IMG/VR virus record: IMGVR_UViG_3300036799_000025
Span: 1 to 59,099 of that record
Strand: one strand, 5' to 3'
Source of the DNA: a virus
Length of the DNA stretch: 59,099 bases
A program made the position numbers and the translations under genes. This document shows, piece after piece, positions 1 through 59,099 of the stretch. Every line of letters begins with the position of its first letter. Within the stretch, counting starts at the first letter, position 1. A model generated the notes under the pieces. That model worked only from the letters and a program-made list of their open reading frames with translations. It did not search any database and had not been told where the DNA came from.

Positions 1-127
1 GCGCTGAATTGCTCAGCGACGTCGCGCAGCGTCTTCTGTGCGCCCTGTGGTGCGATTGCGATTGCGGTCATCGTCGATCTCCTGACTGAGTGAGCTGTCG
101 CTCGCGCTGCCGTCGTGCAGCGTCGAG
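1..127. repeat. Terminal overlap, copy 1 (circular closure)
   Basis: These 127 bases are identical to 58973-59099. The length equals a common maximum k-mer of short-read assemblers, so I read this as the artificial overlap of a circular contig, not a biological terminal repeat. Positions 1-71 are therefore a second copy of the first 71 bases of the minus-strand DUF932 gene whose full copy is 57712-59043. Removing one copy gives a circle of 58,972 bp. The physical virion ends cannot be deduced from this. Confidence 0.95.
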
Positions 128-146
128 CATCGAACAACGTCCTAGG

Positions 147-176
147 AACCTACAGTGCCTAGCTTGCGCTCGCAAG
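147..176 (-). promoter_or_regulatory. Promoter P1 with palindromic -35 element
   Basis: Reading the minus strand, -35 TTGCGA (170-175), a 17-bp spacer and -10 TAGGTT (147-152). The -35 lies inside the inverted repeat CTTGCGCTCGCAAG (163-176, 6-bp arms). It points through position 71 into the DUF932 gene (start 59043 in the other copy of the overlap), leaving a leader of about 70 nt. Four other promoters in the genome have the same architecture. Confidence 0.8.
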
Positions 177-191
177 TACTAGGCTAAGTGC

Positions 192-476
192 TTACGGCGC
201 ATCGACTAGGCAGTGCGCTTTCTGCCAGCTCGCAGGCTCGTCGCCGCAAGGGCAGAGGCGCTGTACAGGGCGCGGGTTCATGAGCGCGCCGGTCGACTCG
301 TCGACGTCGTACTCGATCGCGTCGCCGATCTTGAGCTTCGCCGGTGCCCACTGCTTCAGCGTCGCGGGGTGCATCTTCAGGACGAAACCTGAGTCGAGTA
401 AGAAGGCGAAGCGCGGCGGCTTGCCTGCCGCGACGCTGCTCATCGCTTTGATCTTTCCAGTCTTCGTGATGCTCAT
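192..476 (-). CDS. Hypothetical small cysteine-containing protein (94 aa)
   Basis: Last gene of the operon that starts at 4193. Its start ATG overlaps the stop of the upstream gene by 4 nt, typical of translational coupling. The C-terminus carries a cysteine cluster CPCGDEPASWQKAHC (about residues 75-89) that could bind a metal. The middle looks beta-rich (KLKIGDAIEYDVDE). A second start at residue 12 is possible. I do not recognise the family. Confidence 0.75.
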   Translation of the reverse strand: MSITKTGKIKAMSSVAAGKPPRFAFLLDSGFVLKMHPATLKQWAPAKLKIGDAIEYDVDESTGALMNPRPVQRLCPCGDEPASWQKAHCLVDAP

Positions 477-1060
477 CGGATTTCCTCATACGTGTCGATT
501 GTTGGCGTGACGCTGCCGTCAGGATTTCCCATCTCCGGTTTGATCTGATACTGCCACGGCTCGCCGATGAGAAAGCGCTCATGACCGCAGACGATGATCA
601 CAGCAAGCATTGTCCTGCGCACCTGCTTCAGATAGTCGCGCAGCGCGCCGTCTTGTCGCCACACGCCTTTGTGTTTCGGCTTCACGTGCACGACGATGCA
701 GCGATCGTCAGGCGCGGCCTGCACTTCGAGCACAGCCTTCACCTTGTCAGGTCGCAGCTCAGGCGGCAGGATGCCGAGCCGCCAGAGGCACGACCACGTC
801 TTGCACACGCCAGGACGCGTCTCGTAAATCGCGCAGCCGCGATGATTGCGTGAGTGCTCGCACGTCTCGCCGTACTTCGTGTCGACGCCGTCTTCGTGCA
901 CGGCGAGAATCGAGCAGCACATCGAGCACGCGCCGCATTCGCGACCAGGCCAGAGCACAGGCAGCACGTGGCCTGTCGGCAGCATGCGACCCTTTGTCTC
1001 TTCTGTGATGCGCGGCGTCTCATTGATATGCAGAATGATCGGCAACTCGCGCGTGTTCAT
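473..1060 (-). CDS. YkgJ-type cysteine-cluster protein
   Basis: The 195-residue product has the CxxCxxCC arrangement (C42, C45, C48, C49) followed by C67, C76, C86 and C91 in CAIYETRPGVCKTWSC. This is the pattern of the YkgJ-like zinc or iron-sulfur cluster family, whose biochemical function is unknown. The C-terminal half looks like an alpha/beta extension. It overlaps both neighbours by 4 nt inside the ten-gene operon led by the 4193 gene. The family call is fairly safe; any role in infection is not inferable. Confidence 0.8.
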   Translation of the reverse strand: MNTRELPIILHINETPRITEETKGRMLPTGHVLPVLWPGRECGACSMCCSILAVHEDGVDTKYGETCEHSRNHRGCAIYETRPGVCKTWSCLWRLGILPPELRPDKVKAVLEVQAAPDDRCIVVHVKPKHKGVWRQDGALRDYLKQVRRTMLAVIIVCGHERFLIGEPWQYQIKPEMGNPDGSVTPTIDTYEEIR

Positions 1061-1287
1061 GCTGCTGCCTCATTGATTGCTGTCACGACTTCGTCGAGCG
1101 AATCGACTGCACTTTCGAGCGCATCAGCGGCTGCCTCTGCCTGCTGTCCGCGCTCGCTATCACGCAGTCCGTCAGGCATCGCTTCGTATGCTTCCTGCTC
1201 TTCATCGCGCAGCGCTTCGAGCTGCGTCTTCAGGTTCTCTAGCTCGCCGCTGATCTTCGCGAGCGCAGCGCGTCGCTTGCTATTCAT
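1057..1287 (-). CDS. Coiled-coil hypothetical protein (76 aa)
   Basis: Start chosen at MNSKRR (1287) because this overlaps the upstream gene's end by 8 nt and gives a sensible coiled-coil protein; the longer open frame upstream is low-complexity Arg/Ser shadow. Residues about 5-70 are strongly helical with heptad-like Leu/Ala spacing (ISGELENLKTQLEALRDEE), then AAADALESAVDSLDEVV. No family recognised. Confidence 0.75.
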   Translation of the reverse strand: MNSKRRAALAKISGELENLKTQLEALRDEEQEAYEAMPDGLRDSERGQQAEAAADALESAVDSLDEVVTAINEAAA

Positions 1288-1762
1288 CGGCGCTCGCCTG
1301 CGCTTCGAGCTGCGCGACCGCGCGCTTCGCAGCCGCGCGACGCGGTTTGAGTATCTGCTCAATCTTCTCGCTCGTGACACCTGCCTGCTTGAACGCATCT
1401 TCCCACGAATCGCCGTGCCCACGCACGCCGATCGCGAGCGCGCCGATCGCACCGACAGCGTAGCGTCGCCGCCAGCAGATGCCTTGCAACTCCTGCTCGC
1501 GAGTGCGCCACGCAGTGACAGCAGCCGTACGCTCACGCCATGCGTTGCGAAACTCACCAAGCGTCATCTCATCGCTATATCCCTGATCGAAGATCGACAC
1601 CATGACGGGTTTCTTCTCGCGCATCTCGTGTAGCTCTTTGAGCGCTGCTTTGCGCTGCTCAGGCGTCGATGCGCTGCGAGCGCCGCGATCTTCGACCCAC
1701 GGCTTGCTTGTGCTGAATGCGACGCGTGCGATCTGCAGCGCCTGTGCTCTCGTGATTCTCAT
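1280..1762 (-). CDS. Hypothetical protein (160 aa)
   Basis: Soluble, mixed helical protein beginning MRITRAQALQIARVAF. It contains a glycine/alanine-rich segment (AVGAIGALAIGVRGHGDSW, about residues 100-118) and a basic helical C-terminus. It sits in the accessory operon, 3 nt after the stop of the upstream gene and overlapping the downstream gene by 8 nt. No recognised domain. Confidence 0.75.
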   Translation of the reverse strand: MRITRAQALQIARVAFSTSKPWVEDRGARSASTPEQRKAALKELHEMREKKPVMVSIFDQGYSDEMTLGEFRNAWRERTAAVTAWRTREQELQGICWRRRYAVGAIGALAIGVRGHGDSWEDAFKQAGVTSEKIEQILKPRRAAAKRAVAQLEAQASADE

Positions 1763-1765
1763 CGC

Positions 1766-1975
1766 TCATGCCTCGCTTAGGTGCGCGCTCACGCGCAGGT
1801 AAAAGTCGCTCAAGCCTTCGTGCTCAGAGCGACTGAAAAGTTGTACACAACTCTCAGCACGCCGCTGTGCGTACGCGCGATGTTCGCTCGGATCGATACT
1901 GCTCTCGCGCGCATCCTTCAGAAAGCGACGCGCGCACTCATCGACCGTCTCGCCCCACAGGTTCTGCTCTCTCAT
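1766..1975 (-). CDS. Hypothetical protein (69 aa)
   Basis: Small acidic-basic mixed protein that begins MREQNLWGETVDECARRF, likely all-helical. Its start overlaps the upstream stop by 4 nt, and spacing to the downstream gene is 3 nt, so it is very probably translated as part of the operon. Function unknown. Confidence 0.7.
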   Translation of the reverse strand: MREQNLWGETVDECARRFLKDARESSIDPSEHRAYAQRRAESCVQLFSRSEHEGLSDFYLRVSAHLSEA

Positions 1976-2256
1976 CGGCCTGCGCTCTTCGTGTCGAGCG
2001 GCTGCATTGCACGCTCGCTGCGCGCGAGTGCGCTCCTGATGCTAGCAAGTCGTCTCTGCAGCTCGTCGAGATATTGCGCGATCTCGTGCGGCTTGAGACG
2101 CTCGATCAAGCTGCTCAGCTCAACGAAGAGCTGCTCAGCGCGATCACGATGCCACGACGAAAGCGCGATGCCAATCTCTTCAGCATCTGAGTCAAAGAGA
2201 TCGCGTAGGATGCGCTCTTGGTCGTGCGCGTGCTGCTGCTGTTGTAGGTCGCTCAT
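1972..2256 (-). CDS. Helical hypothetical protein (94 aa)
   Basis: Start set at MSDLQQQQ (2256), 2 nt from the upstream stop; the longer frame to 2403 overlaps the neighbour deeply. The product is Gln-rich at the N-terminus and then helical with leucine repeats (LFVELSSLIERLKPHEIAQY), consistent with a coiled coil. No family recognised. Confidence 0.7.
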   Translation of the reverse strand: MSDLQQQQHAHDQERILRDLFDSDAEEIGIALSSWHRDRAEQLFVELSSLIERLKPHEIAQYLDELQRRLASIRSALARSERAMQPLDTKSAGR

Positions 2257-2258
2257 CG

Positions 2259-2699
2259 TTATCTCGCTCGCTTGATCGTGAGATGAAAGACTTCGCCACT
2301 CTTGAGCGTCACGACTAGGCCTTCGTCGCTCGTTAGCATGCCTGCGCTGCTGTATGACTCGATAAAGCGCGTAGTCAGCGCTGCTGTGCTGTGCCGCTCC
2401 CACGCAGTGCGCAGCAGGTGCGTGAGCTGATGCGAGAAGTCGTCTTCTGTGAGGCTCTCATCGTTCCAGATGACTGTCTCGCCTTCGAGCAGGCGCTGCA
2501 CACATGAGCGGCAGTGATTGCCCTTCAGGTGCTGCTCTGTCTCGTCATCGAGCCAGCTCGCGAGCGTGCCGCAGACCGTCTGCCCGCAGCCCTGACAGGT
2601 GACTACGTCGAGCGTGCACGAGCAGTACATCGCGCCCTGCTCGACGCGATGCTCGATGCCTTGCGCCTGCGTGATCGTGACTGCCTTCTCTGTGCTCAT
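2259..2699 (-). CDS. Zinc-finger hypothetical protein (146 aa)
   Basis: N-terminal half holds eight potential metal ligands: C26, C28, C35, C38, C43, H62, C63 and C66 (CSCTLDVVTCQGCGQTVC and HCRSC). This resembles a treble-clef or paired zinc-ribbon fold. The C-terminal half is helical then beta. A 25-nt gap separates it from the upstream gene; its leader contains CCTTTCAC about 16 nt before the ATG, a motif repeated before several genes. Confidence 0.75.
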   Translation of the reverse strand: MSTEKAVTITQAQGIEHRVEQGAMYCSCTLDVVTCQGCGQTVCGTLASWLDDETEQHLKGNHCRSCVQRLLEGETVIWNDESLTEDDFSHQLTHLLRTAWERHSTAALTTRFIESYSSAGMLTSDEGLVVTLKSGEVFHLTIKRAR

Positions 2700-2724
2700 T
2701 GCTCTGCTCTCTCGTGAAAGGTGA

Positions 2725-3024
2725 TTAGGTCGAGAAAAAGACGAAGATGCTCTTCTCGTCGTAACTGCGCTCGATCGTGTAGCGCAGACCGAGCACGCGC
2801 GCGAGTGCGTCGATCTTGTTCTCTCTGAAGTACTCTGCCGCCTGCCCGAGCGGGTCCGTCGTCTCGTCGAAGCCGTCAGGATAGCCGACGCGGATACGTC
2901 GCTCGCCGATCACTTCGACGTCTGACAGCATGCCTGAGCGCTGCAGCATGCCCTTCGCGCGCTCAGCGAGCGTCTGTCGTGCGATCTGCATATCGAAGCG
3001 CGACGTCCAGTGTGCCTTAGCCAT
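2725..3024 (-). CDS. Hypothetical protein (99 aa)
   Basis: Start at MAKAHW (3024), overlapping the upstream gene by 8 nt. The product looks alpha/beta: a helical first half (IARQTLAERAKGMLQRSG), a strand pair (VEVIGERRIRVGYPDG) and a C-terminal YDEKSIFVFFST strand. No cysteines and no recognised family. Confidence 0.75.
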   Translation of the reverse strand: MAKAHWTSRFDMQIARQTLAERAKGMLQRSGMLSDVEVIGERRIRVGYPDGFDETTDPLGQAAEYFRENKIDALARVLGLRYTIERSYDEKSIFVFFST

Positions 3025-3391
3025 GACGCGCACCTGCACGAGTCGTGAAGCGGTGCAGCTCCTGCCCGTTATGCTCTGCATACGGCTGCTCACAGATCGT
3101 GCACCGCTCGCGCTCGATCTCCTGCTCGATCTGTGCGCCTTCGACGCGCTCGATCTCGTCACGCGACAGCGCGCTGCCGTCCTGATAGACTGCCGACCAT
3201 CCGGTGTGCGGCTCAGTGCTCAGCGCGATTGCTGCATACGAGCGCACGCGCTTCGACTCGCGCTCAGCGAGAACACGCGCGCCCTGCGACGTCGCACGCG
3301 TGCCGACAAACTGCAGGCGCACGCCGTTAAAGAATCGATCGCTCGGTCGATCGCGAGCAATCAAGCTCGCGACAGTGTAGACGATGTACAT
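3017..3391 (-). CDS. Hypothetical protein with C-terminal zinc knuckle (124 aa)
   Basis: Start at MYIVYTVASLIARD (3391), chosen because it fits the 22-nt gap after the upstream gene; the frame extends further upstream only into that gene. Near the C-terminus RERCTICEQPYAEHNGQELHRF gives CxxC plus histidines, suggesting one zinc site. The middle is alpha/beta. Unknown role. Confidence 0.7.
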   Translation of the reverse strand: MYIVYTVASLIARDRPSDRFFNGVRLQFVGTRATSQGARVLAERESKRVRSYAAIALSTEPHTGWSAVYQDGSALSRDEIERVEGAQIEQEIERERCTICEQPYAEHNGQELHRFTTRAGARHG

Positions 3392-3413
3392 CTGCTGTGA
3401 TCTCCTGTCAGGG

Positions 3414-4193
3414 TTAGATGCGAACAAACTCGATGCGACCGTTGCCACCGCTGACGCGCTGCACCTTCATGCCGAGAGGCGTCAGCATCACGATCTGACC
3501 GCGAATCGAATTGAGCGCTGCGATCTCGCGCTGCAGCTCTGTCGAGAGCTTCGCGTGCCGATACGAGTGATCGACGGTCGTCGTCAGCGCGCGCTCGATC
3601 GCCCAAACGGCTGCGCGCTGCGCTGCTTCCTGATCGAGCAGCTCGCTGAGCTTCGACTCAGTCGCGAGCTTGTCGAGCTGCTCACCGAGCTGCTGCGCGT
3701 TGCGCTGCATCGAGTCAGCGACGCGATCGAGCGCCGCCTTCGCGTTCTGCATCATGCGCTCGCGCTTCGCTGATGCGGTCGACTGCAGCGTGTCGCGCTC
3801 TTGCGCGTCGAGCTGCGCATTACGAGCTGCGATCGAGCGACCGTTCTCGTCGACTTCGTCGCCGTCGTTCATGCCGTACGGCAGCGTCTCGACAAGGAAG
3901 AGATACTCGCCTGTGCTGAGATCGACGCCTTCGCACTCATCGTGAATGCGATTGACGATCTGCTCACCTTTCTCTGTCAGCAGGTCGATCACGATGCGAC
4001 CGCCCTTCGGGCCGCGCGTGACGATGAATTGCACGAGCCCTGCGCGCTGCAGCACGCGAAACGTGCGCGCATTGATCTTTGGCTGCTTGCGCGCTGCTGT
4101 CGTGTTGCCTGAGATCCTGCACAGCGCTTGCTGATGCAGGCGGCTGAGCGCAACGCGCTCGCGGATGATGTACTTGCGGGTCTCTGTCGTCAT
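3414..4193 (-). CDS. Winged-helix plus coiled-coil protein, possible regulator (259 aa)
   Basis: First gene of a ten-gene operon transcribed from promoter P2. Residues about 33-85 (PKINARTFRVLQRAGLVQF, followed by a GPKGGRIVIDLLTEKG wing and strand) look like a winged helix-turn-helix of the type that discriminates repeated or palindromic DNA. Residues about 125-195 form a long coiled coil suitable for dimerisation, and the C-terminus is beta-rich. Being the leader gene behind a palindromic promoter, it is a reasonable candidate for a phage regulator, possibly autoregulatory. That role is inference only. Confidence 0.75.
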   Translation of the reverse strand: MTTETRKYIIRERVALSRLHQQALCRISGNTTAARKQPKINARTFRVLQRAGLVQFIVTRGPKGGRIVIDLLTEKGEQIVNRIHDECEGVDLSTGEYLFLVETLPYGMNDGDEVDENGRSIAARNAQLDAQERDTLQSTASAKRERMMQNAKAALDRVADSMQRNAQQLGEQLDKLATESKLSELLDQEAAQRAAVWAIERALTTTVDHSYRHAKLSTELQREIAALNSIRGQIVMLTPLGMKVQRVSGGNGRIEFVRI

Positions 4194-4248
4194 TGTCTCT
4201 TCTCGCGTGAAGGATCAGTCAGTGCAGGTCGTCGTACCTGCACTGAGA

Positions 4249-4278
4249 AGTCTACGCTAGGCAGCTTGCGCGCGCAAG
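4249..4278 (-). promoter_or_regulatory. Promoter P2 with perfect 14-bp palindrome
   Basis: Minus strand: -35 TTGCGC (4272-4277), 17-bp spacer, -10 TAGACT (4249-4254). The -35 is within the perfect palindrome CTTGCGCGCGCAAG (4265-4278), so a bound dimer would block RNA polymerase or an activator could contact it. The expected transcript starts near 4242, about 50 nt before the winged-helix gene. Confidence 0.85.
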
Positions 4279-4293
4279 TAGCCTCATAAGCGC

Positions 4294-4322
4294 AAGAAAG
4301 GCAGGCGATTAGCCTGCCCTTC
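4294..4322 (-). terminator. Intrinsic terminator between two operons
   Basis: On the minus strand a 7-bp stem GGCAGGC/GCCTGCC (arms 4312-4318 and 4300-4306) with a 5-nt loop is followed by TTTCTTG. It closes the operon of the DUF6011-like gene and lies just upstream of promoter P2. Confidence 0.75.
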
Positions 4323-4346
4323 CTGTGTCAGTTTGAGACTGTCGAG

Positions 4347-5123
4347 CTACTTCGTCGCGCAGATTGGGCCGATGCCGCTCTCGATCGACTCAGGGACGGT
4401 CAGCGTGCGACCACAGCGACCGCACCGGCCTTCGTGCCAGACTTCGACGCGCGCGTCTTCGAGATGCTTCATCAGCCACGAGAACGCGATCGCGCTCGGA
4501 GCGCTCGCAGCGACGCGCGACTTACGCGTGACGCGAAAGCCGTCGGCGAAGATCGTTCCGATATAGGCAAAGTCGCCTGTGTTGTCAGCGCCGTTGAGCA
4601 GCGAGACGAAGTAGACAGGCATCATGCCGGGGCGACACTTCGCAGGATCACTCTGCTGCACTTTGTACGTGAAGCGCGTCTGCGTCGCCTTCGAGCGCAC
4701 CGTAAAGATCGCGTTGCCTGCGAGGATGAAGCCTTTGCGCTTGCCTGCGGCGAGCTGACCGCGCATCGTGCGCGCGATCGCGTCGCTGTCTTCGATCGCG
4801 ACGAAGGCGCTCTCGACCTGCGCAGGCGCTGCTGCGACAGGCGCTGCAGCCTTTGCGATCGCGTGTGCTGACGTGTAGTGCGCGAGTACTGCCGCTTCGA
4901 TCTGCTTGCGCGCCTTAACCTCGAAGGCGAGATCGTCGAGCGAGTCGAAGAATTGACGCACTGTCTCGCTGGCAACGGCACCCATGTTTTTTTCGAGCAG
5001 CTCGATGATCTCGACGATCAGCGCGTCGAGCTGCTGCTGCTGCTGCTGCGTGCGCGTGTCGGCCTTCGTGTCGACTGCGATCTCGCCGTCGAGCATTGAG
5101 TGAAACTCTGCGAGCGTCATCAT
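4347..5123 (-). CDS. DUF6011-type zinc-ribbon protein (258 aa)
   Basis: The last 30 residues (GRCGRCGRTLTVPESIESG, then GPICATK) match the CxxCGRxLxxPxSxxxGxGPxC signature of DUF6011, a short zinc-binding domain common in phage and actinobacterial proteins. Upstream are a Gln run (about residues 25-30), a helical region, an Ala/Pro linker, and a beta-rich central domain (FTYKVQQSD, VYFVSLLNG). Start at 5123 leaves 1 nt after the upstream stop; an adjacent ATG at 5120 is equally possible. Terminated by the hairpin at 4300-4318. Confidence 0.8.
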   Translation of the reverse strand: MMTLAEFHSMLDGEIAVDTKADTRTQQQQQQLDALIVEIIELLEKNMGAVASETVRQFFDSLDDLAFEVKARKQIEAAVLAHYTSAHAIAKAAAPVAAAPAQVESAFVAIEDSDAIARTMRGQLAAGKRKGFILAGNAIFTVRSKATQTRFTYKVQQSDPAKCRPGMMPVYFVSLLNGADNTGDFAYIGTIFADGFRVTRKSRVAASAPSAIAFSWLMKHLEDARVEVWHEGRCGRCGRTLTVPESIESGIGPICATK

Positions 5124-5124
5124 G

Positions 5125-5331
5125 TTAGCGGCCCTCTGTGCTATGCACTGTTGCGACGTGTTCGCGCCACGCCTTGTACGCCTCTGCGCGAGGATTCGGG
5201 AAGCAACTCGCGTCAAAATCCATCGACGCCCACCCGCACTCACAAGACACGTGATACGAGATGCGAGCGCCAAGACACTTGTGCCCCTTTGTCGTCTTCG
5301 CCGGTCGTGCTGTCGTTGCTGCCATCGTCAT
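5125..5331 (-). CDS. Small zinc-finger protein (68 aa)
   Basis: First gene after promoter P3, with a leader of about 47 nt. Cysteines and histidines are spaced as CECGW ... HVATVH, reminiscent of a C2H2-like finger near the C-terminus, with extra cysteines at the N-terminal side (HKCLGARI). Start may be residue 1 or 3 (both ATG). Co-transcribed with the DUF6011-type gene. Function unknown. Confidence 0.75.
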   Translation of the reverse strand: MTMAATTARPAKTTKGHKCLGARISYHVSCECGWASMDFDASCFPNPRAEAYKAWREHVATVHSTEGR

Positions 5332-5384
5332 CCTCTTCGCGTAGGGTGTCTCTCTCGTCGGTCGCCGTCGTGCGACCTGACTAC

Positions 5385-5414
5385 ATTCTATAGCACGCAG
5401 CTTGCGCGCGCAAG
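5385..5414 (-). promoter_or_regulatory. Promoter P3 with perfect 14-bp palindrome
   Basis: Minus strand: -35 TTGCGC (5408-5413), 17-bp spacer, -10 TAGAAT (5385-5390), the best -10 match in the family. The palindrome CTTGCGCGCGCAAG spans 5401-5414 and is identical to that of P2. It drives the two-gene unit 5331-4347. Confidence 0.9.
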
Positions 5415-5529
5415 TAGCGTAGCTAAGTCGTTGAGCAGCAAGCGACTGCCCGCTCGTTTCTGAGAGCAGCTCTCGCGAGAAGATGTCTTTTCAGGACAGG
5501 CGCAGGCGTTCGATCGTTCTTAACTAGGC

Positions 5530-5709
5530 ATGAGACTGCGATGCACCTGCTGCCGCGTGCCGATGATCGTGCCGACGCGACGCCCGTATCCTATCCTGAG
5601 CTTCTGTGATCGCTGTCGCGCACTCCTGCGCGGCGAGCTGCGCGCAGACGAGCCTAGAATCGACGCTGCGCCGTCTAGCGTCGCGCCTGAGCGCCTATCG
5701 CTGATCTGA
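5530..5709 (+). CDS. Zinc-ribbon protein, only plus-strand gene (59 aa)
   Basis: A plus-strand frame in the 392-bp gap between minus-strand genes. It encodes two CxxC pairs 17 residues apart (C5-T-C-C8 and C26-D-R-C29), a standard zinc-ribbon geometry, followed by RALLRGELR. Codon choice resembles that of neighbours. The start is weakly supported: only TAGGC lies before the ATG, and no clear plus-strand promoter is seen. The rest of the gap (5415-5529) has nothing I can assign beyond a short GAGAGCAGCTCTC inverted repeat. Confidence 0.5.
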   Translation: MRLRCTCCRVPMIVPTRRPYPILSFCDRCRALLRGELRADEPRIDAAPSSVAPERLSLI

Positions 5710-5723
5710 CGAACGAGTAAGCG

Positions 5724-6530
5724 TCAGCAGCCTGGCAGGCGTTTACGCAGCAGCGCAGGGCAGGGCAGCGGCTTCGAGATCGCGATGCCGACGAAGGCGC
5801 GCGTCGCAGGGCTCGGGTACGTGAAGCCGTAGCCGAAGACGAGCGCGAGGCGCGAGCGATCGTCAGCGCTGAGATCCTTCTGCAGCACAGGCGACGGGCA
5901 CACGCTCGGATCCTGCTCGACGTGATCGATCGAGATCTTCGCCCAGCTCACGAGTGAGTCTGTGCCTGGCCGCACCGGCTTCACAGTCAGCAGCGCGTCG
6001 CGCATGCCGAGCGTGTTGACCTTCGACGTACAGCCGAGACGTGCGCTGAGCCCGAGCGGGTCAAGCGCGAAGCTCGCGTCGATCGCGCCCTTCGCAGGCG
6101 GCGCAGGCAGCGTCACGACGGCGTGCATCGTGTACGGCTCCTGTCTGACGTCGAAGACGCCGAGCCGTGCACCTGATGCGGTCTCAGTCGTCGCACTCGA
6201 TGCTTCACGATTCGTCACGCTCTTCGTTGCGATCAGCACGCCGAGCTGCAAGAGCGCGCGGCGCATCTCGCCTAGCTCCTGATCGTACGCATCGCTCTTC
6301 TGTACCTGCTGAATCACGAGCCGCTGAAAGCCGAGCGAGTCGCGCAGCATGCGCGTCGTGTCAGCCTTCGCGCGCGCCTGCGATTCTGCGAGCGCTGCAC
6401 GTGCATCAGCGCCGCGTGCGGTGTTCAGCTCCCACATCAGGCCAATGATCACGACGAGCATGATCACAAACGCGATCGCGATCGTCTTTGCCGTCGTGCT
6501 CGACGTCGCCCACGCTGTGCGCACCGACAT
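5724..6530 (-). CDS. Membrane-anchored coiled-coil protein (268 aa)
   Basis: One N-terminal transmembrane segment (about residues 16-33, IAIAFVIMLVVIIGLMW) is followed by a helical region (residues about 40-100) and a beta-rich C-terminal domain with four cysteines. N-in topology with a coiled-coil stalk recalls spanins, but the C-terminal globular part is larger than usual. Its start overlaps the stop of the beta-helix gene by 1 nt and it ends the late region, so a lysis or envelope role is plausible but unproven. Confidence 0.7.
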   Translation of the reverse strand: MSVRTAWATSSTTAKTIAIAFVIMLVVIIGLMWELNTARGADARAALAESQARAKADTTRMLRDSLGFQRLVIQQVQKSDAYDQELGEMRRALLQLGVLIATKSVTNREASSATTETASGARLGVFDVRQEPYTMHAVVTLPAPPAKGAIDASFALDPLGLSARLGCTSKVNTLGMRDALLTVKPVRPGTDSLVSWAKISIDHVEQDPSVCPSPVLQKDLSADDRSRLALVFGYGFTYPSPATRAFVGIAISKPLPCPALLRKRLPGC

Positions 6531-7795
6531 TAGAGAGCGCTCCTGATATTCGTATCGAGTCCTGTCACGCGCGGGTCACTGACCCACGTATTCGCGTCGA
6601 CGTCGAAGAGCTTCGTCTGGCCGCGCAGCGTGTTGCGCCCGATGAAGGCGTCACTCTGCGGCGACAGCATCTGCTGCGCGAGAAAGAAGAGCGCATTCGC
6701 TGTGACGTCATTGTCAGAGACCTGAAACGGCGCGCGCGGCTGCTGCACGAGATAGATCGCACCGGAGCAGCGAAACGTATTGCGACTATAGACGTGATCG
6801 CACAGATCGCCGCCTTCGACAGTGAGCGCTGCAGGCCAGCACTCCGGTCCTGCCTCAAAGAGATTCGCGACGAGACGCACGCCCCACACTTTATTTACCG
6901 GCAGCGGGTTGCCGTTCTCGTCGACAAAGATGCTGTTGCCGTGATCATCGTAGCGCGGCGCGTCAGGCAAGATCGTGATGCTGCTCGATCCATTCTTGTA
7001 GCCCCAATTCCGAAACTTGTTACGCTGTATCAGCGCTGAGCGCGAGGCAGTCCACGAGCCGAGATGCGTCATGCCACCGCCCTGCAGGTCGCCGTCATTG
7101 TCTTCGACGAGCAGATCGACGATGCCAGTGCCTAGCTCGATGAAGTGACGCCCGACGCCGCCTGCGCAGGTGTTGCCTCTGAAGACAGGCGACGAGACGC
7201 CGCCGAGATTGACGCCGTCGCCCTGAAGCTGCATCGACGCGTCGCTGCCGAAGACGTTGTACTGCACCGTAAAGCGCTGCGTGTACGACTCGAATTGATT
7301 CTTGCTCAGGCCGAGGATGTTGAGCCCTGAATTACCCATCCCGTTCGGGAAGCGACAGTACTCGACGAGTCCATCTTCGATGAAGAAAAACTCGACCGGC
7401 GACGGCCAGTGCCCAACGTCATAGACCGGCAGCACGCGTGTTGAGAGATCATGAAAGCCGACGCCGCGCAGCGTCACCTTCTCTGCGATGCTCGTCTTGC
7501 CTGCACTCAGCAGCGACGGGTCAGGAAAGCCGAACGTGAGACACGTGCCGTTGCCGACTGACTTGTCAGCGCCCTCGCTGCTGTATTCGAGCACGCAGCC
7601 TGCTGCGCCTTCGATCGTGAGATTGCCGCGCATGCAGCGCACGACGCCGTCAGCGATCGAATACTTCGCGCCGCGCCCGATCGCGACGACGTCACCATCG
7701 TCAAGCTGCGCAAGATGACTGTTGAGCAAGCGCGCATTCTTTGCCGCCGACGAGCTTTGTGTCAGGCCGAGTGACGAGATCGCGTGACGTGCCAT
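6530..7795 (-). CDS. Right-handed beta-helix protein, putative tail spike
   Basis: The 421-residue product shows repeated short beta-strand rungs with Asn/Gly turns (VEDNDGDLQGGG, IQRNKFRNWG, VFRGNTCAGG, RNTFRCSGA), typical of the pectate-lyase/parallel beta-helix fold used by phage tail spikes and depolymerases. An N-terminal segment (LLNSHLAQLDDGDVVAIG) resembles the entry of such domains. It sits next to the DUF1906 hydrolase at the end of the tail region. Likely binds or cleaves a host surface glycan; substrate not inferable. Confidence 0.75.
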   Translation of the reverse strand: MARHAISSLGLTQSSSAAKNARLLNSHLAQLDDGDVVAIGRGAKYSIADGVVRCMRGNLTIEGAAGCVLEYSSEGADKSVGNGTCLTFGFPDPSLLSAGKTSIAEKVTLRGVGFHDLSTRVLPVYDVGHWPSPVEFFFIEDGLVEYCRFPNGMGNSGLNILGLSKNQFESYTQRFTVQYNVFGSDASMQLQGDGVNLGGVSSPVFRGNTCAGGVGRHFIELGTGIVDLLVEDNDGDLQGGGMTHLGSWTASRSALIQRNKFRNWGYKNGSSSITILPDAPRYDDHGNSIFVDENGNPLPVNKVWGVRLVANLFEAGPECWPAALTVEGGDLCDHVYSRNTFRCSGAIYLVQQPRAPFQVSDNDVTANALFFLAQQMLSPQSDAFIGRNTLRGQTKLFDVDANTWVSDPRVTGLDTNIRSAL

Positions 7796-7799
7796 TGCG

Positions 7800-8531
7800 C
7801 TATGCTCCTGCAGTCGAGCTGCTCGATGAAATGACGTCTGCGAAATCAGGCGACTTGATCAGCGCGATTGGCAGCCCGCGCAGGCGATCGAGCTGCACCG
7901 TGTTCGTGTCGAAGGCGAAGTCGCGCGGCACGCCTGCCGGGATCTCGCTGATGGTGCGCTCGTGCTGCTGCATCTGGAAGCCACGCACTGCAGGCACGTT
8001 GTCATCGTTGTACGCGCCCCAATAGTGCGTGAAGCGCAGCGCGTAGTACAGTGAGCGTCCACTCATGCCAGGGTTGAAGCCGACGTACTGCCCAGGCACG
8101 TAGCCACCGGCTGCGACGCGCGAATGCCACGCGTTGCAGTAGTCGATCGCGTCGCTCTCGTCGACGTCAGGGCCGACACCTTCGACGTCGAGCCACACGT
8201 TCACGCCTGCAGGCAGGCCGATGAGCTGACAGTGCTCGACTGCCGTGTCGCCGTACTCGACGCCGAGATCTTCGTCAGGCTGCCAGCCGTGCGGCTTCTC
8301 GCTGTCCGGGTGCACATGCTGCACCGCCATCAGCGCGAGTCCTGCGTCGAGAATGATCTGCGCCTCTTCGGTCGTGAGATCCCATCGATTGCGCGACTTG
8401 CGCCAGCAGTAGCGCACGGCGAAGTCGAATCGAGCCGCTTTGAATGCCTGCGCCGTGCGTGCAGTCAGCGGCGTATTCGTGTCGAAGCCGCGTGCGCCTG
8501 TCGGTAGCGTGTATACGTGTCCGCTCAGCAT
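7800..8531 (-). CDS. DUF1906 glycoside-hydrolase-like protein, candidate endolysin
   Basis: The 243-residue protein opens with a short beta segment and the DUF1906 signature GFDTNTPLTARTAQAFK ... FAVRYC, followed by VWLDVEG (the acidic pair expected in this TIM-barrel family related to GH25 muramidases) and GQYVGFNPGM. DUF1906 domains occur in phage endolysins and cell-wall enzymes. Start set at ATG 8531, preceded by AGGATGAG; a longer frame reaches 8573. Two putative membrane proteins lie immediately upstream, which fits a lysis cassette. Confidence 0.8.
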   Translation of the reverse strand: MLSGHVYTLPTGARGFDTNTPLTARTAQAFKAARFDFAVRYCWRKSRNRWDLTTEEAQIILDAGLALMAVQHVHPDSEKPHGWQPDEDLGVEYGDTAVEHCQLIGLPAGVNVWLDVEGVGPDVDESDAIDYCNAWHSRVAAGGYVPGQYVGFNPGMSGRSLYYALRFTHYWGAYNDDNVPAVRGFQMQQHERTISEIPAGVPRDFAFDTNTVQLDRLRGLPIALIKSPDFADVISSSSSTAGA

Positions 8532-8535
8532 ATGC

Positions 8536-8967
8536 TCATCCTGCGTGCGATGGTCGCGCCATCGGCGCAGCACGCGGCGGTCCGTCGCCGACGAGCGCAG
8601 AGGCGACCGGTGGCAGTGGCGGCGCAGCGCCTGTCACTGGTATTGCTGGCTGCGCGGCCTGCTGCGCGATCGCAGGCGGCGTGAGCGGTATATCGTCTGT
8701 GCGCGCAGGCGTTGTATCGCCTCTGAGCGGCGTCGCGTGCGCGTCAGGCTCGAAGGTGACGCGCTTGCCGATGTACTGCACGACGTCGACGCCCATCGCG
8801 ATCAGCAGCGCGACGAAGATATGATCGAGCGTCGTGAGTGCCTTCACATCGATGCGACCGAGCAGTAGGCCAACGATCGCGACGAGAATCGTCAGGCACC
8901 ACAGGCAGAGCGACAGCGCAATACGCGCATTCGTCGTCGCGAATTCAGAGAGAAAACCATTCATCAC
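8536..8967 (-). CDS. Two-TM membrane protein, candidate holin
   Basis: Residues about 15-37 (IALSLCLWCLTILVAIVGLLLG) and 47-66 (LDHIFVALLIAMGVDVVQYI) are hydrophobic segments, followed by a long Pro/Ala-rich cytoplasmic-type tail to residue 143. Size, two segments and position directly before the DUF1906 hydrolase fit a holin, although the extended Pro-rich tail is unusual. Overlaps its upstream neighbour by 4 nt. Confidence 0.65.
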   Translation of the reverse strand: MMNGFLSEFATTNARIALSLCLWCLTILVAIVGLLLGRIDVKALTTLDHIFVALLIAMGVDVVQYIGKRVTFEPDAHATPLRGDTTPARTDDIPLTPPAIAQQAAQPAIPVTGAAPPLPPVASALVGDGPPRAAPMARPSHAG

Positions 8968-9542
8968 GTCACCTCGCCCCGTTCGCTGATGTCTTTGATG
9001 CGATCGCGCGTCATATCGAGATCTTCACGCACGCGATCGGCCGCGCGCCGCCGCTCGGTGCGTCGCTCTTCGAGCGCATCGAGTCGCTCGGTGAGTCGCT
9101 GCCTGCGATCGCTGCCGATCGAGCTGCGTCGATCGATCTGGAACGAATGATCGACGAGACTCTGCAGATCATCGAGCCACTCGCGATTTTCACGCACCGC
9201 GTCGACGATGAGCCCGAGCATTTCGTCGCCGCCTGTCATCAGGCGCAGTGTTTCCTTCTGAATGTCAGCGATCGCTGTCGTATTATCGATGACACTGTGC
9301 TCAATGCGATCGAGACTCCTGACGGCATTCGTCATCGACGCTAACTCGATGCTGAATGCCGCACGCACGATGCGCTCGATGCGCGCTGCGTAGCGGATCT
9401 CTCGCTTCTCGCGACGCACGCGCAGCCACTTGATGAGCGCTGCGACCGCACCGGAGATGATCGCGATCGAGCCGATGATCTTGCCGATGCGCTCTAGTGC
9501 GTCGAGATCCTGCTGCGTCGTCGTCGGCTGCAGCGGCGTCAC
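8964..9542 (-). CDS. Membrane-anchored coiled-coil protein (192 aa)
   Basis: Begins with GTG (9542) three nt after the upstream stop. A transmembrane stretch at about residues 21-40 (IIGSIAIISGAVAALIKWL) is followed by a long charged helical region (residues 45-190) with several heptad runs. It precedes the candidate holin and endolysin. It could be a spanin-like or accessory lysis protein, but similar proteins are also seen as uncharacterised phage membrane proteins. Confidence 0.65.
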   Translation of the reverse strand: MTPLQPTTTQQDLDALERIGKIIGSIAIISGAVAALIKWLRVRREKREIRYAARIERIVRAAFSIELASMTNAVRSLDRIEHSVIDNTTAIADIQKETLRLMTGGDEMLGLIVDAVRENREWLDDLQSLVDHSFQIDRRSSIGSDRRQRLTERLDALEERRTERRRAADRVREDLDMTRDRIKDISERGEVT

Positions 9543-9545
9543 TGG

Positions 9546-9920
9546 TCAGACCTGCTCAGTCACAGTCACGAGCAGCTTGCGATCAGGGTCGATGCGCCCG
9601 TCGTCGTCAGGAAACGTCAGCGGCACTGCGCCGCCGATGAGCGCATCGAAGCGTATCTCGTACACGCCTGCAGGCAGCGCTACGCTCTGCACGGCAGTAA
9701 AGAGATAGCTCCCACGTCCTTTCTGCGCGTCGCTGCCGTCGTCGAGCACAACGCACGGCGCAGCATTGATCACCTTCGCAGGCAAGCTGCTCTCGCGCCA
9801 CATCGTGAGCGTGACGAGCGAGCCAGGCCCGAGCTGCTGCGGCTTCTGATCCTGGCCGCGCAGGCGAAAGTACATCGTCTTTGCATTGCCTTGCCTGAGC
9901 GTAAAGCGTCTGAGATTCAT
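9546..9920 (-). CDS. BppU-like N-terminal domain, minor tail protein (124 aa)
   Basis: Starts MNLRRFTLRQGNAKTMYFRL and continues with GSLVTLTMWR and VYEIRFDALIG. The pattern (short strand, RQGD-like turn, beta sandwich) resembles the N-terminal domain of BppU upper-baseplate proteins that anchor receptor-binding proteins. It lies between the repeat fibre and the lysis group, in the right place for a baseplate connector. Fold-level inference only. Confidence 0.6.
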   Translation of the reverse strand: MNLRRFTLRQGNAKTMYFRLRGQDQKPQQLGPGSLVTLTMWRESSLPAKVINAAPCVVLDDGSDAQKGRGSYLFTAVQSVALPAGVYEIRFDALIGGAVPLTFPDDDGRIDPDRKLLVTVTEQV

Positions 9921-9927
9921 CTCTTCT

Positions 9928-10998
9928 CTATACCTCGGCTAGCTCGACGTCGAGCGCGAAGCTGCTCTCGATCGCTGCATCGTCTGCTGCATCAGGCTCG
10001 ATCTCAGCAGACGTCGTATTGGGCTCGATCTCGACATTGTACGGCGGCAGCTCGATATGCACGCCGAAGGCGCTATACGCACTGCTCGTCGCGCGCGCGA
10101 CGTACCCTAGAATCTCGGTAGGCGACAGCGCTTGCGCCACTAGGCCGCGCAAGATGGCGTAATCGCTCACCGCGAGTGCGGCGCTGACGCGCACGAGCTG
10201 CTCGTACGCAGACGTCGAGACAGCAGTGAGCTGCCCGATCGACGACCACGGCGCGTCTGTGCTCTGCGTCACGGCGCGGAGCGCTTCGTACGCGTCGACG
10301 AGCGCGCGTGTGAGCCCGAGAAGCCGCTCTGTCTCGCTGCTGCTCGTCGCGCTGAGACTCACGAGCGACTCGTACGCAGCGTCAGTGCTCTGTGCTGCGC
10401 GCGTGAGTGATTCGTACGGCGTCGACGCAGACTGCGCGACAGGAAAGAGCGGCACGCCTGCAGCGCTCCATGCCTCGATCTCTGACTGCGAGACGCTGAG
10501 CAAACTCTCATAGGCGTCGATGAGCGCCTTCGCGAGTGTCGCGAGCAGCTCGTACGGCGACGTCGCCGTGACGCTCAGGCCTGCGAGGCTCTCGTACGCA
10601 GCGAGCGCGCTCTGCGCGAGGCTCAGCGTCGTCTCATAGCTCGCGCTCGACGTCGCGCTCAGTGAGAGAATGCTCTCGTACGCGTCGACGAGACTCCTGC
10701 TGATCGCGCCAAGCAGCGCGTACGGCGTTGCGGCGCTCTGTGCAATGCCTGCGAGCGACTCAGTCGGCTGCTGCGCTGTCTTTGAGAGCCCGAGCTGTGC
10801 TTCGTACGAGTCGCTCGCGCTGACGAGCAGTGCGTACAGCGACTCGGTCGCACTCGTGATCGACTGCGAGACCGCGCTCAGCGACTCGTGCGCGCTCGAT
10901 GCGCTTTGCTGTACGCTCGCGAGCGACTCCCACGCAGACACTGAGGCGGCTGACGAGACAGGCGTCGTCGCGTCTTGCCACAGGACTGCGACCGGCAC
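9928..10998 (-). CDS. 14-residue tandem-repeat protein, putative tail fibre shaft
   Basis: From about residue 22 to 300 the 356-residue protein is built of roughly 20 consecutive units of 14 residues with consensus [YWT]ESLxxLSxSAxSx (for example YESLAGLSVTATSP, YESILSLSATSSAS). One unit is extended by four residues (the segment with AGVPLFPVAQ). The C-terminus is non-repetitive, acidic and beta-like (HIELPPYNVEIEP). Two heptads per unit suggest a helical or coiled shaft. It sits among tail-tip genes, so a fibre or tip spacer is the most likely role. No enzymatic motif. Confidence 0.7.
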   Translation of the reverse strand: MPVAVLWQDATTPVSSAASVSAWESLASVQQSASSAHESLSAVSQSITSATESLYALLVSASDSYEAQLGLSKTAQQPTESLAGIAQSAATPYALLGAISRSLVDAYESILSLSATSSASYETTLSLAQSALAAYESLAGLSVTATSPYELLATLAKALIDAYESLLSVSQSEIEAWSAAGVPLFPVAQSASTPYESLTRAAQSTDAAYESLVSLSATSSSETERLLGLTRALVDAYEALRAVTQSTDAPWSSIGQLTAVSTSAYEQLVRVSAALAVSDYAILRGLVAQALSPTEILGYVARATSSAYSAFGVHIELPPYNVEIEPNTTSAEIEPDAADDAAIESSFALDVELAEV

Positions 10999-11001
10999 GC
11001 A

Positions 11002-11280
11002 CTACCTGCCTTGCCGCATCGAGAGCGTCAGCGCCTGCTCGATCTGATCCTCTCGCGCACGCGTCACGCGCCGCGCAGTCAGCACCTTCTGCAGCTCTGC
11101 CTTCGTGTGCCGCTCGTCGTGCACGTCGCCGAAGCCGCCGCACCACGAGCCGATCGCTGCAGGGCAGACAGGACACTTCCTGCGCAGCGCGAGCGGGTCA
11201 CTCTCGTGCGGCTCGTAATACTCAGCCGCGCGCCCTTTCGCTGCCTTGCGCACGAGCACGCGCTTCGATGGCTTCGCCAT
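11002..11280 (-). CDS. Small basic zinc-binding protein (92 aa)
   Basis: Start at MAKPSKRVLVRK (11280), overlapping the upstream stop by 1 nt. The basic N-terminus is followed by KCPVCPAAIGSWCGG and HDERH, which gives Cys/His ligands like those in many phage zinc-finger proteins. It lies among tail genes but looks more like a nucleic-acid or regulatory protein. Function unknown. Confidence 0.75.
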   Translation of the reverse strand: MAKPSKRVLVRKAAKGRAAEYYEPHESDPLALRRKCPVCPAAIGSWCGGFGDVHDERHTKAELQKVLTARRVTRAREDQIEQALTLSMRQGR

Positions 11281-12179
11281 TAGTACTCTTCCCAACTCGC
11301 GTATGAAGTGAGCAGACGCGTATCTGACGTCGAGCCAGCGTCAGCTTGTCTGAGCACGATGCCCTGGCCTGCACGCAGCACCATGTAGTCATCGTCGTCT
11401 GTCGCGTCGTACAAGTACTGATCGACAGGAACCGCAATACCGACGGCGGTCAGCACAGCAGGCACCGTGAAGTCTCCGATCGCTGCGCCTGCTGTGATCG
11501 TGAGACTCGTCGACGCCGTGAAGACCTTGCAGGTCGGCGTCGCATCAGTCGAGTCGCGCTTCGCTGGCGTGATCGTCGCGCCTGTGCCAGTACCAACGAA
11601 CGTCATCAGCTCGATCGTCACGCGCGGCGACGTGACGAAGGCTGACGCGGCAGTCGGCACGGACGTCGCCATCCATTTCTTGAGTCGTGCGATGACAGTC
11701 GAGCCGACAGGATTGACGAGCCAGAGAAACCCCGCCGTCGAGCCGTGCGCGCTCGCGAGAATCGTCAGGCGTCCTGCATCGAATTTGTAGCCGCCGAGCA
11801 GCTTGCGTCGCTCAGTGACGATGCGCAGCCGACCATACTCGTCTGCCATCAGCGGAATGCGATCACCTGTCGACTCAGCCGTTGGCAGCGCGGCAGACTG
11901 CAGCAGCACCTTCGCGCCAACCTTCAGTGAGCCGCCTGAGTCGACTGCGCCGTCTGCAGGTGCGTTGAGCGGGTTGCCGTCTGCGCCGTACAGCAGCGGT
12001 CGCGTGACGAGCCCGTACAGCGCAGTCGTCGGCGCAGCATTCTTGACGTCTGCTAACTCTGCTGCTGCGAGCCCGCCGAGCTGAATCGTCTCGCGCAGCT
12101 CTGTGCCTGCGCCGCCGACGTCTTCAGCGCCGACCGGCTTCGTGCCGGTATTCGAGACGAGAATCGACGTACGCGACAC
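11280..12179 (-). CDS. Putative structural (tail) protein (299 aa)
   Basis: Low-cysteine, Thr/Ala/Gly/Val-rich protein with alternating beta strands (LMADEYGRLRIVTERRKL, TVIARLKKWMATSV), characteristic of phage virion components. It stands in the tail-tip cluster, 3 nt after the upstream stop. The segment GSTAGFLWLVNPVGS followed by a beta domain recalls receptor-side structural proteins in other siphophages. No specific family recognised. Confidence 0.65.
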   Translation of the reverse strand: MSRTSILVSNTGTKPVGAEDVGGAGTELRETIQLGGLAAAELADVKNAAPTTALYGLVTRPLLYGADGNPLNAPADGAVDSGGSLKVGAKVLLQSAALPTAESTGDRIPLMADEYGRLRIVTERRKLLGGYKFDAGRLTILASAHGSTAGFLWLVNPVGSTVIARLKKWMATSVPTAASAFVTSPRVTIELMTFVGTGTGATITPAKRDSTDATPTCKVFTASTSLTITAGAAIGDFTVPAVLTAVGIAVPVDQYLYDATDDDDYMVLRAGQGIVLRQADAGSTSDTRLLTSYASWEEY

Positions 12180-12182
12180 GTG

Positions 12183-12656
12183 CTAGCTCCTAGCAGCTCG
12201 TGCAGCAGCGCGCGGTCGATCGCTCACATTGAACCGCGCAGGACGCAGCGTGCCTTCGTTCCCACACTTCGGGCAGATGTACTCAAGCAGCGAGCCGTCG
12301 AGCGGATGCTCTGCCTGCTCGATCAGCTCTGTGAGATCGAAGCCGCACTGATCGAGATCGCCCGTCGACGGGTTGCGCACGCCGCGATTGTGAAAGCGCA
12401 CGCTCATCGCCGCGTCGATGCGCCCCTGCTTGAACAATTTCGCCGCATGGTCGCGATGCTCCTGCGCGAGCGGCCCGCGACAGATCAGCTTCTGCCTGCG
12501 CAGAAAGCGCAGCGCGTTCTCGTACGTGATTGGCGCTTCGAGATTCTCAGGCACTTCGTCGTCGTGCATCACGCGCGCGTCGCGCGCCGTCGCTTGCTGC
12601 TCGCGCACGCGCTTCGCTGTATTGCGCGTGCTGTGCGTCGATCGTCGTGAAGCCAT
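12183..12656 (-). CDS. Hypothetical basic protein with zinc motif (157 aa)
   Basis: Basic N-terminus (RRSTHSTRNTAKRVRE), a helical middle (ENALRFLRRQKLICRG) and a C-terminal ICPKCGNEGTLRP zinc-knuckle half-site, ending in an Arg/Ala-rich tail. Situated between tail genes, with 15 nt from the upstream stop. No family identified; nucleic-acid contact is suggested by charge. Confidence 0.7.
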   Translation of the reverse strand: MASRRSTHSTRNTAKRVREQQATARDARVMHDDEVPENLEAPITYENALRFLRRQKLICRGPLAQEHRDHAAKLFKQGRIDAAMSVRFHNRGVRNPSTGDLDQCGFDLTELIEQAEHPLDGSLLEYICPKCGNEGTLRPARFNVSDRPRAAARAARS

Positions 12657-12671
12657 TGTCAGACCCTCTGC

Positions 12672-13409
12672 TTAGGTTGACTGCCCGCTGAGCTGCGTCG
12701 TGTACGTCGACGTCTGTGCGACGTCATTGATCGCGAGCGTCTGCTCAATCCAGACGCCGATCGCGCTGCCTGCTGCGATGCCACCGCTCGGCATCGTCGG
12801 CGCGACGCCATCGTCGACGAAGGTGATACCTGCAGGCGACGTCAGGCGATTCGCGACGCTCACCGTGTCGCCGTAGGCAGTCGCGACACCGATGCGGATC
12901 TTCACAGCAGGATCTGCAGTCAGCAGCACGCTCGGCGAGAGCAGCGTCAGCGCGCCGTCGCCGTTGCGCCAGAAGTCTTTCTCGTAACGGATCTTCTGCG
13001 ACGCAGCGCTCGCTGAGTTTCTGAAGCGGATATGACGCGTCGTCTCGTTTGGCGTGATCGTGCCGATCGTCGTGCCGCCTGTGCCTTGCTTCAGCGTCAC
13101 CGTGCGCGCGACGTCTGTTGCACTGAGCGCGACGCGCTCGATACGGCTCATCGTCGCTGTCGAGAGCTTCTCGACTGCACTCGTCAAGACGATGACTTCT
13201 TGTAGCAGTGCGCCGGTCGCGTCACGATAGTCGACTGTTGCACTGCGCACGTCTGAGCCGTCGCTCGTGAGTGAGAGCTTCGCCGCTGCCGTAAACTGCG
13301 TCAGCTCAGGGCGTGACGTCACAGCGATCGCACCGCCTGTCGTCGAGATGTCATCTGTCGGCTCACTCGCCGACGAGAACCGCACGAGCGACGCTGCTGC
13401 GATTGCCAT
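12672..13409 (-). CDS. Minor tail/baseplate protein (245 aa)
   Basis: Beta-rich protein rich in Ser, Thr, Ala and Gly. The segment ITFVDDGVAPTMPSGGIAAG, then VWIEQTLAINDVAQTS at the C-terminus, resembles structural proteins at tail tips that end in a beta sandwich. The gene follows the tail-hub candidate. Assignment is from composition and location. Confidence 0.65.
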   Translation of the reverse strand: MAIAAASLVRFSSASEPTDDISTTGGAIAVTSRPELTQFTAAAKLSLTSDGSDVRSATVDYRDATGALLQEVIVLTSAVEKLSTATMSRIERVALSATDVARTVTLKQGTGGTTIGTITPNETTRHIRFRNSASAASQKIRYEKDFWRNGDGALTLLSPSVLLTADPAVKIRIGVATAYGDTVSVANRLTSPAGITFVDDGVAPTMPSGGIAAGSAIGVWIEQTLAINDVAQTSTYTTQLSGQST

Positions 13410-13413
13410 AGAC

Positions 13414-13779
13414 TTATCTCTCTCGGAGGGTGATCTGTGCTATGCGCTTGAACCCGAGCGCGTCGCCTTCGTCATCGACATACGACAGCTCATCAATCGT
13501 CACGAGACAGTCGACGCCACCGGCAGGCAGCGCGTCGCCTGTGCAGTGCAGTGAGGCGCTACCGTACGCTGCGGTAAGTAAGGCGGCTGCGTCGGTTTCC
13601 GCCAGTGGTGCGCTAACGAAGGTCCACTCGCGTTTGCGCGGCAGGCCCTGACGACGCAGCGCGCCACTGTAGGTCGAGATCCCCTCAGTCGCTGCGCGCC
13701 GGTCCTGACGTGTGCGCTCGCTCGCGCCGGACGTCTGAATATCAAAGACGCTCACAGCGCCGATCTGCAGGAAAGGCAT
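13414..13779 (-). CDS. Minor tail protein (121 aa)
   Basis: Small alpha/beta protein (MPFLQIGAVSVFDIQ ... RIAQITLRER). Spaced 4 nt before the next gene and abutting the tail-hub gene with a 1-nt overlap. Its position directly after a tail-hub protein suggests a baseplate adaptor; the sequence contains no recognised motif. Confidence 0.65.
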   Translation of the reverse strand: MPFLQIGAVSVFDIQTSGASERTRQDRRAATEGISTYSGALRRQGLPRKREWTFVSAPLAETDAAALLTAAYGSASLHCTGDALPAGGVDCLVTIDELSYVDDEGDALGFKRIAQITLRER

Positions 13780-15686
13780 TAGCCGAAGCCCTCGAAGTGA
13801 TACGTCTTTGTCACGACCGCGCTCTGCGCGATGTGTGCGCCGAAGCTATCGAAGGCTTCGACGTAGACCTGCATCTCTGCATTTTGTGTCCCGAGCCCGG
13901 TGATGACCTGACCGTGCTCAGAGTGCGCGATCGTGTCGCTGACTGACGTCGTGAAGCCGTGCGTGCTCCAGCCGCCGCCTGACGTGAAGCGCCAGTACAT
14001 CTTGTACTGCACGCCGCTCGGCATCGAGTGCACGCCGCTCCAGTCGACGTCAAAGTCATTCGTCGGGTCATCGATCACTGAGACAGAAGGATCATCGATC
14101 GTCGGCGACGGGAACGACGTCCCCTCAGGGATCGGCACCTGCAGCAGTGCGCTCGATAGCACGTCATTGCCGACGAGAAAGCCGACGGTGCCATCGCCTG
14201 CGCCAGGATTCGGTCGCGCGAAAGTCCACTGTGAGCCATTCGCGACGAAGACCATCTGCAGCGCGCCTGAGATGCGTGACACGATCGGGTTGAGTGTCGT
14301 CCACGCCCAGGCGACGAGCGGCAGCGTCGAGCTGCCTTCGATCGTGCCGCTGATCGCGAGCGTGATCGACGTCGCATCGATCGCGACGATATCGTACGTC
14401 GGGTGCACCGTGATCGGCGCGCCGCCTGTGCCGCTCAAGAGCCCGAGCCAGCCACGGTACGCGCCTGCAGGTGCGCCCTTGCAGCGCATTGTCGTATAAG
14501 CGACGCCGCCGGTCTCGATCGTGTGCGTATAACTCACGATCGCGAGATCCTGATCTTGATCATACAGCGTGCTGTTGCTGAGAAAGCGAACAAGATCACC
14601 GAGCGTGAGCGGCCAGAATAAGAAGGTGCGCATCTCGTGCTCGAACGGCGGCGAGCCGAGATCGCTGACCGCGCTATCGCCTAACGTCGTCGCTTCTGTC
14701 GCGGTATCGATCTGCGAGTGATCCTTAATCGTGATCTTGCCCCAACGACGACCGAACGCGTTTATGCTCGCGGCATTCGTGCGCGTGATCTGCTGTCGCG
14801 AGCCTGCGGCGCTGTCAGGATAGTCGACGGTGATCGCGTTGCGCACGTCGCTGTCATCGATCGGTGCCGTCGTGATCTCGATATACTCATCAGGGCCGAA
14901 TTGCCAGTCAGGCACTGTCTTCGCGCGATCAGGCACGATGTAGAGCAGCTCAGGATCGGTGTCGCCGTCGTCGCGAAAGAGATAGCGAATATCGCCGCCT
15001 TGCAGCAGCGCGAGCGCATAGATCGCGTCCATGACGCTCGACTGATCGTCTTGATCGAAGGCACCGAGATTAAAGTCAGGCGACGTCGGCACGACGAGCG
15101 TCGCGCCAAACGGCACGGCATTGTCGTCGATGATCTGCTGCACGACTGTCTCGACCGGCGTGCCTGCGCCTGCGTCACTGCCGTACGGGCGCTTCGACTC
15201 AATCCACGTATTCAAGAGCCACGCAGCACGATCGCGCGCGCGCACGGTGATCGTGTTGTCAGGTGACGTCGCAGGGTCGACGCTGTCGATCTTGCCGTCG
15301 AAAATGCGCTTCCACGTGCTGTGCGTGAGCGGCGCGTCGCCATACGCTTCGATATCGACGAGCACGCGAATCTTGCGCGCCGGATTGATCAGCGGCGCGT
15401 ACGTCGTATCAGCTTTGTGATTCGCAGGCGATGCGACGATCTGCGGCGCGAGGCTCATTGCGCCGACGTCGGCGTCGATCGTCTCGCGCACGAGCACGAG
15501 CGACAGCGTCGCTGCGCGATCGTCGATCGTGCTGCCTATCTCTGCGCTGACAAACCAGTCGACGCCATGAAACGCGGTGAGATCGCGCCAGACGTTGTCT
15601 GCGTCGAGTATGAGTACGCGCGCATAGGCTGAGAGATCGCCGCCGAGGCGTGCGCGCTCTGTGCTGTCAGTGACTGTGCGCGTCAC
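13779..15686 (-). CDS. Tail hub / tip protein with fibronectin-like C-terminus
   Basis: The 635-residue product is beta-rich: an N-terminal domain (LILDADNVWRDLTAFHG), a central region with TVRARDRAAWLLNTWIES and WPLTLGDLVRFLSN typical of gp27-like tail-hub proteins, and a C-terminal domain (residues about 530-630) with VQYKMYWRF ... VYVEAFDSFG that reads like a fibronectin type III module. Located immediately after the tape measure, the canonical site of the distal tail/hub protein. Specific family uncertain. Confidence 0.7.
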   Translation of the reverse strand: MTRTVTDSTERARLGGDLSAYARVLILDADNVWRDLTAFHGVDWFVSAEIGSTIDDRAATLSLVLVRETIDADVGAMSLAPQIVASPANHKADTTYAPLINPARKIRVLVDIEAYGDAPLTHSTWKRIFDGKIDSVDPATSPDNTITVRARDRAAWLLNTWIESKRPYGSDAGAGTPVETVVQQIIDDNAVPFGATLVVPTSPDFNLGAFDQDDQSSVMDAIYALALLQGGDIRYLFRDDGDTDPELLYIVPDRAKTVPDWQFGPDEYIEITTAPIDDSDVRNAITVDYPDSAAGSRQQITRTNAASINAFGRRWGKITIKDHSQIDTATEATTLGDSAVSDLGSPPFEHEMRTFLFWPLTLGDLVRFLSNSTLYDQDQDLAIVSYTHTIETGGVAYTTMRCKGAPAGAYRGWLGLLSGTGGAPITVHPTYDIVAIDATSITLAISGTIEGSSTLPLVAWAWTTLNPIVSRISGALQMVFVANGSQWTFARPNPGAGDGTVGFLVGNDVLSSALLQVPIPEGTSFPSPTIDDPSVSVIDDPTNDFDVDWSGVHSMPSGVQYKMYWRFTSGGGWSTHGFTTSVSDTIAHSEHGQVITGLGTQNAEMQVYVEAFDSFGAHIAQSAVVTKTYHFEGFG

Positions 15687-15691
15687 GCTGC

Positions 15692-18148
15692 TTAGCCGAT
15701 GACGCTCGCTGCGTCAGCCGTCGTGCCGGTGCGCGCCATCGCCGTCTGTCGCGCTGCGCGTGAGACTTCGTCGAGAAGCTGCGCGCCGCTCTTCGTCGAG
15801 CCGACGATGACGATCGAGCCAGGCGCGAAGTAATTCGACGCACCTGAGCCTGCGCTGCTATTCGGTCCTGCGCCGACATCAGCGGCATTGACAGGCCGCG
15901 ACGCAAGGAAGATCGCGCGCTGTATGCGAAAGCCTTGCGGGATATTGCTCAGCGCATCAGCGGCGTTCTGCGCTGCGCCTTGCAGGTTATCGAGCGCCTG
16001 TGCGGTGTCGTCCCAACTCATGTTTTCGAGCTGCTTACGCGCCTGCGCGAATTGATCGGCTGCTGCCTTCTGGCCTGCAGCGAAGTTCAGAATACTCTGA
16101 CCGAAATTCGCGATCGCGTGACCGACGCCGCCAAGGCCAGGGATGCGCGCAATCAGGTTGCCGATTGCTTTGATCAGACCACCGACAGCCTGCGCGATCG
16201 CAGCAGCAATACGCGCCATAACTTCGCCGACGAGCGTCGCCGCGACACCGAACGCGCGAAGGATCGGGTAGAGCGCGCGGAAGATTGGCAAGAGCGACGC
16301 GACGAGAACCTGCGCGACGATCGCGATCGGTACGGCGAGTCGATCGAAGAGCGGCGTGAGTGTCCTGATCGCAGGCTCCATCGCGCGCATGAGAATCGCG
16401 ATCGGCCCGAAGCTCGTCATCAGCGTCGCGCTCAACGTGTTGCCGAAGCCGGTCAGTGTGTCGCTGATGCGATCTTTGATCGTCTGCATGATCACCTGCG
16501 TCTGCGTGATCGCGCCGCCTGCCGGTGCGACTGAGAGCGGCGCGCCGCCGAAGCCCATCGTCGGCTGTATCGAGCCCGTCGCGAGCGCCTTCGCGAGCAC
16601 TTCGCGAATGCGTTCCGCTTCCTGAATTGGCACGTTCGCTGCGAATTCTGCTGCGCCAATTCCAGGCGGCAGTGAGAGTCCTTGCGGGATCGTTGGCGTC
16701 TGCGCGACAGCGCCTGCTGAAGGGATGCGCCCGAGGCGTAGCATCTCGACGAGTGGTGACTTTTCGAGCGTTGCCTGCGCGCGCAGCAAGCCTTCGACGA
16801 GCGGGTCGAAGGCCGTCTTCCCTTCGTCGTGCAGCTTTCTGAGCTGCTTCGTGACCTTGTCGTACGCATCGAGCACGGCCTGCGCGAGCGGCACAGTCGC
16901 CTGATGCTGCTTGTTGAGCAGATCATAAATACTGAGCAGGCGCTCGGCTTCGTTCGCAACGTCCTTCGGCAGCTTCGTGTCTTGCCAGATGCGCAGGATA
17001 TTGCCTGCGATCTCTGCGGTATGACGCTGCACGTCCTCGAAGGTTGCACCAGCCTCAGTATTGAATTGGACTTGCTGCTTCATGAGCGCATTGACTTCTT
17101 GCAGCTTCTGATCGAGCGGCGTCATCGTGCGCACCACTTGCGCCATGCTGCCGCCTGCACCTGTACCGAGACTGCCGAAGGCGCTCTGAATATCCTTCGC
17201 TGAGTCGACGACGCGCGCGCCCTGCGCGATGAGCTGCGCCTGCTCTTTCTGCAGACCGATCAGGCCATTGCGCCGCGCATTGAATGCTTCGGCTGTCTCG
17301 TCAGCGGGAACCTGCTGCCCGGTGAGCATGTTGGTCCCGACGCCGCGTCGTGCGAACGGGTCGCCTGAGAAGGCAAACTGCTTTTGTTGCGCTGCGCGCA
17401 TGATGTCATACGAGCGCGCAATATCGATCGCGGTCTCTTGAAACTTGCGCCGCGCAGCTTCTGCCGCTTTCTCCTGACGCTGAAAGGCTTCGACGATGAC
17501 GTCCGTCGCGGCGAGCAGGCCTGCGACGATGAGCCCTGCAGGCGGGTCGAATGTGACGGCTGCCATGATGCCCATCGAGCGCAGCACGCGACGCCATGCG
17601 CCTTCGCCAGCAGCAGCGCCGCGCGTCATCGCGTCGAAGGCAAAGAGCACGCCGACGCTCACGCTCGCCATGCGTCGACTGAGTCCTGCACCGGCCTGCG
17701 CGACTTGCTCAGTCTCGCGCGTGACAGCGGCTGCGTCGAGAAACTGCCCGCCCTGCCCCGGCTTCAGCACGCCTTGCGTCGTGAGCGAGCGCAGGCCGGT
17801 CTGTAGACCAGTCGCGTACGCATTCGCTGCCTTGCGCCCTGCGAGTGCAGCCGCCTGATCGCTCATCAGGCCGACGCTGACAGCCTGCTCGATCTCTGCC
17901 TTACGATTCTCGAAGCTCACGGTGAGCTGACGCACGAGCTGATTGACTGCGCTCGCCGCATTCTTCGTGATCACCTGCCCGCCTGAGCGCACGCGCAGGC
18001 CGCTCTCGACTGCGCCAGAGATCTTGTCTGCGATCTGTAGTGCGTTGTCTGAGAAGCGCGTCATCTCAGCCGTCGTGCGCGCGAGCCCGCTCGACACCGC
18101 TGAGGCATCGACGCCCATTTTCACATACAGCTCGCGAATCGTTGCCAC
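15692..18148 (-). CDS. Tail tape measure protein
   Basis: 818 residues, long, Ala/Gln-rich and mostly helical, with an N-terminal RELYVKMGVDASAVSSGL start typical of phage tape measures and an N-terminal coiled-coil region. Hydrophobic stretches lie at about residues 165-210 and 555-650 (PIAIVAQVLVASLLPIFRAL). By the usual 0.15 nm per residue it predicts a tail of roughly 120 nm. It follows the tail-chaperone frameshift pair, which fixes the assignment. Confidence 0.9.
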   Translation of the reverse strand: MATIRELYVKMGVDASAVSSGLARTTAEMTRFSDNALQIADKISGAVESGLRVRSGGQVITKNAASAVNQLVRQLTVSFENRKAEIEQAVSVGLMSDQAAALAGRKAANAYATGLQTGLRSLTTQGVLKPGQGGQFLDAAAVTRETEQVAQAGAGLSRRMASVSVGVLFAFDAMTRGAAAGEGAWRRVLRSMGIMAAVTFDPPAGLIVAGLLAATDVIVEAFQRQEKAAEAARRKFQETAIDIARSYDIMRAAQQKQFAFSGDPFARRGVGTNMLTGQQVPADETAEAFNARRNGLIGLQKEQAQLIAQGARVVDSAKDIQSAFGSLGTGAGGSMAQVVRTMTPLDQKLQEVNALMKQQVQFNTEAGATFEDVQRHTAEIAGNILRIWQDTKLPKDVANEAERLLSIYDLLNKQHQATVPLAQAVLDAYDKVTKQLRKLHDEGKTAFDPLVEGLLRAQATLEKSPLVEMLRLGRIPSAGAVAQTPTIPQGLSLPPGIGAAEFAANVPIQEAERIREVLAKALATGSIQPTMGFGGAPLSVAPAGGAITQTQVIMQTIKDRISDTLTGFGNTLSATLMTSFGPIAILMRAMEPAIRTLTPLFDRLAVPIAIVAQVLVASLLPIFRALYPILRAFGVAATLVGEVMARIAAAIAQAVGGLIKAIGNLIARIPGLGGVGHAIANFGQSILNFAAGQKAAADQFAQARKQLENMSWDDTAQALDNLQGAAQNAADALSNIPQGFRIQRAIFLASRPVNAADVGAGPNSSAGSGASNYFAPGSIVIVGSTKSGAQLLDEVSRAARQTAMARTGTTADAASVIG

Positions 18149-18170
18149 GCTTCAGCTCCTGATCACTGCG

Positions 18171-18395
18171 CTATCGATGACGATGCCACGTTGGTGCTCG
18201 TGTGCGCGGGTTCTCGCGCTCTGCTGCTGCTTGTCGCTCATCTTGCTGTCGTCGCGCTTCGTACTCGTCGTGCTGCAGACCGAATTCTGCGATTAGCTCT
18301 GCAATCTGCTGCGACCCCGCAGCGGCGACGCCGTCGGCTGCCTGCTGATCGATGCGCCTGAGTAACTCGTCAGGCAGGCAGCCTACTTTCTCCAC
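18171..18395 (-). CDS. Tail assembly chaperone, second reading frame (74 aa as stand-alone)
   Basis: GTG is the first start-like codon, but the frame is open upstream (RFLIWLAVEKVGCLPDELL crosses the 12-nt gap) and joins the upstream chaperone through a -1 shift at GGGAAAC (18437-18443). The product is therefore most likely only the C-terminal part of a 219-residue fusion, as lambda gpT is expressed only as gpGT. The region is helical with Gln-rich tail. Internal GTG initiation cannot be excluded. Confidence 0.75.
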   Translation of the reverse strand: MEKVGCLPDELLRRIDQQAADGVAAAGSQQIAELIAEFGLQHDEYEARRQQDERQAAAERENPRTRAPTWHRHR

Positions 18396-18829
18396 GGCGA
18401 GCCAGATCAGGAAGCGTCTGAGGGGTCGCTCTCTGAGTTTCCCTTGAGATCCTCAATATCTTCCTTCGTGATCTTCGCGAGATGACAGGCGACTTCGTAC
18501 ACACGATCGAGTGCTGCTGCGCTCTTCTTGCCGAGCCGCTCGACGTCGCGCAGCGTGAAGAGTAGCTCGCCGTTTTTGTCGACCATCGTGCGCGAGGCGA
18601 GCTTCGCTCTGACGTTGCTCATATCGACGCGCGTTGTCTTGCCGACGCCAGAGAGCAGTGACTGCTCGTACGCATCGCGCTCAGTGCCGGAGAGCGCCTT
18701 CACGCGGACAGTCCCGCCCCATTCCGGCACGTCGACGTCTTTGTGCTGCTGATCCTGCGCGTTGAGAATCTCATCGCGCCCGAGTAGTGCGCCGTTGCTG
18801 CTCGCGTGCTGTGCTGCGGTGCTTTCCAT
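18171..18829 (-). CDS. Tail assembly chaperone frameshift fusion (gpGT-like)
   Basis: Residues 1-131 come from the 18829 frame. The ribosome then slips -1 on G GGA AAC (18437-18443), a canonical X XXY YYZ heptamer, and reads a further 88 codons to 18171. Such fusions chaperone the tape measure during tail assembly in siphophages. The expected fused product is 219 residues. The heptamer sits ten codons before the zero-frame stop, as in characterised examples. Confidence 0.8.
18407..18829 (-). CDS. Tail assembly chaperone (gpG-like, 140 aa)
   Basis: Contains the hallmark DVDVPEWGGTVRVKALSG followed by TERDAYEQSLL, recurrent in siphophage tail assembly chaperones, then helical segments up to DASstop. 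Encoded directly before the tape measure with an overlapping -1 frame (see fusion entry). The leader is 78 nt and contains no clear promoter. Confidence 0.85.
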   Translation of the reverse strand: MESTAAQHASSNGALLGRDEILNAQDQQHKDVDVPEWGGTVRVKALSGTERDAYEQSLLSGVGKTTRVDMSNVRAKLASRTMVDKNGELLFTLRDVERLGKKSAAALDRVYEVACHLAKITKEDIEDLKGNSESDPSDAS

Positions 18830-18907
18830 TGCTCGACTCTCTCTCGATAGGATGCCTCTCGCGCTGCGCGCCCTGCGCTCACAGTCGCGTCGTACAGTCA
18901 GAAAGTA

Positions 18908-19324
18908 CTAAATCGACAGGCCAGTGCCAACGTCGACAGGGTCTGTCAGGACGTCACACTCATACGAGACGGGCTGCAGCGTCGACGGGTCAGCCGTGAC
19001 GTCGTACGTCTTTGCATGAATGCGCACGAGATACTCTTCGCCGTTAGTGCCGTCAGGCAGCAGCCGCACCTTCACGGCGATCTCTGTCTTCTCTGCGAGA
19101 CGCAGACGCACCTGCCCTGCGTCGTCGCCGTTCAGAAAGCCTTGCAGCGAGACGGCACGCGTCGCACGCGCGTAGGAGCGCTGCGCCGGGTTCTGAAAGA
19201 CCGCGTACGTCGTGCGATCGCGCTGCGTCTGCACCTGCACGCGATTGAGATCAGCGATCTCAATGAACGTACCGGCGACTGCTGTCTCGACGAGAATCAG
19301 CAGCTCTTCGCCTGCGAAAACCAT
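18908..19324 (-). CDS. Tail tube-domain protein, paralogue 2 (138 aa)
   Basis: Aligns throughout with the 19746 protein and with the first ~130 residues of the 23317 protein: start FAGEELLILVE, then FIEIADLNRVQV, VSLQGFLNGDDAGQ, VRLLPDGTNGE and TLQPVSYECDV. The all-beta layout and its place before the chaperones fit a major tail tube protein. Two short tube paralogues back to back is unusual; one may form the tube and the other a cap, initiator or decoration. Confidence 0.75.
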   Translation of the reverse strand: MVFAGEELLILVETAVAGTFIEIADLNRVQVQTQRDRTTYAVFQNPAQRSYARATRAVSLQGFLNGDDAGQVRLRLAEKTEIAVKVRLLPDGTNGEEYLVRIHAKTYDVTADPSTLQPVSYECDVLTDPVDVGTGLSI

Positions 19325-19746
19325 TAGACAAGGATGCCGCTCCCGATCGGCGTCTCGTCATTCGTAGCTTCGCAATCGAAGGTGACCGTTTGCAGCGACG
19401 CTTCGTCTGCCGTCGCTTCGCCGCCGTCCGTGCCGACGAGAATCGCGACTTGAAAGCCGTTCACGCCATCAGGCAGCACGCGGATATTGATCTCGGCGTT
19501 ACTGTCTGACGCGTCACGCAGCGCCTGCTGGCCTGCGTCGGTATCGTTGAAATACCCTGACAGCGTGAACGTCTTCGCGCGCTCGCCGGTCGTCTCGTGC
19601 GCGGGCCCGCCGAAGACTGGAATACGATTCGCCGGTCGCGTATTGCTCGACGAGTAGCGATCGAGATCAGCGACCGTGATGAATGTACCGGGGGCGTCAG
19701 GATCTTCGACCTGCACGAGCAGATCTTCGCCAACAAAGACACTCAT
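19324..19746 (-). CDS. Tail tube-domain protein, paralogue 1 (140 aa)
   Basis: Same fold signature as its downstream neighbour: FVGEDLLVQVE, FITVADLDRYS, FTLSGYFNDTDAGQ, IRVLPDGVNGF and LQTVTFDCEAT. Overlaps the next gene by 1 nt (stop/start TAATG). Either this or the 19324 product is the major tail protein. The third copy is fused to an SGNH hydrolase at 21443-23317. Confidence 0.75.
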   Translation of the reverse strand: MSVFVGEDLLVQVEDPDAPGTFITVADLDRYSSSNTRPANRIPVFGGPAHETTGERAKTFTLSGYFNDTDAGQQALRDASDSNAEINIRVLPDGVNGFQVAILVGTDGGEATADEASLQTVTFDCEATNDETPIGSGILV

Positions 19747-19750
19747 GATG

Positions 19751-20002
19751 CTACCCTCGCCGCTTAGGTCTGATCACTTCGACGGTCGTACGCGGGAACA
19801 CGCGCCCGTCGATCTTCACGCCGCTCTCGACACGCGTACGCGTGTCGCGTGCACTCTGTGGCGTCGCGATCGCGCTGACAGACGGCGCTGACGCAGTCTG
19901 CGCCTGCTGCTGCTGCTCGCTGCTCGTCGTGCGCGCCTGCTTGGGCTCGTGATGACTCAGCGGGTGCGGCTTCTCGGTGCTACGTCGCTTGCTCGTCGCC
20001 AT
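19751..20002 (-). CDS. Basic Gln-rich hypothetical protein (83 aa)
   Basis: Start at MATSKRRSTEKPH (20002), overlapping the upstream gene by 23 nt; the longer frame to 20191 would bury that gene. Low-complexity Gln/Ser/Ala middle and a basic C-terminus (RVFPRTTVEVIRPKRRG). No recognised domain; small basic proteins between connector and tube genes are common in siphophages. Confidence 0.6.
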   Translation of the reverse strand: MATSKRRSTEKPHPLSHHEPKQARTTSSEQQQQAQTASAPSVSAIATPQSARDTRTRVESGVKIDGRVFPRTTVEVIRPKRRG

Positions 20003-20264
20003 GACTCTGCTCCTGTGTGCGTCGTCTGCTGCCAAAGGTCGCCGGTCGCTTCGGCTGCGCTGCCTCTTGCGCTGCCTTCCTGCGCTGCTCTGCCATCTCG
20101 CGCGCGCTGTCGAGCTGCGCACGCAGAAGCTGCACCGTCCTGATCGCGCTCTTACAGCTCTCGATCGTCGCACTGAGCTGCTGCTCGACAACGTCGAGTG
20201 ACGTCACGCGCGTCGCGAGCTGCTGATCGTCGAGCTGCTGATCGTGCTGTGGCTCGTTACTCAT
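19980..20264 (-). CDS. Coiled-coil hypothetical protein (94 aa)
   Basis: Gln/Asp-rich start, then a long amphipathic helix (TSLDVVEQQLSATIESCKSA ... VQLLRAQLDSAREMAEQRR) and a basic tail. Overlaps the DUF3168-like gene by 4 nt. Probably a small assembly or scaffolding accessory; function unknown. Confidence 0.7.
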   Translation of the reverse strand: MSNEPQHDQQLDDQQLATRVTSLDVVEQQLSATIESCKSAIRTVQLLRAQLDSAREMAEQRRKAAQEAAQPKRPATFGSRRRTQEQSHGDEQAT

Positions 20265-20710
20265 CGCTGATAGGACCGAGGCGTGATGAGAACCTGCGTA
20301 TGTTGCGCTCTGACGTTCACGTCAGGCATATCGATGACTAGCTCGACGACGCACGTGACGACGTCGTGATCAGGCAGTGCGACCGTCTTGCCGTGAAAGA
20401 GGCGACGCAGATGCCTGTAGATCGCGAGCCCCTGCATGTTGCCGAATTCTGTGCGATCGGTCCAGATATCAGGACGCACCTGACCGAGCACGCCGTACTT
20501 GTCGAAGGTGCTGATCCCGTTGTCAGCTTCCTGTGTGAGCCCGAGCGTGACGTACGGGTACGGCGTCCCTTGCGGCGCTTCGCTCGCAAAGATGCGCGCC
20601 TGATCGCCGACGCCGAGCAGTGCGCTGAGCTGCGCGTCAGCCGCGCAGGCGTCGACGAAGTAGACCTGAAAGTCACTCGCGGCGCTGAGCGCATCGCCTT
20701 TGATGCTCAT
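20261..20710 (-). CDS. Tail terminator, DUF3168 family
   Basis: 149 residues with YVTLGLTQEADN, a central DIWTDRTEFGNMQGLAIYRHLRRLF reading broken into strand and helix, and a C-terminal strand. This matches DUF3168 tail-completion (tail terminator) proteins that cap the tail tube and join it to the head. It follows the HK97 gp10-like gene with 4-nt overlap, the standard order. Confidence 0.8.
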   Translation of the reverse strand: MSIKGDALSAASDFQVYFVDACAADAQLSALLGVGDQARIFASEAPQGTPYPYVTLGLTQEADNGISTFDKYGVLGQVRPDIWTDRTEFGNMQGLAIYRHLRRLFHGKTVALPDHDVVTCVVELVIDMPDVNVRAQHTQVLITPRSYQR

Positions 20711-21120
20711 GCGCGACCTGCTCTGCGATCGATCGCCGCGCTGATCAAGTCACTGAGATCTTGCTCGAATTGCGGCGCGACTTCGTCATACGCAGGCCAG
20801 ATCGTCGGCTGTGCAGGCATGCGCGACGTGCCTAGCTCGACAAACGGCGGGTAAAACTGCAGACCTGCTGACTCGAAGTCTTCCGCTTCCCACCCGATCG
20901 AGACAGCGTAGCCGCGCTCAGTCACGCGCTTCTTGATGTGATCGCGCATGAAGCCCGTATCGACAGGCGAGATGCCTTGCGCGACTTCGACCATCGCGTC
21001 GCCTGCACTCTCGACCAGTCGCAGCGCTTCGCTCTGAATCTCTTCGTCTGCCGCGTAGAAATTCGCGACAAGCGCCGAGAGCTGCGACGTATCGAAGGTG
21101 AGAAAAGAGCTGCGCGCCAT
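20707..21120 (-). CDS. HK97 gp10-like tail completion protein
   Basis: Carries the characteristic ISPVDTGFMRDHIKK and PFVELGTSRMPAQP motifs of the HK97 gp10 family (residues about 50-110), preceded by a helical N-terminus. Members act at the head-tail junction or tail completion. Gene order (connector, gp10-like, DUF3168) supports this. Confidence 0.85.
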   Translation of the reverse strand: MARSSFLTFDTSQLSALVANFYAADEEIQSEALRLVESAGDAMVEVAQGISPVDTGFMRDHIKKRVTERGYAVSIGWEAEDFESAGLQFYPPFVELGTSRMPAQPTIWPAYDEVAPQFEQDLSDLISAAIDRRAGRA

Positions 21121-21128
21121 GCTCGACG

Positions 21129-21437
21129 TCAGTCCTTCGCGCTGTGCTTCGCTTCCGCTTTGCGCGCAGCGATCACGGCAGGATGCTCTTCGACGCGCGA
21201 GTGACTCACGAGCACGTACGTCTCAGACTCGTCGAGCGTCGACGCGTCATCGTCAGGATGCAGAAAGCGGTGCATGCTGTTGTCCGTGAGCGACCACTCG
21301 TGCGCGACGTCGCCGCGATCAGGGAAGATCTGCGCGGCTGCGTCGTGCGCGACGTCGCCGATCGTCGCGCCTGCCTTTGCGCTGATCTCGCGCGTCGGGT
21401 GATTCCAGTCGCCCGCCTGTCTCACTGTGATCTTCAT
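21129..21437 (-). CDS. Hypothetical protein in head-tail junction (102 aa)
   Basis: Start set at MKITVRQAGDW (21437) with GGTGAG upstream; an alternative ATG at 21449 would overlap the SGNH gene. The N-terminal MKITVRQAG ... ISAKAGATIGDVAH layout with two strands followed by a helix is ubiquitin-like. The C-terminus is charged. Located between the SGNH-fused tube protein and the gp10-like gene. Confidence 0.65.
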   Translation of the reverse strand: MKITVRQAGDWNHPTREISAKAGATIGDVAHDAAAQIFPDRGDVAHEWSLTDNSMHRFLHPDDDASTLDESETYVLVSHSRVEEHPAVIAARKAEAKHSAKD

Positions 21438-21442
21438 AGCAC

Positions 21443-23317
21443 TCACCATCCCTTCGCGATGATCTTGTCGTGAATGATACCTGCGATCACGCCCATTCCG
21501 GCAGGCGTTTGGTGCAGGCCGTCAGTGAAGTATGTCACATCGTTCGTTGCGAGACGCGCGTCGAGATCTGTGCGCGCGACAGCGAAGTTCGATGAATGCG
21601 CCGTCTCGAAGGCAAGCAGCCCGTTGAGCCATTCGGTGCGGAACGGGTCAACGATCGGGAAGAACGGCGCGCAGACGACGACGCGCTTATTATCGGCGAC
21701 CGCCGCCGCAAACTCGATCGCGAGCTGCGCGAGCGCGACGTCTGCACTCGCGACGGTGTTGCCGAAGCCGTTGCCTGTGCCAGGACCGTTCACGTCATTG
21801 ACGTCGAGTAAGTAGACGTGAATGTCAGGTCCGGCGCGATGCGTATCGGCGTCGTTCGCTGCGCGCTGACGCCAAAACTCAGGCGTGTACACACGCGCAG
21901 CGATATTCGCGCGATCGTGCCAACTATCGCCCTCGATACCACGGTTCTGTGTGTGATAGACGCCTGGCGCTGTCGCGTCGAGCAGCGCCTGGAGCTGCAC
22001 GCTGATCGGATCCGTATTGAAATTCGATGCGCCGTTACCCCACATGCGCGAGTCGCCGTCGCAGGTGACGCCCTTCGCGCCTGCCGTATTCGTCGTCACG
22101 CAGCCGAGGCGGGTGCCGAAGCGCTCTAGTGCTGCCATATGCACGCGCGAGAGCGACTGATCGAGCAGCGCATCGAGCTTGATCAGCGCTGCGCCGCGCA
22201 GGATGCCTTCGGTGACTGCGCCGCCGAGAATGATCTGATACGTGCCTGCAATCGGCGGCGTGTACTCGTTCAGGCCTGACGCAAACATGAGCACGCGCTC
22301 ATTCCCTGGCGACTCCGCGCTATGAAACGGGAACGAACCCTCGAAGCCAGACGCTGCGATCACCGGCTTCTTGATGCTGATGACGCGCGTGCGGGCCGCG
22401 ACGCCTGCCACGTTCGGCATGACACGCATGCCTGAAGGGTAGCCTCCTGAGTACGCGTGCGTCGCATCAGCCTGCAGCAGCAGATCAAACGTCGCATGAC
22501 CGAATGCGCCAATGAGCCCGACGCCGCGCAGGCCATCGCTGTGCACGATACGCACAGCGTACGAGCCTTCACCTGCATTGAACCCGCCCCATACGACGAG
22601 CGCGAGCGCCTGCCCGTTGAGACTGTAGCGCGCGTCGAGCGCTGTGCCGAGACGTGTCTGCGTTGGCTGCCCGAGCGTGAAGAGCGCCTGCTTGTTTGCG
22701 GCGTCCCATCCTGGCTTGTGTGAGCCGAGCGAGCCGTCTGCGAGCGCGCCGATCATCGGCAGGCCAACGCCTGCACCGCGCGCATCGTCGACGCTATCGA
22801 TCTGCGTCGTGCCGTTGACGTGCACTGAGCTGACCTTCGAGAGATCCCACACGCCGACGAGGTTCTCATCGCCGAAGGTGTTCTGCAGATCGAGCACGCT
22901 GCCGTCTTGCGACAGATCGATCTTCGTCGGGCGCACCGCGCTGCGCACTTCGTACGAGATCGTCTGCAGCTCACCAGGCGCAGGCGTGCCGTCGTGTGTG
23001 ATCGTCGCGACGCGCACCGTCGCCTGATTGAAGATCGTCGAGCTGCCCTCTTCAGACCACCGAATGCGGATATCCGTATTCGTGCGCTCTGCAGCGAGCA
23101 GTGCGGCCTGCCCAGGATCTGCATAGTTCAGCAGACCGGCGAGCGTGAAGGTGAAGTCGGTCGCTGACGCCGCGCGATACGTCTTTCTGAAAACGCGCGT
23201 ACGCGTGATCGTCACGTTATTCGACTTCGTGACGCGAGTCAGATCAGCGCACTCTGTAAAGACGTTCGGCGCTGTCTCGACTTCGATCAGAAATAGCCCG
23301 CCACCGAGTACCGTCAT
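21443..23317 (-). CDS. Tail tube domain fused to an SGNH hydrolase
   Basis: Residues 1-130 align with the two tail tube paralogues (LFLIEVE, ECADLTRVT, FTLAGLLNYADPGQ, LQTISYEV). Residues about 150-390 form a beta-rich region with a LamG-like flavour (LALVVWGGFNAGEGSYAV). The C-terminal domain has SGNH/GDSL block I DGDSRMWGNG (Ser423), block III DVNDVNG (Asn507, Asp508) and block V DGLHQ (Asp599, His602). This suggests an esterase or deacetylase displayed on the tail. I know of no commonly described siphophage tube protein with this architecture. Confidence 0.8.
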   Translation of the reverse strand: MTVLGGGLFLIEVETAPNVFTECADLTRVTKSNNVTITRTRVFRKTYRAASATDFTFTLAGLLNYADPGQAALLAAERTNTDIRIRWSEEGSSTIFNQATVRVATITHDGTPAPGELQTISYEVRSAVRPTKIDLSQDGSVLDLQNTFGDENLVGVWDLSKVSSVHVNGTTQIDSVDDARGAGVGLPMIGALADGSLGSHKPGWDAANKQALFTLGQPTQTRLGTALDARYSLNGQALALVVWGGFNAGEGSYAVRIVHSDGLRGVGLIGAFGHATFDLLLQADATHAYSGGYPSGMRVMPNVAGVAARTRVISIKKPVIAASGFEGSFPFHSAESPGNERVLMFASGLNEYTPPIAGTYQIILGGAVTEGILRGAALIKLDALLDQSLSRVHMAALERFGTRLGCVTTNTAGAKGVTCDGDSRMWGNGASNFNTDPISVQLQALLDATAPGVYHTQNRGIEGDSWHDRANIAARVYTPEFWRQRAANDADTHRAGPDIHVYLLDVNDVNGPGTGNGFGNTVASADVALAQLAIEFAAAVADNKRVVVCAPFFPIVDPFRTEWLNGLLAFETAHSSNFAVARTDLDARLATNDVTYFTDGLHQTPAGMGVIAGIIHDKIIAKGW

Positions 23318-23335
23318 CGTCAGTATCCTCTCATC

Positions 23336-23767
23336 TCACAGTGTCGCGGTGACCGCGCTCGGCACGCACAGCGCGCGTCGCTGCGTCTGATAACTTCGCG
23401 TCGGCTCGACGCCGATCACGTCGAGCTGCTTCGTCCAAGTACTGCCGTGCGTCTCGCCATCGATGACGAGCTTCGTTCTGATCGTGAGCTGCTGCTCGCT
23501 CACGTCGTCGACAGCGAAGGCGACGACCGAGATCGGCTGCTGCTCGAATTGTTGCGCATTGAGTCGTGCGAGCGTGTCCGCAGTCGCCTGCTGCACGCGA
23601 CAGCTCACGGCAGGCACGCTCGCGACGTCAGGATACACGTAGCTCGTCACGCCGCCAGGACCACGCGTCAGCACAGGCGTGAGCACGCGCGCGAGATGCG
23701 GCAAGCTCGCATCGCTGAGCTGCCTGAGATCAGCGAGATCGCTCGACGAGAGAATCGGCTCGCTCAT
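23336..23767 (-). CDS. Head-tail connector protein (143 aa)
   Basis: Sequence begins with a helical region (SSSDLADLRQLSDASLPHLA), followed by beta strands and the exposed RGPGGVTSYVY loop. This is typical of short head-closure proteins that read 'MSxxxLxxxRxxxxxxLpdtvtv'. Position between the small connector candidate and the tube-SGNH gene supports head completion. Family not certain. Confidence 0.65.
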   Translation of the reverse strand: MSEPILSSSDLADLRQLSDASLPHLARVLTPVLTRGPGGVTSYVYPDVASVPAVSCRVQQATADTLARLNAQQFEQQPISVVAFAVDDVSEQQLTIRTKLVIDGETHGSTWTKQLDVIGVEPTRSYQTQRRALCVPSAVTATL

Positions 23768-23774
23768 CGTCGCG

Positions 23775-24191
23775 TCACCAGACTGGCCTGATCGGCTGCG
23801 CGCCGCCGTGCGCGACCTTCGTTGCTTCGACGTCGACGATCAGGCCTGCTTCGCTCAACGCCGTGTCGTACGCGAGCAGCGCCCCGTCGCGCTTATTCTT
23901 GAATGCTTCGATCTGTGACGCGAGATGCGACGCGGACGCTTCGCCTGCGATCGACTTCGTCGCATGCGCGCGACTCATCAGCAGATAGATCGCGTCATAC
24001 GCGCGATAGTAGGCCCACGAGCGCGCCGCGTCGTCCTGCAGCGCTGCAGTGTCAATCGCTGCAGTGCGACTGTAGCCGTCGTCGAGATACGCCTGCAGGC
24101 GTAGCGAGAGCGCTGCTGCGTCGTCAGTCGGGAAAAAGGCGTTCTCGATCTCGCCGACTGGCGCGATCAGATCCTCAGCGAGATACAGCAT
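23775..24191 (-). CDS. Putative head-tail adaptor (138 aa)
   Basis: Helical protein: YLAEDLIAPVGEIENAFF, then DAAALSLRLQAYLDDGYS and ARSWAYYRAYDAIYLLMSR. Phage head-tail adaptors of gp6 type share such helices after the capsid gene. Separated by 7 nt from the next connector. No definitive motif. Confidence 0.6.
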   Translation of the reverse strand: MLYLAEDLIAPVGEIENAFFPTDDAAALSLRLQAYLDDGYSRTAAIDTAALQDDAARSWAYYRAYDAIYLLMSRAHATKSIAGEASASHLASQIEAFKNKRDGALLAYDTALSEAGLIVDVEATKVAHGGAQPIRPVW

Positions 24192-24205
24192 CGTCGCTTA
24201 GCGAG

Positions 24206-24502
24206 TCAGCGAGAGCGAGTGCCGCCGCGCTTGCCGACGCTGCCAAACGTCGGTCGCGTGACCTGCGAGTTACCACCTTGCGCGTGATGCGAGCCGCCGC
24301 CTGGCTGGCCTGAGTGCATGTGATTGAGGCGCTGCGTGCCGACTGCGCCCGGTGCGCGCGCCTTGCCTTCAGTCTGCGTGCGCGGCTGCTGAGAGCTGAC
24401 GCCGCGTGCGGTCGAGTTACCTGCGCCGCGCGCACGATTCGCAGGCGAGTCGACTGCATTGCCTGCTGCGCCGAAGGTGTCTGTCATGATGCGTCGTGCC
24501 AT
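24206..24502 (-). CDS. Basic Gly/Gln/His-rich protein (98 aa)
   Basis: Very basic and low-complexity (ARGAGNSTARGVSSQQPRTQ, HMHSGQPGGGSHHAQGGN), probably disordered and ending GKRGGTRSR. May bind DNA or capsid interior surfaces. Its leader has CTTTCACGCGAGG before ATATG, related to the CCTTTCAC leader motif seen at other genes. Composition is skewed compared with neighbours. Confidence 0.65.
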   Translation of the reverse strand: MARRIMTDTFGAAGNAVDSPANRARGAGNSTARGVSSQQPRTQTEGKARAPGAVGTQRLNHMHSGQPGGGSHHAQGGNSQVTRPTFGSVGKRGGTRSR

Positions 24503-24585
24503 ATCGCGCCTCGCGTGAAAGAGAAGCGGCGACGTCGTGACTCACCTGCACACGCGACGTCGCCGCACTGAATGCTCCGTGCTGC

Positions 24586-25422
24586 TTACTCGTCGTCGCT
24601 GCTGTCGCTCGCGCTCGCGCGCTTCGACGCTGAGCGCTTCGTGCCACGCTTCGCGCTGCTGCGCTTCGAGCCGGAGCGCTTCGACGCTGAGCGCTTCCTC
24701 GCAGGGCCGGTCTTCTCTTCTTTGATCGGCTCGCCGCCTTCGGTCTGATACGCGCCGCCGTGCGCCTCAGACGACTCGTGCGTCTCGCTGTCGCCTGCGA
24801 AGCGCTTGAATGCGCTCGCTGCCTCTTCGCCTTCGCCACCCTTGCCACGCGCGGCGCGCTCGTCGTCAGCGATGCCCTGCGCGTGCTCTGAGATGCGCAG
24901 TGCGACGTCGTTCGGGTTCTGCCCCTGATCGCGTGCGATCGAGTCCCGCTCGACTTCTGCGCGGTGCACGTCCTGTGTGAGCTGCGTGCGCTGTGCAGGC
25001 GAGAAGCTGCGCTGTCCTGGCAGCGCATGGTGCTGCGTGTCTTCGTCGAGCAGCGGCGAGTCGCCGACGACGGCATTGAGACGACCGCCCTGTCGATCTG
25101 CGCCCGTCGCGCGACCTGCGAGCTGCGTGCGCTCGATCGGCTCGACGTCAAACTCTTCGCCTTTCGCGTACGAGACGTCAGGCGCAGGCATCGCGTGCAC
25201 GTGACGCGTCCCAAACTCGGCGAGCTGCTCGATCGTGTCCTTCAGCGGCACGCCCGTTCCATCCGTCGCGATGTACTCCGGTCGCAGTGAGAGCGTGTAC
25301 GCCACGCGTGGCGGCACGTCGACGAGCCCCGGCCCGTAGGTCACGACGCCGCCGTCTTCGTCTCTGATCGTGAGATCGCGGATCATGTTGACCCGCACTG
25401 TCTTTTGCGTCTGCTCAGGCAT
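24586..25422 (-). CDS. Head-region protein with histone H1-like tail (278 aa)
   Basis: Residues 1-75 form a beta-like domain (VNMIRDLTIRDEDGGVVTYG, PPRVAYTLSLRPEY). The middle is charged and probably disordered. The last 40 residues are Lys/Arg/Ser/Ala repeats (KRSASKRSGSKRSSAKRG) closing with an acidic DSSDDE. That tail resembles histone H1-like bacterial DNA-binding tails. The gene directly follows the capsid gene, so the product may line the capsid or interact with packaged DNA. No known family. Confidence 0.7.
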   Translation of the reverse strand: MPEQTQKTVRVNMIRDLTIRDEDGGVVTYGPGLVDVPPRVAYTLSLRPEYIATDGTGVPLKDTIEQLAEFGTRHVHAMPAPDVSYAKGEEFDVEPIERTQLAGRATGADRQGGRLNAVVGDSPLLDEDTQHHALPGQRSFSPAQRTQLTQDVHRAEVERDSIARDQGQNPNDVALRISEHAQGIADDERAARGKGGEGEEAASAFKRFAGDSETHESSEAHGGAYQTEGGEPIKEEKTGPARKRSASKRSGSKRSSAKRGTKRSASKRASASDSSDDE

Positions 25423-25579
25423 CGTGCGAATCCTCGGGCACGAGTGGAATTGATCAATCAGTGAACGCTAATTACTCCTGCGCGCTCGCTGCAGGCCGTG
25501 TGTGCGTACGGTGTCGCGTCCGACGAGCCGTGTATGCACTCAGAGGGATCCTGCAGCGCGCGTGCTTCGCAGGCAATCG

Positions 25580-26680
25580 TTACGCAGTCGACGCGACTGC
25601 GATCTTGTCCGGTGCTTCGATGACTGGCATGCCGTTCATCGCGCCACGACCGCGTAGCTCCCACGGCGCGGCTTCCGGCGTGTAGAGCTGCGCCCAACGT
25701 CCTGGCCTGCCGCCGCCTTCGACCGTCGGCCCGAGATGCGTGTAGCCGATCGGGTTGTCGCGGTTCGGGTCGTCCGTCGAGCCTTCGCCGACGCGGTAGC
25801 CAGTGCGATTATTGTTGCCAATCGCGACGAGCTTGTTGCGCTGACAGAACGGCACAATGATCGTCGACGTCGGGTCGGCAGGGTTCAGGATCTCGCCCTC
25901 GCGATCGTACTTCACGATCTGCACGATATCAGCGACGTCATTCGTGAAGGCACCTGTCGCAGGCACGATCTTTCTGAACGTCAAGCCGCCTGCGTCTTCC
26001 TGCACCGCGACCGCGTTATTCGCCGGGTTGTAGCGAATGCGATCGACCGTGTCAGGATGCGCGACGATCGCGCGCAGGTTGCCGCGCAGACGCTGTCTGA
26101 GCAGTACGATATCGGCCCAAAACTTCGACGTCGTGCCGTCATAGACGTCTGTGCCGGTGCGCTGCGCAAGGATGTTCGCAGCAGGCACGCCGTACGAGAC
26201 GACGAGACTCTTGCCGTTGTACGTCCAATTGATCGCGCCGGTCGTGAGTGCTTGACCGCGCAGCCATTCCATCGAGTCGATCAGCGGCTGCACGACGAGC
26301 TTCTGCAGGAAGTTCAGCGCTTCGTTCATGATGATCTCGTTTGTCGGCGTGCCGCTCACCTGAAGCTGCATGAGCATTTGCTGAAGCTGCCTGACAACCT
26401 CTTCCTTCAGCGGCACTTCGATCGCGATCTTCGCGAGCTGCTCTAGGAACGTCGAGACGCTGACGTAACCTCCGGGCGGGTACGGCGAGTCCATGCCGAC
26501 GAGTCCTGCCATCGTCGCGTGCACGGTCATGTTACCGCTATTCGCGATGTACGACCACACTGGCGTCTCTGGGAGAATTGCTTCCCACAGATAGTCTCCG
26601 GGCGGTCGTGTCGCGTTTGCGATGCGGAACGCAGCATTCGGCGTGAGCTGCGCAAGCACCGCCGCAAAATTGAGGAACAT
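25580..26680 (-). CDS. Major capsid protein, lambda gpE family
   Basis: 366 residues. The N-terminus has a hydrophobic start, then RPPGDYLWEAILPETPVWSY and helical P-loop-like spine segments. Features such as DPTSTIIVPFCQRNKLVAIG and the C-terminal strand are typical of gpE-type capsid proteins (HK97 fold). It comes after the scaffold-like and decoration-like genes, the canonical order. The downstream 157-bp gap (25423-25579) has no gene; it holds a TTGATCAA palindrome and the next gene's Shine-Dalgarno. Confidence 0.85.
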   Translation of the reverse strand: MFLNFAAVLAQLTPNAAFRIANATRPPGDYLWEAILPETPVWSYIANSGNMTVHATMAGLVGMDSPYPPGGYVSVSTFLEQLAKIAIEVPLKEEVVRQLQQMLMQLQVSGTPTNEIIMNEALNFLQKLVVQPLIDSMEWLRGQALTTGAINWTYNGKSLVVSYGVPAANILAQRTGTDVYDGTTSKFWADIVLLRQRLRGNLRAIVAHPDTVDRIRYNPANNAVAVQEDAGGLTFRKIVPATGAFTNDVADIVQIVKYDREGEILNPADPTSTIIVPFCQRNKLVAIGNNNRTGYRVGEGSTDDPNRDNPIGYTHLGPTVEGGGRPGRWAQLYTPEAAPWELRGRGAMNGMPVIEAPDKIAVASTA

Positions 26681-26736
26681 GAGCTAGGCTCCTGTGCGGG
26701 TTGAGTGATTGCTGACTGAGCGAGAAGGCTCAGCGC

Positions 26737-27159
26737 TCACGTGCGGTTGTCTGCGTACTGCTGGAATTTGAACGTGCAGCCTGCGCTCGCCATCTCCGTC
26801 TTGAACGCAGCAGGCAACACCTTCGGTGCGCCTGTCGAATCAGGCAGCAGGTTCTCGTACACGACGCCACCGAGATAGACCTGATACGCGCCGTAGCCTG
26901 CAGCGCGATCGCCTTCGATCGCGGTCGTCGCGAGAATGCCGATCGCCGGATTCGTTGTCAGGACGCGAGGCGACACCTTGCCTGCGCCGAGCAGCGAGCC
27001 GACGACGGTGCCAGCAGGCAGCACGTGCTTGCCTGTCGATGCGTCGAGATAGCCTGCGCCGACGTTCGTCCAATCGATCTGATATCCGTATGATCGATCG
27101 ACGGAATTCTGATCGGCGACGAAGTCAGCGCGGCTGATCGTGTAAGTGGTGCGCCCCAT
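26737..27159 (-). CDS. Putative head decoration/stabilisation protein (140 aa)
   Basis: Beta-rich with VLPAGTVVGSLLGAGKVSPR, ILATTAIEGDRAAGYGAYQV and YLGGVVYENLLPD. The 'hhPAGthhG...' turn and a K...Ggxh pattern are frequent in phage head-decoration proteins placed before the major capsid gene. A 131-bp gap upstream (27160-27290) carries a palindrome and possible -10 element. Inference from context and fold impression. Confidence 0.7.
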   Translation of the reverse strand: MGRTTYTISRADFVADQNSVDRSYGYQIDWTNVGAGYLDASTGKHVLPAGTVVGSLLGAGKVSPRVLTTNPAIGILATTAIEGDRAAGYGAYQVYLGGVVYENLLPDSTGAPKVLPAAFKTEMASAGCTFKFQQYADNRT

Positions 27160-27238
27160 GTGAGAGACTCCGCTCGTAATAGTGTGGCAAGGCTCGTCGC
27201 TGCGATGTCACTGCAGCGAGATCGACCTGCACGCGTGC

Positions 27239-27267
27239 GTTATAACCCCGGTGTTACAAACTCGCGA
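27239..27267 (-). promoter_or_regulatory. Possible promoter/operator before the capsid genes
   Basis: Minus strand TATAAC (27239-27244) is a fair -10; 17 bp upstream is TCGCGA (27262-27267), a weak -35. The palindromic TAACACCGGGGTTA (27243-27256, one mismatch pair) overlaps the -10. The gap separates the scaffold-like gene from the decoration and capsid genes, where extra expression would make sense. Low confidence. Confidence 0.3.
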
Positions 27268-27290
27268 ATCTCAATCGCGCAGCGTGTCGC

Positions 27291-28292
27291 CTAGCGAGTC
27301 GCACCGGACGCGTTCCCACTACCACTGTTAGCAGTCCCTGACTGCGGACGTCGGAAGGGGTTCGGCCGCTCTGCAGCAGCCTTATTTGAGCGCTCGATGA
27401 ATTTGTCGACTAGGCCAACACCAGCAGACGACGAGTCGCCACTGCTGCTGCCTTGCTCAACAGGAAACGGAATCGACGAGAAGACGTTGCCATTGGCAGG
27501 CGCTGTCGTCGACGAAGAGCTGCTCGCACTGCTGCCTGGAGCAGTGCTTCCTGCTGCGCCGTTCCCGTTGGTGCTCTGCGCCCCTGTCGCAGGCACGACT
27601 TTCAACGCGGGCAGGAAGTTTTTTAAGCTCGCATCACGCGCGACGAGCTCGTCGAGCTTCTCCCAGGCAGCGCTCGCATCGCCCGCCTTGCGAACGTACG
27701 GTCGCTTCTGAGAGATCTCTTTGCCGTTCTCGACGAGTACAACGTCACGCAGCTCGATGTCGAGCTTGTTCGTGTCGAGCAGCGGGGCGAGGACATCAGC
27801 ATTCCACTTCAGCGAAGCCGCCGCGCTGTCTTGTGCCTTGCGCCGATCGGCCTGCTGCTGACGCTCTTTCAGCTCGCCCGCCTCTTTCACGCGCGGTGCC
27901 ACTTCGGTCACCGGCACGTTGAGAGCTTTGATCGCTTGCCATGCCTTCAGATCGTCGCCAGTCAGTACGAGCGCGCCGTCAGGAACCTGCTTCGCACGCA
28001 GGCCCTCGATCTCTTGCGAGCGTGCGCGTTCACGATCGCGGAAATCGTAATTCTCGCCGCTGAGTACGCGCAGCGCTTCACGCTCGCTGCCGTATCGATG
28101 CACGAGACGGTCGACAATGTCGAGCGCGCCTTGCGTCCGACTCTCGTACTGCCCACTCGCTGAGCTACTGCCTGACGAGCCAGTGCCTGACGAGCTGCTG
28201 CTGCCCCCTGAGCTGCTGCCTGACGATGATCCACCACCTGAAGCGCCGCCCGTGCTGTCCTTAGGATCGAAGAGCATGCAGCGAAACTTCAT
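27291..28292 (-). CDS. Scaffold-like head protein (333 aa)
   Basis: N-terminal Ser/Gly low-complexity region (residues about 14-48) and a similar C-terminal one flank a central helical region (SEREALRVLSGENYDFRDRE, VKEAGELKERQQQADRRK). This disordered-helical-disordered design and the location immediately before the decoration and capsid genes suit a scaffolding protein. It is the first gene after promoter P5 with an approximately 110-nt leader. Confidence 0.75.
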   Translation of the reverse strand: MKFRCMLFDPKDSTGGASGGGSSSGSSSGGSSSSSGTGSSGSSSASGQYESRTQGALDIVDRLVHRYGSEREALRVLSGENYDFRDRERARSQEIEGLRAKQVPDGALVLTGDDLKAWQAIKALNVPVTEVAPRVKEAGELKERQQQADRRKAQDSAAASLKWNADVLAPLLDTNKLDIELRDVVLVENGKEISQKRPYVRKAGDASAAWEKLDELVARDASLKNFLPALKVVPATGAQSTNGNGAAGSTAPGSSASSSSSTTAPANGNVFSSIPFPVEQGSSSGDSSSAGVGLVDKFIERSNKAAAERPNPFRRPQSGTANSGSGNASGATR

Positions 28293-28410
28293 GAGTGGCC
28301 TCTGACGTCCCTGACGTCACGAGTAAAGGTCTGTCGAGCGATCACGAGCGGCAGCGCACCTTGCGTCTGCAACCCGTCGGCGCATGCGCGCCCTTAGAGC
28401 TACCCTGCCG

Positions 28411-28440
28411 AGTGTATCGTATGCGCTTGCGCCGCGCAAG
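28411..28440 (-). promoter_or_regulatory. Promoter P5 (structural operon) with palindrome
   Basis: Minus strand: -35 TTGCGC (28434-28439), 17-bp spacer, -10 TACACT (28411-28416). The palindrome CTTGCGCCGCGCAAG (28426-28440) has 7-bp arms around one base. It drives the scaffold-like gene and probably the head and tail genes behind it, connecting structural genes to the same control element as the accessory operons. The remaining gap (28293-28410 and 28441-28585) shows no gene. Confidence 0.8.
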
Positions 28441-28585
28441 GTTCACGCCTATTCATCAAGCGCACCACTGAAACTCGATTCATCTGCGGCGATGACTAGC
28501 TACGCTGAGCACAGGCGTAAGTAGCGGGCTCTCACGAGCTGCCAGCTTGCCAGACGGCTTCACGAGTGTAGCACTATGCCGCTTC

Positions 28586-28622
28586 GGGGCCGCGCTCGAC
28601 TTCACAAGAGTCGACCGGCCCC
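28586..28622 (-). terminator. Long hairpin after the MuF-like gene
   Basis: GGGGCC (28586-28591) pairs with GGCCCC (28617-28622), and within it TCGACT pairs with AGTCGA. It lies just after the stop of the head-morphogenesis gene and upstream of P5, so it probably terminates the terminase/portal operon. The usual U-run is absent, so it could instead be a processing or mRNA-stability structure. Confidence 0.45.
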
Positions 28623-28645
28623 TTCGTCTTGTCCTAACGATGAGC

Positions 28646-29278
28646 CTAGCGATACGCCTTCGTGCAGCGACAGCGACGACCGCAGAGACGCTCGCCGATC
28701 GGCGTGATCGTGCCGAGCTTCACCCACCCGAGCGCAGTCATCTCTAGGCACTCGTCGCAGTGATCAGCAGGATGCAGCACGTTGCGCTCTTGCGTCATGC
28801 CTGCTTCGCGCATCATGCGCGTTCTGACCAGCTCATACGCGTGACGCCCTGCTTCGCTGTACAGGCCTGCGCGATTCGAGAGCGAGCCGCCTAAGGTCTG
28901 CGTGCCATCAGCGATCGAGCGCGCGAAGCCTTCGAGATACTCGTACTCAGTCTGCACGAGCTTCCCGATCTGCGAGAGATCGCCTTGCGTGAGCTGCGCC
29001 CAACCGCCACGCGCAAGCGCGCCAGAATAGAGCTGCGTGTCTTTGATCGCGATCTTCATCTCTGCGCGCCACGCTTCGAGCGAGATCGTACCTGCACGCA
29101 GCTCGCTCGCTAGCTCATTCATGCGCAGCTCAGAGTTACGCAGCGACAGATCGAGCTGCCGTCTGATCTCGTCGTTACTGACGAAGCGCCCGTTCGGCGC
29201 GATGTACCTGCCTGCGCTTTCGTTCCAGCGATAGCTGCTGCCGCGAGGCGCAGAGCGCATCTGCGCGCGCGACGGCAT
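28646..29278 (-). CDS. MuF-like head morphogenesis protein
   Basis: 210 residues. The C-terminal region has the MuF hallmark HPADHCDECLEMTALGW ... GERLCGRRCRC (paired cysteines after a helical domain). The N-terminus carries RWNESAGRYIAPNGRFVS, a short 'domain of phage-head proteins' motif. MuF-type proteins sit between portal and scaffold, participate in head assembly and may be injected. Start overlaps the previous stop (TGATG). Confidence 0.8.
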   Translation of the reverse strand: MPSRAQMRSAPRGSSYRWNESAGRYIAPNGRFVSNDEIRRQLDLSLRNSELRMNELASELRAGTISLEAWRAEMKIAIKDTQLYSGALARGGWAQLTQGDLSQIGKLVQTEYEYLEGFARSIADGTQTLGGSLSNRAGLYSEAGRHAYELVRTRMMREAGMTQERNVLHPADHCDECLEMTALGWVKLGTITPIGERLCGRRCRCTKAYR

Positions 29279-29619
29279 CAGTCGTCGTCGCTATCAGGCG
29301 TCCACTGCTTCGGCTTGTACTTGCCGCGCTCGTGCAGGCGCTCATGCTCGTCGGCTTCGTCGTCTGTCGCGTCAGCCAGCGAGCGATTCTTCTCTCGCGT
29401 CTCAGGCGTCGACAGCCCCCACGCGTCGATAGTCCTGACGTCGATGCCAAGCGGGTTGTCGATGATTGAGACTGTCTCGACGTACGGATCGACGTGCTCG
29501 CCGCGTGCGACAGCACGTGCGCGCTCGATCAGCAGACACTTCGTCGCTTCGCTGACGCGCACTGTCGTATTCTGATCTGTCGAGACGTCCCACCACTCTT
29601 GCGGCAGCTCTGCGCTCAT
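29278..29619 (-). CDS. Hypothetical protein between portal and MuF genes (113 aa)
   Basis: Soluble, acidic protein starting MSAELPQEWWDVS, with a helix TKCLLIERARAVARGEH and a disordered acidic C-terminus (DATDDEADEHERLHERG). Coupled by overlap to its downstream neighbour. No family recognised. Confidence 0.7.
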   Translation of the reverse strand: MSAELPQEWWDVSTDQNTTVRVSEATKCLLIERARAVARGEHVDPYVETVSIIDNPLGIDVRTIDAWGLSTPETREKNRSLADATDDEADEHERLHERGKYKPKQWTPDSDDD

Positions 29620-29622
29620 CGC

Positions 29623-29802
29623 TCACACTCCTGATCGAATCAGCTCGCGCGTGTCGAGTCGCGCATCGAGTAAGCGCTTGATCAGCGTCGTGCATTCGCG
29701 TCGTGCCGTCTCGCGTGCGTGCACGACGTCGCTACTCTCGATCTGTGCGTCAGCGCGCAGCGCGTCAGCACTTTGCGGTGTAAGCGAGTGATCACGTGGC
29801 AT
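29623..29802 (-). CDS. Small helical protein (59 aa)
   Basis: A short frame from ATG 29802 to TGA 29623, ending 3 nt before the next gene starts. Predicted almost entirely helical (PQSADALRADAQIESSDVVH, ETARRECTTLIKRLLDARL). Spacing and frame fit the operon, but the start has no strong ribosome-binding site. Unknown function. Confidence 0.6.
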   Translation of the reverse strand: MPRDHSLTPQSADALRADAQIESSDVVHARETARRECTTLIKRLLDARLDTRELIRSGV

Positions 29803-29871
29803 CAGCAGGGCCGTCGTAAGCCAAGCAGCAGAGAGGAAGCGCTACTGACGCCACGCGATCACGTCGATCGC

Positions 29872-30171
29872 TTACAGCGGCCCTGGAATGTTGCCTTTCT
29901 TCGTCACGCGAAAGCGCGCCTTGCGATATGCAGTCTTGCGCGTTTGCGCTGCGAGCGCAGCATGACCTTGCGACTTCTGCGTGATGCCCATCGCGCCCAT
30001 CTTGTTGCCGCTGCCTGCGTACGATGACTTCGCAGGCACGCGCGAGCGCGGGTGCACCGTTGCGCTGCCAGTGTTTGCGCGCGACGCGCTCGCATTCGAG
30101 AAGTTGCTGCGACTGCGCCCGCTCGACGATGTCTTGCCGCCGCCGACGTAGCCCGGTCGTCCTTTCGCCAT
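29872..30171 (-). CDS. Basic Gly/Ser-rich protein (99 aa)
   Basis: Start at MAKGRPGYVGGGK (30171), with a strong GGAGG eight nt upstream. Very basic, low-complexity first half (SSGRSRSNFSNASASRANTG) and basic C-terminus (QTRKTAYRKARFRVTKKG). Probably disordered and nucleic-acid-binding or capsid-associated. Possible own promoter at 30223-30251. Confidence 0.7.
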   Translation of the reverse strand: MAKGRPGYVGGGKTSSSGRSRSNFSNASASRANTGSATVHPRSRVPAKSSYAGSGNKMGAMGITQKSQGHAALAAQTRKTAYRKARFRVTKKGNIPGPL

Positions 30172-30222
30172 CGTGATAACCTCCACTCAGAAGAGCTGCA
30201 GACGCTTGCCAAGTCGATGAGC

Positions 30223-30251
30223 AGTCTATCGGTTGCGCACGTCACGCGCCA
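30223..30251 (-). promoter_or_regulatory. Possible promoter without palindrome
   Basis: Minus strand -35 TGGCGC (30246-30251), 17-bp spacer, -10 TAGACT (30223-30228), the same -10 as P2. It lies in the 89-bp gap between the portal stop and the basic 99-aa gene. No inverted repeat surrounds the -35, so it may be constitutive. The match is weaker than for P1-P5. Confidence 0.45.
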
Positions 30252-30260
30252 GCGCAGCGC

Positions 30261-32261
30261 TCAGATCTTCGGCAATCGACGCGGGAAAGCTCCTGGCTGC
30301 GGTAGGCCTGTCTTTGCAGGCTGATTCGGTGCGCCGCGCGTCGGTGCGCCTGTCGGCGCGCCTGTCGGCGGCGCTCCCGGCGCTGCCGTGATTGGTCGAC
30401 CTTGCGCGTCGAGCTGCTGCATCGGCGGCGCTGCGGCGAGATCCTTTACCATCTTCGCGATGATCGCTTGCTCATCGTCTGACAGGTGCGCTAGCTCAGC
30501 GGCTGCCTCTTCTGACAGGCCCGCGCTGATCCAGAAGCCGTAGACTTCCGCCTTCAGCTTCTGTACTTCGAGATCGCCGCCGTCTTGCTCCATGATGCGC
30601 TGCAGCTCAGCGTCAGGATCTGCGACGTCTGAGCGCTCCATGATCGTCTGACGCGACATATAGCCTGCCTGTCCTGCTGCGATATCGTTTGCACGCTCCT
30701 GCGTCGAGAGCGGGCCCGTATCGATCGCGCAGTTAAAGCTCGCGCGCAGCGTCTTTGTGTACTTGCCTGGGACGTTCGCGAACACTTCCGCCCACGCCAT
30801 GACGGTCTCGATCAGCCAGCGTCCTGTGCGCTCGACCGGCGTCTGCGTGAGCTTCAGCGATTGCTCAAAATCAGCACGCGACTGCTCGCGACTCTTGCCG
30901 CTCGGCGTCGCTTCGCCTGTAATGAGAATGTGTGCCTGATCGCACTCTTCGAGAATGTCACGATACGCTTCGCGCTTCGCTTCGATCGACGCCGTCGGCG
31001 GCACCGGCGGTCGATTGACGACGCTCGGCGACGTGACGTGCTTGTTTCCTGTCGCGTCGTCGTACTCGATAGGCGCAATCCATTGCGTGACGCCTGCGCC
31101 GCGCACGTACGGCTCAGGCACCCACTTGCGTGCTGTGCCTTCGCCCTCGAAGTGTCCCGGCATCGCGCCGCCGAGGATGATCTGCTCAAGAAAGCCGCCT
31201 GTCGTCACGTTTCGCGGGATCATCGAATTCGCGAAGTTCAGCGCCTTCTGCGCGTCGCGCACCTGATGCGAGATGAACGGCTCGCGTGTCAGCTCGCTCA
31301 TGAGCAGACGCTTCCCAAGGTCGAAGCGCGCCTGCACCTGACCGCCCGGGTTCGCATCAGTCGTCGCCTGCTGTGAGCTGCTCGTGCCGACAGTCGCGAG
31401 CACAGTCATGTTGCCGTCATCGAGATACGTCAGCTCGACGCGCATCTGCGCGCTCTGCTGCTGATCGATGCGTGCCTGCACATTGCAGACGCCGATCTCG
31501 TCGAGTCGCGTCGGGTCTTCGTACACGTGCGCCATTTCGACTTCGGGCACGTCGATATGGATCTTCGACAGCGCGTCTTCGATATCGCCTGCTTTGACCT
31601 GCAGCACTTTGCGCGACGACGCCGAGCCGTCTTCTGCGACGACTTCCTCAGTCGAGAGCAGTGCGGCAGGGACATAGAGGCGCATCACAGCACGTCCTGG
31701 CGCTGAGATCTTGCGCAGCGCGCCGTTCGCGGTCATGCCGCCGCCGACGTTCTGCGTGTCGATCATCGTATTCGTGCCGCTGATCGGCATCGAGCCGCCT
31801 GAATACAGCAGCTTGCGCGTCGCGTCCTGAAAGCGCTCGATCGAGCGGACGTTATTCCACCACGTTGTCAGGAAGGCTTCAGCTTCGTCGATGAGCGTCT
31901 GCTCTTCCTTCGTCGGCTTTTCGCCTTCCTTTAACGCGCGCTTGACAGACAGCCCCCATGTCGGCTCGCGACCGACGACGCTCGCGACGTGCCGCTCGAT
32001 GACTTCTTTGATGACGTTGCGTGCGGTGAAGCCGCGCTCGATCTCTGCGACTGACGCTGATGCTGTCTCGTCAGTCCAGTCAGGCCACGGGCCGATCCAG
32101 CCTTCGCCGCCTTGCCAGTGATCGCCGAGATAGAAGAGGCGATTCTTCGCGAGCGATCGCATGTCGAGTCCTGCTGCGACGACCTGCATCGCTTCTGTCT
32201 GCCCCCACTGCGAGAACGGCTTCAGCGGCCAGCTTCCGATTGCCGTGCCTGGAAACGTCAT
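30261..32261 (-). CDS. Portal protein
   Basis: 666 residues in the place expected after the large terminase. N-terminal NRLFYLGDHWQGG, then FTARNVIKEVIERHVASVVG, YEDPTRLDEIGVCNV and a helical region with REPFISHQVRDAQKALNF (portal stem), and a Pro/Gly/Thr-rich C-terminal tail (GAPPTGAPTGAPTR). It would form the dodecameric ring through which DNA is packaged. The start overlaps the small gene upstream by 4 nt. Confidence 0.85.
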   Translation of the reverse strand: MTFPGTAIGSWPLKPFSQWGQTEAMQVVAAGLDMRSLAKNRLFYLGDHWQGGEGWIGPWPDWTDETASASVAEIERGFTARNVIKEVIERHVASVVGREPTWGLSVKRALKEGEKPTKEEQTLIDEAEAFLTTWWNNVRSIERFQDATRKLLYSGGSMPISGTNTMIDTQNVGGGMTANGALRKISAPGRAVMRLYVPAALLSTEEVVAEDGSASSRKVLQVKAGDIEDALSKIHIDVPEVEMAHVYEDPTRLDEIGVCNVQARIDQQQSAQMRVELTYLDDGNMTVLATVGTSSSQQATTDANPGGQVQARFDLGKRLLMSELTREPFISHQVRDAQKALNFANSMIPRNVTTGGFLEQIILGGAMPGHFEGEGTARKWVPEPYVRGAGVTQWIAPIEYDDATGNKHVTSPSVVNRPPVPPTASIEAKREAYRDILEECDQAHILITGEATPSGKSREQSRADFEQSLKLTQTPVERTGRWLIETVMAWAEVFANVPGKYTKTLRASFNCAIDTGPLSTQERANDIAAGQAGYMSRQTIMERSDVADPDAELQRIMEQDGGDLEVQKLKAEVYGFWISAGLSEEAAAELAHLSDDEQAIIAKMVKDLAAAPPMQQLDAQGRPITAAPGAPPTGAPTGAPTRGAPNQPAKTGLPQPGAFPRRLPKI

Positions 32262-32425
32262 CGCTTTCCTCTCAGGAGTTTGATGAGCGCACGCTTACGC
32301 TCTGCCTCGCGCGTATCGCGCAGCGCACGACATCGCTGCTTCTCACGTCGCGCACGACGCTCTAATTCGAGATCACGTGCGCGCGTCACTTCGCGCCAGA
32401 AGGCGGAAACCTGCTCGTCAGTCAT
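32258..32425 (-). CDS. Small charged helical protein (55 aa)
   Basis: Frame from ATG 32425 to TGA 32258, overlapping the portal ATG by 4 nt. Sequence is strongly charged and helical (FWREVTRARDLELERRARRE, DTREAERKRALIKLLRGKR). Tight coupling to portal argues it is translated. Possible assembly accessory. Too short for family recognition. Confidence 0.65.
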   Translation of the reverse strand: MTDEQVSAFWREVTRARDLELERRARREKQRCRALRDTREAERKRALIKLLRGKR

Positions 32426-32452
32426 GCGCTCATGATACTGCGAGCGCTGCGC

Positions 32453-34102
32453 CTACGCTACGCGACGCTGCGTGCGCGTGCCTGGGTTCGTCGACGTCGG
32501 CACTCTGAGCACGACCTTATTGACTGCGCCTGAGCACGAGTCGACGACGTCGTCGTGCGCACCGTTCGGGAAGTCAGCCAGCTCGCGCCTGACTGCGCCG
32601 TTCCACGTTGCTTTGAGCATGCGCACCATGCTGCTCTCGACCATCGACGCGAAGGGGATAGCGCGCGCGAGCTTATTGCCTGACGACGCGCCGACGCGAT
32701 CGATGTAGACGCGCTGCGCGCCCTGCGCGAGCAGGATCTTCCTGAACATGATGCCTGCATCGACGCCGCCGTCGCCGCCGCCTGATTCGCCCCACGTCGT
32801 CAGGCGTGCGCCGAATCGAGCACGATCGCGCATCTCGCAGCGCTTGATCTTCTCATCGCGCTCGCCCGGGCCCCACTGCCCGCGCTCGACGTCGAGCAGA
32901 TAGATCATCTCGCTCGCGACGTCAAAGCCGACGAGCGCGCCGACTGAGTAGTCGCCGTCGTTCTCTGTCGCGGCCTTGTCCCAATACCTGACGACGCGGA
33001 GCACGCTCCACGGCACGTCGACGTCAGCGACGAGCGTGAGATGCTCGATCTTAAAGAGCAGGCCTGACTTCGGGCGCGGTCGCTGCTGATAGAGCGCAGC
33101 CCAATAGTACGGCCCGACGCGGCGCATGATCTTCAGCAAGCGCTCACGCGGGTAGCGCTCCGGCGCGAGCGCTTCGCCAGGCTGACGCCAGTCAGGTTCG
33201 ACGGTGCACGTCGGCGGCCAGAGCGGCCTGCCGTCTGTCTCTTCGACCTTCGCGATCTCTTCAGGCGACGACTTCAGCGCCTCGAAGTTCACGATATGCC
33301 AGCGCTCAGGCTCTGCGTCTTCAGCGCCTTCGTGCTCTGCTTCCTGCCACTCTTCGCTCAGCAGCCAGCCTGCTAAGTCGTCTTCGTTCCAGCGCTGCTG
33401 AATGATGACGATCGCGGCGTCAGGCTCAGCGCGCGTGAAGAATGTCGAGCGATACCACTCCTTGTGACCGGCGCGTACACGATCTGACGCTGCCTCTTCC
33501 GCATTCTTGACCGGATCATCGATCAGGCCGAGATGAAAGCCTTTGCCTAAGATCGCGCCGCCGACGCCTGCAGCCCACAGACCGCCGCCGCGTCCTGTCT
33601 CCCACTGCTTGACCGCGCCGACTGACTGACGCTCGTGCGCTGTGTAGTAGTAGGTGCGCGCTGCGCGTGAGAGCGTGTGCGCTAGCTCGGCCGTGTGCGC
33701 GCAGAGCCCGACCCAGCGCTCAGGATGACGATAGAGATAGTACGCAGGAAAGAGACGCGAGACGGCTTCTGACTTGCCGTGCCGAGGCGGCGCGAAGATG
33801 AGCACACGCTTCTTGAGCCCATCAGCGACCTGCTGCAGTACGCCTGCGAGCACGAGCGCGTAGCGATACCAGCGATAGCGCATGCCGCTGACGCGATCGA
33901 CGAAGTCTTTGTACGCGATCGGTGCAGCGCCGTTCGCGGTGTCGTCGATGAGCTGATACCAACGCGCCTGCTCAGCAGGCGTCATGAAGCTCAGCGCGAG
34001 CTGCTGCTCAGGCGTCAGCGGTCGTATCGAGCCGACGACCTGCGCTGCGTCTTCGATCTGCTCGCCGTCCCTGACGTCGCGAGCTGCTGCTGCGTCGCTC
34101 AT
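32453..34102 (-). CDS. Terminase large subunit
   Basis: 549 residues with the expected motor and nuclease parts. Walker A APPRHGKS (PPRHGKS at 105-111) and Walker B HLGLIDDPVKN (Asp-Asp at 195-196) define the ATPase; RYWDKAATE near residue 372 starts the RNase H-like nuclease domain, and a further acidic motif lies later (GGGDGGVDAGIMF). It packages DNA into the prohead. It follows a 98-aa gene by 10 nt and is 27 nt before the small 55-aa gene. Confidence 0.9.
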   Translation of the reverse strand: MSDAAAARDVRDGEQIEDAAQVVGSIRPLTPEQQLALSFMTPAEQARWYQLIDDTANGAAPIAYKDFVDRVSGMRYRWYRYALVLAGVLQQVADGLKKRVLIFAPPRHGKSEAVSRLFPAYYLYRHPERWVGLCAHTAELAHTLSRAARTYYYTAHERQSVGAVKQWETGRGGGLWAAGVGGAILGKGFHLGLIDDPVKNAEEAASDRVRAGHKEWYRSTFFTRAEPDAAIVIIQQRWNEDDLAGWLLSEEWQEAEHEGAEDAEPERWHIVNFEALKSSPEEIAKVEETDGRPLWPPTCTVEPDWRQPGEALAPERYPRERLLKIMRRVGPYYWAALYQQRPRPKSGLLFKIEHLTLVADVDVPWSVLRVVRYWDKAATENDGDYSVGALVGFDVASEMIYLLDVERGQWGPGERDEKIKRCEMRDRARFGARLTTWGESGGGDGGVDAGIMFRKILLAQGAQRVYIDRVGASSGNKLARAIPFASMVESSMVRMLKATWNGAVRRELADFPNGAHDDVVDSCSGAVNKVVLRVPTSTNPGTRTQRRVA

Positions 34103-34112
34103 GTAACGTCTG

Positions 34113-34409
34113 TCAGCGCTGCAACGGGTGTTGCATCGTCGACGGGTGCTGCGCGCTCAGGAGCTGCGCGCGATGCAGCTCAGCGTAGTAGCTCGCGAGC
34201 GGATGATCGAGCGGGTGCATCTCGCCTGTCTTGACGAAATACGTGCAGGCGTCGATGTACGCGCAGTGCGCTGCGAGCCCGCTGCTGCAGCTCTCCTGTA
34301 TCTCATGCTGCGCTTTCGTGAGCCTGCCCTCATCGTTGCGCTCATCGCGCCGCCTGACGAGTGCCGCAGTCGAGCGGCCTTCCTTCTGTAGCTCAGCGAA
34401 GGTTTTCAT
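34113..34409 (-). CDS. Hypothetical protein before terminase (98 aa)
   Basis: Start at MKTFAELQKEGRS (34409), within the tail of the upstream zinc-ribbon gene (17-nt overlap). The product is helical with CAYIDACTYFVKTGEM and HPLASYYAELHRAQ. Its position directly before the large terminase would suit a small-terminase role, but it lacks an obvious DNA-binding segment; the 40930 gene is a better candidate. Confidence 0.7.
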   Translation of the reverse strand: MKTFAELQKEGRSTAALVRRRDERNDEGRLTKAQHEIQESCSSGLAAHCAYIDACTYFVKTGEMHPLDHPLASYYAELHRAQLLSAQHPSTMQHPLQR

Positions 34410-34563
34410 CGTGCGCAGCCCTGCTGTCCGCACAAGTGAGAAGTAGCGTGCCGCAATTCGCGCAGCGGATCTCGCAGTGATTGCACGCCTTGCCTGTCGC
34501 ATCGCAGACAGGGCAGTGCTCGATCCATTTCGGCACGAGAGGCGACGACGCTGCTGTCAGCAT
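34393..34563 (-). CDS. Zinc-ribbon protein (56 aa)
   Basis: Frame from ATG 34563 to TGA 34393. Three CxxC pairs (HCPVCDATGKACNHC, RCANCG) and an extra cysteine (TCADS) indicate a compact zinc-ribbon or rubredoxin-like fold. Immediately follows the stop of the preceding small gene and overlaps the next by 17 nt. Not in families I can name. Confidence 0.7.
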   Translation of the reverse strand: MLTAASSPLVPKWIEHCPVCDATGKACNHCEIRCANCGTLLLTCADSRAAHDENLR

Positions 34564-34749
34564 TTACGAGGCTTGTGTAGATCGAGAAAGGTTAAACTCG
34601 ATCGAGCAATGAGCGACAGAAGTACAAGCCTTACTCCTGCAGTGGCGACTCGCCTCAGCGACTGGATGCTTCAGCGTAGGACGGTTGCAGGTGCGAGCTG
34701 CCCAATGACCAAACACAGCTCTCGTGCTGACAGCGACGTCGATCGTCAT
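34564..34749 (-). CDS. Possible small protein (61 aa)
   Basis: ATG 34749 overlaps the previous stop by 3 nt (ATGA) and its TAA abuts the next ATG exactly, so translational coupling supports it. However composition is atypical (several Cys and Thr, few charged helices) and a GATCGAG ... CTCGATC inverted repeat lies inside. The 180 bp may instead be a spacer. Low-moderate confidence. Confidence 0.4.
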   Translation of the reverse strand: MTIDVAVSTRAVFGHWAARTCNRPTLKHPVAEASRHCRSKACTSVAHCSIEFNLSRSTQAS

Positions 34750-34883
34750 TGATGCTTCAGGCCTGCTGCGATCGCGATCATCGACGCGAGCAGCAACACG
34801 ATTGCGAGCACGACGACGCACAGCACGACGATCGTGATGATCATCTCGCAGCCGAGCGCGACGTGATGACGCGTCAAACGCAT
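34746..34883 (-). CDS. Single-TM small membrane protein (45 aa)
   Basis: Start chosen at MRLTRHHV (34883), 11 nt after the protease stop; ATG at 34844 is an alternative. Residues about 14-40 (MIITIVVLCVVVLAIVLLLA) form one transmembrane helix. The location next to the papain-like protease raises the possibility of a membrane-associated accessory. Unknown function. Confidence 0.65.
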   Translation of the reverse strand: MRLTRHHVALGCEMIITIVVLCVVVLAIVLLLASMIAIAAGLKHQ

Positions 34884-34894
34884 CGTAGCGCAGC

Positions 34895-35803
34895 TCAGAC
34901 TTCCATCGACTGAATCGCCCAAAAGTCGTCTGCGTTCCGATAGCCGCGCGCGCAGAGCCAATTCATGAGGATATACACGTCACCTTTGTCGCCGAAGCCT
35001 TCGCTCCACGAGCCGCGCGTGAGACCCCACTCACGACGATCTCTCGGCACGCGCCACGACAGCGTCTCGTACCCGAAGAGATAGGTGCAGTGCCCGCCAC
35101 GCAGCGGCGCATTCGCAGGCGGCTCGTGCATCACGCCGTCGCTGCCGACATTCTCATACGCGTCGTACACTGAGAAGCCGAAGACGACCGGCGTGCGCGC
35201 TGCGAGCGCAGCCTTCACGTGCGTCTGCACGCCGTTGTTATCGATCGTCGCGTACGTTAGCGCCTGATGCTTGATCGCTTCGTCATACGCGCTCTGCGGC
35301 GGCTTCTCAGTGAAACGCGCAATGTTGTACGGCCAGAGCGTCTCAGGCGCGACGCCGAGCTTCGCGACAGACTTGATGCCGTCTCGAATGAACGCGCCTG
35401 CGTCGTCATTGATCGAGCCTTCCATCGCGCGCTCGTTATAGTAGATCTGCAGGCGGCTCATGAGCGTGCGCACAGCGCCGATGCCCATGCGGTTGTAGCA
35501 CTCTTCGACGACGGCTGCGATGCCGTTGCCAGTGCACGAGCCGAGCGCGCCTTGATCCTTTGCAGGACTCAGTGTGCCATCTTCACGCAGATCGACCTTC
35601 GACGGCAGCTTTGTGAGCGACGGCGCTTTGACGCCGCGAAACTTCGCTGCCTTCTTTGGGTCGAAGACGAAGTCGTTATGATCGGCAGGCTCAGGCTCCC
35701 AGCCTGCGAAGCGCCCACTCGGCAAGATGTGACGCGCCGACTTTGTGATCGACTCGATCGAGATGACGTCGCGCGCTTGCGCGGCCTTGCGAGCAGGTGT
35801 CAC
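34895..35803 (-). CDS. Papain-like (C1) cysteine protease homologue
   Basis: Catalytic Cys motif KDQGALGSCTGNGIAAVVEE (Cys90 from the GTG start) and preceding LPSKVDLREDG are classic for bacterial and phage C1 peptidases. The His motif is GGHCTYLFGYE (His238). The usual N-S-W-G motif reads RGSWSEGFGDKG (Gly264-Ser265-Trp266), so the Asn that orients His is replaced by Gly. Start GTG 35803 is inferred: the frame is open further upstream but there overlaps the DUF1508 gene. No signal peptide. Active enzyme, weak enzyme or binding protein remain open. Confidence 0.8.
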   Translation of the reverse strand: MTPARKAAQARDVISIESITKSARHILPSGRFAGWEPEPADHNDFVFDPKKAAKFRGVKAPSLTKLPSKVDLREDGTLSPAKDQGALGSCTGNGIAAVVEECYNRMGIGAVRTLMSRLQIYYNERAMEGSINDDAGAFIRDGIKSVAKLGVAPETLWPYNIARFTEKPPQSAYDEAIKHQALTYATIDNNGVQTHVKAALAARTPVVFGFSVYDAYENVGSDGVMHEPPANAPLRGGHCTYLFGYETLSWRVPRDRREWGLTRGSWSEGFGDKGDVYILMNWLCARGYRNADDFWAIQSMEV

Positions 35804-35840
35804 TGAGACGTGCCCTCGGTTGGAGATGAGCGAAGCGTCA

Positions 35841-36113
35841 TCAGGCGTCGACGACGAGTAGATCGCTAGAGCCGACCGCTTCGAGAATCGCGCCAAGCGC
35901 ACGCTTGACGCCGTGCTTCCGCGTGTACGACTCGCCTGAGTCTGCGAGGATCTTGCCGTTACGACTGACGAGACGCCAGCGCCAGCCTGTGCGCACGTTG
36001 CTCGCGTCCTGATAGATCTCGAAGCGCGGCTTCTGTACGCGCAGCGACGCTGCGCGCCTGCGTCGCGTGACACGCACGCCGTTCAGCTCAGCGCCGACTG
36101 CGTAGCGCGTCAT
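35841..36113 (-). CDS. DUF1508 (YegP-like) protein
   Basis: Residues about 29-90 carry FEIYQDASNVRTGWRWRLVS and NGKILADSGESYTRKHG, the repeat unit of DUF1508 (one copy, preceded by a basic linker RRRRAASLR). The domain is a small beta-alpha fold found in bacterial and phage proteins with unknown activity. The ATG overlaps the upstream stop by 4 nt. Confidence 0.8.
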   Translation of the reverse strand: MTRYAVGAELNGVRVTRRRRAASLRVQKPRFEIYQDASNVRTGWRWRLVSRNGKILADSGESYTRKHGVKRALGAILEAVGSSDLLVVDA

Positions 36114-36352
36114 TTACGATGCTCCTGCTCTGCGATGAGTGTCTCTGCGAGCGCTTCGAGCCCGAGACTGCCGACGATGTACTGATCTTCTCGAAAGCCG
36201 TTCTCGTAGACCCATATACGCTCGTCGCCGATCGCATCAGCGAGCGCTCGATAGCGCGCCGCATCGCGCTCTAGCGCTTCCTGCTCGATTAGGCTGTCGC
36301 CTTCACACTCGTCAGCCGTGCGCGGCGCATTCTCCGGCGCGTTCTCGATCAT
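36110..36352 (-). CDS. Small protein with RYRAL motif (80 aa)
   Basis: Start at MIENAPENAPRTA (36352), with a 4-nt overlap with the RanBP2-type gene. It contains ERDAARYRALADAIGDERI, a motif also present in the 37110, 39422 and 47314 products, then VYENGFREDQYIVGSLGLEA and AETLIAEQEHRK. Possibly a small phage-specific domain, function unknown. Confidence 0.7.
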   Translation of the reverse strand: MIENAPENAPRTADECEGDSLIEQEALERDAARYRALADAIGDERIWVYENGFREDQYIVGSLGLEALAETLIAEQEHRK

Positions 36353-37110
36353 GACTGTGCCTGTCGTTCGATGCGTCGCTGCTCTGCCTGTGACGTCCAC
36401 AGCTCGTCTGCGACCTGATCGAGCCCGTCGGCATCGTACGGCTTATGATTGCGTACCTGCGCAGTGTGCAGATCGATTGCGTCGTTTTCTTCTGCGATCA
36501 GCGCGCGCAGTGCACGATAGCGATTCGCATCACGCAGCAGATCGCCGAGGATCTGCGTCGTCTGCTCGCCTTGCTCGTCAGTGTCTGTGATTGTGAAGAG
36601 CTGCACCGCCTGTGCATTGCTCGACGCTTCCTGTCGCGCCTTGTTCAGGATTACATCGACGACGCGCGCCTCTTCGAGCGTGATATTGAGCAGGTTCGCT
36701 GTCAGCTCGATCGTGCGCTCGTGCAGCGCAGTGCTGCCGTCTATCTGCTCATGCATCTCGATCTGCTCGATCTTCACGATCACGACAGACTTCGCAGAGT
36801 CGACGTCGATCTCGATGCGCTTCGCGTTCTGAATGCTCTTGCCGTCGATCAGCAGCTCAGCATTCATCGGCAGATCGCGCGACACGAGCACGACGCGGTG
36901 CTCGCCTTCCCACGATCGCTGCCCGCTGTGCAGGTCGACTGCGTTGCTGTGCTCAGCCTTGCCTTCGCGCGTGAGTGCTTCAGCGACGAGCGGCGCGAGC
37001 TTGTGGCACTTACGGCACGCAACGTCGTCGACACGATTGCGTGTACCGCACAGCTTGCAGGTCCAGCCTGCGCCGCTCGGCGGTCCGAGTCGCTGTGCTG
37101 CGTTGCTCAT
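36349..37110 (-). CDS. RanBP2-type zinc finger protein (253 aa)
   Basis: Residues 15-38 form a RanBP2-like zinc finger, WTCKLCGTRNRVDDVACRKC (W-x-C-x2-C-x10-C-x2-C), a module used elsewhere for single-stranded RNA or ubiquitin binding. A beta-rich middle follows (HRVVLVSRDLPMNAELLIDG), then helical regions, and near the C-terminus DANRYRALRALIAEEND, the motif shared with three other gene products. It is the first gene after promoter P6 and the structured leader. Confidence 0.75.
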   Translation of the reverse strand: MSNAAQRLGPPSGAGWTCKLCGTRNRVDDVACRKCHKLAPLVAEALTREGKAEHSNAVDLHSGQRSWEGEHRVVLVSRDLPMNAELLIDGKSIQNAKRIEIDVDSAKSVVIVKIEQIEMHEQIDGSTALHERTIELTANLLNITLEEARVVDVILNKARQEASSNAQAVQLFTITDTDEQGEQTTQILGDLLRDANRYRALRALIAEENDAIDLHTAQVRNHKPYDADGLDQVADELWTSQAEQRRIERQAQS

Positions 37111-37143
37111 TGCTCATACCTCGCTTGAATGTGAGTGAAGTGT

Positions 37144-37222
37144 CGTGCGTACGGCGCAGACATCAGGTCGCGTCAGGTCGGAAGTCCCACCCTCAGGTCG
37201 CGTCTCTCTGCCCGTACGCACG
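37144..37222 (-). ncRNA. Structured 5' leader (hairpin with internal repeats)
   Basis: Outer stem: CCGTACGCACG (37212-37222) and CGTGCGTACGG (37144-37154), 11 perfect bp, extended by GCAGA/TCTGC across a 1-nt bulge for 16 bp in total. The 46-nt interior has a small hairpin (37176-37191) flanked by TCAGGTCG at 37163, 37173 and 37193. The stem begins where transcription from P6 is expected to start and ends 34 nt before the RanBP2-type gene. It could be an mRNA-stabilising structure, a regulatory leader or a small RNA. Confidence 0.6.
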
Positions 37223-37229
37223 CCTTCAG

Positions 37230-37258
37230 AGTATAGCGCACGACTCGTGTGCTCGCTA
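37230..37258 (-). promoter_or_regulatory. Promoter P6 with internal operator-like repeat
   Basis: Minus strand -10 TATACT (37230-37235) is near consensus; at 17 bp the -35 is TAGCGA (37253-37258), weak. Between them lies the inverted repeat CACGACTCGTG (37239-37249), which differs from the palindrome of P1-P5 and may be the target of another regulator. It drives the unit beginning with the RanBP2-type gene. Confidence 0.65.
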
Positions 37259-37265
37259 TCTGCGC

Positions 37266-37625
37266 CTATTGCAGGTAGCGCGGCACGATGATCTTGCCGC
37301 TGCGCGTCGACTCGGCCTGTCTCGCATGCTCAGCGCTCGCCTGCTGCGTGCGCTCGATCTCGACGAGCATTGCGTCGATCGCATCGTCTTTACCTGCGAG
37401 CACGTCAGCGCCACCGAAGAAGGCACCGCCTTCAGGTAATCGCGTCGAGATCACGACGCCGTCGAGCTGATGCGCCTCAGCCCACTTCTCGCATTCGTAC
37501 TGCGAGCCGAAGACGATGCGCATCGCCTGCGGATGAATCGCGAGACAGCGCACCGGCGCGTAGCTGTCGCGCATGTTCCGCAGGATCTCATGCAGGCGCT
37601 GCTGCATCGCTTCACGCGTCTGCAT
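37266..37625 (-). CDS. Hypothetical protein (119 aa)
   Basis: Helical start (MQTREAMQQRLHEILRNMRD), a central alpha/beta part (FGSQYECEKWAEAHQLDGVV, EGGAFFGGADVLAG) and a basic tail. Last gene of the long operon, 8 nt upstream of promoter P6. No recognised domain. Confidence 0.7.
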   Translation of the reverse strand: MQTREAMQQRLHEILRNMRDSYAPVRCLAIHPQAMRIVFGSQYECEKWAEAHQLDGVVISTRLPEGGAFFGGADVLAGKDDAIDAMLVEIERTQQASAEHARQAESTRSGKIIVPRYLQ

Positions 37626-37626
37626 A

Positions 37627-37815
37627 TCAGGCGTCGTCTTCAGCCAGCTCGAAGGCGTCGCACTGACAGCGCAAGAAGGCGTGTGCGTTCAGCCCCGGTC
37701 GCGGCTCACGTGTGTAGACCGTGCATGCGCCGCCGTCTTCGCTCGTGCCGTGGCGTGCGTAGGTGTCGCCGCACGTGCAGATCGCGTTTGGCCCGAAGTC
37801 TTTGTCGGCGTTCAT
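37627..37815 (-). CDS. Small cysteine-rich protein (62 aa)
   Basis: Contains CTCGDTYARHG, GGACTVY and FLRCQC, a set of cysteines and histidine consistent with one zinc site. Overlaps the previous stop by 4 nt. Resembles many uncharacterised phage zinc proteins that begin with a Cys-x-Cys-Gly motif. Function unknown. Confidence 0.7.
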   Translation of the reverse strand: MNADKDFGPNAICTCGDTYARHGTSEDGGACTVYTREPRPGLNAHAFLRCQCDAFELAEDDA

Positions 37816-38249
37816 CGATAGCCTGCCTTTTGTGCGGCTGCACGCTCGACGTCGAGCTTACGTCTGCGATTCTCAGCCGCGAGCGCGTCGAGCTTGCGAC
37901 GTCGCTCAGTCATCGCGCGCTCATGCTTGTCTCTGAGCGGCTTCGCGAGCTGCAGCGCCTCAGCATGCGCGACGGCGTGTGATGCGCCATCAGCGATCGC
38001 TGAGTTATACGCGTCGAGTTGCTCGCGCTCGTGCGCATCGACGACAGGTCGCAGCCTGCGCTCAGCGCGCATGCGATCTTCGTACGTCTCGCCATTGAGC
38101 GGCATTCTGATCGTCGCGAGTCGCACCGCAGGATCAGGCGAGCGCATGCCGCCTGCTTGCACGGCTTTGATCGCAGCGCGTGTCGCATCACAAATCTGCT
38201 GCGCACGCTCGACTGTGAGCCCGCCGAAGCGATACTGTGAGACGCTCAT
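37812..38249 (-). CDS. Helical hypothetical protein (145 aa)
   Basis: Begins MSVSQYRFGGLTVERAQ; mostly helical with a charged C-terminal coiled coil (RRRKLDALAAENRRRKLDVE). Coupled to neighbours by 4-nt overlaps. No family recognised. Confidence 0.7.
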   Translation of the reverse strand: MSVSQYRFGGLTVERAQQICDATRAAIKAVQAGGMRSPDPAVRLATIRMPLNGETYEDRMRAERRLRPVVDAHEREQLDAYNSAIADGASHAVAHAEALQLAKPLRDKHERAMTERRRKLDALAAENRRRKLDVERAAAQKAGYR

Positions 38250-38506
38250 ACTAGCTCGTACAGCAGCTCGAAGCGCTGCGCTGTCATGATCGAGAGCCAG
38301 CCCGTCACGAGATCGAACACGATGTAATCGCCGCTCATCGCATTGAGTCGCCCCTGCTCTGTCCTGACTTCGATGTGATCAGCGAAGAGCACGATCGCGC
38401 CGACTGAGAGCTGCGTCTGTAGCCATGTAGGCTCACTCGCTGAAGATGCGAGCGCTGCATCGACGGTGATTGCTTCGACGGTCGCGCGCTTGCGCGTGTA
38501 GCTCAT
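38246..38506 (-). CDS. GDYIV-type small protein, copy A (86 aa)
   Basis: Sequence SYTRKRATVEAITVDAAL ... HIEVRTEQGRLNAMSGDYIV fits a widespread small phage family with a P/S-GDYIV/GDWVI core. The adjacent copy (38503-38790) shares the layout: a basic N-terminus, EAI(T/S)V, an aromatic before a helix, and an exposed GD turn. Function is unknown across the family. Confidence 0.7.
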   Translation of the reverse strand: MSYTRKRATVEAITVDAALASSASEPTWLQTQLSVGAIVLFADHIEVRTEQGRLNAMSGDYIVFDLVTGWLSIMTAQRFELLYELV

Positions 38507-38790
38507 GACGTCGACTCGACCGGCGTGAAGCGACGAAACTGTACCGCGCTCAGATAAAAGATCTGATTGCCTTCAGGCTGATTCTCATCGAAGCAGAGCA
38601 TATCGGTGCGCATCGCAGTCGCAGCGAAGCTGCCGCCGACGATCTCGACGTGACTGCGCATGAGACGCAGCCTGCCTTTCGACGCGGCCTCAGCGACCCA
38701 CAGTGGCATCTGCTCCTGCTCTGTGAGATCGAGCAGCTCTTCGACTGAGATCGCTTCGATCGGCGGCTCATTTCTGCGCTGATACTTCAT
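38503..38790 (-). CDS. GDYIV-type small protein, copy B (95 aa)
   Basis: MKYQRRNEPPIEAISVEELL, then MRSHVEIVGGSFAATAMRTD and a C-terminal QIFYLSAVQFRRF mirror the neighbouring copy A, suggesting local duplication and divergence. The GDYIV core has diverged to TDMLCFDENQP. Tightly coupled to genes on both sides. Confidence 0.65.
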   Translation of the reverse strand: MKYQRRNEPPIEAISVEELLDLTEQEQMPLWVAEAASKGRLRLMRSHVEIVGGSFAATAMRTDMLCFDENQPEGNQIFYLSAVQFRRFTPVESTS

Positions 38791-39422
38791 CGCTGATGCT
38801 CCTGCTTGCGCTTGAGAGTAAACGTCGTCGCTGAACCGTCGATGTCGTCCGTCGCTTCGAGCACGTAATCTTCGATCTTGAACGGCACGACGAGCGAGAT
38901 AGGGATGCGAATACTGTGATCAGGACTCGCGAGCAGCGCGAGCATGAAGTGGATCATCGTATTCGTATGATTCTGATGCACCTGCTTTAAGATTGCCACA
39001 TTCGTCTCTAGCAGGTGCGTCGCCTGTCGCACAGCAGGCGCGTTCTGCTGCATCTGCTCAGCGAGCTTCGCGCACGTACGCAAGACGTCGACGTCAGTCG
39101 GCAGCATCGGCTGATAGATCCCGCGCCGGATCGACTCAGCGATCTCGCGCGTCGCTGTGACGCAGTGCTCTTCGAGCGACTCGGCGCTATGCAACGGCGA
39201 CAGCGACGGCTGCGTCGCTTCAATCAGGAGATCAGCGACGTCTTCGACTGTCGCCCACTGATCACAGTACTCATTGAGATCAGTCACATCTGTGATCGTG
39301 TACGCTGCAGGCGGGCTCGCTAACGTGACCGCGTTAATGTCTTGCTTGCGCATGAAGCGCTGCAGCACGCGATAGCGCAGCGCGTCCTGCTCGATCTTCG
39401 AGAGCTGTGTGCCTTTGCTCAT
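38787..39422 (-). CDS. Hypothetical protein with RYRVL motif (211 aa)
   Basis: Start at MSKGTQLSKIEQD (39422), overlapping the 30-residue membrane peptide by 4 nt. Near its N-terminus EQDALRYRVLQRFMRKQDI matches the RYRAL motif of three other products. The rest is helical (LRTCAKLAEQMQQNAPAV) with a C-terminal beta strand pair (FKIEDYVLEATDD). Function unknown. Confidence 0.7.
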   Translation of the reverse strand: MSKGTQLSKIEQDALRYRVLQRFMRKQDINAVTLASPPAAYTITDVTDLNEYCDQWATVEDVADLLIEATQPSLSPLHSAESLEEHCVTATREIAESIRRGIYQPMLPTDVDVLRTCAKLAEQMQQNAPAVRQATHLLETNVAILKQVHQNHTNTMIHFMLALLASPDHSIRIPISLVVPFKIEDYVLEATDDIDGSATTFTLKRKQEHQR

Positions 39423-39511
39423 CGCTGTCGCCTCCACACAAGTAGGAGCAGGTTCGCTGTGTTCATGAGCGCAGTCACGACGAGCGCCCAAAAGACAATG
39501 CGGTCGCTCAT
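39419..39511 (-). CDS. 30-residue single-TM microprotein
   Basis: ATG 39511 overlaps the upstream stop (ATGA), and its TGA overlaps the downstream ATG. It encodes a hydrophobic helix (VFWALVVTALMNTANLLLLV) with a basic end WRRQR. Two-sided coupling and a sensible membrane segment make it likely real. Possible roles include membrane targeting or modulation of a host protein, but nothing specific is visible. Confidence 0.6.
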   Translation of the reverse strand: MSDRIVFWALVVTALMNTANLLLLVWRRQR

Positions 39512-39990
39512 CGCCTGCTCATGATCTCACGCAGCTCCTGCAGCAGTCGCGCATCGGCGACGATCGCTTCGAGATCGCTCATCTCGATCGGCCCTTCGAT
39601 GAAGCCGCGACCGAGCGTGTCGCGCTCATACCTGAGCTGCGCATCGATACGATCGAGCGGCGTCACTTGTGGAACGAAGTCGTCTCGCTCTATAGAAGCT
39701 CGCGACACCACAACGACAGGCTTGCCCTGCTCAGCGTGTATTTCGTCGAGATTTCCGATACTTTGCTTGCGCTGCTCGCTCGATGCTGTCGCCTTCTGCG
39801 CTGCTCCTGCCCATGTAGGCGCGACGATATCAGCAAACTGACGCAGATCCTTGAGCGCATGCACAGCGTCGTGATACGCCACGTCGTACTGCTCGCTCTG
39901 CTCACGCGCTGCTCGATGATCGAGCGACAGCAAGCGATCGAATCGCTCGCACAGACTGCGCAGCTTTGCGCCAGGGCCGTACTCGCTCAT
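39508..39990 (-). CDS. Hypothetical protein (160 aa)
   Basis: Helical N-terminal half (KLRSLCERFDRLLSLDHRAA, YHDAVHALKDLRQFADIVA), then an exposed IHAEQGKPVVVVSRAS segment, and a C-terminal helix. Overlaps both neighbours by 4 nt. No recognised family. Confidence 0.7.
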   Translation of the reverse strand: MSEYGPGAKLRSLCERFDRLLSLDHRAAREQSEQYDVAYHDAVHALKDLRQFADIVAPTWAGAAQKATASSEQRKQSIGNLDEIHAEQGKPVVVVSRASIERDDFVPQVTPLDRIDAQLRYERDTLGRGFIEGPIEMSDLEAIVADARLLQELREIMSRR

Positions 39991-40229
39991 CGTGCGTTCT
40001 CTATCTCTAGTCGCTCGACGACAGCCGTCAGCTCTTTGATCATCGTCTGATGATTCTGGCTCGCGACGAAGCGCTGATTCTCGATCTCGCCGAGCAGTGA
40101 CTGTGCCTTAAAGATCATCGGGCCCAGCGCACGATCTTTCTTCCCTGTCGCACGCAGCCACTCAAGACGCTCGCGCAGTCGGGTGATCGCGAAGTCCATT
40201 GCATAGCTCATCGCTGTCAGATCGCTCAT
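39987..40229 (-). CDS. Coiled-coil hypothetical protein (80 aa)
   Basis: Short helical protein (MDFAITRLRERLEWLRAT, then QTMIKELTAVVERLEIENAR). Located directly after the putative small terminase and coupled to it by a 4-nt overlap. Function unknown. Confidence 0.7.
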   Translation of the reverse strand: MSDLTAMSYAMDFAITRLRERLEWLRATGKKDRALGPMIFKAQSLLGEIENQRFVASQNHQTMIKELTAVVERLEIENAR

Positions 40230-40930
40230 CGCTTGTCGCCGTTCGTTGAGGGTTCATGCTCAATCACCTTCACAGGCGCGCCGAGCATGATCTGCTCGAC
40301 ACTTACGCCCTCAAGTTGTCCCTGTGCCCTTGCACGCGCAAGCGCACGACTCGCGATCTCGCTCAGTGCGAAGAAGGCACTCTCAGGTGTCATCGCGGCG
40401 ACCTTCTGCGCCGTGGTCGCCTTGCCTTCGTTCGGCACGTCAGGCAGGAGCTGCACCGCGACCGCCTTGTCGAGCCCGAAGAGTCTGATCGAGATCTCGA
40501 TCAGTCGCGCACACGCGTGATACTTCTTGTCAGCGAGCGCTCGCGCGTACAGATCGTTGATGCGAGCGAACGTCGTGCCGAGCACTAGCTCACCCTTCTT
40601 GCTCAGCTCTCGACCTTCAGCAGCGATCAGGAGCTTCGCCTTCCTGATGTACTCATCGAGCTGACGCGTCTTCGGCATCTCGTCGTCGCCCCACGCGTTG
40701 ATCGGCTCAGCGATGCGCACGCCACGCGCATCAGTGCTGCCGTTTCGCCAGTCAGCACGCGCCTTGATCTCACGCTCGCGCTGGATTGCACAGAGCTTAT
40801 AGATGTCCTGCGTACGCTGGCCGTCGCGCAGGAAGCTGTAAACCTGTTGCACGCGCAGACTTACTTGGCTTTGTGTCGCTTTCGGCGCTTTGAGCGACGC
40901 GCGTCTCGCCTTCTCGCTGCCTTCTGACAT
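40226..40930 (-). CDS. Putative terminase small subunit
   Basis: 234 residues. The N-terminal RVQQVYSFLRDGQRTQDIYK resembles the helix-turn-helix of small terminases, and the later INDLYARALADKKYHACARL segment followed by a leucine-rich helix is the recurring 'LYxxAlxxxxyxxAxxxxk' helical pattern of small terminase subunits that bind pac sites. The gene lies 6 kb upstream of the large subunit, which is unusual. Call rests on pattern only. Confidence 0.55.
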   Translation of the reverse strand: MSEGSEKARRASLKAPKATQSQVSLRVQQVYSFLRDGQRTQDIYKLCAIQREREIKARADWRNGSTDARGVRIAEPINAWGDDEMPKTRQLDEYIRKAKLLIAAEGRELSKKGELVLGTTFARINDLYARALADKKYHACARLIEISIRLFGLDKAVAVQLLPDVPNEGKATTAQKVAAMTPESAFFALSEIASRALARARAQGQLEGVSVEQIMLGAPVKVIEHEPSTNGDKR

Positions 40931-40948
40931 CGTTTCGCAGAATAGGCG

Positions 40949-42103
40949 TCAGGACGACGCAGAAGGCGTCTGGCTGCTCGCTGCAGGCTCGATCGCGCTG
41001 TCAGGCTGTACCCATGACGCAGCTTCTGCGATGCGTGCGCGAGCGCCTTGCATGATCTCGCGCAGCTCGATGATCGCGCCTGTGGCGTCGCGGATCTCAT
41101 TCGCGATCGCGCGTAAGGTGTTGCCTGCCTCAGTCGTCGAGAGCGAGAAGCGCTCGCGAGCGCGCGTCTTCTCTTTAATCTGTGCTTCGACGAAGCGCTC
41201 GAATAACTCGGCTTCGCTGCTGCAATGCGCCGCCGCGTATCTGAGCGCGGAGAGCGAGATCTCGCGCAGTCGGCTATCGACGACGAGTGCGATCGCGCCG
41301 AGCGTGCCTTGCTGCGAGATCAGCGCTTGATCGATGAGCTGTGCGCGCCGACGCCACGCGTCGTGCTCAGTGCTGAGCTGTCGTGCCGTCTCGGCGTTCG
41401 CGTCTGCGAGCTGTGTCAGTCGATCGATCTCGCTCTGTGTGCTCTTAGCCGCTTGCGTGCGTAGCTCATCGAAGGCGCTCGTATGCAGCGTCGTGTAGCC
41501 TGCTTTCTTGAGCGTCTCGTCGAGCCAGCAGAAGCCGACATTCGTGCCGAGCCATTGCACGACAGTCGCCGCGACTGTCGCATCACGCTGCGTATACAGC
41601 TCGTCGTCATCCTCAGACGACCACGAGCGCGCACGATATTCGTTCGCGAGCGCGAGATGCACAGGACGCCATGCCCCAGGCGTGCCCTTTGGCACGGTGA
41701 TCGAGCTGAGTGCTGCGAGGATATGATCATCGCGCTGCGCCTGCTCCCACGCGTCAGCGAAAGCCTTCTCGCGCAAGCATCCGTGATAATTGCACTTCTC
41801 GCCCTCGACGCGATCGTGCAGCACGCCGCGGTGCACGATCGGCGCAGGCTCGCCGTCGATGACGACGTCGCCTGACTCAGGTCGCTCACTGACGTTGAGT
41901 CGATGCGCCTCGCGCAGATGCGCGACAAACTCGCTGCGCGACCACTCGACAGCGCTGCACTCGACCGGCAGCGGATCGTTCGGATACGAGAGTTTGCAAT
42001 GATACGAGCCGTCGTCGTGCAGCTCGCCGTGCACGATCTTGCTCGCTTCCTCAGCGCACGCGTTGCACAGTCCCTGCGTGCCATGCTTGCAGACGAAGCT
42101 CAT
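40949..42103 (-). CDS. Zinc-finger and coiled-coil protein (384 aa)
   Basis: The N-terminus has CKHGTQGLCNACAEE and C2H2-like YHCKLSY ... FVAHLREAHRL. The middle holds ATVAATVVQWLGTNVGFCW, a segment seen in many phage early proteins. Residues about 215-350 form a long coiled coil. A multi-domain early protein of unknown function; it could regulate or bind nucleic acid. Confidence 0.7.
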   Translation of the reverse strand: MSFVCKHGTQGLCNACAEEASKIVHGELHDDGSYHCKLSYPNDPLPVECSAVEWSRSEFVAHLREAHRLNVSERPESGDVVIDGEPAPIVHRGVLHDRVEGEKCNYHGCLREKAFADAWEQAQRDDHILAALSSITVPKGTPGAWRPVHLALANEYRARSWSSEDDDELYTQRDATVAATVVQWLGTNVGFCWLDETLKKAGYTTLHTSAFDELRTQAAKSTQSEIDRLTQLADANAETARQLSTEHDAWRRRAQLIDQALISQQGTLGAIALVVDSRLREISLSALRYAAAHCSSEAELFERFVEAQIKEKTRARERFSLSTTEAGNTLRAIANEIRDATGAIIELREIMQGARARIAEAASWVQPDSAIEPAASSQTPSASS

Positions 42104-42543
42104 ATGCGCAGCGCCTCAGCAGGCGCGTCAGCTTCCTTGCCGCCCTGATAGTGCTCGCGCGCGTAGTCTTCCATACGATCAGCCTGCGCTGTGCAGGCGC
42201 GCACGAAGCGCTCGTCGCCGTGATGCATCTTCGCATAGGCGCGCACGACGCTCGGCGCGATCTGATCCTTCGCGCGCAGTAAGAAGACAGGCTCGTCGAC
42301 AGGGATTGCCGCCATTGGCTGACGATCACCGAAGCGATCGAACATATACGGATGCAGCGCCTGCAGCAGTGCTGACAGCGTGCGCGAGATGTACCTGAGA
42401 TCAGGCTCGACGCCTGAGCTACGCGCTGCCTGCATCATCGGAAGCTGCGTCTGCAGCGTCATCGCGCCGAGATAGGCAGCGCCGACGTCACCGAGCTGCG
42501 TGAGATCCTGAATGTGATCGTAATCGCTGCGTGCGTGCCTCAT
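42100..42543 (-). CDS. Helical hypothetical protein (147 aa)
   Basis: Start at MRHARSDYDHIQD (42543), overlapping the upstream stop by 4 nt. Mostly helical (SRTLSALLQALHPYMFDRF, VVRAYAKMHHGDERF). Shares the operon with the zinc-finger protein downstream. No family recognised. Confidence 0.7.
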   Translation of the reverse strand: MRHARSDYDHIQDLTQLGDVGAAYLGAMTLQTQLPMMQAARSSGVEPDLRYISRTLSALLQALHPYMFDRFGDRQPMAAIPVDEPVFLLRAKDQIAPSVVRAYAKMHHGDERFVRACTAQADRMEDYAREHYQGGKEADAPAEALRI

Positions 42544-42827
42544 TGCTTCGCCTCTTGTGCAGTTAAGTGTTTGCGCATACGCGCGAGCAGCTTTGCGCGT
42601 CGCGCCTGACGCTTCTCTCGTGCAGGCGCATGATCGATGATCGAGCGCTGCGTGACCTGCCACTTCGCGCGCGTGTGCACGATTATGCTCGTCTTCAGCA
42701 ATGCACGATGCACGCGCTGTGCATGGCGACGCCGCGACTGACCGAATAGCTCGCGATCGCAGAGCTTGCAGCGATAACGAAATGAGCCCGCGCTCGCGAA
42801 GAGATCGACGTACTCATCGAGCTGCAT
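42540..42827 (-). CDS. C2H2-like zinc finger protein (95 aa)
   Basis: Start at MQLDEYVDLFAS (42827). Residues about 17-40, FRYRCKLCDRELFGQSRRRH, then AQRVHR, give CxxC-x12-H-x4-H, a C2H2-like finger. The C-terminus is very basic (REKRQARRAKLLARMRKH). Likely DNA- or RNA-binding. Coupled to its neighbour by a 4-nt overlap. Confidence 0.75.
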   Translation of the reverse strand: MQLDEYVDLFASAGSFRYRCKLCDRELFGQSRRRHAQRVHRALLKTSIIVHTRAKWQVTQRSIIDHAPAREKRQARRAKLLARMRKHLTAQEAKQ

Positions 42828-42984
42828 TGCCGCTGCTGACGCGATCGAGCTGCCAGAGCGTCTTCTGCAGCTCAGGGTAGTCTGCATGGAGCTTCGCCAT
42901 CGCGTCGCTCGTCAGCGTCGCTGCGTAGTAGGCGCGTAGCACGGCAAAGATCGCCTCCTGCAGCTCGTCACTGAGTACTTTCAT
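42814..42984 (-). CDS. Small helical protein (56 aa)
   Basis: Start at MKVLSDELQEAIFAVL (42984), overlapping the upstream gene by 17 nt. All-helical (MAKLHADYPELQKTLWQLDR). Unknown function. Confidence 0.65.
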   Translation of the reverse strand: MKVLSDELQEAIFAVLRAYYAATLTSDAMAKLHADYPELQKTLWQLDRVSSGNAAR

Positions 42985-43270
42985 CGCGCTCGCTCCTGTC
43001 GTCTCTGTCGATCGTGAAGTGTGGCGCACCGACGATGTTGTAGATGCGATTCAGTGCATCAGCAAGAATGCACGCACGCCGCTGCGCTGCCTCGCTCGTC
43101 AGCGCCTGCTCGTCTGCATAGACGCCTTCGCTCAAGCGCAGCAGGAACGTCGCGTGCGGCGCGCAGACGCACCACTCGCCTGTCGCCGCAAGACGCGCAG
43201 GTCGCCAATGATTGCTCTCAGTCACGCGCGCAGTATACACCGAGGCGCTGCCGATCGCGATTGTGCGCAT
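42968..43270 (-). CDS. Hypothetical protein (100 aa)
   Basis: ATG 43270 chosen over a GTG two codons upstream. Beta-like N-terminus (IAIGSASVYTARVTES), WCVCAPHATFLLRLSEG in the middle, then a helix (RRACILADALNRIYNIVG). Follows the glycosyltransferase gene by a few nt. No recognised family. Confidence 0.65.
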   Translation of the reverse strand: MRTIAIGSASVYTARVTESNHWRPARLAATGEWCVCAPHATFLLRLSEGVYADEQALTSEAAQRRACILADALNRIYNIVGAPHFTIDRDDRSERDESTQ

Positions 43271-43276
43271 CGTCAC

Positions 43277-44140
43277 TCAGTCCGTTGCCCGTGTGACGAG
43301 CGTCATGCCGTACTCGTCGATCGGCTGCTCGAAGATGGCTGGATCAATGTCTGTGCGTCGACGCAAACGATTGCGTTTGAACGGTCGATAATCGACGTGA
43401 TGCTGCCAGCGACCAAACTTGCGCGAGACACGCACGACGTCAGGATGCTTTGCTGCTAGCTCCTGCGCCATTGCCAGCCGACCGTCAAACTCAGTGCCGT
43501 CCGGGTTGAGCTTCTTTACATAGTGCGGCGTATTGCCGCCGTTCAGCGTCATCGTCACAGCCTTGCCGATGAGGAAGGTATTAAAGAGCACAGTGCAGTA
43601 GCCGTCTTTCAGGAAGCGCAGCGCGAGATCTGTGTCGTCATTGTAGAAACCCTCGAAGCGATGCGGCACGCGGTTGTCGAGCAAATAGCACGAGTACACG
43701 CGCGTGTTGAGAATGAATGGCGGGATCACGTCACGATGCTTCGCAAAATATTTGTAATTCGGTCCTGCCATTGGCACGTTCTCATAACGATCGACGAAGT
43801 CTTCCATCGCGCGCAGCGTGCCGCTGCTGTGCACGCGCAAGATCAGATTGCGATTGAATCGCAAGAGCCCTCTGATGTTGTCGTCCATCTGCCAGTGACG
43901 CGCAGCGCCGCGCTCGATCGCGTGCTCCCAAATGAAATTGCGCGCAGCGACGAGCCCGCGATCACGCCACGGCAGCGTGACAATCTTGCGCGCATCGATG
44001 ACGGCTGCATATGCGTCATACTCTTGCGGCTCGACGACGATCGTGTACGGCAGCTCAAGCGCTTCGAGCGTCTTGCTCGTGAAGCGCGTGTCAGCGCGAC
44101 CTTTCGACGGGATATAGATCGGGTATCGCGGCGCGAGCAT
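43277..44140 (-). CDS. TET-associated-type glycosyltransferase (TAGT-like)
   Basis: 287 residues starting RYPIYIPSKGRADTRFTSKT ... YTIVVEPQEYDAYA, then WQMDDNI (MDDN at 85-88, the metal and nucleotide-sugar site) and FEGFYNDDTDLALR. This sequence pattern is the GT-A-like family named TET-Associated GlycosylTransferase, found in phages near base-modification enzymes. It could glycosylate a modified base. No TET/JBP oxygenase or cytosine methylase is recognisable in the genome, so the acceptor is unclear. It is 2 nt after the ParB-fold gene. Confidence 0.8.
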   Translation of the reverse strand: MLAPRYPIYIPSKGRADTRFTSKTLEALELPYTIVVEPQEYDAYAAVIDARKIVTLPWRDRGLVAARNFIWEHAIERGAARHWQMDDNIRGLLRFNRNLILRVHSSGTLRAMEDFVDRYENVPMAGPNYKYFAKHRDVIPPFILNTRVYSCYLLDNRVPHRFEGFYNDDTDLALRFLKDGYCTVLFNTFLIGKAVTMTLNGGNTPHYVKKLNPDGTEFDGRLAMAQELAAKHPDVVRVSRKFGRWQHHVDYRPFKRNRLRRRTDIDPAIFEQPIDEYGMTLVTRATD

Positions 44141-44142
44141 CG

Positions 44143-44862
44143 TTATGCATCCTCATCGTCGTCGTTCTCATCGTCGTCCTGCGCCGCCGCGTCATCGCTC
44201 TCGACATAGGTCTTGTCAGCGTGCACCTTGCGCACCTGCTCAGGATACCAAAAATAATGCGTCTTCAGCGTGATCTCGCGCCCGAGCAGCTTCGCGAAGG
44301 CTGCAATCGCCTCGTCATTCTCGAAGTGCACAGTCAAGTGATGATACGACCGCTCATCGCTGACCTGATACTCAGGCATTCCAGTCCACGTCTGCGAGTA
44401 GTCGCCTGTCAGATGCTGATAGAGCGTCGTGACGTCGTCGTCGTCATAGCCAGTGCCCTTCAGGTTGCCTTGCTCCTGCTGCGCGCGCAGATAGTCGAGC
44501 AAGAGCGCGTCGTTATAGCCGCCTAGCTCTGTGATGCGATTATCTGCCGCGACGATACGTGCGCCGGTCGCGTCATCGCAGTCAATCCACAGCACATTGA
44601 CGCGCTTCACCTTCAGACGACGCAGCGCTTCGCGCGTGCCATGCCCGCCGAGGATGCGACGCGATGACGTCTGCACGCGCACTGCGCCGTAGACGCCGTT
44701 CTCACGCATCGACTCAACGATCGCGCCGATATCGTGATCCTTCGGGTTCCCTGGCCAGTCCTGCAGCGTCTTGAGATCGACGTCTGCTTCGTACGACTGC
44801 GGCAAGAATTTGATGATCTCGCCGAGCTGCGCTGCTGCCTTCTTTGCGTCGGTCGCAGTCAT
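44143..44862 (-). CDS. ParB-N-fold protein of the DNA-modification type
   Basis: 239 residues with the ParB/Srx-like N-terminal fold: DWPGNPKDHDIGAIVESM, ILGGHGTREALRRL and ADNRITELGGYNDALLL. The C-terminal domain HHLTVHFENDEAIAAFAKLL ... HYFWYP accompanies this fold in many phage proteins near DNA modification genes. No helix-turn-helix for parS binding is visible and the C-terminus is an acidic tail. It sits between a TAGT-like glycosyltransferase and a RuvC-like nuclease. Confidence 0.8.
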   Translation of the reverse strand: MTATDAKKAAAQLGEIIKFLPQSYEADVDLKTLQDWPGNPKDHDIGAIVESMRENGVYGAVRVQTSSRRILGGHGTREALRRLKVKRVNVLWIDCDDATGARIVAADNRITELGGYNDALLLDYLRAQQEQGNLKGTGYDDDDVTTLYQHLTGDYSQTWTGMPEYQVSDERSYHHLTVHFENDEAIAAFAKLLGREITLKTHYFWYPEQVRKVHADKTYVESDDAAAQDDDENDDDEDA

Positions 44863-45497
44863 ACGCGCCCACGCTCGCGATCGCAGTGAAATTCAAGCAC
44901 GCCGAGCGCCATGAGCACGTTCTCATCATCGAGATCACTGCCTGCGCTCGTGCTGCGCAGGATGCCGTCATACGGTCGCTTCGCGAGATCCTGCATGCGT
45001 GCTCGTGCTGCGAGCAAGAGCTGCTCGCGTGCAGGCGTCTTCGACGCACGGCGCTGCATCCAACCCATCTCGCTGCCGTGCGTGCGAATCTGATAGCACG
45101 TGATGCGATCGACGTCTGCGTCGAGCGCTGCCGCTTCGATGAGCCCGAAGTGATTGCCGAGCCCGAAGGCGGTGCCAGTCGCTTCGCCTGACTTCTTGCG
45201 CTTCGCGCTCTTGAAACCGCCGAGGATGATGTCAGCAGGTCGCTCGATCACGACTTCGTCGACGTGATGCGCGCTGAGATACTGACGCGTCTTCTCGAAG
45301 AGCGGCGCGCGGCGCTGCGATGCGCTGCGATTATTCGCTGCGCCCTGCGTCTTGATGATCTCTACGCGCACGAGTCGCGCCTGATCGAGCGAATAGATGC
45401 GCTGTCGCGACAGCACGCCTGCAGGATTGCCGTCAGGCAGTGCGACGATGATCATGCCCGTCGTCGCACCAGGGTCGAAGGATGCGATCGTGATCAT
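44859..45497 (-). CDS. RuvC-like (RNase H-fold) nuclease
   Basis: MITIASFDPGATTGMIIV (Asp8) starts the fold as in Holliday junction resolvases; VVIERP supplies a second acidic residue (around residue 85) and the C-terminal DLDDENVLMAL supplies the last. 212 residues is a usual length. Could resolve replication or recombination intermediates, or process packaging substrates. Overlaps the ParB-fold gene by 4 nt. Confidence 0.75.
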   Translation of the reverse strand: MITIASFDPGATTGMIIVALPDGNPAGVLSRQRIYSLDQARLVRVEIIKTQGAANNRSASQRRAPLFEKTRQYLSAHHVDEVVIERPADIILGGFKSAKRKKSGEATGTAFGLGNHFGLIEAAALDADVDRITCYQIRTHGSEMGWMQRRASKTPAREQLLLAARARMQDLAKRPYDGILRSTSAGSDLDDENVLMALGVLEFHCDRERGRV

Positions 45498-45706
45498 GGC
45501 TCGTCGCTCTCGTCAGGTTTGTCGCGCTCGCGCAGCGCTTCGTCGTCGCTGTCCTGCTCTTCTTGCAGCGCGTTCTGCCACATCTCGCAGTGGTCTGCGA
45601 TCTCGATCAGCGCATCGAGCTGCGCAAGACGCGAGAAGGCTGTCTCGTTTACGATATGATCGATCGCGTCGATCGCGGCCTGCTTTCGCTCGTCGACTTC
45701 GCTCAT
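45494..45706 (-). CDS. Small acidic protein (70 aa)
   Basis: Helical and very acidic at the C-terminus (EQDSDDEALRERDKPDESDE). Coupled to the RuvC-like gene by a 4-nt overlap. Charge distribution resembles small DNA-mimic or inhibitor proteins, but there is no evidence for such a role. Confidence 0.65.
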   Translation of the reverse strand: MSEVDERKQAAIDAIDHIVNETAFSRLAQLDALIEIADHCEMWQNALQEEQDSDDEALRERDKPDESDEP

Positions 45707-45936
45707 CGTGTGCTCTGCTTAGGTGGCTCGATTGTCCAGCCGAATGAGCGCAGCACTGTGCAAATACGCTCATCCGCATCGAAGTCGCGAGCATGCGCCT
45801 GCGTGCCGAGGCACAGCACGACGAAGTCCTCATTCTTTGCGAGCGGCTTCCACGTGAGGCGCATTCGCGCCTTGCCGTCGTCGTCGCGACGGACTTCCTG
45901 CGCGCTCGACATACGCACAATGTCGCCGGGATTCAT
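45703..45936 (-). CDS. Hypothetical protein (77 aa)
   Basis: MNPGDIVRMSSAQEVRRD, then FVVLCLGTQAHARDFDADER, a beta-rich small fold with an 'NPGDIV' start seen in several phage small proteins. Overlaps neighbours by 4 nt each. Unknown function. Confidence 0.7.
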   Translation of the reverse strand: MNPGDIVRMSSAQEVRRDDDGKARMRLTWKPLAKNEDFVVLCLGTQAHARDFDADERICTVLRSFGWTIEPPKQSTR

Positions 45937-46610
45937 CGCGCACTCGACTTCGCCGTGAGTAGCAGCGCACTCTTGTCGCCTGCGCCGTACTTCGCGAGCT
46001 GTGCATGCCCTTCCTTCGAGCTGAGAGTCTTGCGCAGCAGCTTACGCTGCGCATTGATCTGCGCACAGATCATCTGCAGGCCTGCCCACGTCTCAGGCGT
46101 GAAGCGCAGCAGTGAGCCGTCGCCGCGATAGCGACTGCTCGTGTACGGCAGGCGCAATGTCTCGCCGTCTTTCAGCTCGCCCCACTTTTCGCTGCGCGCG
46201 AGCCGCTCGTCGTCAGGGATGACGTCATCGCTCTCGTCGTCTGCGAGTCGCCAGTCGAGTTTGCGCCACACGCCGCCAGGCGTCTTGCCGACGAAGAATC
46301 GATCGATCTCGACTGAGATCTCTGCAGCTTCGTCTGTGTCCTGCTTGCGCGAGCGCTCGCTGTACGAGTAGCTGTCGTGCCCTTCAGTGACGCTGATAAT
46401 CGGCGTCCACTCGATCGACAGGCCTTTGCTCAGGATCTGCTTCGCCCACTGCCTGACGATTGAGAGATCGCGATCGCTCTTCGTGTCTTCGAGAATCGTG
46501 CAGTAAAACCAGCCTGTCGACTTCTCGAAGCGAATCTCAGCGCTGCGTCCTGTGATCGCGTCTTCGATGATTTCGAGCTTCGAGCCTTTCGGCTTGTCAC
46601 TGTGTCTCAT
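45933..46610 (-). CDS. Hypothetical protein (225 aa)
   Basis: Start at MRHSDKPKGSKLE (46610). Mixed alpha/beta: ITGRSAEIRFEKSTGWFYC, then DLSIVRQWAKQILSKGLSIE and TPETWAGLQMICAQINAQRK. No conserved catalytic motif. The upstream leader has CCTTTTCACG 20 nt before the ATG. Function unknown. Confidence 0.7.
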   Translation of the reverse strand: MRHSDKPKGSKLEIIEDAITGRSAEIRFEKSTGWFYCTILEDTKSDRDLSIVRQWAKQILSKGLSIEWTPIISVTEGHDSYSYSERSRKQDTDEAAEISVEIDRFFVGKTPGGVWRKLDWRLADDESDDVIPDDERLARSEKWGELKDGETLRLPYTSSRYRGDGSLLRFTPETWAGLQMICAQINAQRKLLRKTLSSKEGHAQLAKYGAGDKSALLLTAKSSAR

Positions 46611-46911
46611 TGCTCTTGTACTGCGTGAAAAGGTTTGATTCAGCGCCGAGCGTGCCGTCGACTTTGACTTTGACGTCTTCGATGCAGCGCCTGACGGCGG
46701 TGAGATACTCGCGCGAGAGCACAGCGCGCCCGTCGCCGGTCGGCGCGCGACGATACGCACGCCAGAGCTGACGCTGCAGCTCCTGCGACACCATGCCCCA
46801 ATGCTTCGGGCACATGAGCAAGCGATGCGGCACGTCGAGCGTGCAGGCCGGTCGGCCTTGCACCTGCACGTCAGCGGCTGCGCAGCGATGCAACCCGCGC
46901 GCGTTAGGCAT
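46597..46911 (-). CDS. Cys/His zinc-binding protein (104 aa)
   Basis: Start at MPNARGLHRCAAADV (46911). Cysteines and histidines in HRCAAADVQVQGRPACTLDV and LLMCPKHWGMVSQEL are typical of a common phage zinc-binding small family (C ... C ... LMCxxHWxxV), which often appears as a single domain. Overlaps both neighbours. Confidence 0.7.
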   Translation of the reverse strand: MPNARGLHRCAAADVQVQGRPACTLDVPHRLLMCPKHWGMVSQELQRQLWRAYRRAPTGDGRAVLSREYLTAVRRCIEDVKVKVDGTLGAESNLFTQYKSNETQ

Positions 46912-47314
46912 CAGGCGAGCGCCCCGTTGCGCGCAGCAGGCCTGCAGACAGCTCGCGCAGCGCACTCGTCTTGCCTGCGTTGCGATTCGCATCGAGAAAG
47001 TCAGCGAGCGAATCGAGCGCGACCCCGTACTCAGCAGAGATGCCAGTACTGCCGCTCTCGTCTTCGTCTGTGTTCAGGCAGTGCTCAGGCGGCGGCGGCG
47101 CAGCATCCTCATCGCTGAGATCTGCGTACACGCCATCAGCGACGATCGAGCCGAGATCTGTGTCGTCGACGAAGCGATACAGCGCACGATAGCGGCGCGC
47201 ATCGTCGAAGATCTCGCTCATCTCATCGCTCGTGATCTCGCCGATCAGGAAGCGCATAACGCGCTCTTCGATGTCATCGCGCCGGATCTCTTCCTTCGTT
47301 TTGACTCTGCTCAT
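46904..47314 (-). CDS. Hypothetical protein with RYRAL motif (136 aa)
   Basis: The N-terminal RRDDIEERVMRFLIGEITSD is followed by FDDARRYRALYRFVDDTDLG, the motif shared with the 36352, 37110 and 39422 products. An acidic, proline-rich loop follows. The C-terminus reads SLADFLDANRNAGKTSALR; GKT there is not a P-loop. Function unknown. Confidence 0.7.
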   Translation of the reverse strand: MSRVKTKEEIRRDDIEERVMRFLIGEITSDEMSEIFDDARRYRALYRFVDDTDLGSIVADGVYADLSDEDAAPPPPEHCLNTDEDESGSTGISAEYGVALDSLADFLDANRNAGKTSALRELSAGLLRATGRSPDA

Positions 47315-47553
47315 AGCTCGACTCCTGCGAGTAGATCGTCTGTCGTATCAGGCAGCGCTTCGATCGGCGCGCCGTACTCGTCACGATATTTCCGCACCGC
47401 TTCTGTGTGCTCGCACTTGTTCACGCAGCACGTGTGACAGAGATACTTGCCGCACGAGTAGCGCACGCTGACTGTGATCTGCTTCGCTGCGCCGACTGCG
47501 TAATAGTCAGCAAGCGACGTCGAGACAATGAAGACGACAGGGAAGTCTCTCAT
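47311..47553 (-). CDS. Cysteine-rich small protein (80 aa)
   Basis: MRDFPVVFIVSTSLADYYAV (beta strand), then SCGKYLCHTCCVNKCEHTEA, with five cysteines and a histidine indicating a zinc or iron-sulfur site, and a short C-terminal acidic helix. Coupled to neighbours by 4-nt overlaps. Confidence 0.7.
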   Translation of the reverse strand: MRDFPVVFIVSTSLADYYAVGAAKQITVSVRYSCGKYLCHTCCVNKCEHTEAVRKYRDEYGAPIEALPDTTDDLLAGVEL

Positions 47554-47882
47554 TGCGCAGGCGTGACAGGCGTACGGTCCTGCAGGCGAATTGCTTGCAG
47601 GCCGTCAAGATGATTGTGCCGAATCAAGATCGTGAGCGCACGCAGTATAGCCCACATAGGCACGACTGACTTGCTCTCTGCGACTCGCTTCGACTCCTGC
47701 CCCTGCACGACGGCGCGCCACATGACGCGACCTACTGAATCAGGCGCGCCGTACATCTTCACGACGATATCTGCGCCCTTGAGCTTCTCGTCAGGCAAGG
47801 GCGTGAGATGCGTTTCGGCGACGAGTGCTGAGAGCGGCTCGTCGTGCGTCTCAGGTGCGACCTTCCGTCGCTTCGGGCTCAT
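47550..47882 (-). CDS. Hypothetical protein (110 aa)
   Basis: Basic N-terminus (MSPKRRKVAPE), then a beta-rich middle (GADIVVKMYGAPDSVGRVMW, VVQGQESKRVAESK) and a helix (WAILRALTILIRHNH). Unknown family. Overlaps the two-TM gene by 4 nt. Confidence 0.7.
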   Translation of the reverse strand: MSPKRRKVAPETHDEPLSALVAETHLTPLPDEKLKGADIVVKMYGAPDSVGRVMWRAVVQGQESKRVAESKSVVPMWAILRALTILIRHNHLDGLQAIRLQDRTPVTPAQ

Positions 47883-48244
47883 CGCAGATCGCCGCCGTCT
47901 TTCATGTGTCTGCGATGCTCAGGCGGCACGTCACGCGTCACAGGCGCGACACCTTTGAGCTTTTGCAATGTTCCACGTGAAACATTCGCACGCAGGCGCT
48001 CTGCGCGCACGTTCTCGCGCAGTGCTGCGACGTAGACGCCGCCACAGGCGAGCAGGAAGCCGATCGCGCCGATGACGATCACCTGATACCAGTCGAGCAC
48101 GCGCGTTGCGAGCGCGCCGATGACGATGCCGAGATCGAGTGCCATCAGCTCAGCGCCTGCATACTCGTACCACGGTCGACGCAAGCGCTGCACGCCGCGC
48201 GCAGGTAGCGTCTTGTGCGCTGTGCGCTTCTCGATATGCGTCAT
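47879..48244 (-). CDS. Two-TM membrane protein containing a parS site in its gene
   Basis: Hydrophobic segments at about residues 33-48 (LMALDLGIVIGALATR) and 53-74 (QVIVIGAIGFLLACGGVYVA). Codons for NVSRGTLQ cover the parS sequence at 47969-47984. The protein may be an accessory membrane protein; no family recognised. Coupled to the SNase-like gene by a 4-nt overlap. Confidence 0.65.
   Translation of the reverse strand: MTHIEKRTAHKTLPARGVQRLRRPWYEYAGAELMALDLGIVIGALATRVLDWYQVIVIGAIGFLLACGGVYVAALRENVRAERLRANVSRGTLQKLKGVAPVTRDVPPEHRRHMKDGGDLR
47969..47984. promoter_or_regulatory. Consensus parS (ParB-binding) site
   Basis: TGTTCCACGTGAAACA matches the bacterial chromosomal parS consensus TGTTNCACGTGAAACA at every fixed position. 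A chance occurrence of the fifteen fixed bases in a 59-kb sequence is about one in ten thousand for uniform composition. It lies inside a coding gene; the phage's own ParB-fold protein lacks the HTH expected for parS binding, so host ParB is the likelier partner. Confidence 0.8.
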
Positions 48245-48759
48245 CGCTGCACGTCAGCGACCGTGAGATGCTCAGCGATTAGCAGGCCTGCGAGATCGTT
48301 CGGCAGCTTCGCGACGTAGTACGTCGTCGACGCGATGAAGCGACCATAAATCTGCGACTCTGCGCCGAAGTTACACACGACGCCCTTGCCTAAGATCAGC
48401 TCTTCGACGCGCGCCTTCGCTTTGAGCCCGAGCGTGCGCTCTGCCTCAGACGCGTCAGGCTCGATCGACGGCGCGTCAACGGCGCTGAGTCGTATGCGCT
48501 TGTACGGCATCTCTTCGAGCCCGTTTTCGACCCACACGTCGAAGGTATCGCCGTCGACGACGTTGAGACACACGCAGCGCCTGATCGTGTGCTCGCGCTT
48601 CGCCGGATGCGTCTTGAACACGTCAGGCCGCCAGATCTTGAGCGGCTGCAGCGCCTTCGGCCCTGTCAGGTGCAGCTTGCTCGGGCTCGTCGAGACTAGA
48701 CGCGGGTCATTCGCGCGCGGCCTGCTGCGCGGCGCGCCTGCTGTTGCACGATTGCTCAT
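48241..48759 (-). CDS. SNase-like nuclease
   Basis: 172 residues; the core CLNVVDGDTFDVWVENG, then KRIRLSAVDAPSIEPDASEA and YGRFIASTTYY match the staphylococcal-nuclease OB fold (metal-site Asp in DGD, catalytic Arg in RIRL and YGR). A basic N-terminal extension of about 60 residues may bind DNA. It could degrade host DNA or act in recombination. No signal peptide. Confidence 0.8.
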   Translation of the reverse strand: MSNRATAGAPRSRPRANDPRLVSTSPSKLHLTGPKALQPLKIWRPDVFKTHPAKREHTIRRCVCLNVVDGDTFDVWVENGLEEMPYKRIRLSAVDAPSIEPDASEAERTLGLKAKARVEELILGKGVVCNFGAESQIYGRFIASTTYYVAKLPNDLAGLLIAEHLTVADVQR

Positions 48760-49422
48760 CTAAAGATCGACTCCATGCTTTGCCTGCAGCACGCGCTTAC
48801 ACTCCTGAGCAAGCTGGAAATCTGCACCGCCGCCGTTGCCTGCCTTTTCAGGATGCGCGTTGTGCATCGCGAGTCGGATGACATCGCGCGCATAAATCGG
48901 ATTACTCAGCACCTTGCCGAGCAGCTCAGGTGTCTCGCGCCTGCCTGCGATGCGTAGCGCTGTCTTTGCAGCCTGCTCATAGCTCAGCGCTGTCGTTGTC
49001 ACAGCAGGCAGTGCCGCGAAGCCTCTGAATTGCTGGCCGCGACGCACAGCGCCGTAATCTTCGCACTTGCGCAGGTTGCGCACAGTCAGCGCGATCGCTC
49101 TGAGATTCTCCTGCCACGAGAAGAACGTGTCACACGGCATCGTGATCGCGACGCCCTGCTCGTCGACGTACTTGAGCACGACGGCAGGATCTTTCGCCTT
49201 GTACGCAGCGAAAGGCACGCCGATCGCGCGCAGCTCGCGCGGGTCGATTGAGATCTCGACGGCTGCGCGCTGTGCTTTGAGCAGGCGCATCTCGCTATCG
49301 AGCAAGTCGAGCGTGTTGCCGACGCTGCTCTCGAAGCGCGAGACGCGCCGCTGCTCTGTCGGCGTGCGCTCGCTGCCTGCAGGCCAACTCTCGATCGATC
49401 GAAACTCAAAGTAACGCGGCAC
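48760..49422 (-). CDS. J-domain-like protein (220 aa)
   Basis: First gene after promoter P4. The C-terminus DVIRLAMHNAHPEKAGNGGG followed by FQLAQECKRVLQAKHG is DnaJ-like, but the HPD tripeptide is HPE. The N-terminal and central parts (DTFFSWQENLRAIALTVRNL) are seen in actinophage and other phage 'DnaJ-like' proteins. Could recruit host DnaK for replication or assembly. The substitution HPE may reduce DnaK activation. Confidence 0.7.
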   Translation of the reverse strand: MPRYFEFRSIESWPAGSERTPTEQRRVSRFESSVGNTLDLLDSEMRLLKAQRAAVEISIDPRELRAIGVPFAAYKAKDPAVVLKYVDEQGVAITMPCDTFFSWQENLRAIALTVRNLRKCEDYGAVRRGQQFRGFAALPAVTTTALSYEQAAKTALRIAGRRETPELLGKVLSNPIYARDVIRLAMHNAHPEKAGNGGGADFQLAQECKRVLQAKHGVDL

Positions 49423-49452
49423 TAGGTCTCTGCTGTGTAGGTTGCTGCTGCA

Positions 49453-49483
49453 AGCATAGCGCTCTAGCTACAGCTTGCGCAAG
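49453..49483 (-). promoter_or_regulatory. Promoter P4 with short palindrome
   Basis: Minus strand -35 TTGCGC (49477-49482), 18-bp spacer, -10 TATGCT (49453-49458). The inverted repeat is the shorter CTTGCGCAAG (49474-49483), lacking the central GCGC of the other sites. It overlaps the end of the upstream gene and gives a leader of about 25 nt before the J-domain-like gene. Confidence 0.75.
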
Positions 49484-49965
49484 TAAGCAGTGCCGGTATC
49501 CTCTGGCGGGTCGAGATACACGGCGTACGTGCTCTCGTGCTCATCGTCTTCGTAGCTACTCCACTCAGCAGGCGGCAGCATCTCGTGCAGTACGCCTGCG
49601 ATGACGACACGCTGCACGCTCGTCGTGTGATTGACGATCGAGATCGTGCCGTCTGCGAGCGCCGCTGATGCGAAGCGATCGAGTGCAGGCGCGCTACAGC
49701 GCACGCAGGAGATCTTCAGCGCCTGACCGTTGCCTGTGTACGCGAGTCGATCGACGCGCCAGGCCGGATGCGTGCACGGCTCGGCAGCGGCCTGCAGCAT
49801 CTCCGCCGCATGACGCGCGCGCTCAGCGAGTGCAGCGATCTCGCGATACGTCTGCGAGAGCTGCGACGTGCGCCGCGTCATCAGGAACAACCCGAGCGCG
49901 ATGAGCATGCCTGCGAAGAGCAGCTCAGCGAGATCGCCTGAGCTGAATGCGAGATTAGTCATCAT
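49468..49965 (-). CDS. Single-TM protein with zinc motif (165 aa)
   Basis: ATG 49965 (or 49962) overlaps the upstream stop. Residues about 11-30 (LAELLFAGMLIALGLFLM) form a transmembrane helix, followed by a helical stretch, then PCTHPAWRVDRLAY ... KISCVRCSAPAL, a probable zinc site. The C-terminus is acidic. Promoter P4 begins within its last codons. Confidence 0.7.
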   Translation of the reverse strand: MMTNLAFSSGDLAELLFAGMLIALGLFLMTRRTSQLSQTYREIAALAERARHAAEMLQAAAEPCTHPAWRVDRLAYTGNGQALKISCVRCSAPALDRFASAALADGTISIVNHTTSVQRVVIAGVLHEMLPPAEWSSYEDDEHESTYAVYLDPPEDTGTAYLRKL

Positions 49966-50416
49966 CGTCGTCACTCCGGACAAGGCGTGGCATCGCGATC
50001 GTGCTCAGTGGCTGCATCGCGTTGACGCGCGCGATCGCGCGATCGAGTCGCTCGCCGCCATCGACAGCGCCGTGCAGCGAGCGATCGTGATTGTCGTCGT
50101 ACGTGAAGCCGTTCCAGAAAGGCATCTGCCCGCACGTCGTGCACTTCAGCTCAGGCAGATAGTCGAGTCCTGCCTTGCCTTGCAGCGCCTGCATGTAGCA
50201 CTGCGTTGGCTCGCGCTGTGGCGCGAAGCTGCGCGCTGCGATCACGCGATCGCGCGGGTCGACGTCGCCTGCACGCCGCGCTGCCTGCAAGCGCCTGACG
50301 TCCTGCAGCAGGCGCTGATCGCGCTCGATCTGCTCGCTCGTGCGCCCGTCAGGGATCACGTACGGCTTGACGGCGAAGCGCTTGTATCGCTCGTCGTTTG
50401 TGATCTCGTCACTCAT
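49955..50416 (-). CDS. Hypothetical zinc-ribbon protein (153 aa)
   Basis: Charged helical N-terminus (IERDQRLLQDVRRLQAARRA), then ELKCTTCGQMPFWNGFTYDD (one CxxC pair) and an acidic C-terminus (SDDDDD). Follows the replication-initiator-like gene with an 8-nt overlap; may be an accessory to replication. No family recognised. Confidence 0.7.
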   Translation of the reverse strand: MSDEITNDERYKRFAVKPYVIPDGRTSEQIERDQRLLQDVRRLQAARRAGDVDPRDRVIAARSFAPQREPTQCYMQALQGKAGLDYLPELKCTTCGQMPFWNGFTYDDNHDRSLHGAVDGGERLDRAIARVNAMQPLSTIAMPRLVRSDDDDD

Positions 50417-51524
50417 GATGCACTCCGTTGCCGTTGAGCGGTGCGTCGCCTGCCAGTATCGCCTTGTACTTCTCTGCCGTCGGGTGCGGCTCGCCTGCGC
50501 GATAGCGTTTGCTCAAGTTGGCGAAGCGCTCGACGTTGCCGCGATTGCGCAGCAAGAATTCAATGTCATCGTGCTTCGTGCCGTCTTTCTCGCCGTTGAC
50601 GTATTGATCCTTCGCTGCGCCATCGAAGGCAAAGAGTAGCTCGCCGAGATTATCGCCGTTCTCACGCAATCGCGCGACGATGACGCGCTCGCGCTTGTCG
50701 TCGACGAGCGCCTTTGGGTGATTAAACTTTGCCATCCAGTAGCCGACGACGATACCGGCGAGCAGTCGTCGCTGCTGCTCGCGCGTGATGCGTGTGCGCG
50801 TGCCCTGTGCGACTTCGTCGAGCACTTGCGCGAGCTGCGCGCGAATTGCAGGCAGCGTGCGAGGGCCGAGTACGACAGGCAGCTCAGGCGTCTTGCGTCG
50901 CGACGTCGTGACGAGCGCTGTCGAGATCTCCTGCTCGTCAGGCTCGATCGTCATCTCGAAAGCGCTAGCAGGCGCTAGCAAGTTGCTAGCAGAATCGCAT
51001 AGCTCTTGATCTTGATCTTTTGTAGTTGTAGTGGATCTAAGATCTTTACTACTAAGATCTTTACTAACTAATATGGGCAAAGTGCTAGCATCTGCTAGCA
51101 AGTTGCTAGCAGCTTCCCTATTTTCGCGAGGTTCCTGATAGCGAGTTGCTAGCAATTCGCCGCTTTCTGGCGGTTTCAAGTCTGACGCTGTGCTAGCATC
51201 TGCTAGCACTTTGCTAGCACTTTCTGCTAGCACGTTGCTAGCAGAATGCTCGATTACGCGAAAGAAGCCGCTGTCGACGAGTGCCTGCAGGTCGATCTTT
51301 GAGCGCGCTCTGAGCTGTCTCGCAATGAAGTCTGCATCGAGCGGGATCTTGTTATCGAGCTTCGCTGCAAGCAGCCAAAGCTGCATGAGATGCCCGCGTG
51401 CGAGATCAGACAGTTTCAGAAACTCGTAACTTTCGAGCAGGCGAATAAAGAGACGCACGAAGGTCGGCGCGCGATCCTTGTAGTGCAGCAGTGCGTCATA
51501 GCTCGTTGCCTCTAAGTACTTCAT
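50409..51524 (-). CDS. Replication initiator-like protein containing the putative origin
   Basis: 371 residues. The N-terminal region (YKDRAPTFVRLFIRLLESYE, then LARGHLMQLWLLAAKLDNKI) resembles the winged-helix domain at the start of phage replisome-organiser and DnaD-like proteins. The middle is low complexity because its DNA contains the GCTAGCA iterons (repeats of ASNLLADAST). The C-terminal half has a helical domain with RTRITREQQRRLLAGIVVGY. Such gene-embedded origins are known from lambda O-type initiators. No helicase loader follows. Confidence 0.7.
   Translation of the reverse strand: MKYLEATSYDALLHYKDRAPTFVRLFIRLLESYEFLKLSDLARGHLMQLWLLAAKLDNKIPLDADFIARQLRARSKIDLQALVDSGFFRVIEHSASNVLAESASKVLADASTASDLKPPESGELLATRYQEPRENREAASNLLADASTLPILVSKDLSSKDLRSTTTTKDQDQELCDSASNLLAPASAFEMTIEPDEQEISTALVTTSRRKTPELPVVLGPRTLPAIRAQLAQVLDEVAQGTRTRITREQQRRLLAGIVVGYWMAKFNHPKALVDDKRERVIVARLRENGDNLGELLFAFDGAAKDQYVNGEKDGTKHDDIEFLLRNRGNVERFANLSKRYRAGEPHPTAEKYKAILAGDAPLNGNGVHHE
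50960..51243. other. Putative replication origin: iterons and AT-rich segment
   Basis: Twelve copies of GCTAGC (mostly in TTGCTAGCA or TGCTAGCA) start at 50964, 50974, 50985, 51084, 51094, 51105, 51148, 51192, 51202, 51213, 51226 and 51237, spaced 10-13 bp within clusters. Between the first two clusters lies an AT-rich segment (51000-51080) with a repeated TAAGATCTTTACTA-like unit. Helically phased iterons next to an AT-rich unwinding segment, all inside an initiator-like gene, are the standard features of a phage origin. Confidence 0.8.
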
Positions 51525-52084
51525 CGCAGATCACCTGCGTCTTTCTTCGAGCGATACTGCTTGCGACGCGCGAGCTTGTTTTCGAGCGTGATGCGAAACG
51601 CCTGTACGTTGAGCGCGCGCCCTGCGTCAGTCAGCTCCCATACGATCGACGGCGAGCCTGCTGCTGTCGCATACTTACGTCCTGAGTCGCGCAGATACTG
51701 CAGCGTGACTAGCTCTGAGCGACGCGTACGTAGCCCGCTGTCAGTCTGTAGCGGCCACCACGCGTCACGCTCTATATGCTCGCGTCGTGAGCGATAGAGC
51801 CGAATCAGGCCTTCGTCGATCATGCCTTGCGTATTCGGCGGCGCTGTCACGCGCAGATCTGCTTCCTCTACTGAGCGGAAGCAATCGAGCACAGAAAGCT
51901 GCTTCAGTGAGATCTCGCGATGCGCGGTGCGTGCAGCAGCGTGCGACGTCGCAGGATCTGTCGAGCGCGCAGCAGCACGCAGGCGTGACGGTCGTGCTGC
52001 GCCGAAGAGATCTGCCTGCTCGATGTCACGAGCGCGCGGCAGACTCTCGCCCGTCGTCGGGCGCGTTGTCTGAGAGCGCGCCAT
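51521..52084 (-). CDS. Putative helix-turn-helix protein (187 aa)
   Basis: Contains RSTDPATSHAAARTA, a phage motif preceding a winged-helix domain (LKQLSVLDCF ... EADLRVTAPPNTQGMIDEGL ... RRSELVTLQYLRDSGRKY). The last 60 residues are beta and basic (WELTDAGRALNVQAFRI). Likely binds DNA next to the replication initiator. Coupled by a 4-nt overlap to it and by 1 nt to the Bet gene. Confidence 0.7.
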   Translation of the reverse strand: MARSQTTRPTTGESLPRARDIEQADLFGAARPSRLRAAARSTDPATSHAAARTAHREISLKQLSVLDCFRSVEEADLRVTAPPNTQGMIDEGLIRLYRSRREHIERDAWWPLQTDSGLRTRRSELVTLQYLRDSGRKYATAAGSPSIVWELTDAGRALNVQAFRITLENKLARRKQYRSKKDAGDLR

Positions 52085-53418
52085 TAGTCGCCCTCGTATG
52101 CTTCGCCGCGATCTTCGCCTGCTTCCTCCGCGAGCTGCTCTCGTGCGTCGTCTGCTGCGGTCGGGTCCTGTACAGGCGCTGCAGACTGCGGCGCTGCTGA
52201 CTCGACGCGGCGATGCGCTTCGTCACGCTCGATCTGTCTGCGCTCGACTTCCTGCTCGACGTCGCGCTTGAGCGTCTCCATTCGCTTGCGGCCTGCGTCG
52301 TCGAGTACGACCGGCAGCTTCTTGCCTGTCTTCTTGCCGTCGATGATCTCGTCGACTGTCTGCTTGCCGCTCAGTGCCTTGTCGCACCAGTCCCAGGCGC
52401 GTGCGAGCAGGTCGCCTGAGACGATGTACTCGCGCTCGATCACGCTCTTGCCGTCTGTCGTCAGCTCATTCTGATCGAGTGCTGCGCCTTTGATCGGCGC
52501 GACGCCAAAGGGAAACTTCGACGCGTAGCGCGAGACTGTGCGGCCTGCGTAGATCGCGAGCACGTTGACGACCGTAACTGGTGCGCTGCGCTCCTGCTTC
52601 ATGCCTGAGCGCTTCGTCTCACGTCGCGGCTCGCGCGTCGGCTGCTGCTTGCGCTCATCGAGCACGTCGTCATCGTCGCGATCGTTCTCAGACTGCCCCA
52701 TCTCTTCAGACGTGTAGACGCCGCTCATCTCGTTCGGGAACGCCTGACGCAGCGCGAGCGCCTCAGCGCACTTTGCGAGCTGCTCCGCGCCGCGCTTCTC
52801 CCACATCGCATTGAGACGCTTCTTATCCGTGCGCTGATCGTTCTCCCACACGTCGACCGTCTGCATGTACGCGTCGAAGCGTGCGACCGCAAAGAGCGGC
52901 TGATCGAAGTCTTTGCGCAGCACGCCGACGCGCGCAGCGTACGGCTCACGATCGCGAAACGGCCAGACAGGATACCACGTGATGACGATGCCGTGATCAG
53001 TCGGCTGCACGTCAGCCCACTCAGGCGCGATCTGTCCTGCGTACTTGTCCGTACGCTCAGCGATGAGACGCAGGCCGTCGATCGACGTCTCGAAACTGAA
53101 TTTGTCGACACTCTTGCGCAGCCTCTTGTCGTACGCGCTGCGCTTCATGAAGTAGCACTGACGCGTAAACGGGTCGAGTCGCGTGCGCTTGCATTGATAC
53201 AGGAAGAGATCTAGCTCGTCGTCGCTCGCGTCTTTCGCGATCGTGCGCTTGAGCAGCTCGATCTGATCTCTCGTAAACTCGACGCCCTGCACCGTGCGCA
53301 TCTCAGGAAGCTGCACTCTCTGCTGCTCGATGCGCACAGGCGGCGTAATCGGAAGTTTCAGCGTATCACCGTCGAGTACAGACCGCGTCGCCGTCGCGAC
53401 GTCTCGCTCTTCGTTCAT
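52084..53418 (-). CDS. Bet/RecT-type single-strand annealing protein
   Basis: 444 residues with DELDLFLYQCKRTRLDPFTR, then QCYFMKRS and FETSIDGLRLIAER, the core motifs of the phage Bet family that anneals complementary strands during recombination. A coiled-coil linker and a charged C-terminal extension follow (residues about 240-444). A hairpin terminator precedes the gene at 53450-53482. No lambda-exo or RecE partner was recognised nearby. Confidence 0.85.
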   Translation of the reverse strand: MNEERDVATATRSVLDGDTLKLPITPPVRIEQQRVQLPEMRTVQGVEFTRDQIELLKRTIAKDASDDELDLFLYQCKRTRLDPFTRQCYFMKRSAYDKRLRKSVDKFSFETSIDGLRLIAERTDKYAGQIAPEWADVQPTDHGIVITWYPVWPFRDREPYAARVGVLRKDFDQPLFAVARFDAYMQTVDVWENDQRTDKKRLNAMWEKRGAEQLAKCAEALALRQAFPNEMSGVYTSEEMGQSENDRDDDDVLDERKQQPTREPRRETKRSGMKQERSAPVTVVNVLAIYAGRTVSRYASKFPFGVAPIKGAALDQNELTTDGKSVIEREYIVSGDLLARAWDWCDKALSGKQTVDEIIDGKKTGKKLPVVLDDAGRKRMETLKRDVEQEVERRQIERDEAHRRVESAAPQSAAPVQDPTAADDAREQLAEEAGEDRGEAYEGD

Positions 53419-53449
53419 GTGTGCTCTCTCTCAAAGTAGAAGGTGACGC

Positions 53450-53482
53450 GCGCTGCACGCGTCTCTCAGGCACGTGCAGCGC
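53450..53482 (-). terminator. Hairpin upstream of the Bet gene
   Basis: Arms GCGCTGCACG (53450-53459) and CGTGCAGCGC (53473-53482), 10 perfect bp around a 13-nt loop, on the minus strand followed by GCGTCACCTTCTACTTTG. It follows the stop of the 53496 gene and could terminate it or tune readthrough to the Bet gene. The U-run is weak. Confidence 0.55.
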
Positions 53483-53495
53483 ACTGTGATGATAA

Positions 53496-54254
53496 TCAGC
53501 GCTGCTCGTCGCTGTCGAGCATTTCGCTGAGCGCATGCCCGCCGAGGCCGTGCCGCTCGATGCTCGGCTCACGACGCGCTTCCTGCATCGGCTTGCGCTC
53601 GATACCGTCGAGCCCGCGCGAATCGCGATTGCGCACAATGTCGCGCTCTAGCTCCTGCAGATCGACGCTGCGCGGCGCAGGTCGGCTGCTCGCGCTGTGC
53701 AGCGGCTGAATGTGGCCGTCCGGATGAATGATCAGAAACCCGGCGCGACGCGACTGCAGGATCTCGCGCATATTGAGCAAGGTCTGCTCAAGCAGCTTGA
53801 CGCGCAGATCGCACGCGCTCTTGTACGAGAGCTTCTCTGCGACGTCATCACGTACGGCAGTGTACTCAGGATGACCGCTGACGATCTTCTCAGCCGCGCT
53901 GATCGAGAGCGTCTCGCCGCGCTTCGCTTCGTTCTGCTTGCGACCGATGGCCGCTTCTGACTCAGCCATCAGCTTCTCGATCACGCGCACGCGTGTACGC
54001 GCCTGCAGTGACTCAGCCGCGATATAGTCCTGCGTCGCAGCGATCGTCTCTTCGATCGCGAAGCTGAAGTCATGCTCGATGCCGAGCAGCAGCTTCTCAG
54101 CGTCTAGCAGTGTCAGATGCGTGCGCGCTTCGATGTACGCGCGCTTCTCGCGGTCGAGCGCACCTGCAGCCGACGCGAAACCTGCTTCGATGCCTGTCGC
54201 TGTCGGCACCGGCGGCTCATTGTCTTGCTCCCACGGCTCTCTCTTGTCTTCCAT
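53496..54254 (-). CDS. Helical protein next to Bet (252 aa)
   Basis: The N-terminus is acidic; residues about 35-170 are a long helical region (ALDREKRAYIEARTHLTLLD, VRVIEKLMAESEAAIGRKQN) ending with RVKLLEQTLLNMREILQSRR. The C-terminal region is basic/acidic low-complexity. Genomic pairing with Bet suggests a recombination accessory, but no nuclease motif is visible. Confidence 0.65.
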   Translation of the reverse strand: MEDKREPWEQDNEPPVPTATGIEAGFASAAGALDREKRAYIEARTHLTLLDAEKLLLGIEHDFSFAIEETIAATQDYIAAESLQARTRVRVIEKLMAESEAAIGRKQNEAKRGETLSISAAEKIVSGHPEYTAVRDDVAEKLSYKSACDLRVKLLEQTLLNMREILQSRRAGFLIIHPDGHIQPLHSASSRPAPRSVDLQELERDIVRNRDSRGLDGIERKPMQEARREPSIERHGLGGHALSEMLDSDEQR

Positions 54255-54297
54255 TGCTCGTCTCAGTGTGTGTGAAAGGATGATCGCGCGCGACGTG

Positions 54298-54423
54298 CTA
54301 CAGTGTCACCTGCGTCAGGATCAGGGTCAGGAAGCCGAGCGCGCCTAACCAGCCGCACGCAGCGATCGTGTCGCGGATCTCGCGAGGCAGCACCGTAGCA
54401 CGCCGAGGGCGATAGTACATCAT
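54298..54423 (-). CDS. Single-TM microprotein (41 aa)
   Basis: ATG 54423 overlaps the upstream stop (ATGA), with TAG at 54298. Sequence has a basic N-terminus (YYRPRRATVLPREIRD) and a hydrophobic C-terminal helix (GWLGALGFLTLILTQVTL). Coupling makes it likely translated. Function unknown. Confidence 0.6.
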   Translation of the reverse strand: MMYYRPRRATVLPREIRDTIAACGWLGALGFLTLILTQVTL

Positions 54424-55355
54424 CGCGACTTCTTGCCGCCGCGACCTTTGCCGATCTTCCCGCGATTGACGCGTGGCGCGCGCTTCTTGCCGCCTTTCGT
54501 CTTCTCGCGCTCAGCGCTCGCGACGTCCATCAGCGGCTCGCTGCCTTCAGGCGCAGGCTCGACGTCAGTGATCGTATACTCATCGTTGTCGACAGCATTG
54601 TCGACAGCGAGATCGCCTGCAGGCCAGTTTTCGCCTTCAGGTGGAGTATCGTTGCTGCCGTCCTTAGCTGCTGACTCGACGCTCGGCACTTCCGTCTGCC
54701 CGTCGATCACGTCGCCTGCCTGATTCTTCAGCTCAGGCGCTGCGTTGTCCGTGTACTCGGTGCGCGCGTTCACGAGACGCCACTCGCCGTTATGCGCGTA
54801 CACGAGCCCGCGCCAGTCCATCGTATCGCTGACTTCAAAGCCCGCGTCAGGATGATAGCCCCACACGGCAGCGATCGACGTCGTCTGTCCTGTCGGCACG
54901 CGCAGCAGCTCGCCGATCGCAGGGCGCGGCGTCGGCACGTCGTCAGCCCAATTGATCGCGAGCACGTCGCCGACCTTCGTCGGCTCGCCACCGCGCGCGC
55001 CGTGCTTCTTGCCGTTCTGCTTCTCTTCGATCGCACGACCGATCGGCGTGCCGTCGAGCTGATGCTGCGCCGGTCGCGCATTGATCGTGATCTGCTGCAG
55101 ACGTGAGAGCCCGTCGATGATCTCGTCGAGCGTCGGATCTTCACGCTTCGTCAGCGCGAGGATAGTGCCCTTCGCAGCGACGGCGTTCTTGTGCTGCTTC
55201 TCGAAGGCTGACTGTGCTAGCTCGCGATGCGCTTCGTCAGGCACGATCATAATGATCGCGCCGTGATTGCTCGTGAGCGCCTTGCGCACGCGATCGATCT
55301 GCTTCTCGACCGCTGCCTCGGTCTCGTCCTGCTGTTGCTGTTGCGTCATGCTCAC
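54420..55355 (-). CDS. Hypothetical protein with basic tail (311 aa)
   Basis: Gln-rich start, then helical (EKQIDRVRKALTSNHGAIIM), an alpha/beta domain (FEVSDTMDWRGLVYAHNGEW) and a disordered region ending in a Lys/Gly/Arg tail (GRGGKKSR). ATG 55355 or 55349 (MTQQ) are both possible. A 109-bp gap upstream has no gene. No recognised family; the tail could bind nucleic acid. Confidence 0.65.
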   Translation of the reverse strand: MSMTQQQQQDETEAAVEKQIDRVRKALTSNHGAIIMIVPDEAHRELAQSAFEKQHKNAVAAKGTILALTKREDPTLDEIIDGLSRLQQITINARPAQHQLDGTPIGRAIEEKQNGKKHGARGGEPTKVGDVLAINWADDVPTPRPAIGELLRVPTGQTTSIAAVWGYHPDAGFEVSDTMDWRGLVYAHNGEWRLVNARTEYTDNAAPELKNQAGDVIDGQTEVPSVESAAKDGSNDTPPEGENWPAGDLAVDNAVDNDEYTITDVEPAPEGSEPLMDVASAEREKTKGGKKRAPRVNRGKIGKGRGGKKSR

Positions 55356-55464
55356 TCTCGCTTGTCTCGCTGTGTGCGTTGCCTGTGTCGGGTAAAGAAT
55401 TCTGAGTGCGTCGAGCCCGACTTCTCAGCGCCTCACATCCCGTTGACTGCAGCGTGCTCCTGCA

Positions 55465-55824
55465 CTATCTCTTCACTCGTTGCCGATGCTCTTTCTCGAT
55501 CGCGCCTAGAGATCTCTCACTCGTCTCTAGGCGCGATGCGCGTCTTAGCCATGCTGCGCGCTCAGTGTCATAGAGATCGAAGGCTGCCTGCGCCTTAGCG
55601 ATGCTCTCGATCGCGGGCGATGCGTCGCACACAAGACGCATGCTGACTGTGTCGTACGAGCTGACGATCGCGTCGACTAGTGTGCTTGCTTCGAGCTGCG
55701 AGCGCAGCGATCGACGCCGCTCTAGCTCGCAGCGCGCGCGGCGCATGTTCCTGATACGCAGGCGCAGAGAGAGGCTCGCGACGAGCAGCACAAGCACGCA
55801 CAGTACGAAGTAAGGCACGATCAC
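55465..55824 (-). CDS. Membrane-anchored coiled-coil protein (119 aa)
   Basis: N-terminal transmembrane helix (MIVPYFVLCVLVLLVASLSL), followed by basic RLRIRNMRRARCE and a helical rest. Lies 23 nt after the helix-turn-helix gene. May be an early membrane protein; not recognised. Confidence 0.65.
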   Translation of the reverse strand: MIVPYFVLCVLVLLVASLSLRLRIRNMRRARCELERRRSLRSQLEASTLVDAIVSSYDTVSMRLVCDASPAIESIAKAQAAFDLYDTERAAWLRRASRLETSERSLGAIEKEHRQRVKR

Positions 55825-55847
55825 GCTCCTGTCGAAGACGGTCGTCG

Positions 55848-56279
55848 TCAGCGCGCTGCTGCTGTGCTAGTGCTGCTTGCAGCATCTCCTGCAGCAAGCC
55901 CGCGTGCGCGATTGATACGAGCAATAACGGTCGGGTTGCTCTCATCGTCGTCGTCATGAACAAGGTCAGGCCACGCGTCGAGCCGTGGCGTGTGCGTGAG
56001 ATCGCAGAAGCGATCGACGATCATATGCGCGCGCGATCGCTTCGTCGTCGGCACGTCGAGATAGAGCCCGCGCGTGACGATGTCACTCACGGCCTGTCGC
56101 GAGATCTCGATACCGTCTTCGTTGAGCGACTCCGCGATCGTCGTGATCGTGACGCCCTTCTCGCGCATGATGCGCACGCGATTCGCCTGCGCAGGCGTCA
56201 GCGGCGTCGGCGCGCGCCTCGCGACTTTCGGGCTCGTCTTCGTCTGCTGCGTTCTGCTGCGACTACTCCTGCGTGGCAT
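55848..56279 (-). CDS. Helix-turn-helix DNA-binding protein (143 aa)
   Basis: Start at MPRRSSRSRTQQTK (56279). Residues about 25-70 (PLTPAQANRVRIMREKGVTI, TTIAESLNEDGIEISRQAVS) form a resolvase-type helix-turn-helix. A basic N-terminal arm is typical of DNA-minor-groove contact. The C-terminus is acidic. Candidate regulator; could recognise the promoter palindromes, with no direct evidence. Confidence 0.75.
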   Translation of the reverse strand: MPRRSSRSRTQQTKTSPKVARRAPTPLTPAQANRVRIMREKGVTITTIAESLNEDGIEISRQAVSDIVTRGLYLDVPTTKRSRAHMIVDRFCDLTHTPRLDAWPDLVHDDDDESNPTVIARINRARGLAAGDAASSTSTAAAR

Positions 56280-56292
56280 AGCTCTGCTCCTG

Positions 56293-56565
56293 TTAGGTAG
56301 TAACTTGCGTCTCAAAGGTACGTGTGCGAAGAATGCGCGTAAAGGCGCGTCGTCGCAACTCCTGCAGCATTTTCAGCTCGTGCTCGTAATGCGTCAGCGA
56401 GCGCAGGTCGCTGAGATAGCAATTCTGCCAACCTGGGCGCTGCTCGCTGATCTCGCGATTCGCTCGCAGGCGATACTTGTGCGCCTGCGCGGTGCGCGTC
56501 GCTTCCCACTGATCGAGAAAGGCGACGAGCTGCTCGTCGAGCGACAGCGCCTTAATGCGCGCCAT
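56293..56565 (-). CDS. Helical hypothetical protein (90 aa)
   Basis: Start at MARIKALSLDEQL (56565), overlapping the upstream gene by 14 nt. Helical and basic (RLRANREISEQRPGWQNCYL, YEHELKMLQELRRRAFTRIL). No recognised motif. Adjacent to two DNA-binding genes. Confidence 0.7.
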   Translation of the reverse strand: MARIKALSLDEQLVAFLDQWEATRTAQAHKYRLRANREISEQRPGWQNCYLSDLRSLTHYEHELKMLQELRRRAFTRILRTRTFETQVTT

Positions 56566-57088
56566 CTTTCCACCCGACGGTGATGCCTTTCCTGCGATCA
56601 TCTGCCTTGCGCTTCGACGTCTCTGCGGCACGTCGCCCGCCGCGCTTGCGTGATGCAGCGTCAGCGTCGAGTCGCGCTAGCTCTGCGCGTGCTGCACTCA
56701 TGACGTCCTGCAGCGTCGACACGCGCTTCGCCTTCTCAGCGCGATACAGCGCGATCGCTGCAGCGCCTGCGACGTCGCTCACGCACGGCGCTCGCTTCGG
56801 CGCAAGAAAGTACAGCATCTCAGCCGTCTGCGTGTACCGGCTGCTGCGCTTCTTGATCGCGACGCCTTCGTCGACGAGCGTCGTGAGCGTCTGCGCAACG
56901 GACTGCATCGCGAGTCCTGTGCGCTCAGCGATCGCTCGCGCACTGAGCCCGACTGCGCGCTGACGATCGACGTGATCGAGATACGAGATCACGAGTGCTC
57001 TGCGCTCGTCGCGTCGCTTGCGCATCTGCTCGCGACTCCACGGCGCGTCAGCGCTGTCGTCGAGCTGAATGAGTCTACTCGTCGTCAT
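56552..57088 (-). CDS. MarR-like winged-helix protein (178 aa)
   Basis: Start at MTTSRLIQLDDSAD (57088). A winged-helix of about residues 33-95: LVISYLDHVDRQRAVGLSAR, AIAERTGLAMQSVAQTLTTL and VDEGVAIKKRSSRYT, followed by a linker and a basic C-terminus (RKRGGRRAAETSKRKADDRR). Likely binds DNA as a regulator. A candidate for the protein that binds the CTTGCGC palindromes, speculative. Confidence 0.75.
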   Translation of the reverse strand: MTTSRLIQLDDSADAPWSREQMRKRRDERRALVISYLDHVDRQRAVGLSARAIAERTGLAMQSVAQTLTTLVDEGVAIKKRSSRYTQTAEMLYFLAPKRAPCVSDVAGAAAIALYRAEKAKRVSTLQDVMSAARAELARLDADAASRKRGGRRAAETSKRKADDRRKGITVGWKDGAH

Positions 57089-57573
57089 GAGCGTCGCTCC
57101 AACACGGTGTCTGACCACGGCACTGTCACGCGATCGTCATCGTCGACGTTCGGGATCTGAAATTGACGACTGCCGATATCGAGCACTGCGCCTGCGTACA
57201 GCAGACGTGACGCCCACGACGCAAGGCCGAGCAGCGACATACGCAAGCCTTTGCGCTGCTTGTAGCGCGCGTGATCGTTACCGGCGACCATGAAGGCGAA
57301 GATCTCGCGCCTGCAAAGAATGGAGAGCCCGACGCAGATGCGCGCCTGCGCTGCCTTCGTTCCCTTGCCGCCGTAGGTCCACGCGTCAGGATCTGTCTCG
57401 TGACACGGGAGCATGTGGCCGTCTTTCGCGACGCCTTGCCACTTCTCTTTGAGATTCTCGTGCGCGTACCACGCACCGCCCTGCGGGCTGTTACGCACTG
57501 CGTCATCAGTCTGATTCTGTCGAAGCCACGGACAGCCTGCGCACGGTCGCGCGCACTTCTCGTCTGTGCTCAT
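57085..57573 (-). CDS. DUF6283-like cysteine protein (162 aa)
   Basis: Start at MSTDEKCARPCAGCPW (57573); the frame is open further upstream but there crosses the terminator hairpin. The N-terminal CARPCAGCPWLRQNQ is the signature of DUF6283, with later cysteines HMLPCHETDP and ICVGLSILCRR. The middle has LKEKWQGVAKDG. Probably an iron-sulfur or zinc cluster protein of unknown function, common in actinophages. Confidence 0.75.
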   Translation of the reverse strand: MSTDEKCARPCAGCPWLRQNQTDDAVRNSPQGGAWYAHENLKEKWQGVAKDGHMLPCHETDPDAWTYGGKGTKAAQARICVGLSILCRREIFAFMVAGNDHARYKQRKGLRMSLLGLASWASRLLYAGAVLDIGSRQFQIPNVDDDDRVTVPWSDTVLERRS

Positions 57574-57608
57574 CGCTCGTCTGTGAAAAGAGAAAGAAGG
57601 TGAAAGGT

Positions 57609-57636
57609 CAGGGCGCACTGTCGAAGCTGCGCCCTG
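57609..57636 (-). terminator. Terminator after the DUF932 gene
   Basis: CAGGGCGCA (57609-57617) pairs with TGCGCCCTG (57628-57636), 9 perfect bp with a 10-nt loop; on the minus strand it is followed by a pyrimidine-rich ACCTTTCACCTTCTTTCTC. It isolates the DUF932 gene as its own transcription unit. Confidence 0.7.
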
Positions 57637-57711
57637 CAGGTGCTTACACTGAGGCAACTCAGGCGACACTCAGCGCCGTTACGCAGTCGCCGCGCTGCTG
57701 CTCCTGTGCGC

Positions 57712-59043
57712 CTAGTTGTTCGCGCCCTTGCGTCGGCCTGCTGCGCCGTCGCGTGCGAGCTTCAGCAACGCGTTCGCGTCATCGTTCAGAAACTGAAACC
57801 CTGCGCGCTCGATCTCGACGCGACGATCGTAGTCTGTCATCTGACGCGCGACAGCCGTGATGCCTTGCACGAGCCCGAATTTCGTGATCTCGCCGCCGAG
57901 GTTCCCGCCCTCTTCGAGCTGCGCCTTCAGCGTCTCTTGCTTCAGCAGCTCTGACTGATCGAGCGTGAGATCGAGCCCTGCGCCGAGGTTGCCGACAAAC
58001 TCGAAGAGCGGCACGTCAGGCAGCTTGACGATCTCTTGCTTCGCTTCGAGAAACTTCACGCCGCGCGCAGCGATGTTCTGCGGCAGGAAGGCGCTGTCGA
58101 CGCGATCGCGCACGCGACCGAGTAGCGCGGCGTTCTCCATGACCTGTGTCGCGTCGCTGAGCATGCGCACGTCTTCATCGTTCTCGCCCTTACCATTCTT
58201 GCCGCCGACGTGCCGAATCGAGATGTCAGAGTGCGAGATATAGCCGTTGTAGCAGCGCAGCAGCTCGTCGTACATCGACGCGCTGAGCGACGCGAAACCG
58301 ACTTCGCTGTGGCGAATGTACAGGCCTGACGAGATGACTTCGTCGACGCCGATGACGTGCTCGCGTCGCAGCGCGTCGATCGACTTGCCAGTGCGCTGCG
58401 CAGCGTCCTGCAAGATTTCCTGCACGCCACGCGCGACCGTCGAGAATTTCGCGTGCAGGCGACGCTCATCGATCGAGAAGTCGCGCAGCAGCGCGCCTGA
58501 CGCGAGCAGCACAGGCAGCAGCTCAGAGATCAGATCAGCGTCGTCGATCGTGCGATAGCCTTTGCCAAGCACGCCGCGCAGGAAGAATCGCGCGCCGATC
58601 GAGCCTGCGCGCTTCTGCTCTGCGTCGTCGAGCGCTGCGACGTTGAGCATGCGGAAGAGTCGATCTTCCGGCTTGTTTTGCATCCAGTAATTGAGGTTCT
58701 GCGCGAGCAGCTCAGGTGCCTCAGTCGTCATGCGCTTGTAGTAGGGCGCGTCGATCTTCAGGCGCTGCGAGAGCTGACCGTGCGCGACTTCGCCGATCGT
58801 CATCGCGAAGCCTTTCGACGGCACGGCGAGCGCGAGCTGCGGCGGCAGGTTCTCGTCGCTCGGCTTCACGACGACGGCGCTGAAGGCGCGCGTATCAGCG
58901 ACCGCGTCAGCCTTCGCCTTCTTGTACGTCTCGACGCGATTCGTCAGCGCTGCGAGCTTCGTCTCATGCTCTGCGCTGAATTGCTCAGCGACGTCGCGCA
59001 GCGTCTTCTGTGCGCCCTGTGGTGCGATTGCGATTGCGGTCAT
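57712..59043 (-). CDS. DUF932 (phage/plasmid-like TIGR03299-type) protein
   Basis: 443 residues: VPSKGFAMTIGEVAHGQLSQ, then YKRMTTEAPELLAQNLNYWM, FRMLN and LRGVLGKGYRTIDD, and later ISHSDISIRHVGG and FLEAKQEIVKL are the conserved segments of DUF932. Function unknown; members are often abundant in plasmids and phages. It is a monocistron bracketed by promoter P1 and the hairpin at 57609. Its first 71 bases are duplicated at positions 1-71 by the assembly overlap. Confidence 0.85.
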   Translation of the reverse strand: MTAIAIAPQGAQKTLRDVAEQFSAEHETKLAALTNRVETYKKAKADAVADTRAFSAVVVKPSDENLPPQLALAVPSKGFAMTIGEVAHGQLSQRLKIDAPYYKRMTTEAPELLAQNLNYWMQNKPEDRLFRMLNVAALDDAEQKRAGSIGARFFLRGVLGKGYRTIDDADLISELLPVLLASGALLRDFSIDERRLHAKFSTVARGVQEILQDAAQRTGKSIDALRREHVIGVDEVISSGLYIRHSEVGFASLSASMYDELLRCYNGYISHSDISIRHVGGKNGKGENDEDVRMLSDATQVMENAALLGRVRDRVDSAFLPQNIAARGVKFLEAKQEIVKLPDVPLFEFVGNLGAGLDLTLDQSELLKQETLKAQLEEGGNLGGEITKFGLVQGITAVARQMTDYDRRVEIERAGFQFLNDDANALLKLARDGAAGRRKGANN

Positions 59044-59099
59044 CGTCGATCTCCTGACTGAGTGAGCTGTCGCTCGCGCTGCCGTCGTGCAGCGTCGAG
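58973..59099. repeat. Terminal overlap, copy 2 (circular closure)
   Basis: Exact copy of positions 1-127, covering the first 71 bases of the DUF932 gene and part of its leader. See the entry for copy 1. Confidence 0.95.

Follow-up and report, generated by a model that had tools for sequence, protein, structure and literature searches.

Operators of the lambda type are inverted-repeat DNA sites that overlap early promoters. The boxB element of the lambda nut sites is a small hairpin in early leaders; its loop is recognised, and it works together with boxA and N. Repeated elements have also been reported in other phages. The ESAS/SAS elements of Cluster K mycobacteriophages are inverted repeats that stand before a subset of non-structural genes, are kept in related phages and are of unknown function, the ESAS having arms of ~17 bp that are conserved in sequence, a variable spacer, and an adjoining 13-bp word at the start codon (PMC3203893). 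Two further systems are HK022 put, an RNA of ~70 nt with two stem-loops that acts on RNA polymerase (PMC9378689), and the stoperators of Cluster A mycobacteriophages, reported to be asymmetric sites that terminate elongation (PMC9283540). Here we describe a phage DNA of 59,099 nucleotides (IMGVR_UViG_3300036799_000025; the whole stretch is referred to as the window) in which a palindrome forms part of the −35 region of several predicted promoters, and in which three of the leaders carry a hairpin with a constant loop.

Results

An earlier note had proposed five minus-strand promoters of the form TTGCG(C/A)-N17/18-TANNNT, and all five boxes are present where it had placed them. The sites, designated A to E, account for every minus-strand match to TTGCGN-N16..18-TANNNT in the window; the plus strand has one more, which lies within site E. 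Promoter A (147–176, minus strand) is composed of the palindrome CTTGCGAGCGCAAG (163–176), a 17-bp spacer, and the −10 sequence TAGGTT (147–152), and is located upstream of the ORF at 57712–59043, the start of which corresponds to position 71 via the terminal repeat. Promoters B (4249–4278, minus strand) and C (5385–5414, minus strand) both carry CTTGCGCGCGCAAG, at 4265–4278 and 5401–5414, followed after 17 bp by TAGACT (4249–4254) and TAGAAT (5385–5390), respectively. Downstream of B is ORF 3414–4193, and downstream of C are ORF 5125–5331 and the DUF6011 gene (4347–5273). The promoter-like site D (28411–28440, minus strand) has a palindrome with 7-bp arms and a one-base centre at 28426–28440 (CTTGCGC-C-GCGCAAG when read on the plus strand), a spacer of 17 bp, and TACACT, with ORF 27291–28292 and the head protein gene (25580–26680) downstream. 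Site E (49453–49483, minus strand) is a weak promoter-like site with the 10-bp palindrome CTTGCGCAAG, an 18-bp spacer, and TATGCT; it overlaps the 3′ end of ORF 49468–49983 and lies upstream of ORF 48760–49422.

Sites A to D thus have a 14- to 15-bp palindrome, CTTGCG-N2/3-CGCAAG, the left arm of which is the −35 element, and in all four the distance to TANNNT is 17 bp. A, B, and C make up a tight class with identical flanks (TA...CT), spacer, and type of leader hairpin, and site D has the palindrome and spacing in common with them and nothing more. A scan of 1–6000 and 27000–29500 for TTGACA/TATAAT consensus promoters recovered none of the sites. As for the gene labels, the supposed DUF932 gene has its match in PHROG 1362 (function unknown) and gave no Pfam hit at E 0.001, and the "J-domain" gene, in a comparison with PHROG alone, matched PHROG 9210, also of unknown function.

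The hexamer pair by itself occurs at chance frequency, since TTGCGN-N16..18-TANNNT alone was observed six times on both strands and had a mean of 2.1 and a maximum of 10 in 200 simulated fourth-order Markov genomes. When the palindrome was combined with TANNNT at 17 bp, the form seen in A to C (three observed) appeared in none of 1000 such genomes and that of D (one observed) in 1 of 1000, while the form of E appeared in 6 of 1000 and is that of a weaker site and a marginal member; these site probabilities are post hoc because the sites had been picked by eye. An inexact search for the 14-mer (at most three mismatches) detected no excess, with 16 found and 29.9 expected, and the palindrome family is therefore small and sharp.

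Promoters B and C are kept, with palindrome, 17-bp spacer, and TANNNT, in IMGVR_UViG_3300003321_000072, which has ~75% nucleotide identity to the window. This record is the sole relative found and covers sites B and C only (copies B′ and C′). Searches with the two-sequence alignments A1 and A2 returned this record alone. Searching IMG/VR for close proteins, with the 57712 product or the terminase as query, yielded no relatives, nor did comparing bases 1–25000 as DNA with the phage collection, and tblastn of that collection with tail and head proteins gave no match. The 57712 product returned four distant records by tblastn and the terminase returned 1139, all below 60% identity. The view that one palindrome is common to several promoters holds: it is part of their −35 region, and the relative retains it at both of the sites that it covers. 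The further proposal, that a single regulator could switch most of the genome, is not supported and would be conjecture; D has neither the flanks nor the hairpin of A to C, and E is marginal. Extended outer dyads around A to C (for example, GCCTAG...CTAGGC at A) did not persist in B′ and C′, for which reason they were discarded.

The entire window has just three minus-strand hairpins with the hexaloop ACGACG and a stem of at least 4 bp, one in each of the leaders A, B, and C; sites D and E have no such hairpin. The element was absent from the earlier account of this DNA. Hairpin A (105–122, minus strand; CGCTGC-ACGACG-GCAGCG) has, when folded, a longer stem with a bulge, hairpin B (4219–4246, minus strand) has an 11-bp stem with the loop at 4230–4235, and hairpin C (5360–5377, minus strand) is GGTCGC-ACGACG-GCGACC. 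The three stems are unlike one another in sequence, and their pairing is complete. The hairpins of B and C are retained at B′ and C′, and between B and B′ one stem pair has undergone a double change from T-A to C-G. The loop is positioned 13 nt past the −10 in B, C, B′, and C′, and 30 nt past it in A. In the five sequences all 30 cells are paired, a figure that at A to C partly reflects selection of the hairpins by complementarity, and five of the six pairs are altered on both sides; the covariation score was 1.000 for the hairpin versus at most 0.167 for slid versions. A search with the hairpin model retrieved, at E <1e-4, all five hairpins together with the copy of A in the terminal repeat, the next match being at 0.003. 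The fold energies of the leaders gave z values from −0.65 to −3.53, not all of them unusual. Rfam gave no match at gathering score in the window, and the sub-threshold matches in 1–6000 did not overlap the hairpins. A second small loop, ACGCGA, closed by three or four pairs, is found close to where ribosomes would bind in B, B′, and C′. A terminator-like hairpin (4294–4324, minus strand) lies immediately upstream of promoter B, in the stretch that separates units C and B; it was not listed by a mechanical terminator scan, and the relative has a hairpin of other sequence at the matching place. Two readings of the leader hairpin were rejected: a guanidine-II-like tetraloop, given that the loop has six bases and is closed by varying pairs, and an N4-type DNA hairpin promoter, given that the leader hairpin is situated downstream of a −10 of the sigma-70 type.

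The full module (palindrome, 17 bp, TANNNT, ACGACG) was detected in 17 stretches of IMG/VR, two of which, both in IMGVR_UViG_3300003321_000072, have the stem, and in 16 stretches of the genome collection, none with the stem; the patterns used fixed spacing, and looser versions may escape them. In an IMG/VR scan for the palindrome, a spacer of 17 was not generally enriched: among 14 stretches with spacers of 17–19 it accounted for 8 of the 15 places, and spacers of 20–22 were found in 18 stretches. A distant phage, G002, has the same palindrome at three promoters. At one of these it adjoins a separate −35, which argues that the palindrome is more than a −35 and favours its being a putative protein-binding operator. 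The leader word of G002, when folded in its three leaders, gave no consistent structure.

No candidate regulator common to G002 and the window was found beyond a ParB-like protein, encoded in the window at 44143–44862; despite this gene, the palindromes do not fit the parS consensus, and a reading of them as parS sites was set aside. Among the helix-turn-helix products put forward by the earlier note (55848, 56552, and 3414), that of 3414 is a poor candidate for the palindrome regulator, because its N-terminal part is not matched in the relative although promoter B′ is kept there (only ~100 of its 259 residues have a counterpart in the gene at the corresponding position). Structure predictions made without alignments had a mean pLDDT of 59.1 for the 56552 product and 47.5 for the 3414 product, too poor for searching. 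Reading the variation in arm length and centre as graded affinity is speculation.

Discussion

The best explanation of these sequences, and probably the correct one, would be a set of promoters under operator control, three of whose leaders bear an RNA recognition element. The sites would be minus-strand phage promoters read by a sigma-70-type host polymerase, and a putative dimeric DNA-binding protein would recognise the palindrome CTTGCGNGCGCAAG. Because a protein on the palindrome would cover the −35, blocking of polymerase, and hence repression, is the most likely outcome. A, B, and C would constitute one regulon, to which D and E probably belong as weaker or diverged members. Transcripts from A, B, and C would begin with the hairpin, and since its loop is fixed while its stem varies freely, the loop is most likely read in RNA by a protein (or by a paired RNA), which would add a second control step after initiation. 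Weighing against this account are the lack of a general enrichment of spacer 17 in IMG/VR, the 30-nt distance of the loop from the −10 in A, leader fold energies that are not all unusual, the absence of a candidate regulator common to G002 and the window apart from the ParB-like protein, and a conservation record drawn from a single relative that covers B and C. That operator and hairpin form a two-layer module, copied before separate units and with the ACGACG loop of the nascent RNA read by a phage or host factor that would alter elongation or transcript fate, seems to us unlikely as a complete account.

The leader hairpin might instead be a mere stabiliser of the 5′ end of the mRNA or an aid to translation, with the palindrome operator as the sole regulatory element. 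In B and C it sits where the 5′ end is expected or not far from it, and close to the region of ribosome binding; this position and the freely varying stem fit such a structural role; however, neither an invariant six-base loop nor a nearly fixed distance from the −10 would be needed for it, and we regard this reading as possible but rather unlikely. An antitermination role for the hairpin in the nascent RNA, comparable to that of lambda nut boxB or HK022 put, by which early transcripts would be carried past terminators such as that between C and B, is quite unlikely. A hairpin with a kept loop sequence just past several promoters and the terminator-like hairpin between these units in both phages would suit antitermination, and putL of HK022 is likewise just downstream of PL (PMC9378689). 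The putRNAs described there, however, are ~70 nt long with two stem-loops, the terminator in question is missing from the terminator scan list, and units B and C each have their own promoter.

With regard to the palindrome, a host regulator adopted by unrelated phages, rather than a phage protein, could be its ligand. G002 has the same palindrome and yet shares with the window, at E 1e-3, the terminase and the ParB-like protein and nothing else; on the other hand, many window products have no assigned family, and tblastn could have missed diverged regulators, so that we consider a host protein conceivable but somewhat doubtful. Finally, the palindromes could be due to chance, or be simple products of a favoured −35 in G+C-rich DNA, as might be argued from the frequency of the hexamer pair alone and from an exact 18-mer match in a contig (L004) that shows no evident promoter at this place and does not match the window as DNA at E 1e-3. 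The Markov simulations of palindrome plus TANNNT, the retention of promoters B and C with their leader in the relative, and the shifted palindrome in G002 make this very improbable.

Phage promoters with operators are ordinary, but a palindromic −35 in several units together with a covarying, fixed-loop leader hairpin would amount to a two-step control that is specific and open to test, in a group of phages that has almost no known relatives. An operator-controlled promoter set with such leaders may provide a handle on gene timing in unidirectional environmental phages of this kind, and possibly a new RNA-protein pair.

Like lambda-type operators, the inverted repeats described here overlap the promoter boxes of several phage units; unlike them, the left arm is itself the −35, a leader RNA hairpin is present at three sites, and neither a repressor gene nor a lysogeny module was identified. 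The hairpin, known here from sequence alone, resembles lambda nut boxB as a small leader hairpin with a constant loop, but that loop is the six-base ACGACG, and the comparison covers boxB by itself. As in the ESAS/SAS elements, inverted repeats stand before some genes and are kept in a relative; in contrast to the ESAS, the stem varies, the loop is fixed, and a separate −35 palindrome is present. The 13-bp Cluster K SAS word GGGATAGGAGCCC is absent from the five leaders, and the arm sequences are not conserved (PMC3203893). The likeness to HK022 putL lies in an RNA element just downstream of a promoter, here a predicted one, and the difference in the single clear hairpin of 18–28 nt per leader (PMC9378689). 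Stoperators share with our sites the occurrence of one DNA site, here putatively recognised, at multiple positions in the genome of a phage (PMC9283540), whereas the sites in the window are symmetric and lie within promoter boxes.

Palindromic promoter-like sites of the window

The window (59,099 bases of a virus record, 62% G+C) is circular as assembled, because its ends carry a 127-base exact direct repeat. No DNA relative turned up in the phage collection when the first 25 kb served as query. All genes discussed here lie on the minus strand, among them those for the major head protein (25580-26680), the terminase large subunit (32453-34102), a replication initiator-like product (50409-51524) and RecT (52084-53418). 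GCTAGCA-type repeats, including several inverted pairs, cluster at 50974-51250 (minus strand) within the initiator-like frame and look like origin iterons lying inside an initiator gene, an arrangement known from lambda O. Within 43277-44862 (minus strand), a gene that matches PHROG 842 (beta-glucosyl-HMC-alpha-glucosyltransferase, E 2.4e-40) adjoins a ParB-like/methyltransferase-associated gene, which may point to DNA base modification.

The earlier note had proposed a genome-wide promoter family sharing a CTTGCGC-GCGCAAG palindrome, and we found its five minus-strand putative promoters, A (147-176), B (4249-4278), C (5385-5414), D (28411-28440) and E (49453-49483), where it had placed them. 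Within the window, no other minus-strand sequence fits TTGCGN-N16..18-TANNNT. That box pair alone occurs at chance level, with 6 matches on both strands against a mean of 2.1 and a maximum of 10 in 200 fourth-order Markov genomes. CTTGCG-N2-CGCAAG with TANNNT at exactly 17 bases was present three times (A, B and C) and was produced by none of 1000 simulated genomes. The N3 form, of which the window has one copy (D), arose in 1 of the 1000 and E's short version in 6. It is the palindrome, not the box pair alone, that sets the sites apart from chance. A, B and C also have common flanks (TA...CT). E, which overlaps the 3' end of a reading frame, has TACTTGCGC...AAGCTG in common with them, but only a 10-bp palindrome and a spacer of 18. 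Upstream of D, a strong G+C-rich hairpin without a T run (about 28577-28613, minus strand), absent from the mechanical terminator scan list, possibly closes the preceding unit as a terminator.

A leader hairpin conserved in a relative

The earlier note was right about the five sites and partly right in interpretation; it missed a leader hairpin at three of them. When the whole window was scanned for stems of at least four Watson-Crick pairs closing the hexaloop ACGACG, one was found on the plus strand (4 pairs, at 14110) and three on the minus strand, one each in leader A (105-122), leader B (4219-4246) and leader C (5360-5377); none was detected in the leaders of D and E. Minus-strand ACGACG hairpins with at least six pairs averaged 0.106 (maximum 2) in 1000 simulated genomes. 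The coordinates place the start of the loop 13 nt past the -10 in B and C and, in A, 30 nt past it.

Scanning IMG/VR for CTTGCGNGCGCAAG-N10..12-TANNNT returned 14 stretches. One record, IMGVR_UViG_3300003321_000072 (22,747 bases), has the gene order of the window over about 2.3-23.8 kb and is a true relative. It has both B and C: C' reads CTTGCGCGCGCAAG-N10-TAGAAT with the hairpin of C behind it, and B' reads CTTGCGCGAGCAAG-N10-TACCCT followed by GCAGGC-ACGACG-GCCTGC, the loop lying 13 nt from the -10 in both. These are the relative's only ACGACG hairpins with at least five pairs; one more has four. The first gene after the promoter differs between the two phages: the window has an extra 68-aa frame ahead of the DUF6011 gene at C, and at B the tblastn match to the relative covers only about 100 residues of the gene product. 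Since that gene is not kept, the hairpin element travels with the promoter rather than with one protein. In both phages a strong, terminator-like hairpin lies directly upstream of B; its sequence differs between them, and it is absent from the mechanical terminator scan list. In the aligned promoters A, B, C, B' and C', the bases TTA (mostly CTTAG) stand unchanged 8-9 bases before the palindrome.

Across the stems of A, B, C, B' and C', all 30 cells pair and five of the six pairs change on both sides. Because the hairpins were found by complementarity, complete pairing weighs less than the slid control and the change from B to B', in which a T-A pair becomes C-G and the loop is unchanged. A covariance model built from the five hairpins picked up all of them plus the copy of hairpin A in the terminal repeat; the match that ranked next (E 0.003) was at 37957 on the opposite strand. 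Rfam gave no match at gathering score in any part of the window, and sub-threshold matches in bases 1-6000 did not overlap the leader hairpins; a literature search for the loop word in hairpin, phage and leader context, a narrow test, matched nothing. B, B' and C' also have a second small hairpin (loop ACGCGA, 3-4 pairs) that overlaps their ribosome-binding region (window 4195-4210; near 1731 and 3163 of L019, the relative; minus strand).

The palindrome in other phages and its candidate regulator

At 15 places in the 14 stretches, spacers were 17 in eight, 18 in six and 19 in one; a control scan at spacers 20-22 gave 18 stretches, so that spacer 17 is not enriched across the collection. In G002 (IMGVR_UViG_3300020152_000005; 56,521 bases, with a 127-base end repeat as in the window), the exact palindrome occurs three times, in each case with a leader word, CTCGAGAGCAGCAC, downstream of it. 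Two form TTGCGG-N17-TACCTT. At the third site, TTGACT-N17-TATACT is the better promoter, with the palindrome starting four bases inside it; the palindrome, kept though not the -35, fits a protein-binding site. Five places in G002, all on the minus strand (near 2828, 4180, 49053, 49689 and 55151), have the word or its core CGAGAGCAGCAC: three with the exact palindrome, a fourth with a one-mismatch palindrome lacking clean 17-bp spacing and a fifth with none. G002 is a different phage with an independent promoter-leader family, and window-type hairpins were absent from the scanned pieces of G002 to G006. In G004, another IMG/VR record (pieces L012 and L025), divergent promoter-like sites, each with TANNNT at spacer 17, share one palindrome CTTGCGCGCGCAAG near 5427-5438 of L025.

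From the observed sequence, spacing, conservation and covariation of these elements we infer promoter activity, binding at the palindrome, a sign of control and a role for the hairpin. The palindrome would be the operator for a dimer covering the -35, which makes repression most likely, and the leader hairpin may be an RNA-level recognition element read via its loop. Of the three candidate regulators named in the earlier note, the likeliest is the product of 56552-57118, which has a winged-helix match (RepL above and MarR_2 below the cut-off) and a PHROG regulator family match. At E 1e-3, the window and G002 have nothing in common but the terminase and a ParB-like protein, which leaves no evident phage regulator common to both; it is possible that a host regulator, not a phage protein, binds the palindrome.

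Comparison with known systems

The find is of interest because, at three of the five putative promoters, the palindrome is coupled to an RNA element in the leader. Three palindrome strings had no match in a literature text search. The nearest described repeat family is the ESAS repeats of Cluster K phages, whose arms are conserved (PMC3203893), unlike those of the window elements. Nearest in placement is HK022 putL, which is larger than the window hairpin and two-stemmed (PMC9378689).

Follow-up and report, generated by a model that had tools for sequence, protein, structure and literature searches.

A probable replication origin built of short palindromic iterons within a putative phage initiator gene

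The window, that is the whole stretch of DNA analysed here, is a virus record of 59,099 bases with an exact 127-bp repeat common to both ends. A minus-strand gene at 50409..51524 encodes a 371-aa putative replication initiator, recognized from the ORF and from profile matches at both ends of the protein. Residues 9–103 match phrog_26426, annotated 'replication protein' (E 3.6e-6), and residues 257–348 match phrog_16167, annotated 'replication initiation protein' (E 2.2e-4). The N-terminal domain (residues 1–100; 51225..51524, minus strand) is the putative iteron-binding domain, as it tracks palindrome type amongst relatives (see below). The C-terminal domain (residues 257–348; 50481..50756, minus strand) would, judging by its phrog_16167 match, be the replisome-recruiting part.

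Within this gene, a whole-window motif count reveals 12 exact copies of GCTAGC, spanning 50964–51242. Iteron cluster 1 (51192..51242), directly after the N-domain code, holds five copies, starting at 51192, 51202, 51213, 51226 and 51237. It is followed by an iteron pair (51137..51153), which consists of GCTAGC at 51148 and, 11 bp away, a 13th site with one mismatch, GATAGC at 51137. Iteron clusters 2 (51084..51110; starts at 51084, 51094 and 51105) and 3 (50964..50990; starts at 50964, 50974 and 50985) hold three copies each, the latter on the far side of an AT-rich segment. The intervals between successive GCTAGC copies are 10, 11, 99, 10, 11, 43, 44, 10, 11, 13 and 11 bp, 7 of the 11 being 10 or 11 bp. 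All 12 copies are directly followed by an A, and 10 of them read TGCTAGCA. The remaining 58.8 kb contains nine copies of GCTAGC and, apart from the array, no hexamer exceeds seven copies per 284 bp anywhere in the genome.

The AT-rich segment (50998..51083) is a candidate DNA-unwinding element, with the lowest duplex stability of the genome. The A+T content is 68% at 51000–51083 compared with 38% genome-wide, and this block is the least stable duplex of the whole 59-kb sequence at 60, 80 and 100 bp alike; the 60-bp minimum is ~6.4 s.d. below the mean stability and the runner-up segment is far behind. A perfect 15-bp tandem repeat, CTAAGATCTTTACTA, is present within it at 51037–51066. The easily unwound segment that adjoins the iterons in a lambda-type origin is therefore found at 50998–51083. 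An earlier note, made from the sequence alone, had described twelve clustered GCTAGC(A) palindromes, mostly 10–11 bp apart, around an AT-rich block, and both the counts and the stability profile confirm this. GC skew has no turning point at the array; it is negative nearly throughout the window, and hence uninformative as to the origin.

As the array lies within a coding sequence, it could be viewed as coding for a low-complexity linker peptide (DASNLLADAS), expanded by slippage and kept, if at all, for the protein. The linker is indeed repetitive, and is disordered in the structural model (pLDDT below 50 at residues 123–125, 128–184 and 188–218). However, the sites in the window are read as Ala-Ser in seven cases and (x)-Leu-Ala in five, with alternating 10- and 11-base steps, which are not multiples of three. 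The third frame is never used; it would read TAG, a stop. Amongst 123 related genes, 409 copies of GCTAGC are distributed 193 to 216 between the same two frames, again with none in the third. GATATC, the corresponding word in one branch of relatives, contains no stop in any frame and is found in all three (48, 36 and 52 copies), read as Asp-Ile, Arg/Gly-Tyr-Gln and x-Ile-Ser. Different peptides are thus generated from one word, and the word is kept in relatives with unrelated linker peptides. Moreover, the array draws on CTA, a rare codon (23 of 586 Leu codons in sampled phage genes). When the protein was held fixed and recoded synonymously with phage codon usage, 0.49 copies of GCTAGC were expected and a maximum of five was reached in 20,000 draws, against 12 observed; with the gene's own codon usage the expectation was 1.19 and the maximum six. 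The peptide reading is contradicted by the frame data and was rejected, its probability being close to nil. Because the sites fall in two reading frames, it is the DNA word, not the peptide, that appears to be conserved, and no peptide constraint would explain the frame use. Selection acting on a DNA word through the codons that spell it would be expected to leave such a pattern. The proposal in the earlier note that the array is maintained for a function in the DNA is upheld by the two-frame use and by the excess of 12 sites over 0.49 expected.

The N-domain is modelled by AlphaFold2 with a mean pLDDT of 91.4. Foldseek comparison of this domain with the PDB gave no match with E below 1 and no confident fold, and the best structural match, 2yu3 (Z 5.1 over 74 residues, rmsd 4.0), is weak and winged-helix-like at best. 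The C-terminal domain is helical in the model, with moderate confidence, and residues 259–359 share 36% identity with the C-terminus of 'replication protein O' of Flyfo siphovirus Tbat2_3. The array occupies the code for the disordered linker between the two domains. Because of this linker, the PDB rows in the fold search with the full-length model were uninformative; in a viral structure library, PhiPLPE Gp04 was among the best matches. Ribosomal L19e proteins, the sole matches in a profile search of solved structures, were judged to be due to chance.

The window protein has no Pfam match. Like all 65 members of a diverse alignment of relatives, it matches phrog_26426 through its N-domain. 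Many of these 65 also match replication-initiation, O-like, primosomal or DnaD-like families, and some match PHROGs named 'O-like'. The Lambda O family (Pfam Phage_rep_O) is matched neither by the window protein nor among the Pfam matches of the 65 relatives. Phage_rep_org_N (PF09681/TIGR01714) does not match the window protein, and matches one of the 65 weakly (E 0.0063 in Pfam, 2.2e-4 in NCBIfam). We read this variety as a sign that C-termini have been swapped among relatives while the N-domain and array stayed.

The next gene downstream (49955..50416, minus strand; 153 aa) has no family match. In many relatives, the same slot is occupied by a primase/helicase, a DnaB-like helicase, or a DnaC-like or P-like loader. 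Profile searches of the window revealed no DnaB-type helicase, DnaC-like or P-like loader, primase/helicase or PolA-type polymerase, in agreement with the earlier impression that no such protein was recognizable. Two genes upstream of the initiator there is a RecT-family single-strand annealing protein (52084–53418; PF03837, E 5.1e-27). Further upstream, a 188-aa protein (56552–57118) that weakly matches plasmid RepL (PF05732, E 1.6e-5) and MarR-type regulators is another candidate DNA-binding protein with a possible role in replication or regulation. Elsewhere, a papain-family cysteine protease (34895–36073; PF00112, E 4.7e-11) is encoded near the terminase and portal genes. A TET-associated glycosyltransferase (43277–44140; PF20691, E 1.3e-40) adjoins a ParB-like gene (44143–44862), and these neighbours suggest DNA hypermodification in this phage.

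A viral-contig scan with the window protein as single query found no relatives, a plasmid collection gave no match, and a mixed alignment (A1) offered no stretch sufficiently conserved for scanning. A direct search matched Vibrio phage phiV208 (34% identity over 109 residues), which carries three copies of TGCTAGCA in its gene. The family gathered from phiV208 comprises named phages, ~220 IMG/VR loci and 34 loci in bacterial genomes, the last including Bradyrhizobium, Variovorax, Polynucleobacter, Mesorhizobium, Planctomycetes, a Nitrospirales and a Gemmatimonadaceae. The N-domains of these relatives, from viruses and prophages of Proteobacteria, Planctomycetes and others, are mostly 22–46% identical to that of the window. 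At this level of divergence the array, its helical spacing and its place after the N-domain persist, which answers the suggestion in the earlier note that conservation of the array beside a diverging initiator be sought in related phages.

Neighbouring GCTAGC copies in relatives are spaced at 11 (110 cases), 21 (35), 32 (19), 22 (8) and 10 bp (6), and 75 of the 76 GATATC spacings of up to 60 bp are 11 bp. The density of GCTAGC in its branch is 3.98 per kb in the gene compared with 0.11 per kb in the flanks; for GATATC in the other branch the values are 3.86 and 0.09 per kb. In the branch of the other, neither word exceeds what synonymous recoding would give. Since a per-gene test with own codon usage is underpowered at 2–5 sites, pooled tests were used; individual relatives with 2–4 sites are not significant singly, and the strength lies in the pooled data. 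The in-gene iteron array of a lambda-type layout is thus present in the window and repeated across relatives. Relatives that keep the gene without the array had been named beforehand as evidence against an origin here. Such relatives do occur in a few cases: most genes keep the array, but carriers of an HNH insert (below) and 6 of 117 Tyr-type genes without one lack exact GCTAGC. Two of these six have changed to TGTACA-like or TCTAGA-like words and two have half sites only; of the others, one ORF is truncated, and in one (L258) no array is obvious.

The earlier note had also taken the iteron to be one palindrome. The GCTAGC array is real, but the palindrome is not fixed: the array words of the family are TGCTAGCA, TGATATCA and TGTACA, i.e. 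at least three palindrome types. One branch of relatives uses GCTAGC and the other GATATC. All 95 of the GCTAGC genes have Tyr at residue 15, and all 22 of the GATATC genes have Phe there. Amongst genes without an HNH insert, those with Tyr15 (n=118) have a mean of 3.47 GCTAGC and 0.09 GATATC, and those with Phe15 (n=49) a mean of 0.14 and 2.76, respectively; the patterns used in gathering both sets partly fixed residue 15, but palindrome content played no part in the gathering. In a tree of the N-domain, the GATATC genes fall largely into one group, situated between GCTAGC groups, so that at least three changes of type are needed. The N-domain being short, support in this tree is modest, and one of the three changes (L057) depends on two sites that are themselves doubtful. 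Two viruses with 44% identity between their N-domains carry TGTACA arrays, with steps of ~11 bp in one and 22 bp in the other; TGTACA is not found elsewhere in these two loci. A TCTAGA-like array is present in a single case (L054). Palindrome type thus tracks the N-domain, and appears to be exchanged along with it.

This co-variation bears on whether the ParB-like protein encoded at 44143–44862 could use the array as a partition (parS-like) site. Such a protein is present, and palindromic arrays are typical of centromere sites. However, its gene is 6 kb away, some of the proteins it matches bear the name of a nuclease or methyltransferase and not that of a partition protein, and across hundreds of relatives the array tracks the initiator N-domain, its type changing with that domain. 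A partition site is very improbable on these grounds, and was rejected.

The tract that follows the array differs between the window and its relatives. In relatives it is AG-rich: the best 36-nt window on the gene strand typically contains 30–36 purines, compared with 20–25 pyrimidines in the mirror control. This tract is absent from the window, where the AT-rich block is 53% purine and, unlike in most relatives, is flanked by iterons on both sides. These departures count against the origin reading proposed below.

In six relatives, an HNH-nuclease-like domain is present in frame within the iteron linker, between the N-domain and the AG-rich tract (L026, 507–1565; L031, 3001–3978; L036, 1220–2278; L211, 2995–3885; L217, 2998–4032; L248, 3505–4473), and the initiator C-terminus is kept. 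Exact GCTAGC is absent from the gene in all six, and half sites, e.g. GCTACG and CGTAGC, are frequent instead. One possibility is that the insert acts as a homing nuclease, another that it targets origins in a manner comparable to that of Odn (PMC8263062). In a further locus (L002, 3320–4354), the Flyfo siphovirus 'replication protein O' combines the C-terminal domain of the window protein (36% identity) with a different N-domain, and its linker carries ATCCCC-type inverted repeats. This points to module exchange between initiator types.

The array is very probably an in-gene iteron origin bound by the product of its own gene, the initiator. The evidence lies in the array itself, its conservation at the DNA level, the unstable segment, the membership of the protein in initiator families and the co-variation of palindrome and N-domain, with the comparison across relatives being decisive. 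The lambda-O-like layout envisaged in the earlier note is supported by the relatives and by the matches of both gene ends to phage replication-initiation families. The best explanation is an origin with the mode of action of lambda O/ori-lambda or SPP1 gp38/oriL, although it belongs to a separate sequence family and its iterons are shorter. From the sequence we infer that dimers of the N-terminal domain would bind the palindromic TGCTAGCA iterons, which, at 10–11 bp steps, would lie on one face of the helix within each cluster. The resulting nucleoprotein complex would strain and open the adjacent AT-rich segment, and the C-terminal domain would bring in a replicative helicase, probably that of the host, via a further partner.

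Alternatively, the array may be mainly an operator, through which the protein represses or tunes its own transcription or blocks RNA polymerase, with the origin elsewhere. Binding within its own gene is compatible with autoregulation, and an initiator could do both. Yet the sites are inside the coding region, beside the least stable duplex of the genome, and 12 is a large number for an operator; in addition, relatives have initiator-type C-termini and replication genes downstream. We regard this as unlikely.

Origins inside initiator genes are already known. In lambda, the origin lies in the middle of the initiator gene, with inverted-repeat iterons beside an AT-rich unwinding segment (PMC7466680, PMC6022878), and O binds as dimers, one per repeat (PMC8508860). 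The window shares with ori-lambda the position of its candidate origin inside the initiator gene and iterons adjoining an AT-rich segment. The lambda iterons, however, are four 19-bp imperfect inverted repeats (PMC7466680), whereas those of the window are exact 6–8 bp palindromes at ~11 bp, and the window has no recognized P-like loader. In SPP1, oriL comprises repeats and an AT-rich unwinding element within gene 38, which encodes the origin-binding protein (PMC6316719). Here the likeness is one of layout (in-gene position, repeats, AT-rich element); SPP1 differs in having direct repeats, a second origin (oriR) and its own loader (gp39) and helicase (gp40). In PLE, a Vibrio satellite, the DNA-binding domain and origin co-vary in the RepA and Odn system and are exchanged together as one module (PMC8263062). 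The resemblance to the window is in the way of working; the PLE origin, by contrast, lies between genes, and a RepA_N domain is present in RepA. Pseudomonas phage MD8 is a further known case of repeats inside an O-like gene (PMC8508860).

Homologues in named phages are Iodobacter phage PhiPLPE gp04 (annotated as a DnaD-like loader or replication protein), Vibrio phage phiV208 gp43 (hypothetical) and Cylindrospermopsis phage Cr-LKS3 g53 (replication protein O), which have the same N-domain family and 3–6 in-gene copies of GCTAGC. Compared with the window, they have fewer sites and different C-termini, an AG-rich tract takes the place of the AT-rich block, and a DnaC-like, ATP-binding or replicative-helicase gene is found next to them. 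The displayed stretches of these three loci carry no iteron or origin annotation. Our literature search found no paper linking TGCTAGCA or GCTAGC to a phage origin, and others may exist beyond it. What appears to be new is the use of short palindromes at helical-turn spacing, their spread across distant phages and the exchange of the palindrome along with the N-domain.

With less assurance, we favour the view that these loci form a very large, hitherto undescribed class of phage origins with one code. A palindrome with central TA (GCTAGC, GATATC, TGTACA, perhaps TCTAGA) would be repeated every 11 bp, or a multiple thereof, in the code for the initiator linker and be followed by an AG- or AT-rich opening tract. 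The N-domain would set the palindrome type, which would have changed several times. HNH insertions would also occur in this class, the intact palindrome then being gone from the carrier's gene, as if self-cleavage were avoided.

To our knowledge, replication origins are unknown for most environmental phages. The hundreds of distant relatives with in-gene arrays provide a sequence rule for locating such start sites, and the family lets both the origin and the DNA specificity of the initiator be read from sequence in viruses of a wide range of bacterial phyla. Its members could also serve as a natural series for studying how an initiator and its iterons change specificity jointly under codon constraint.
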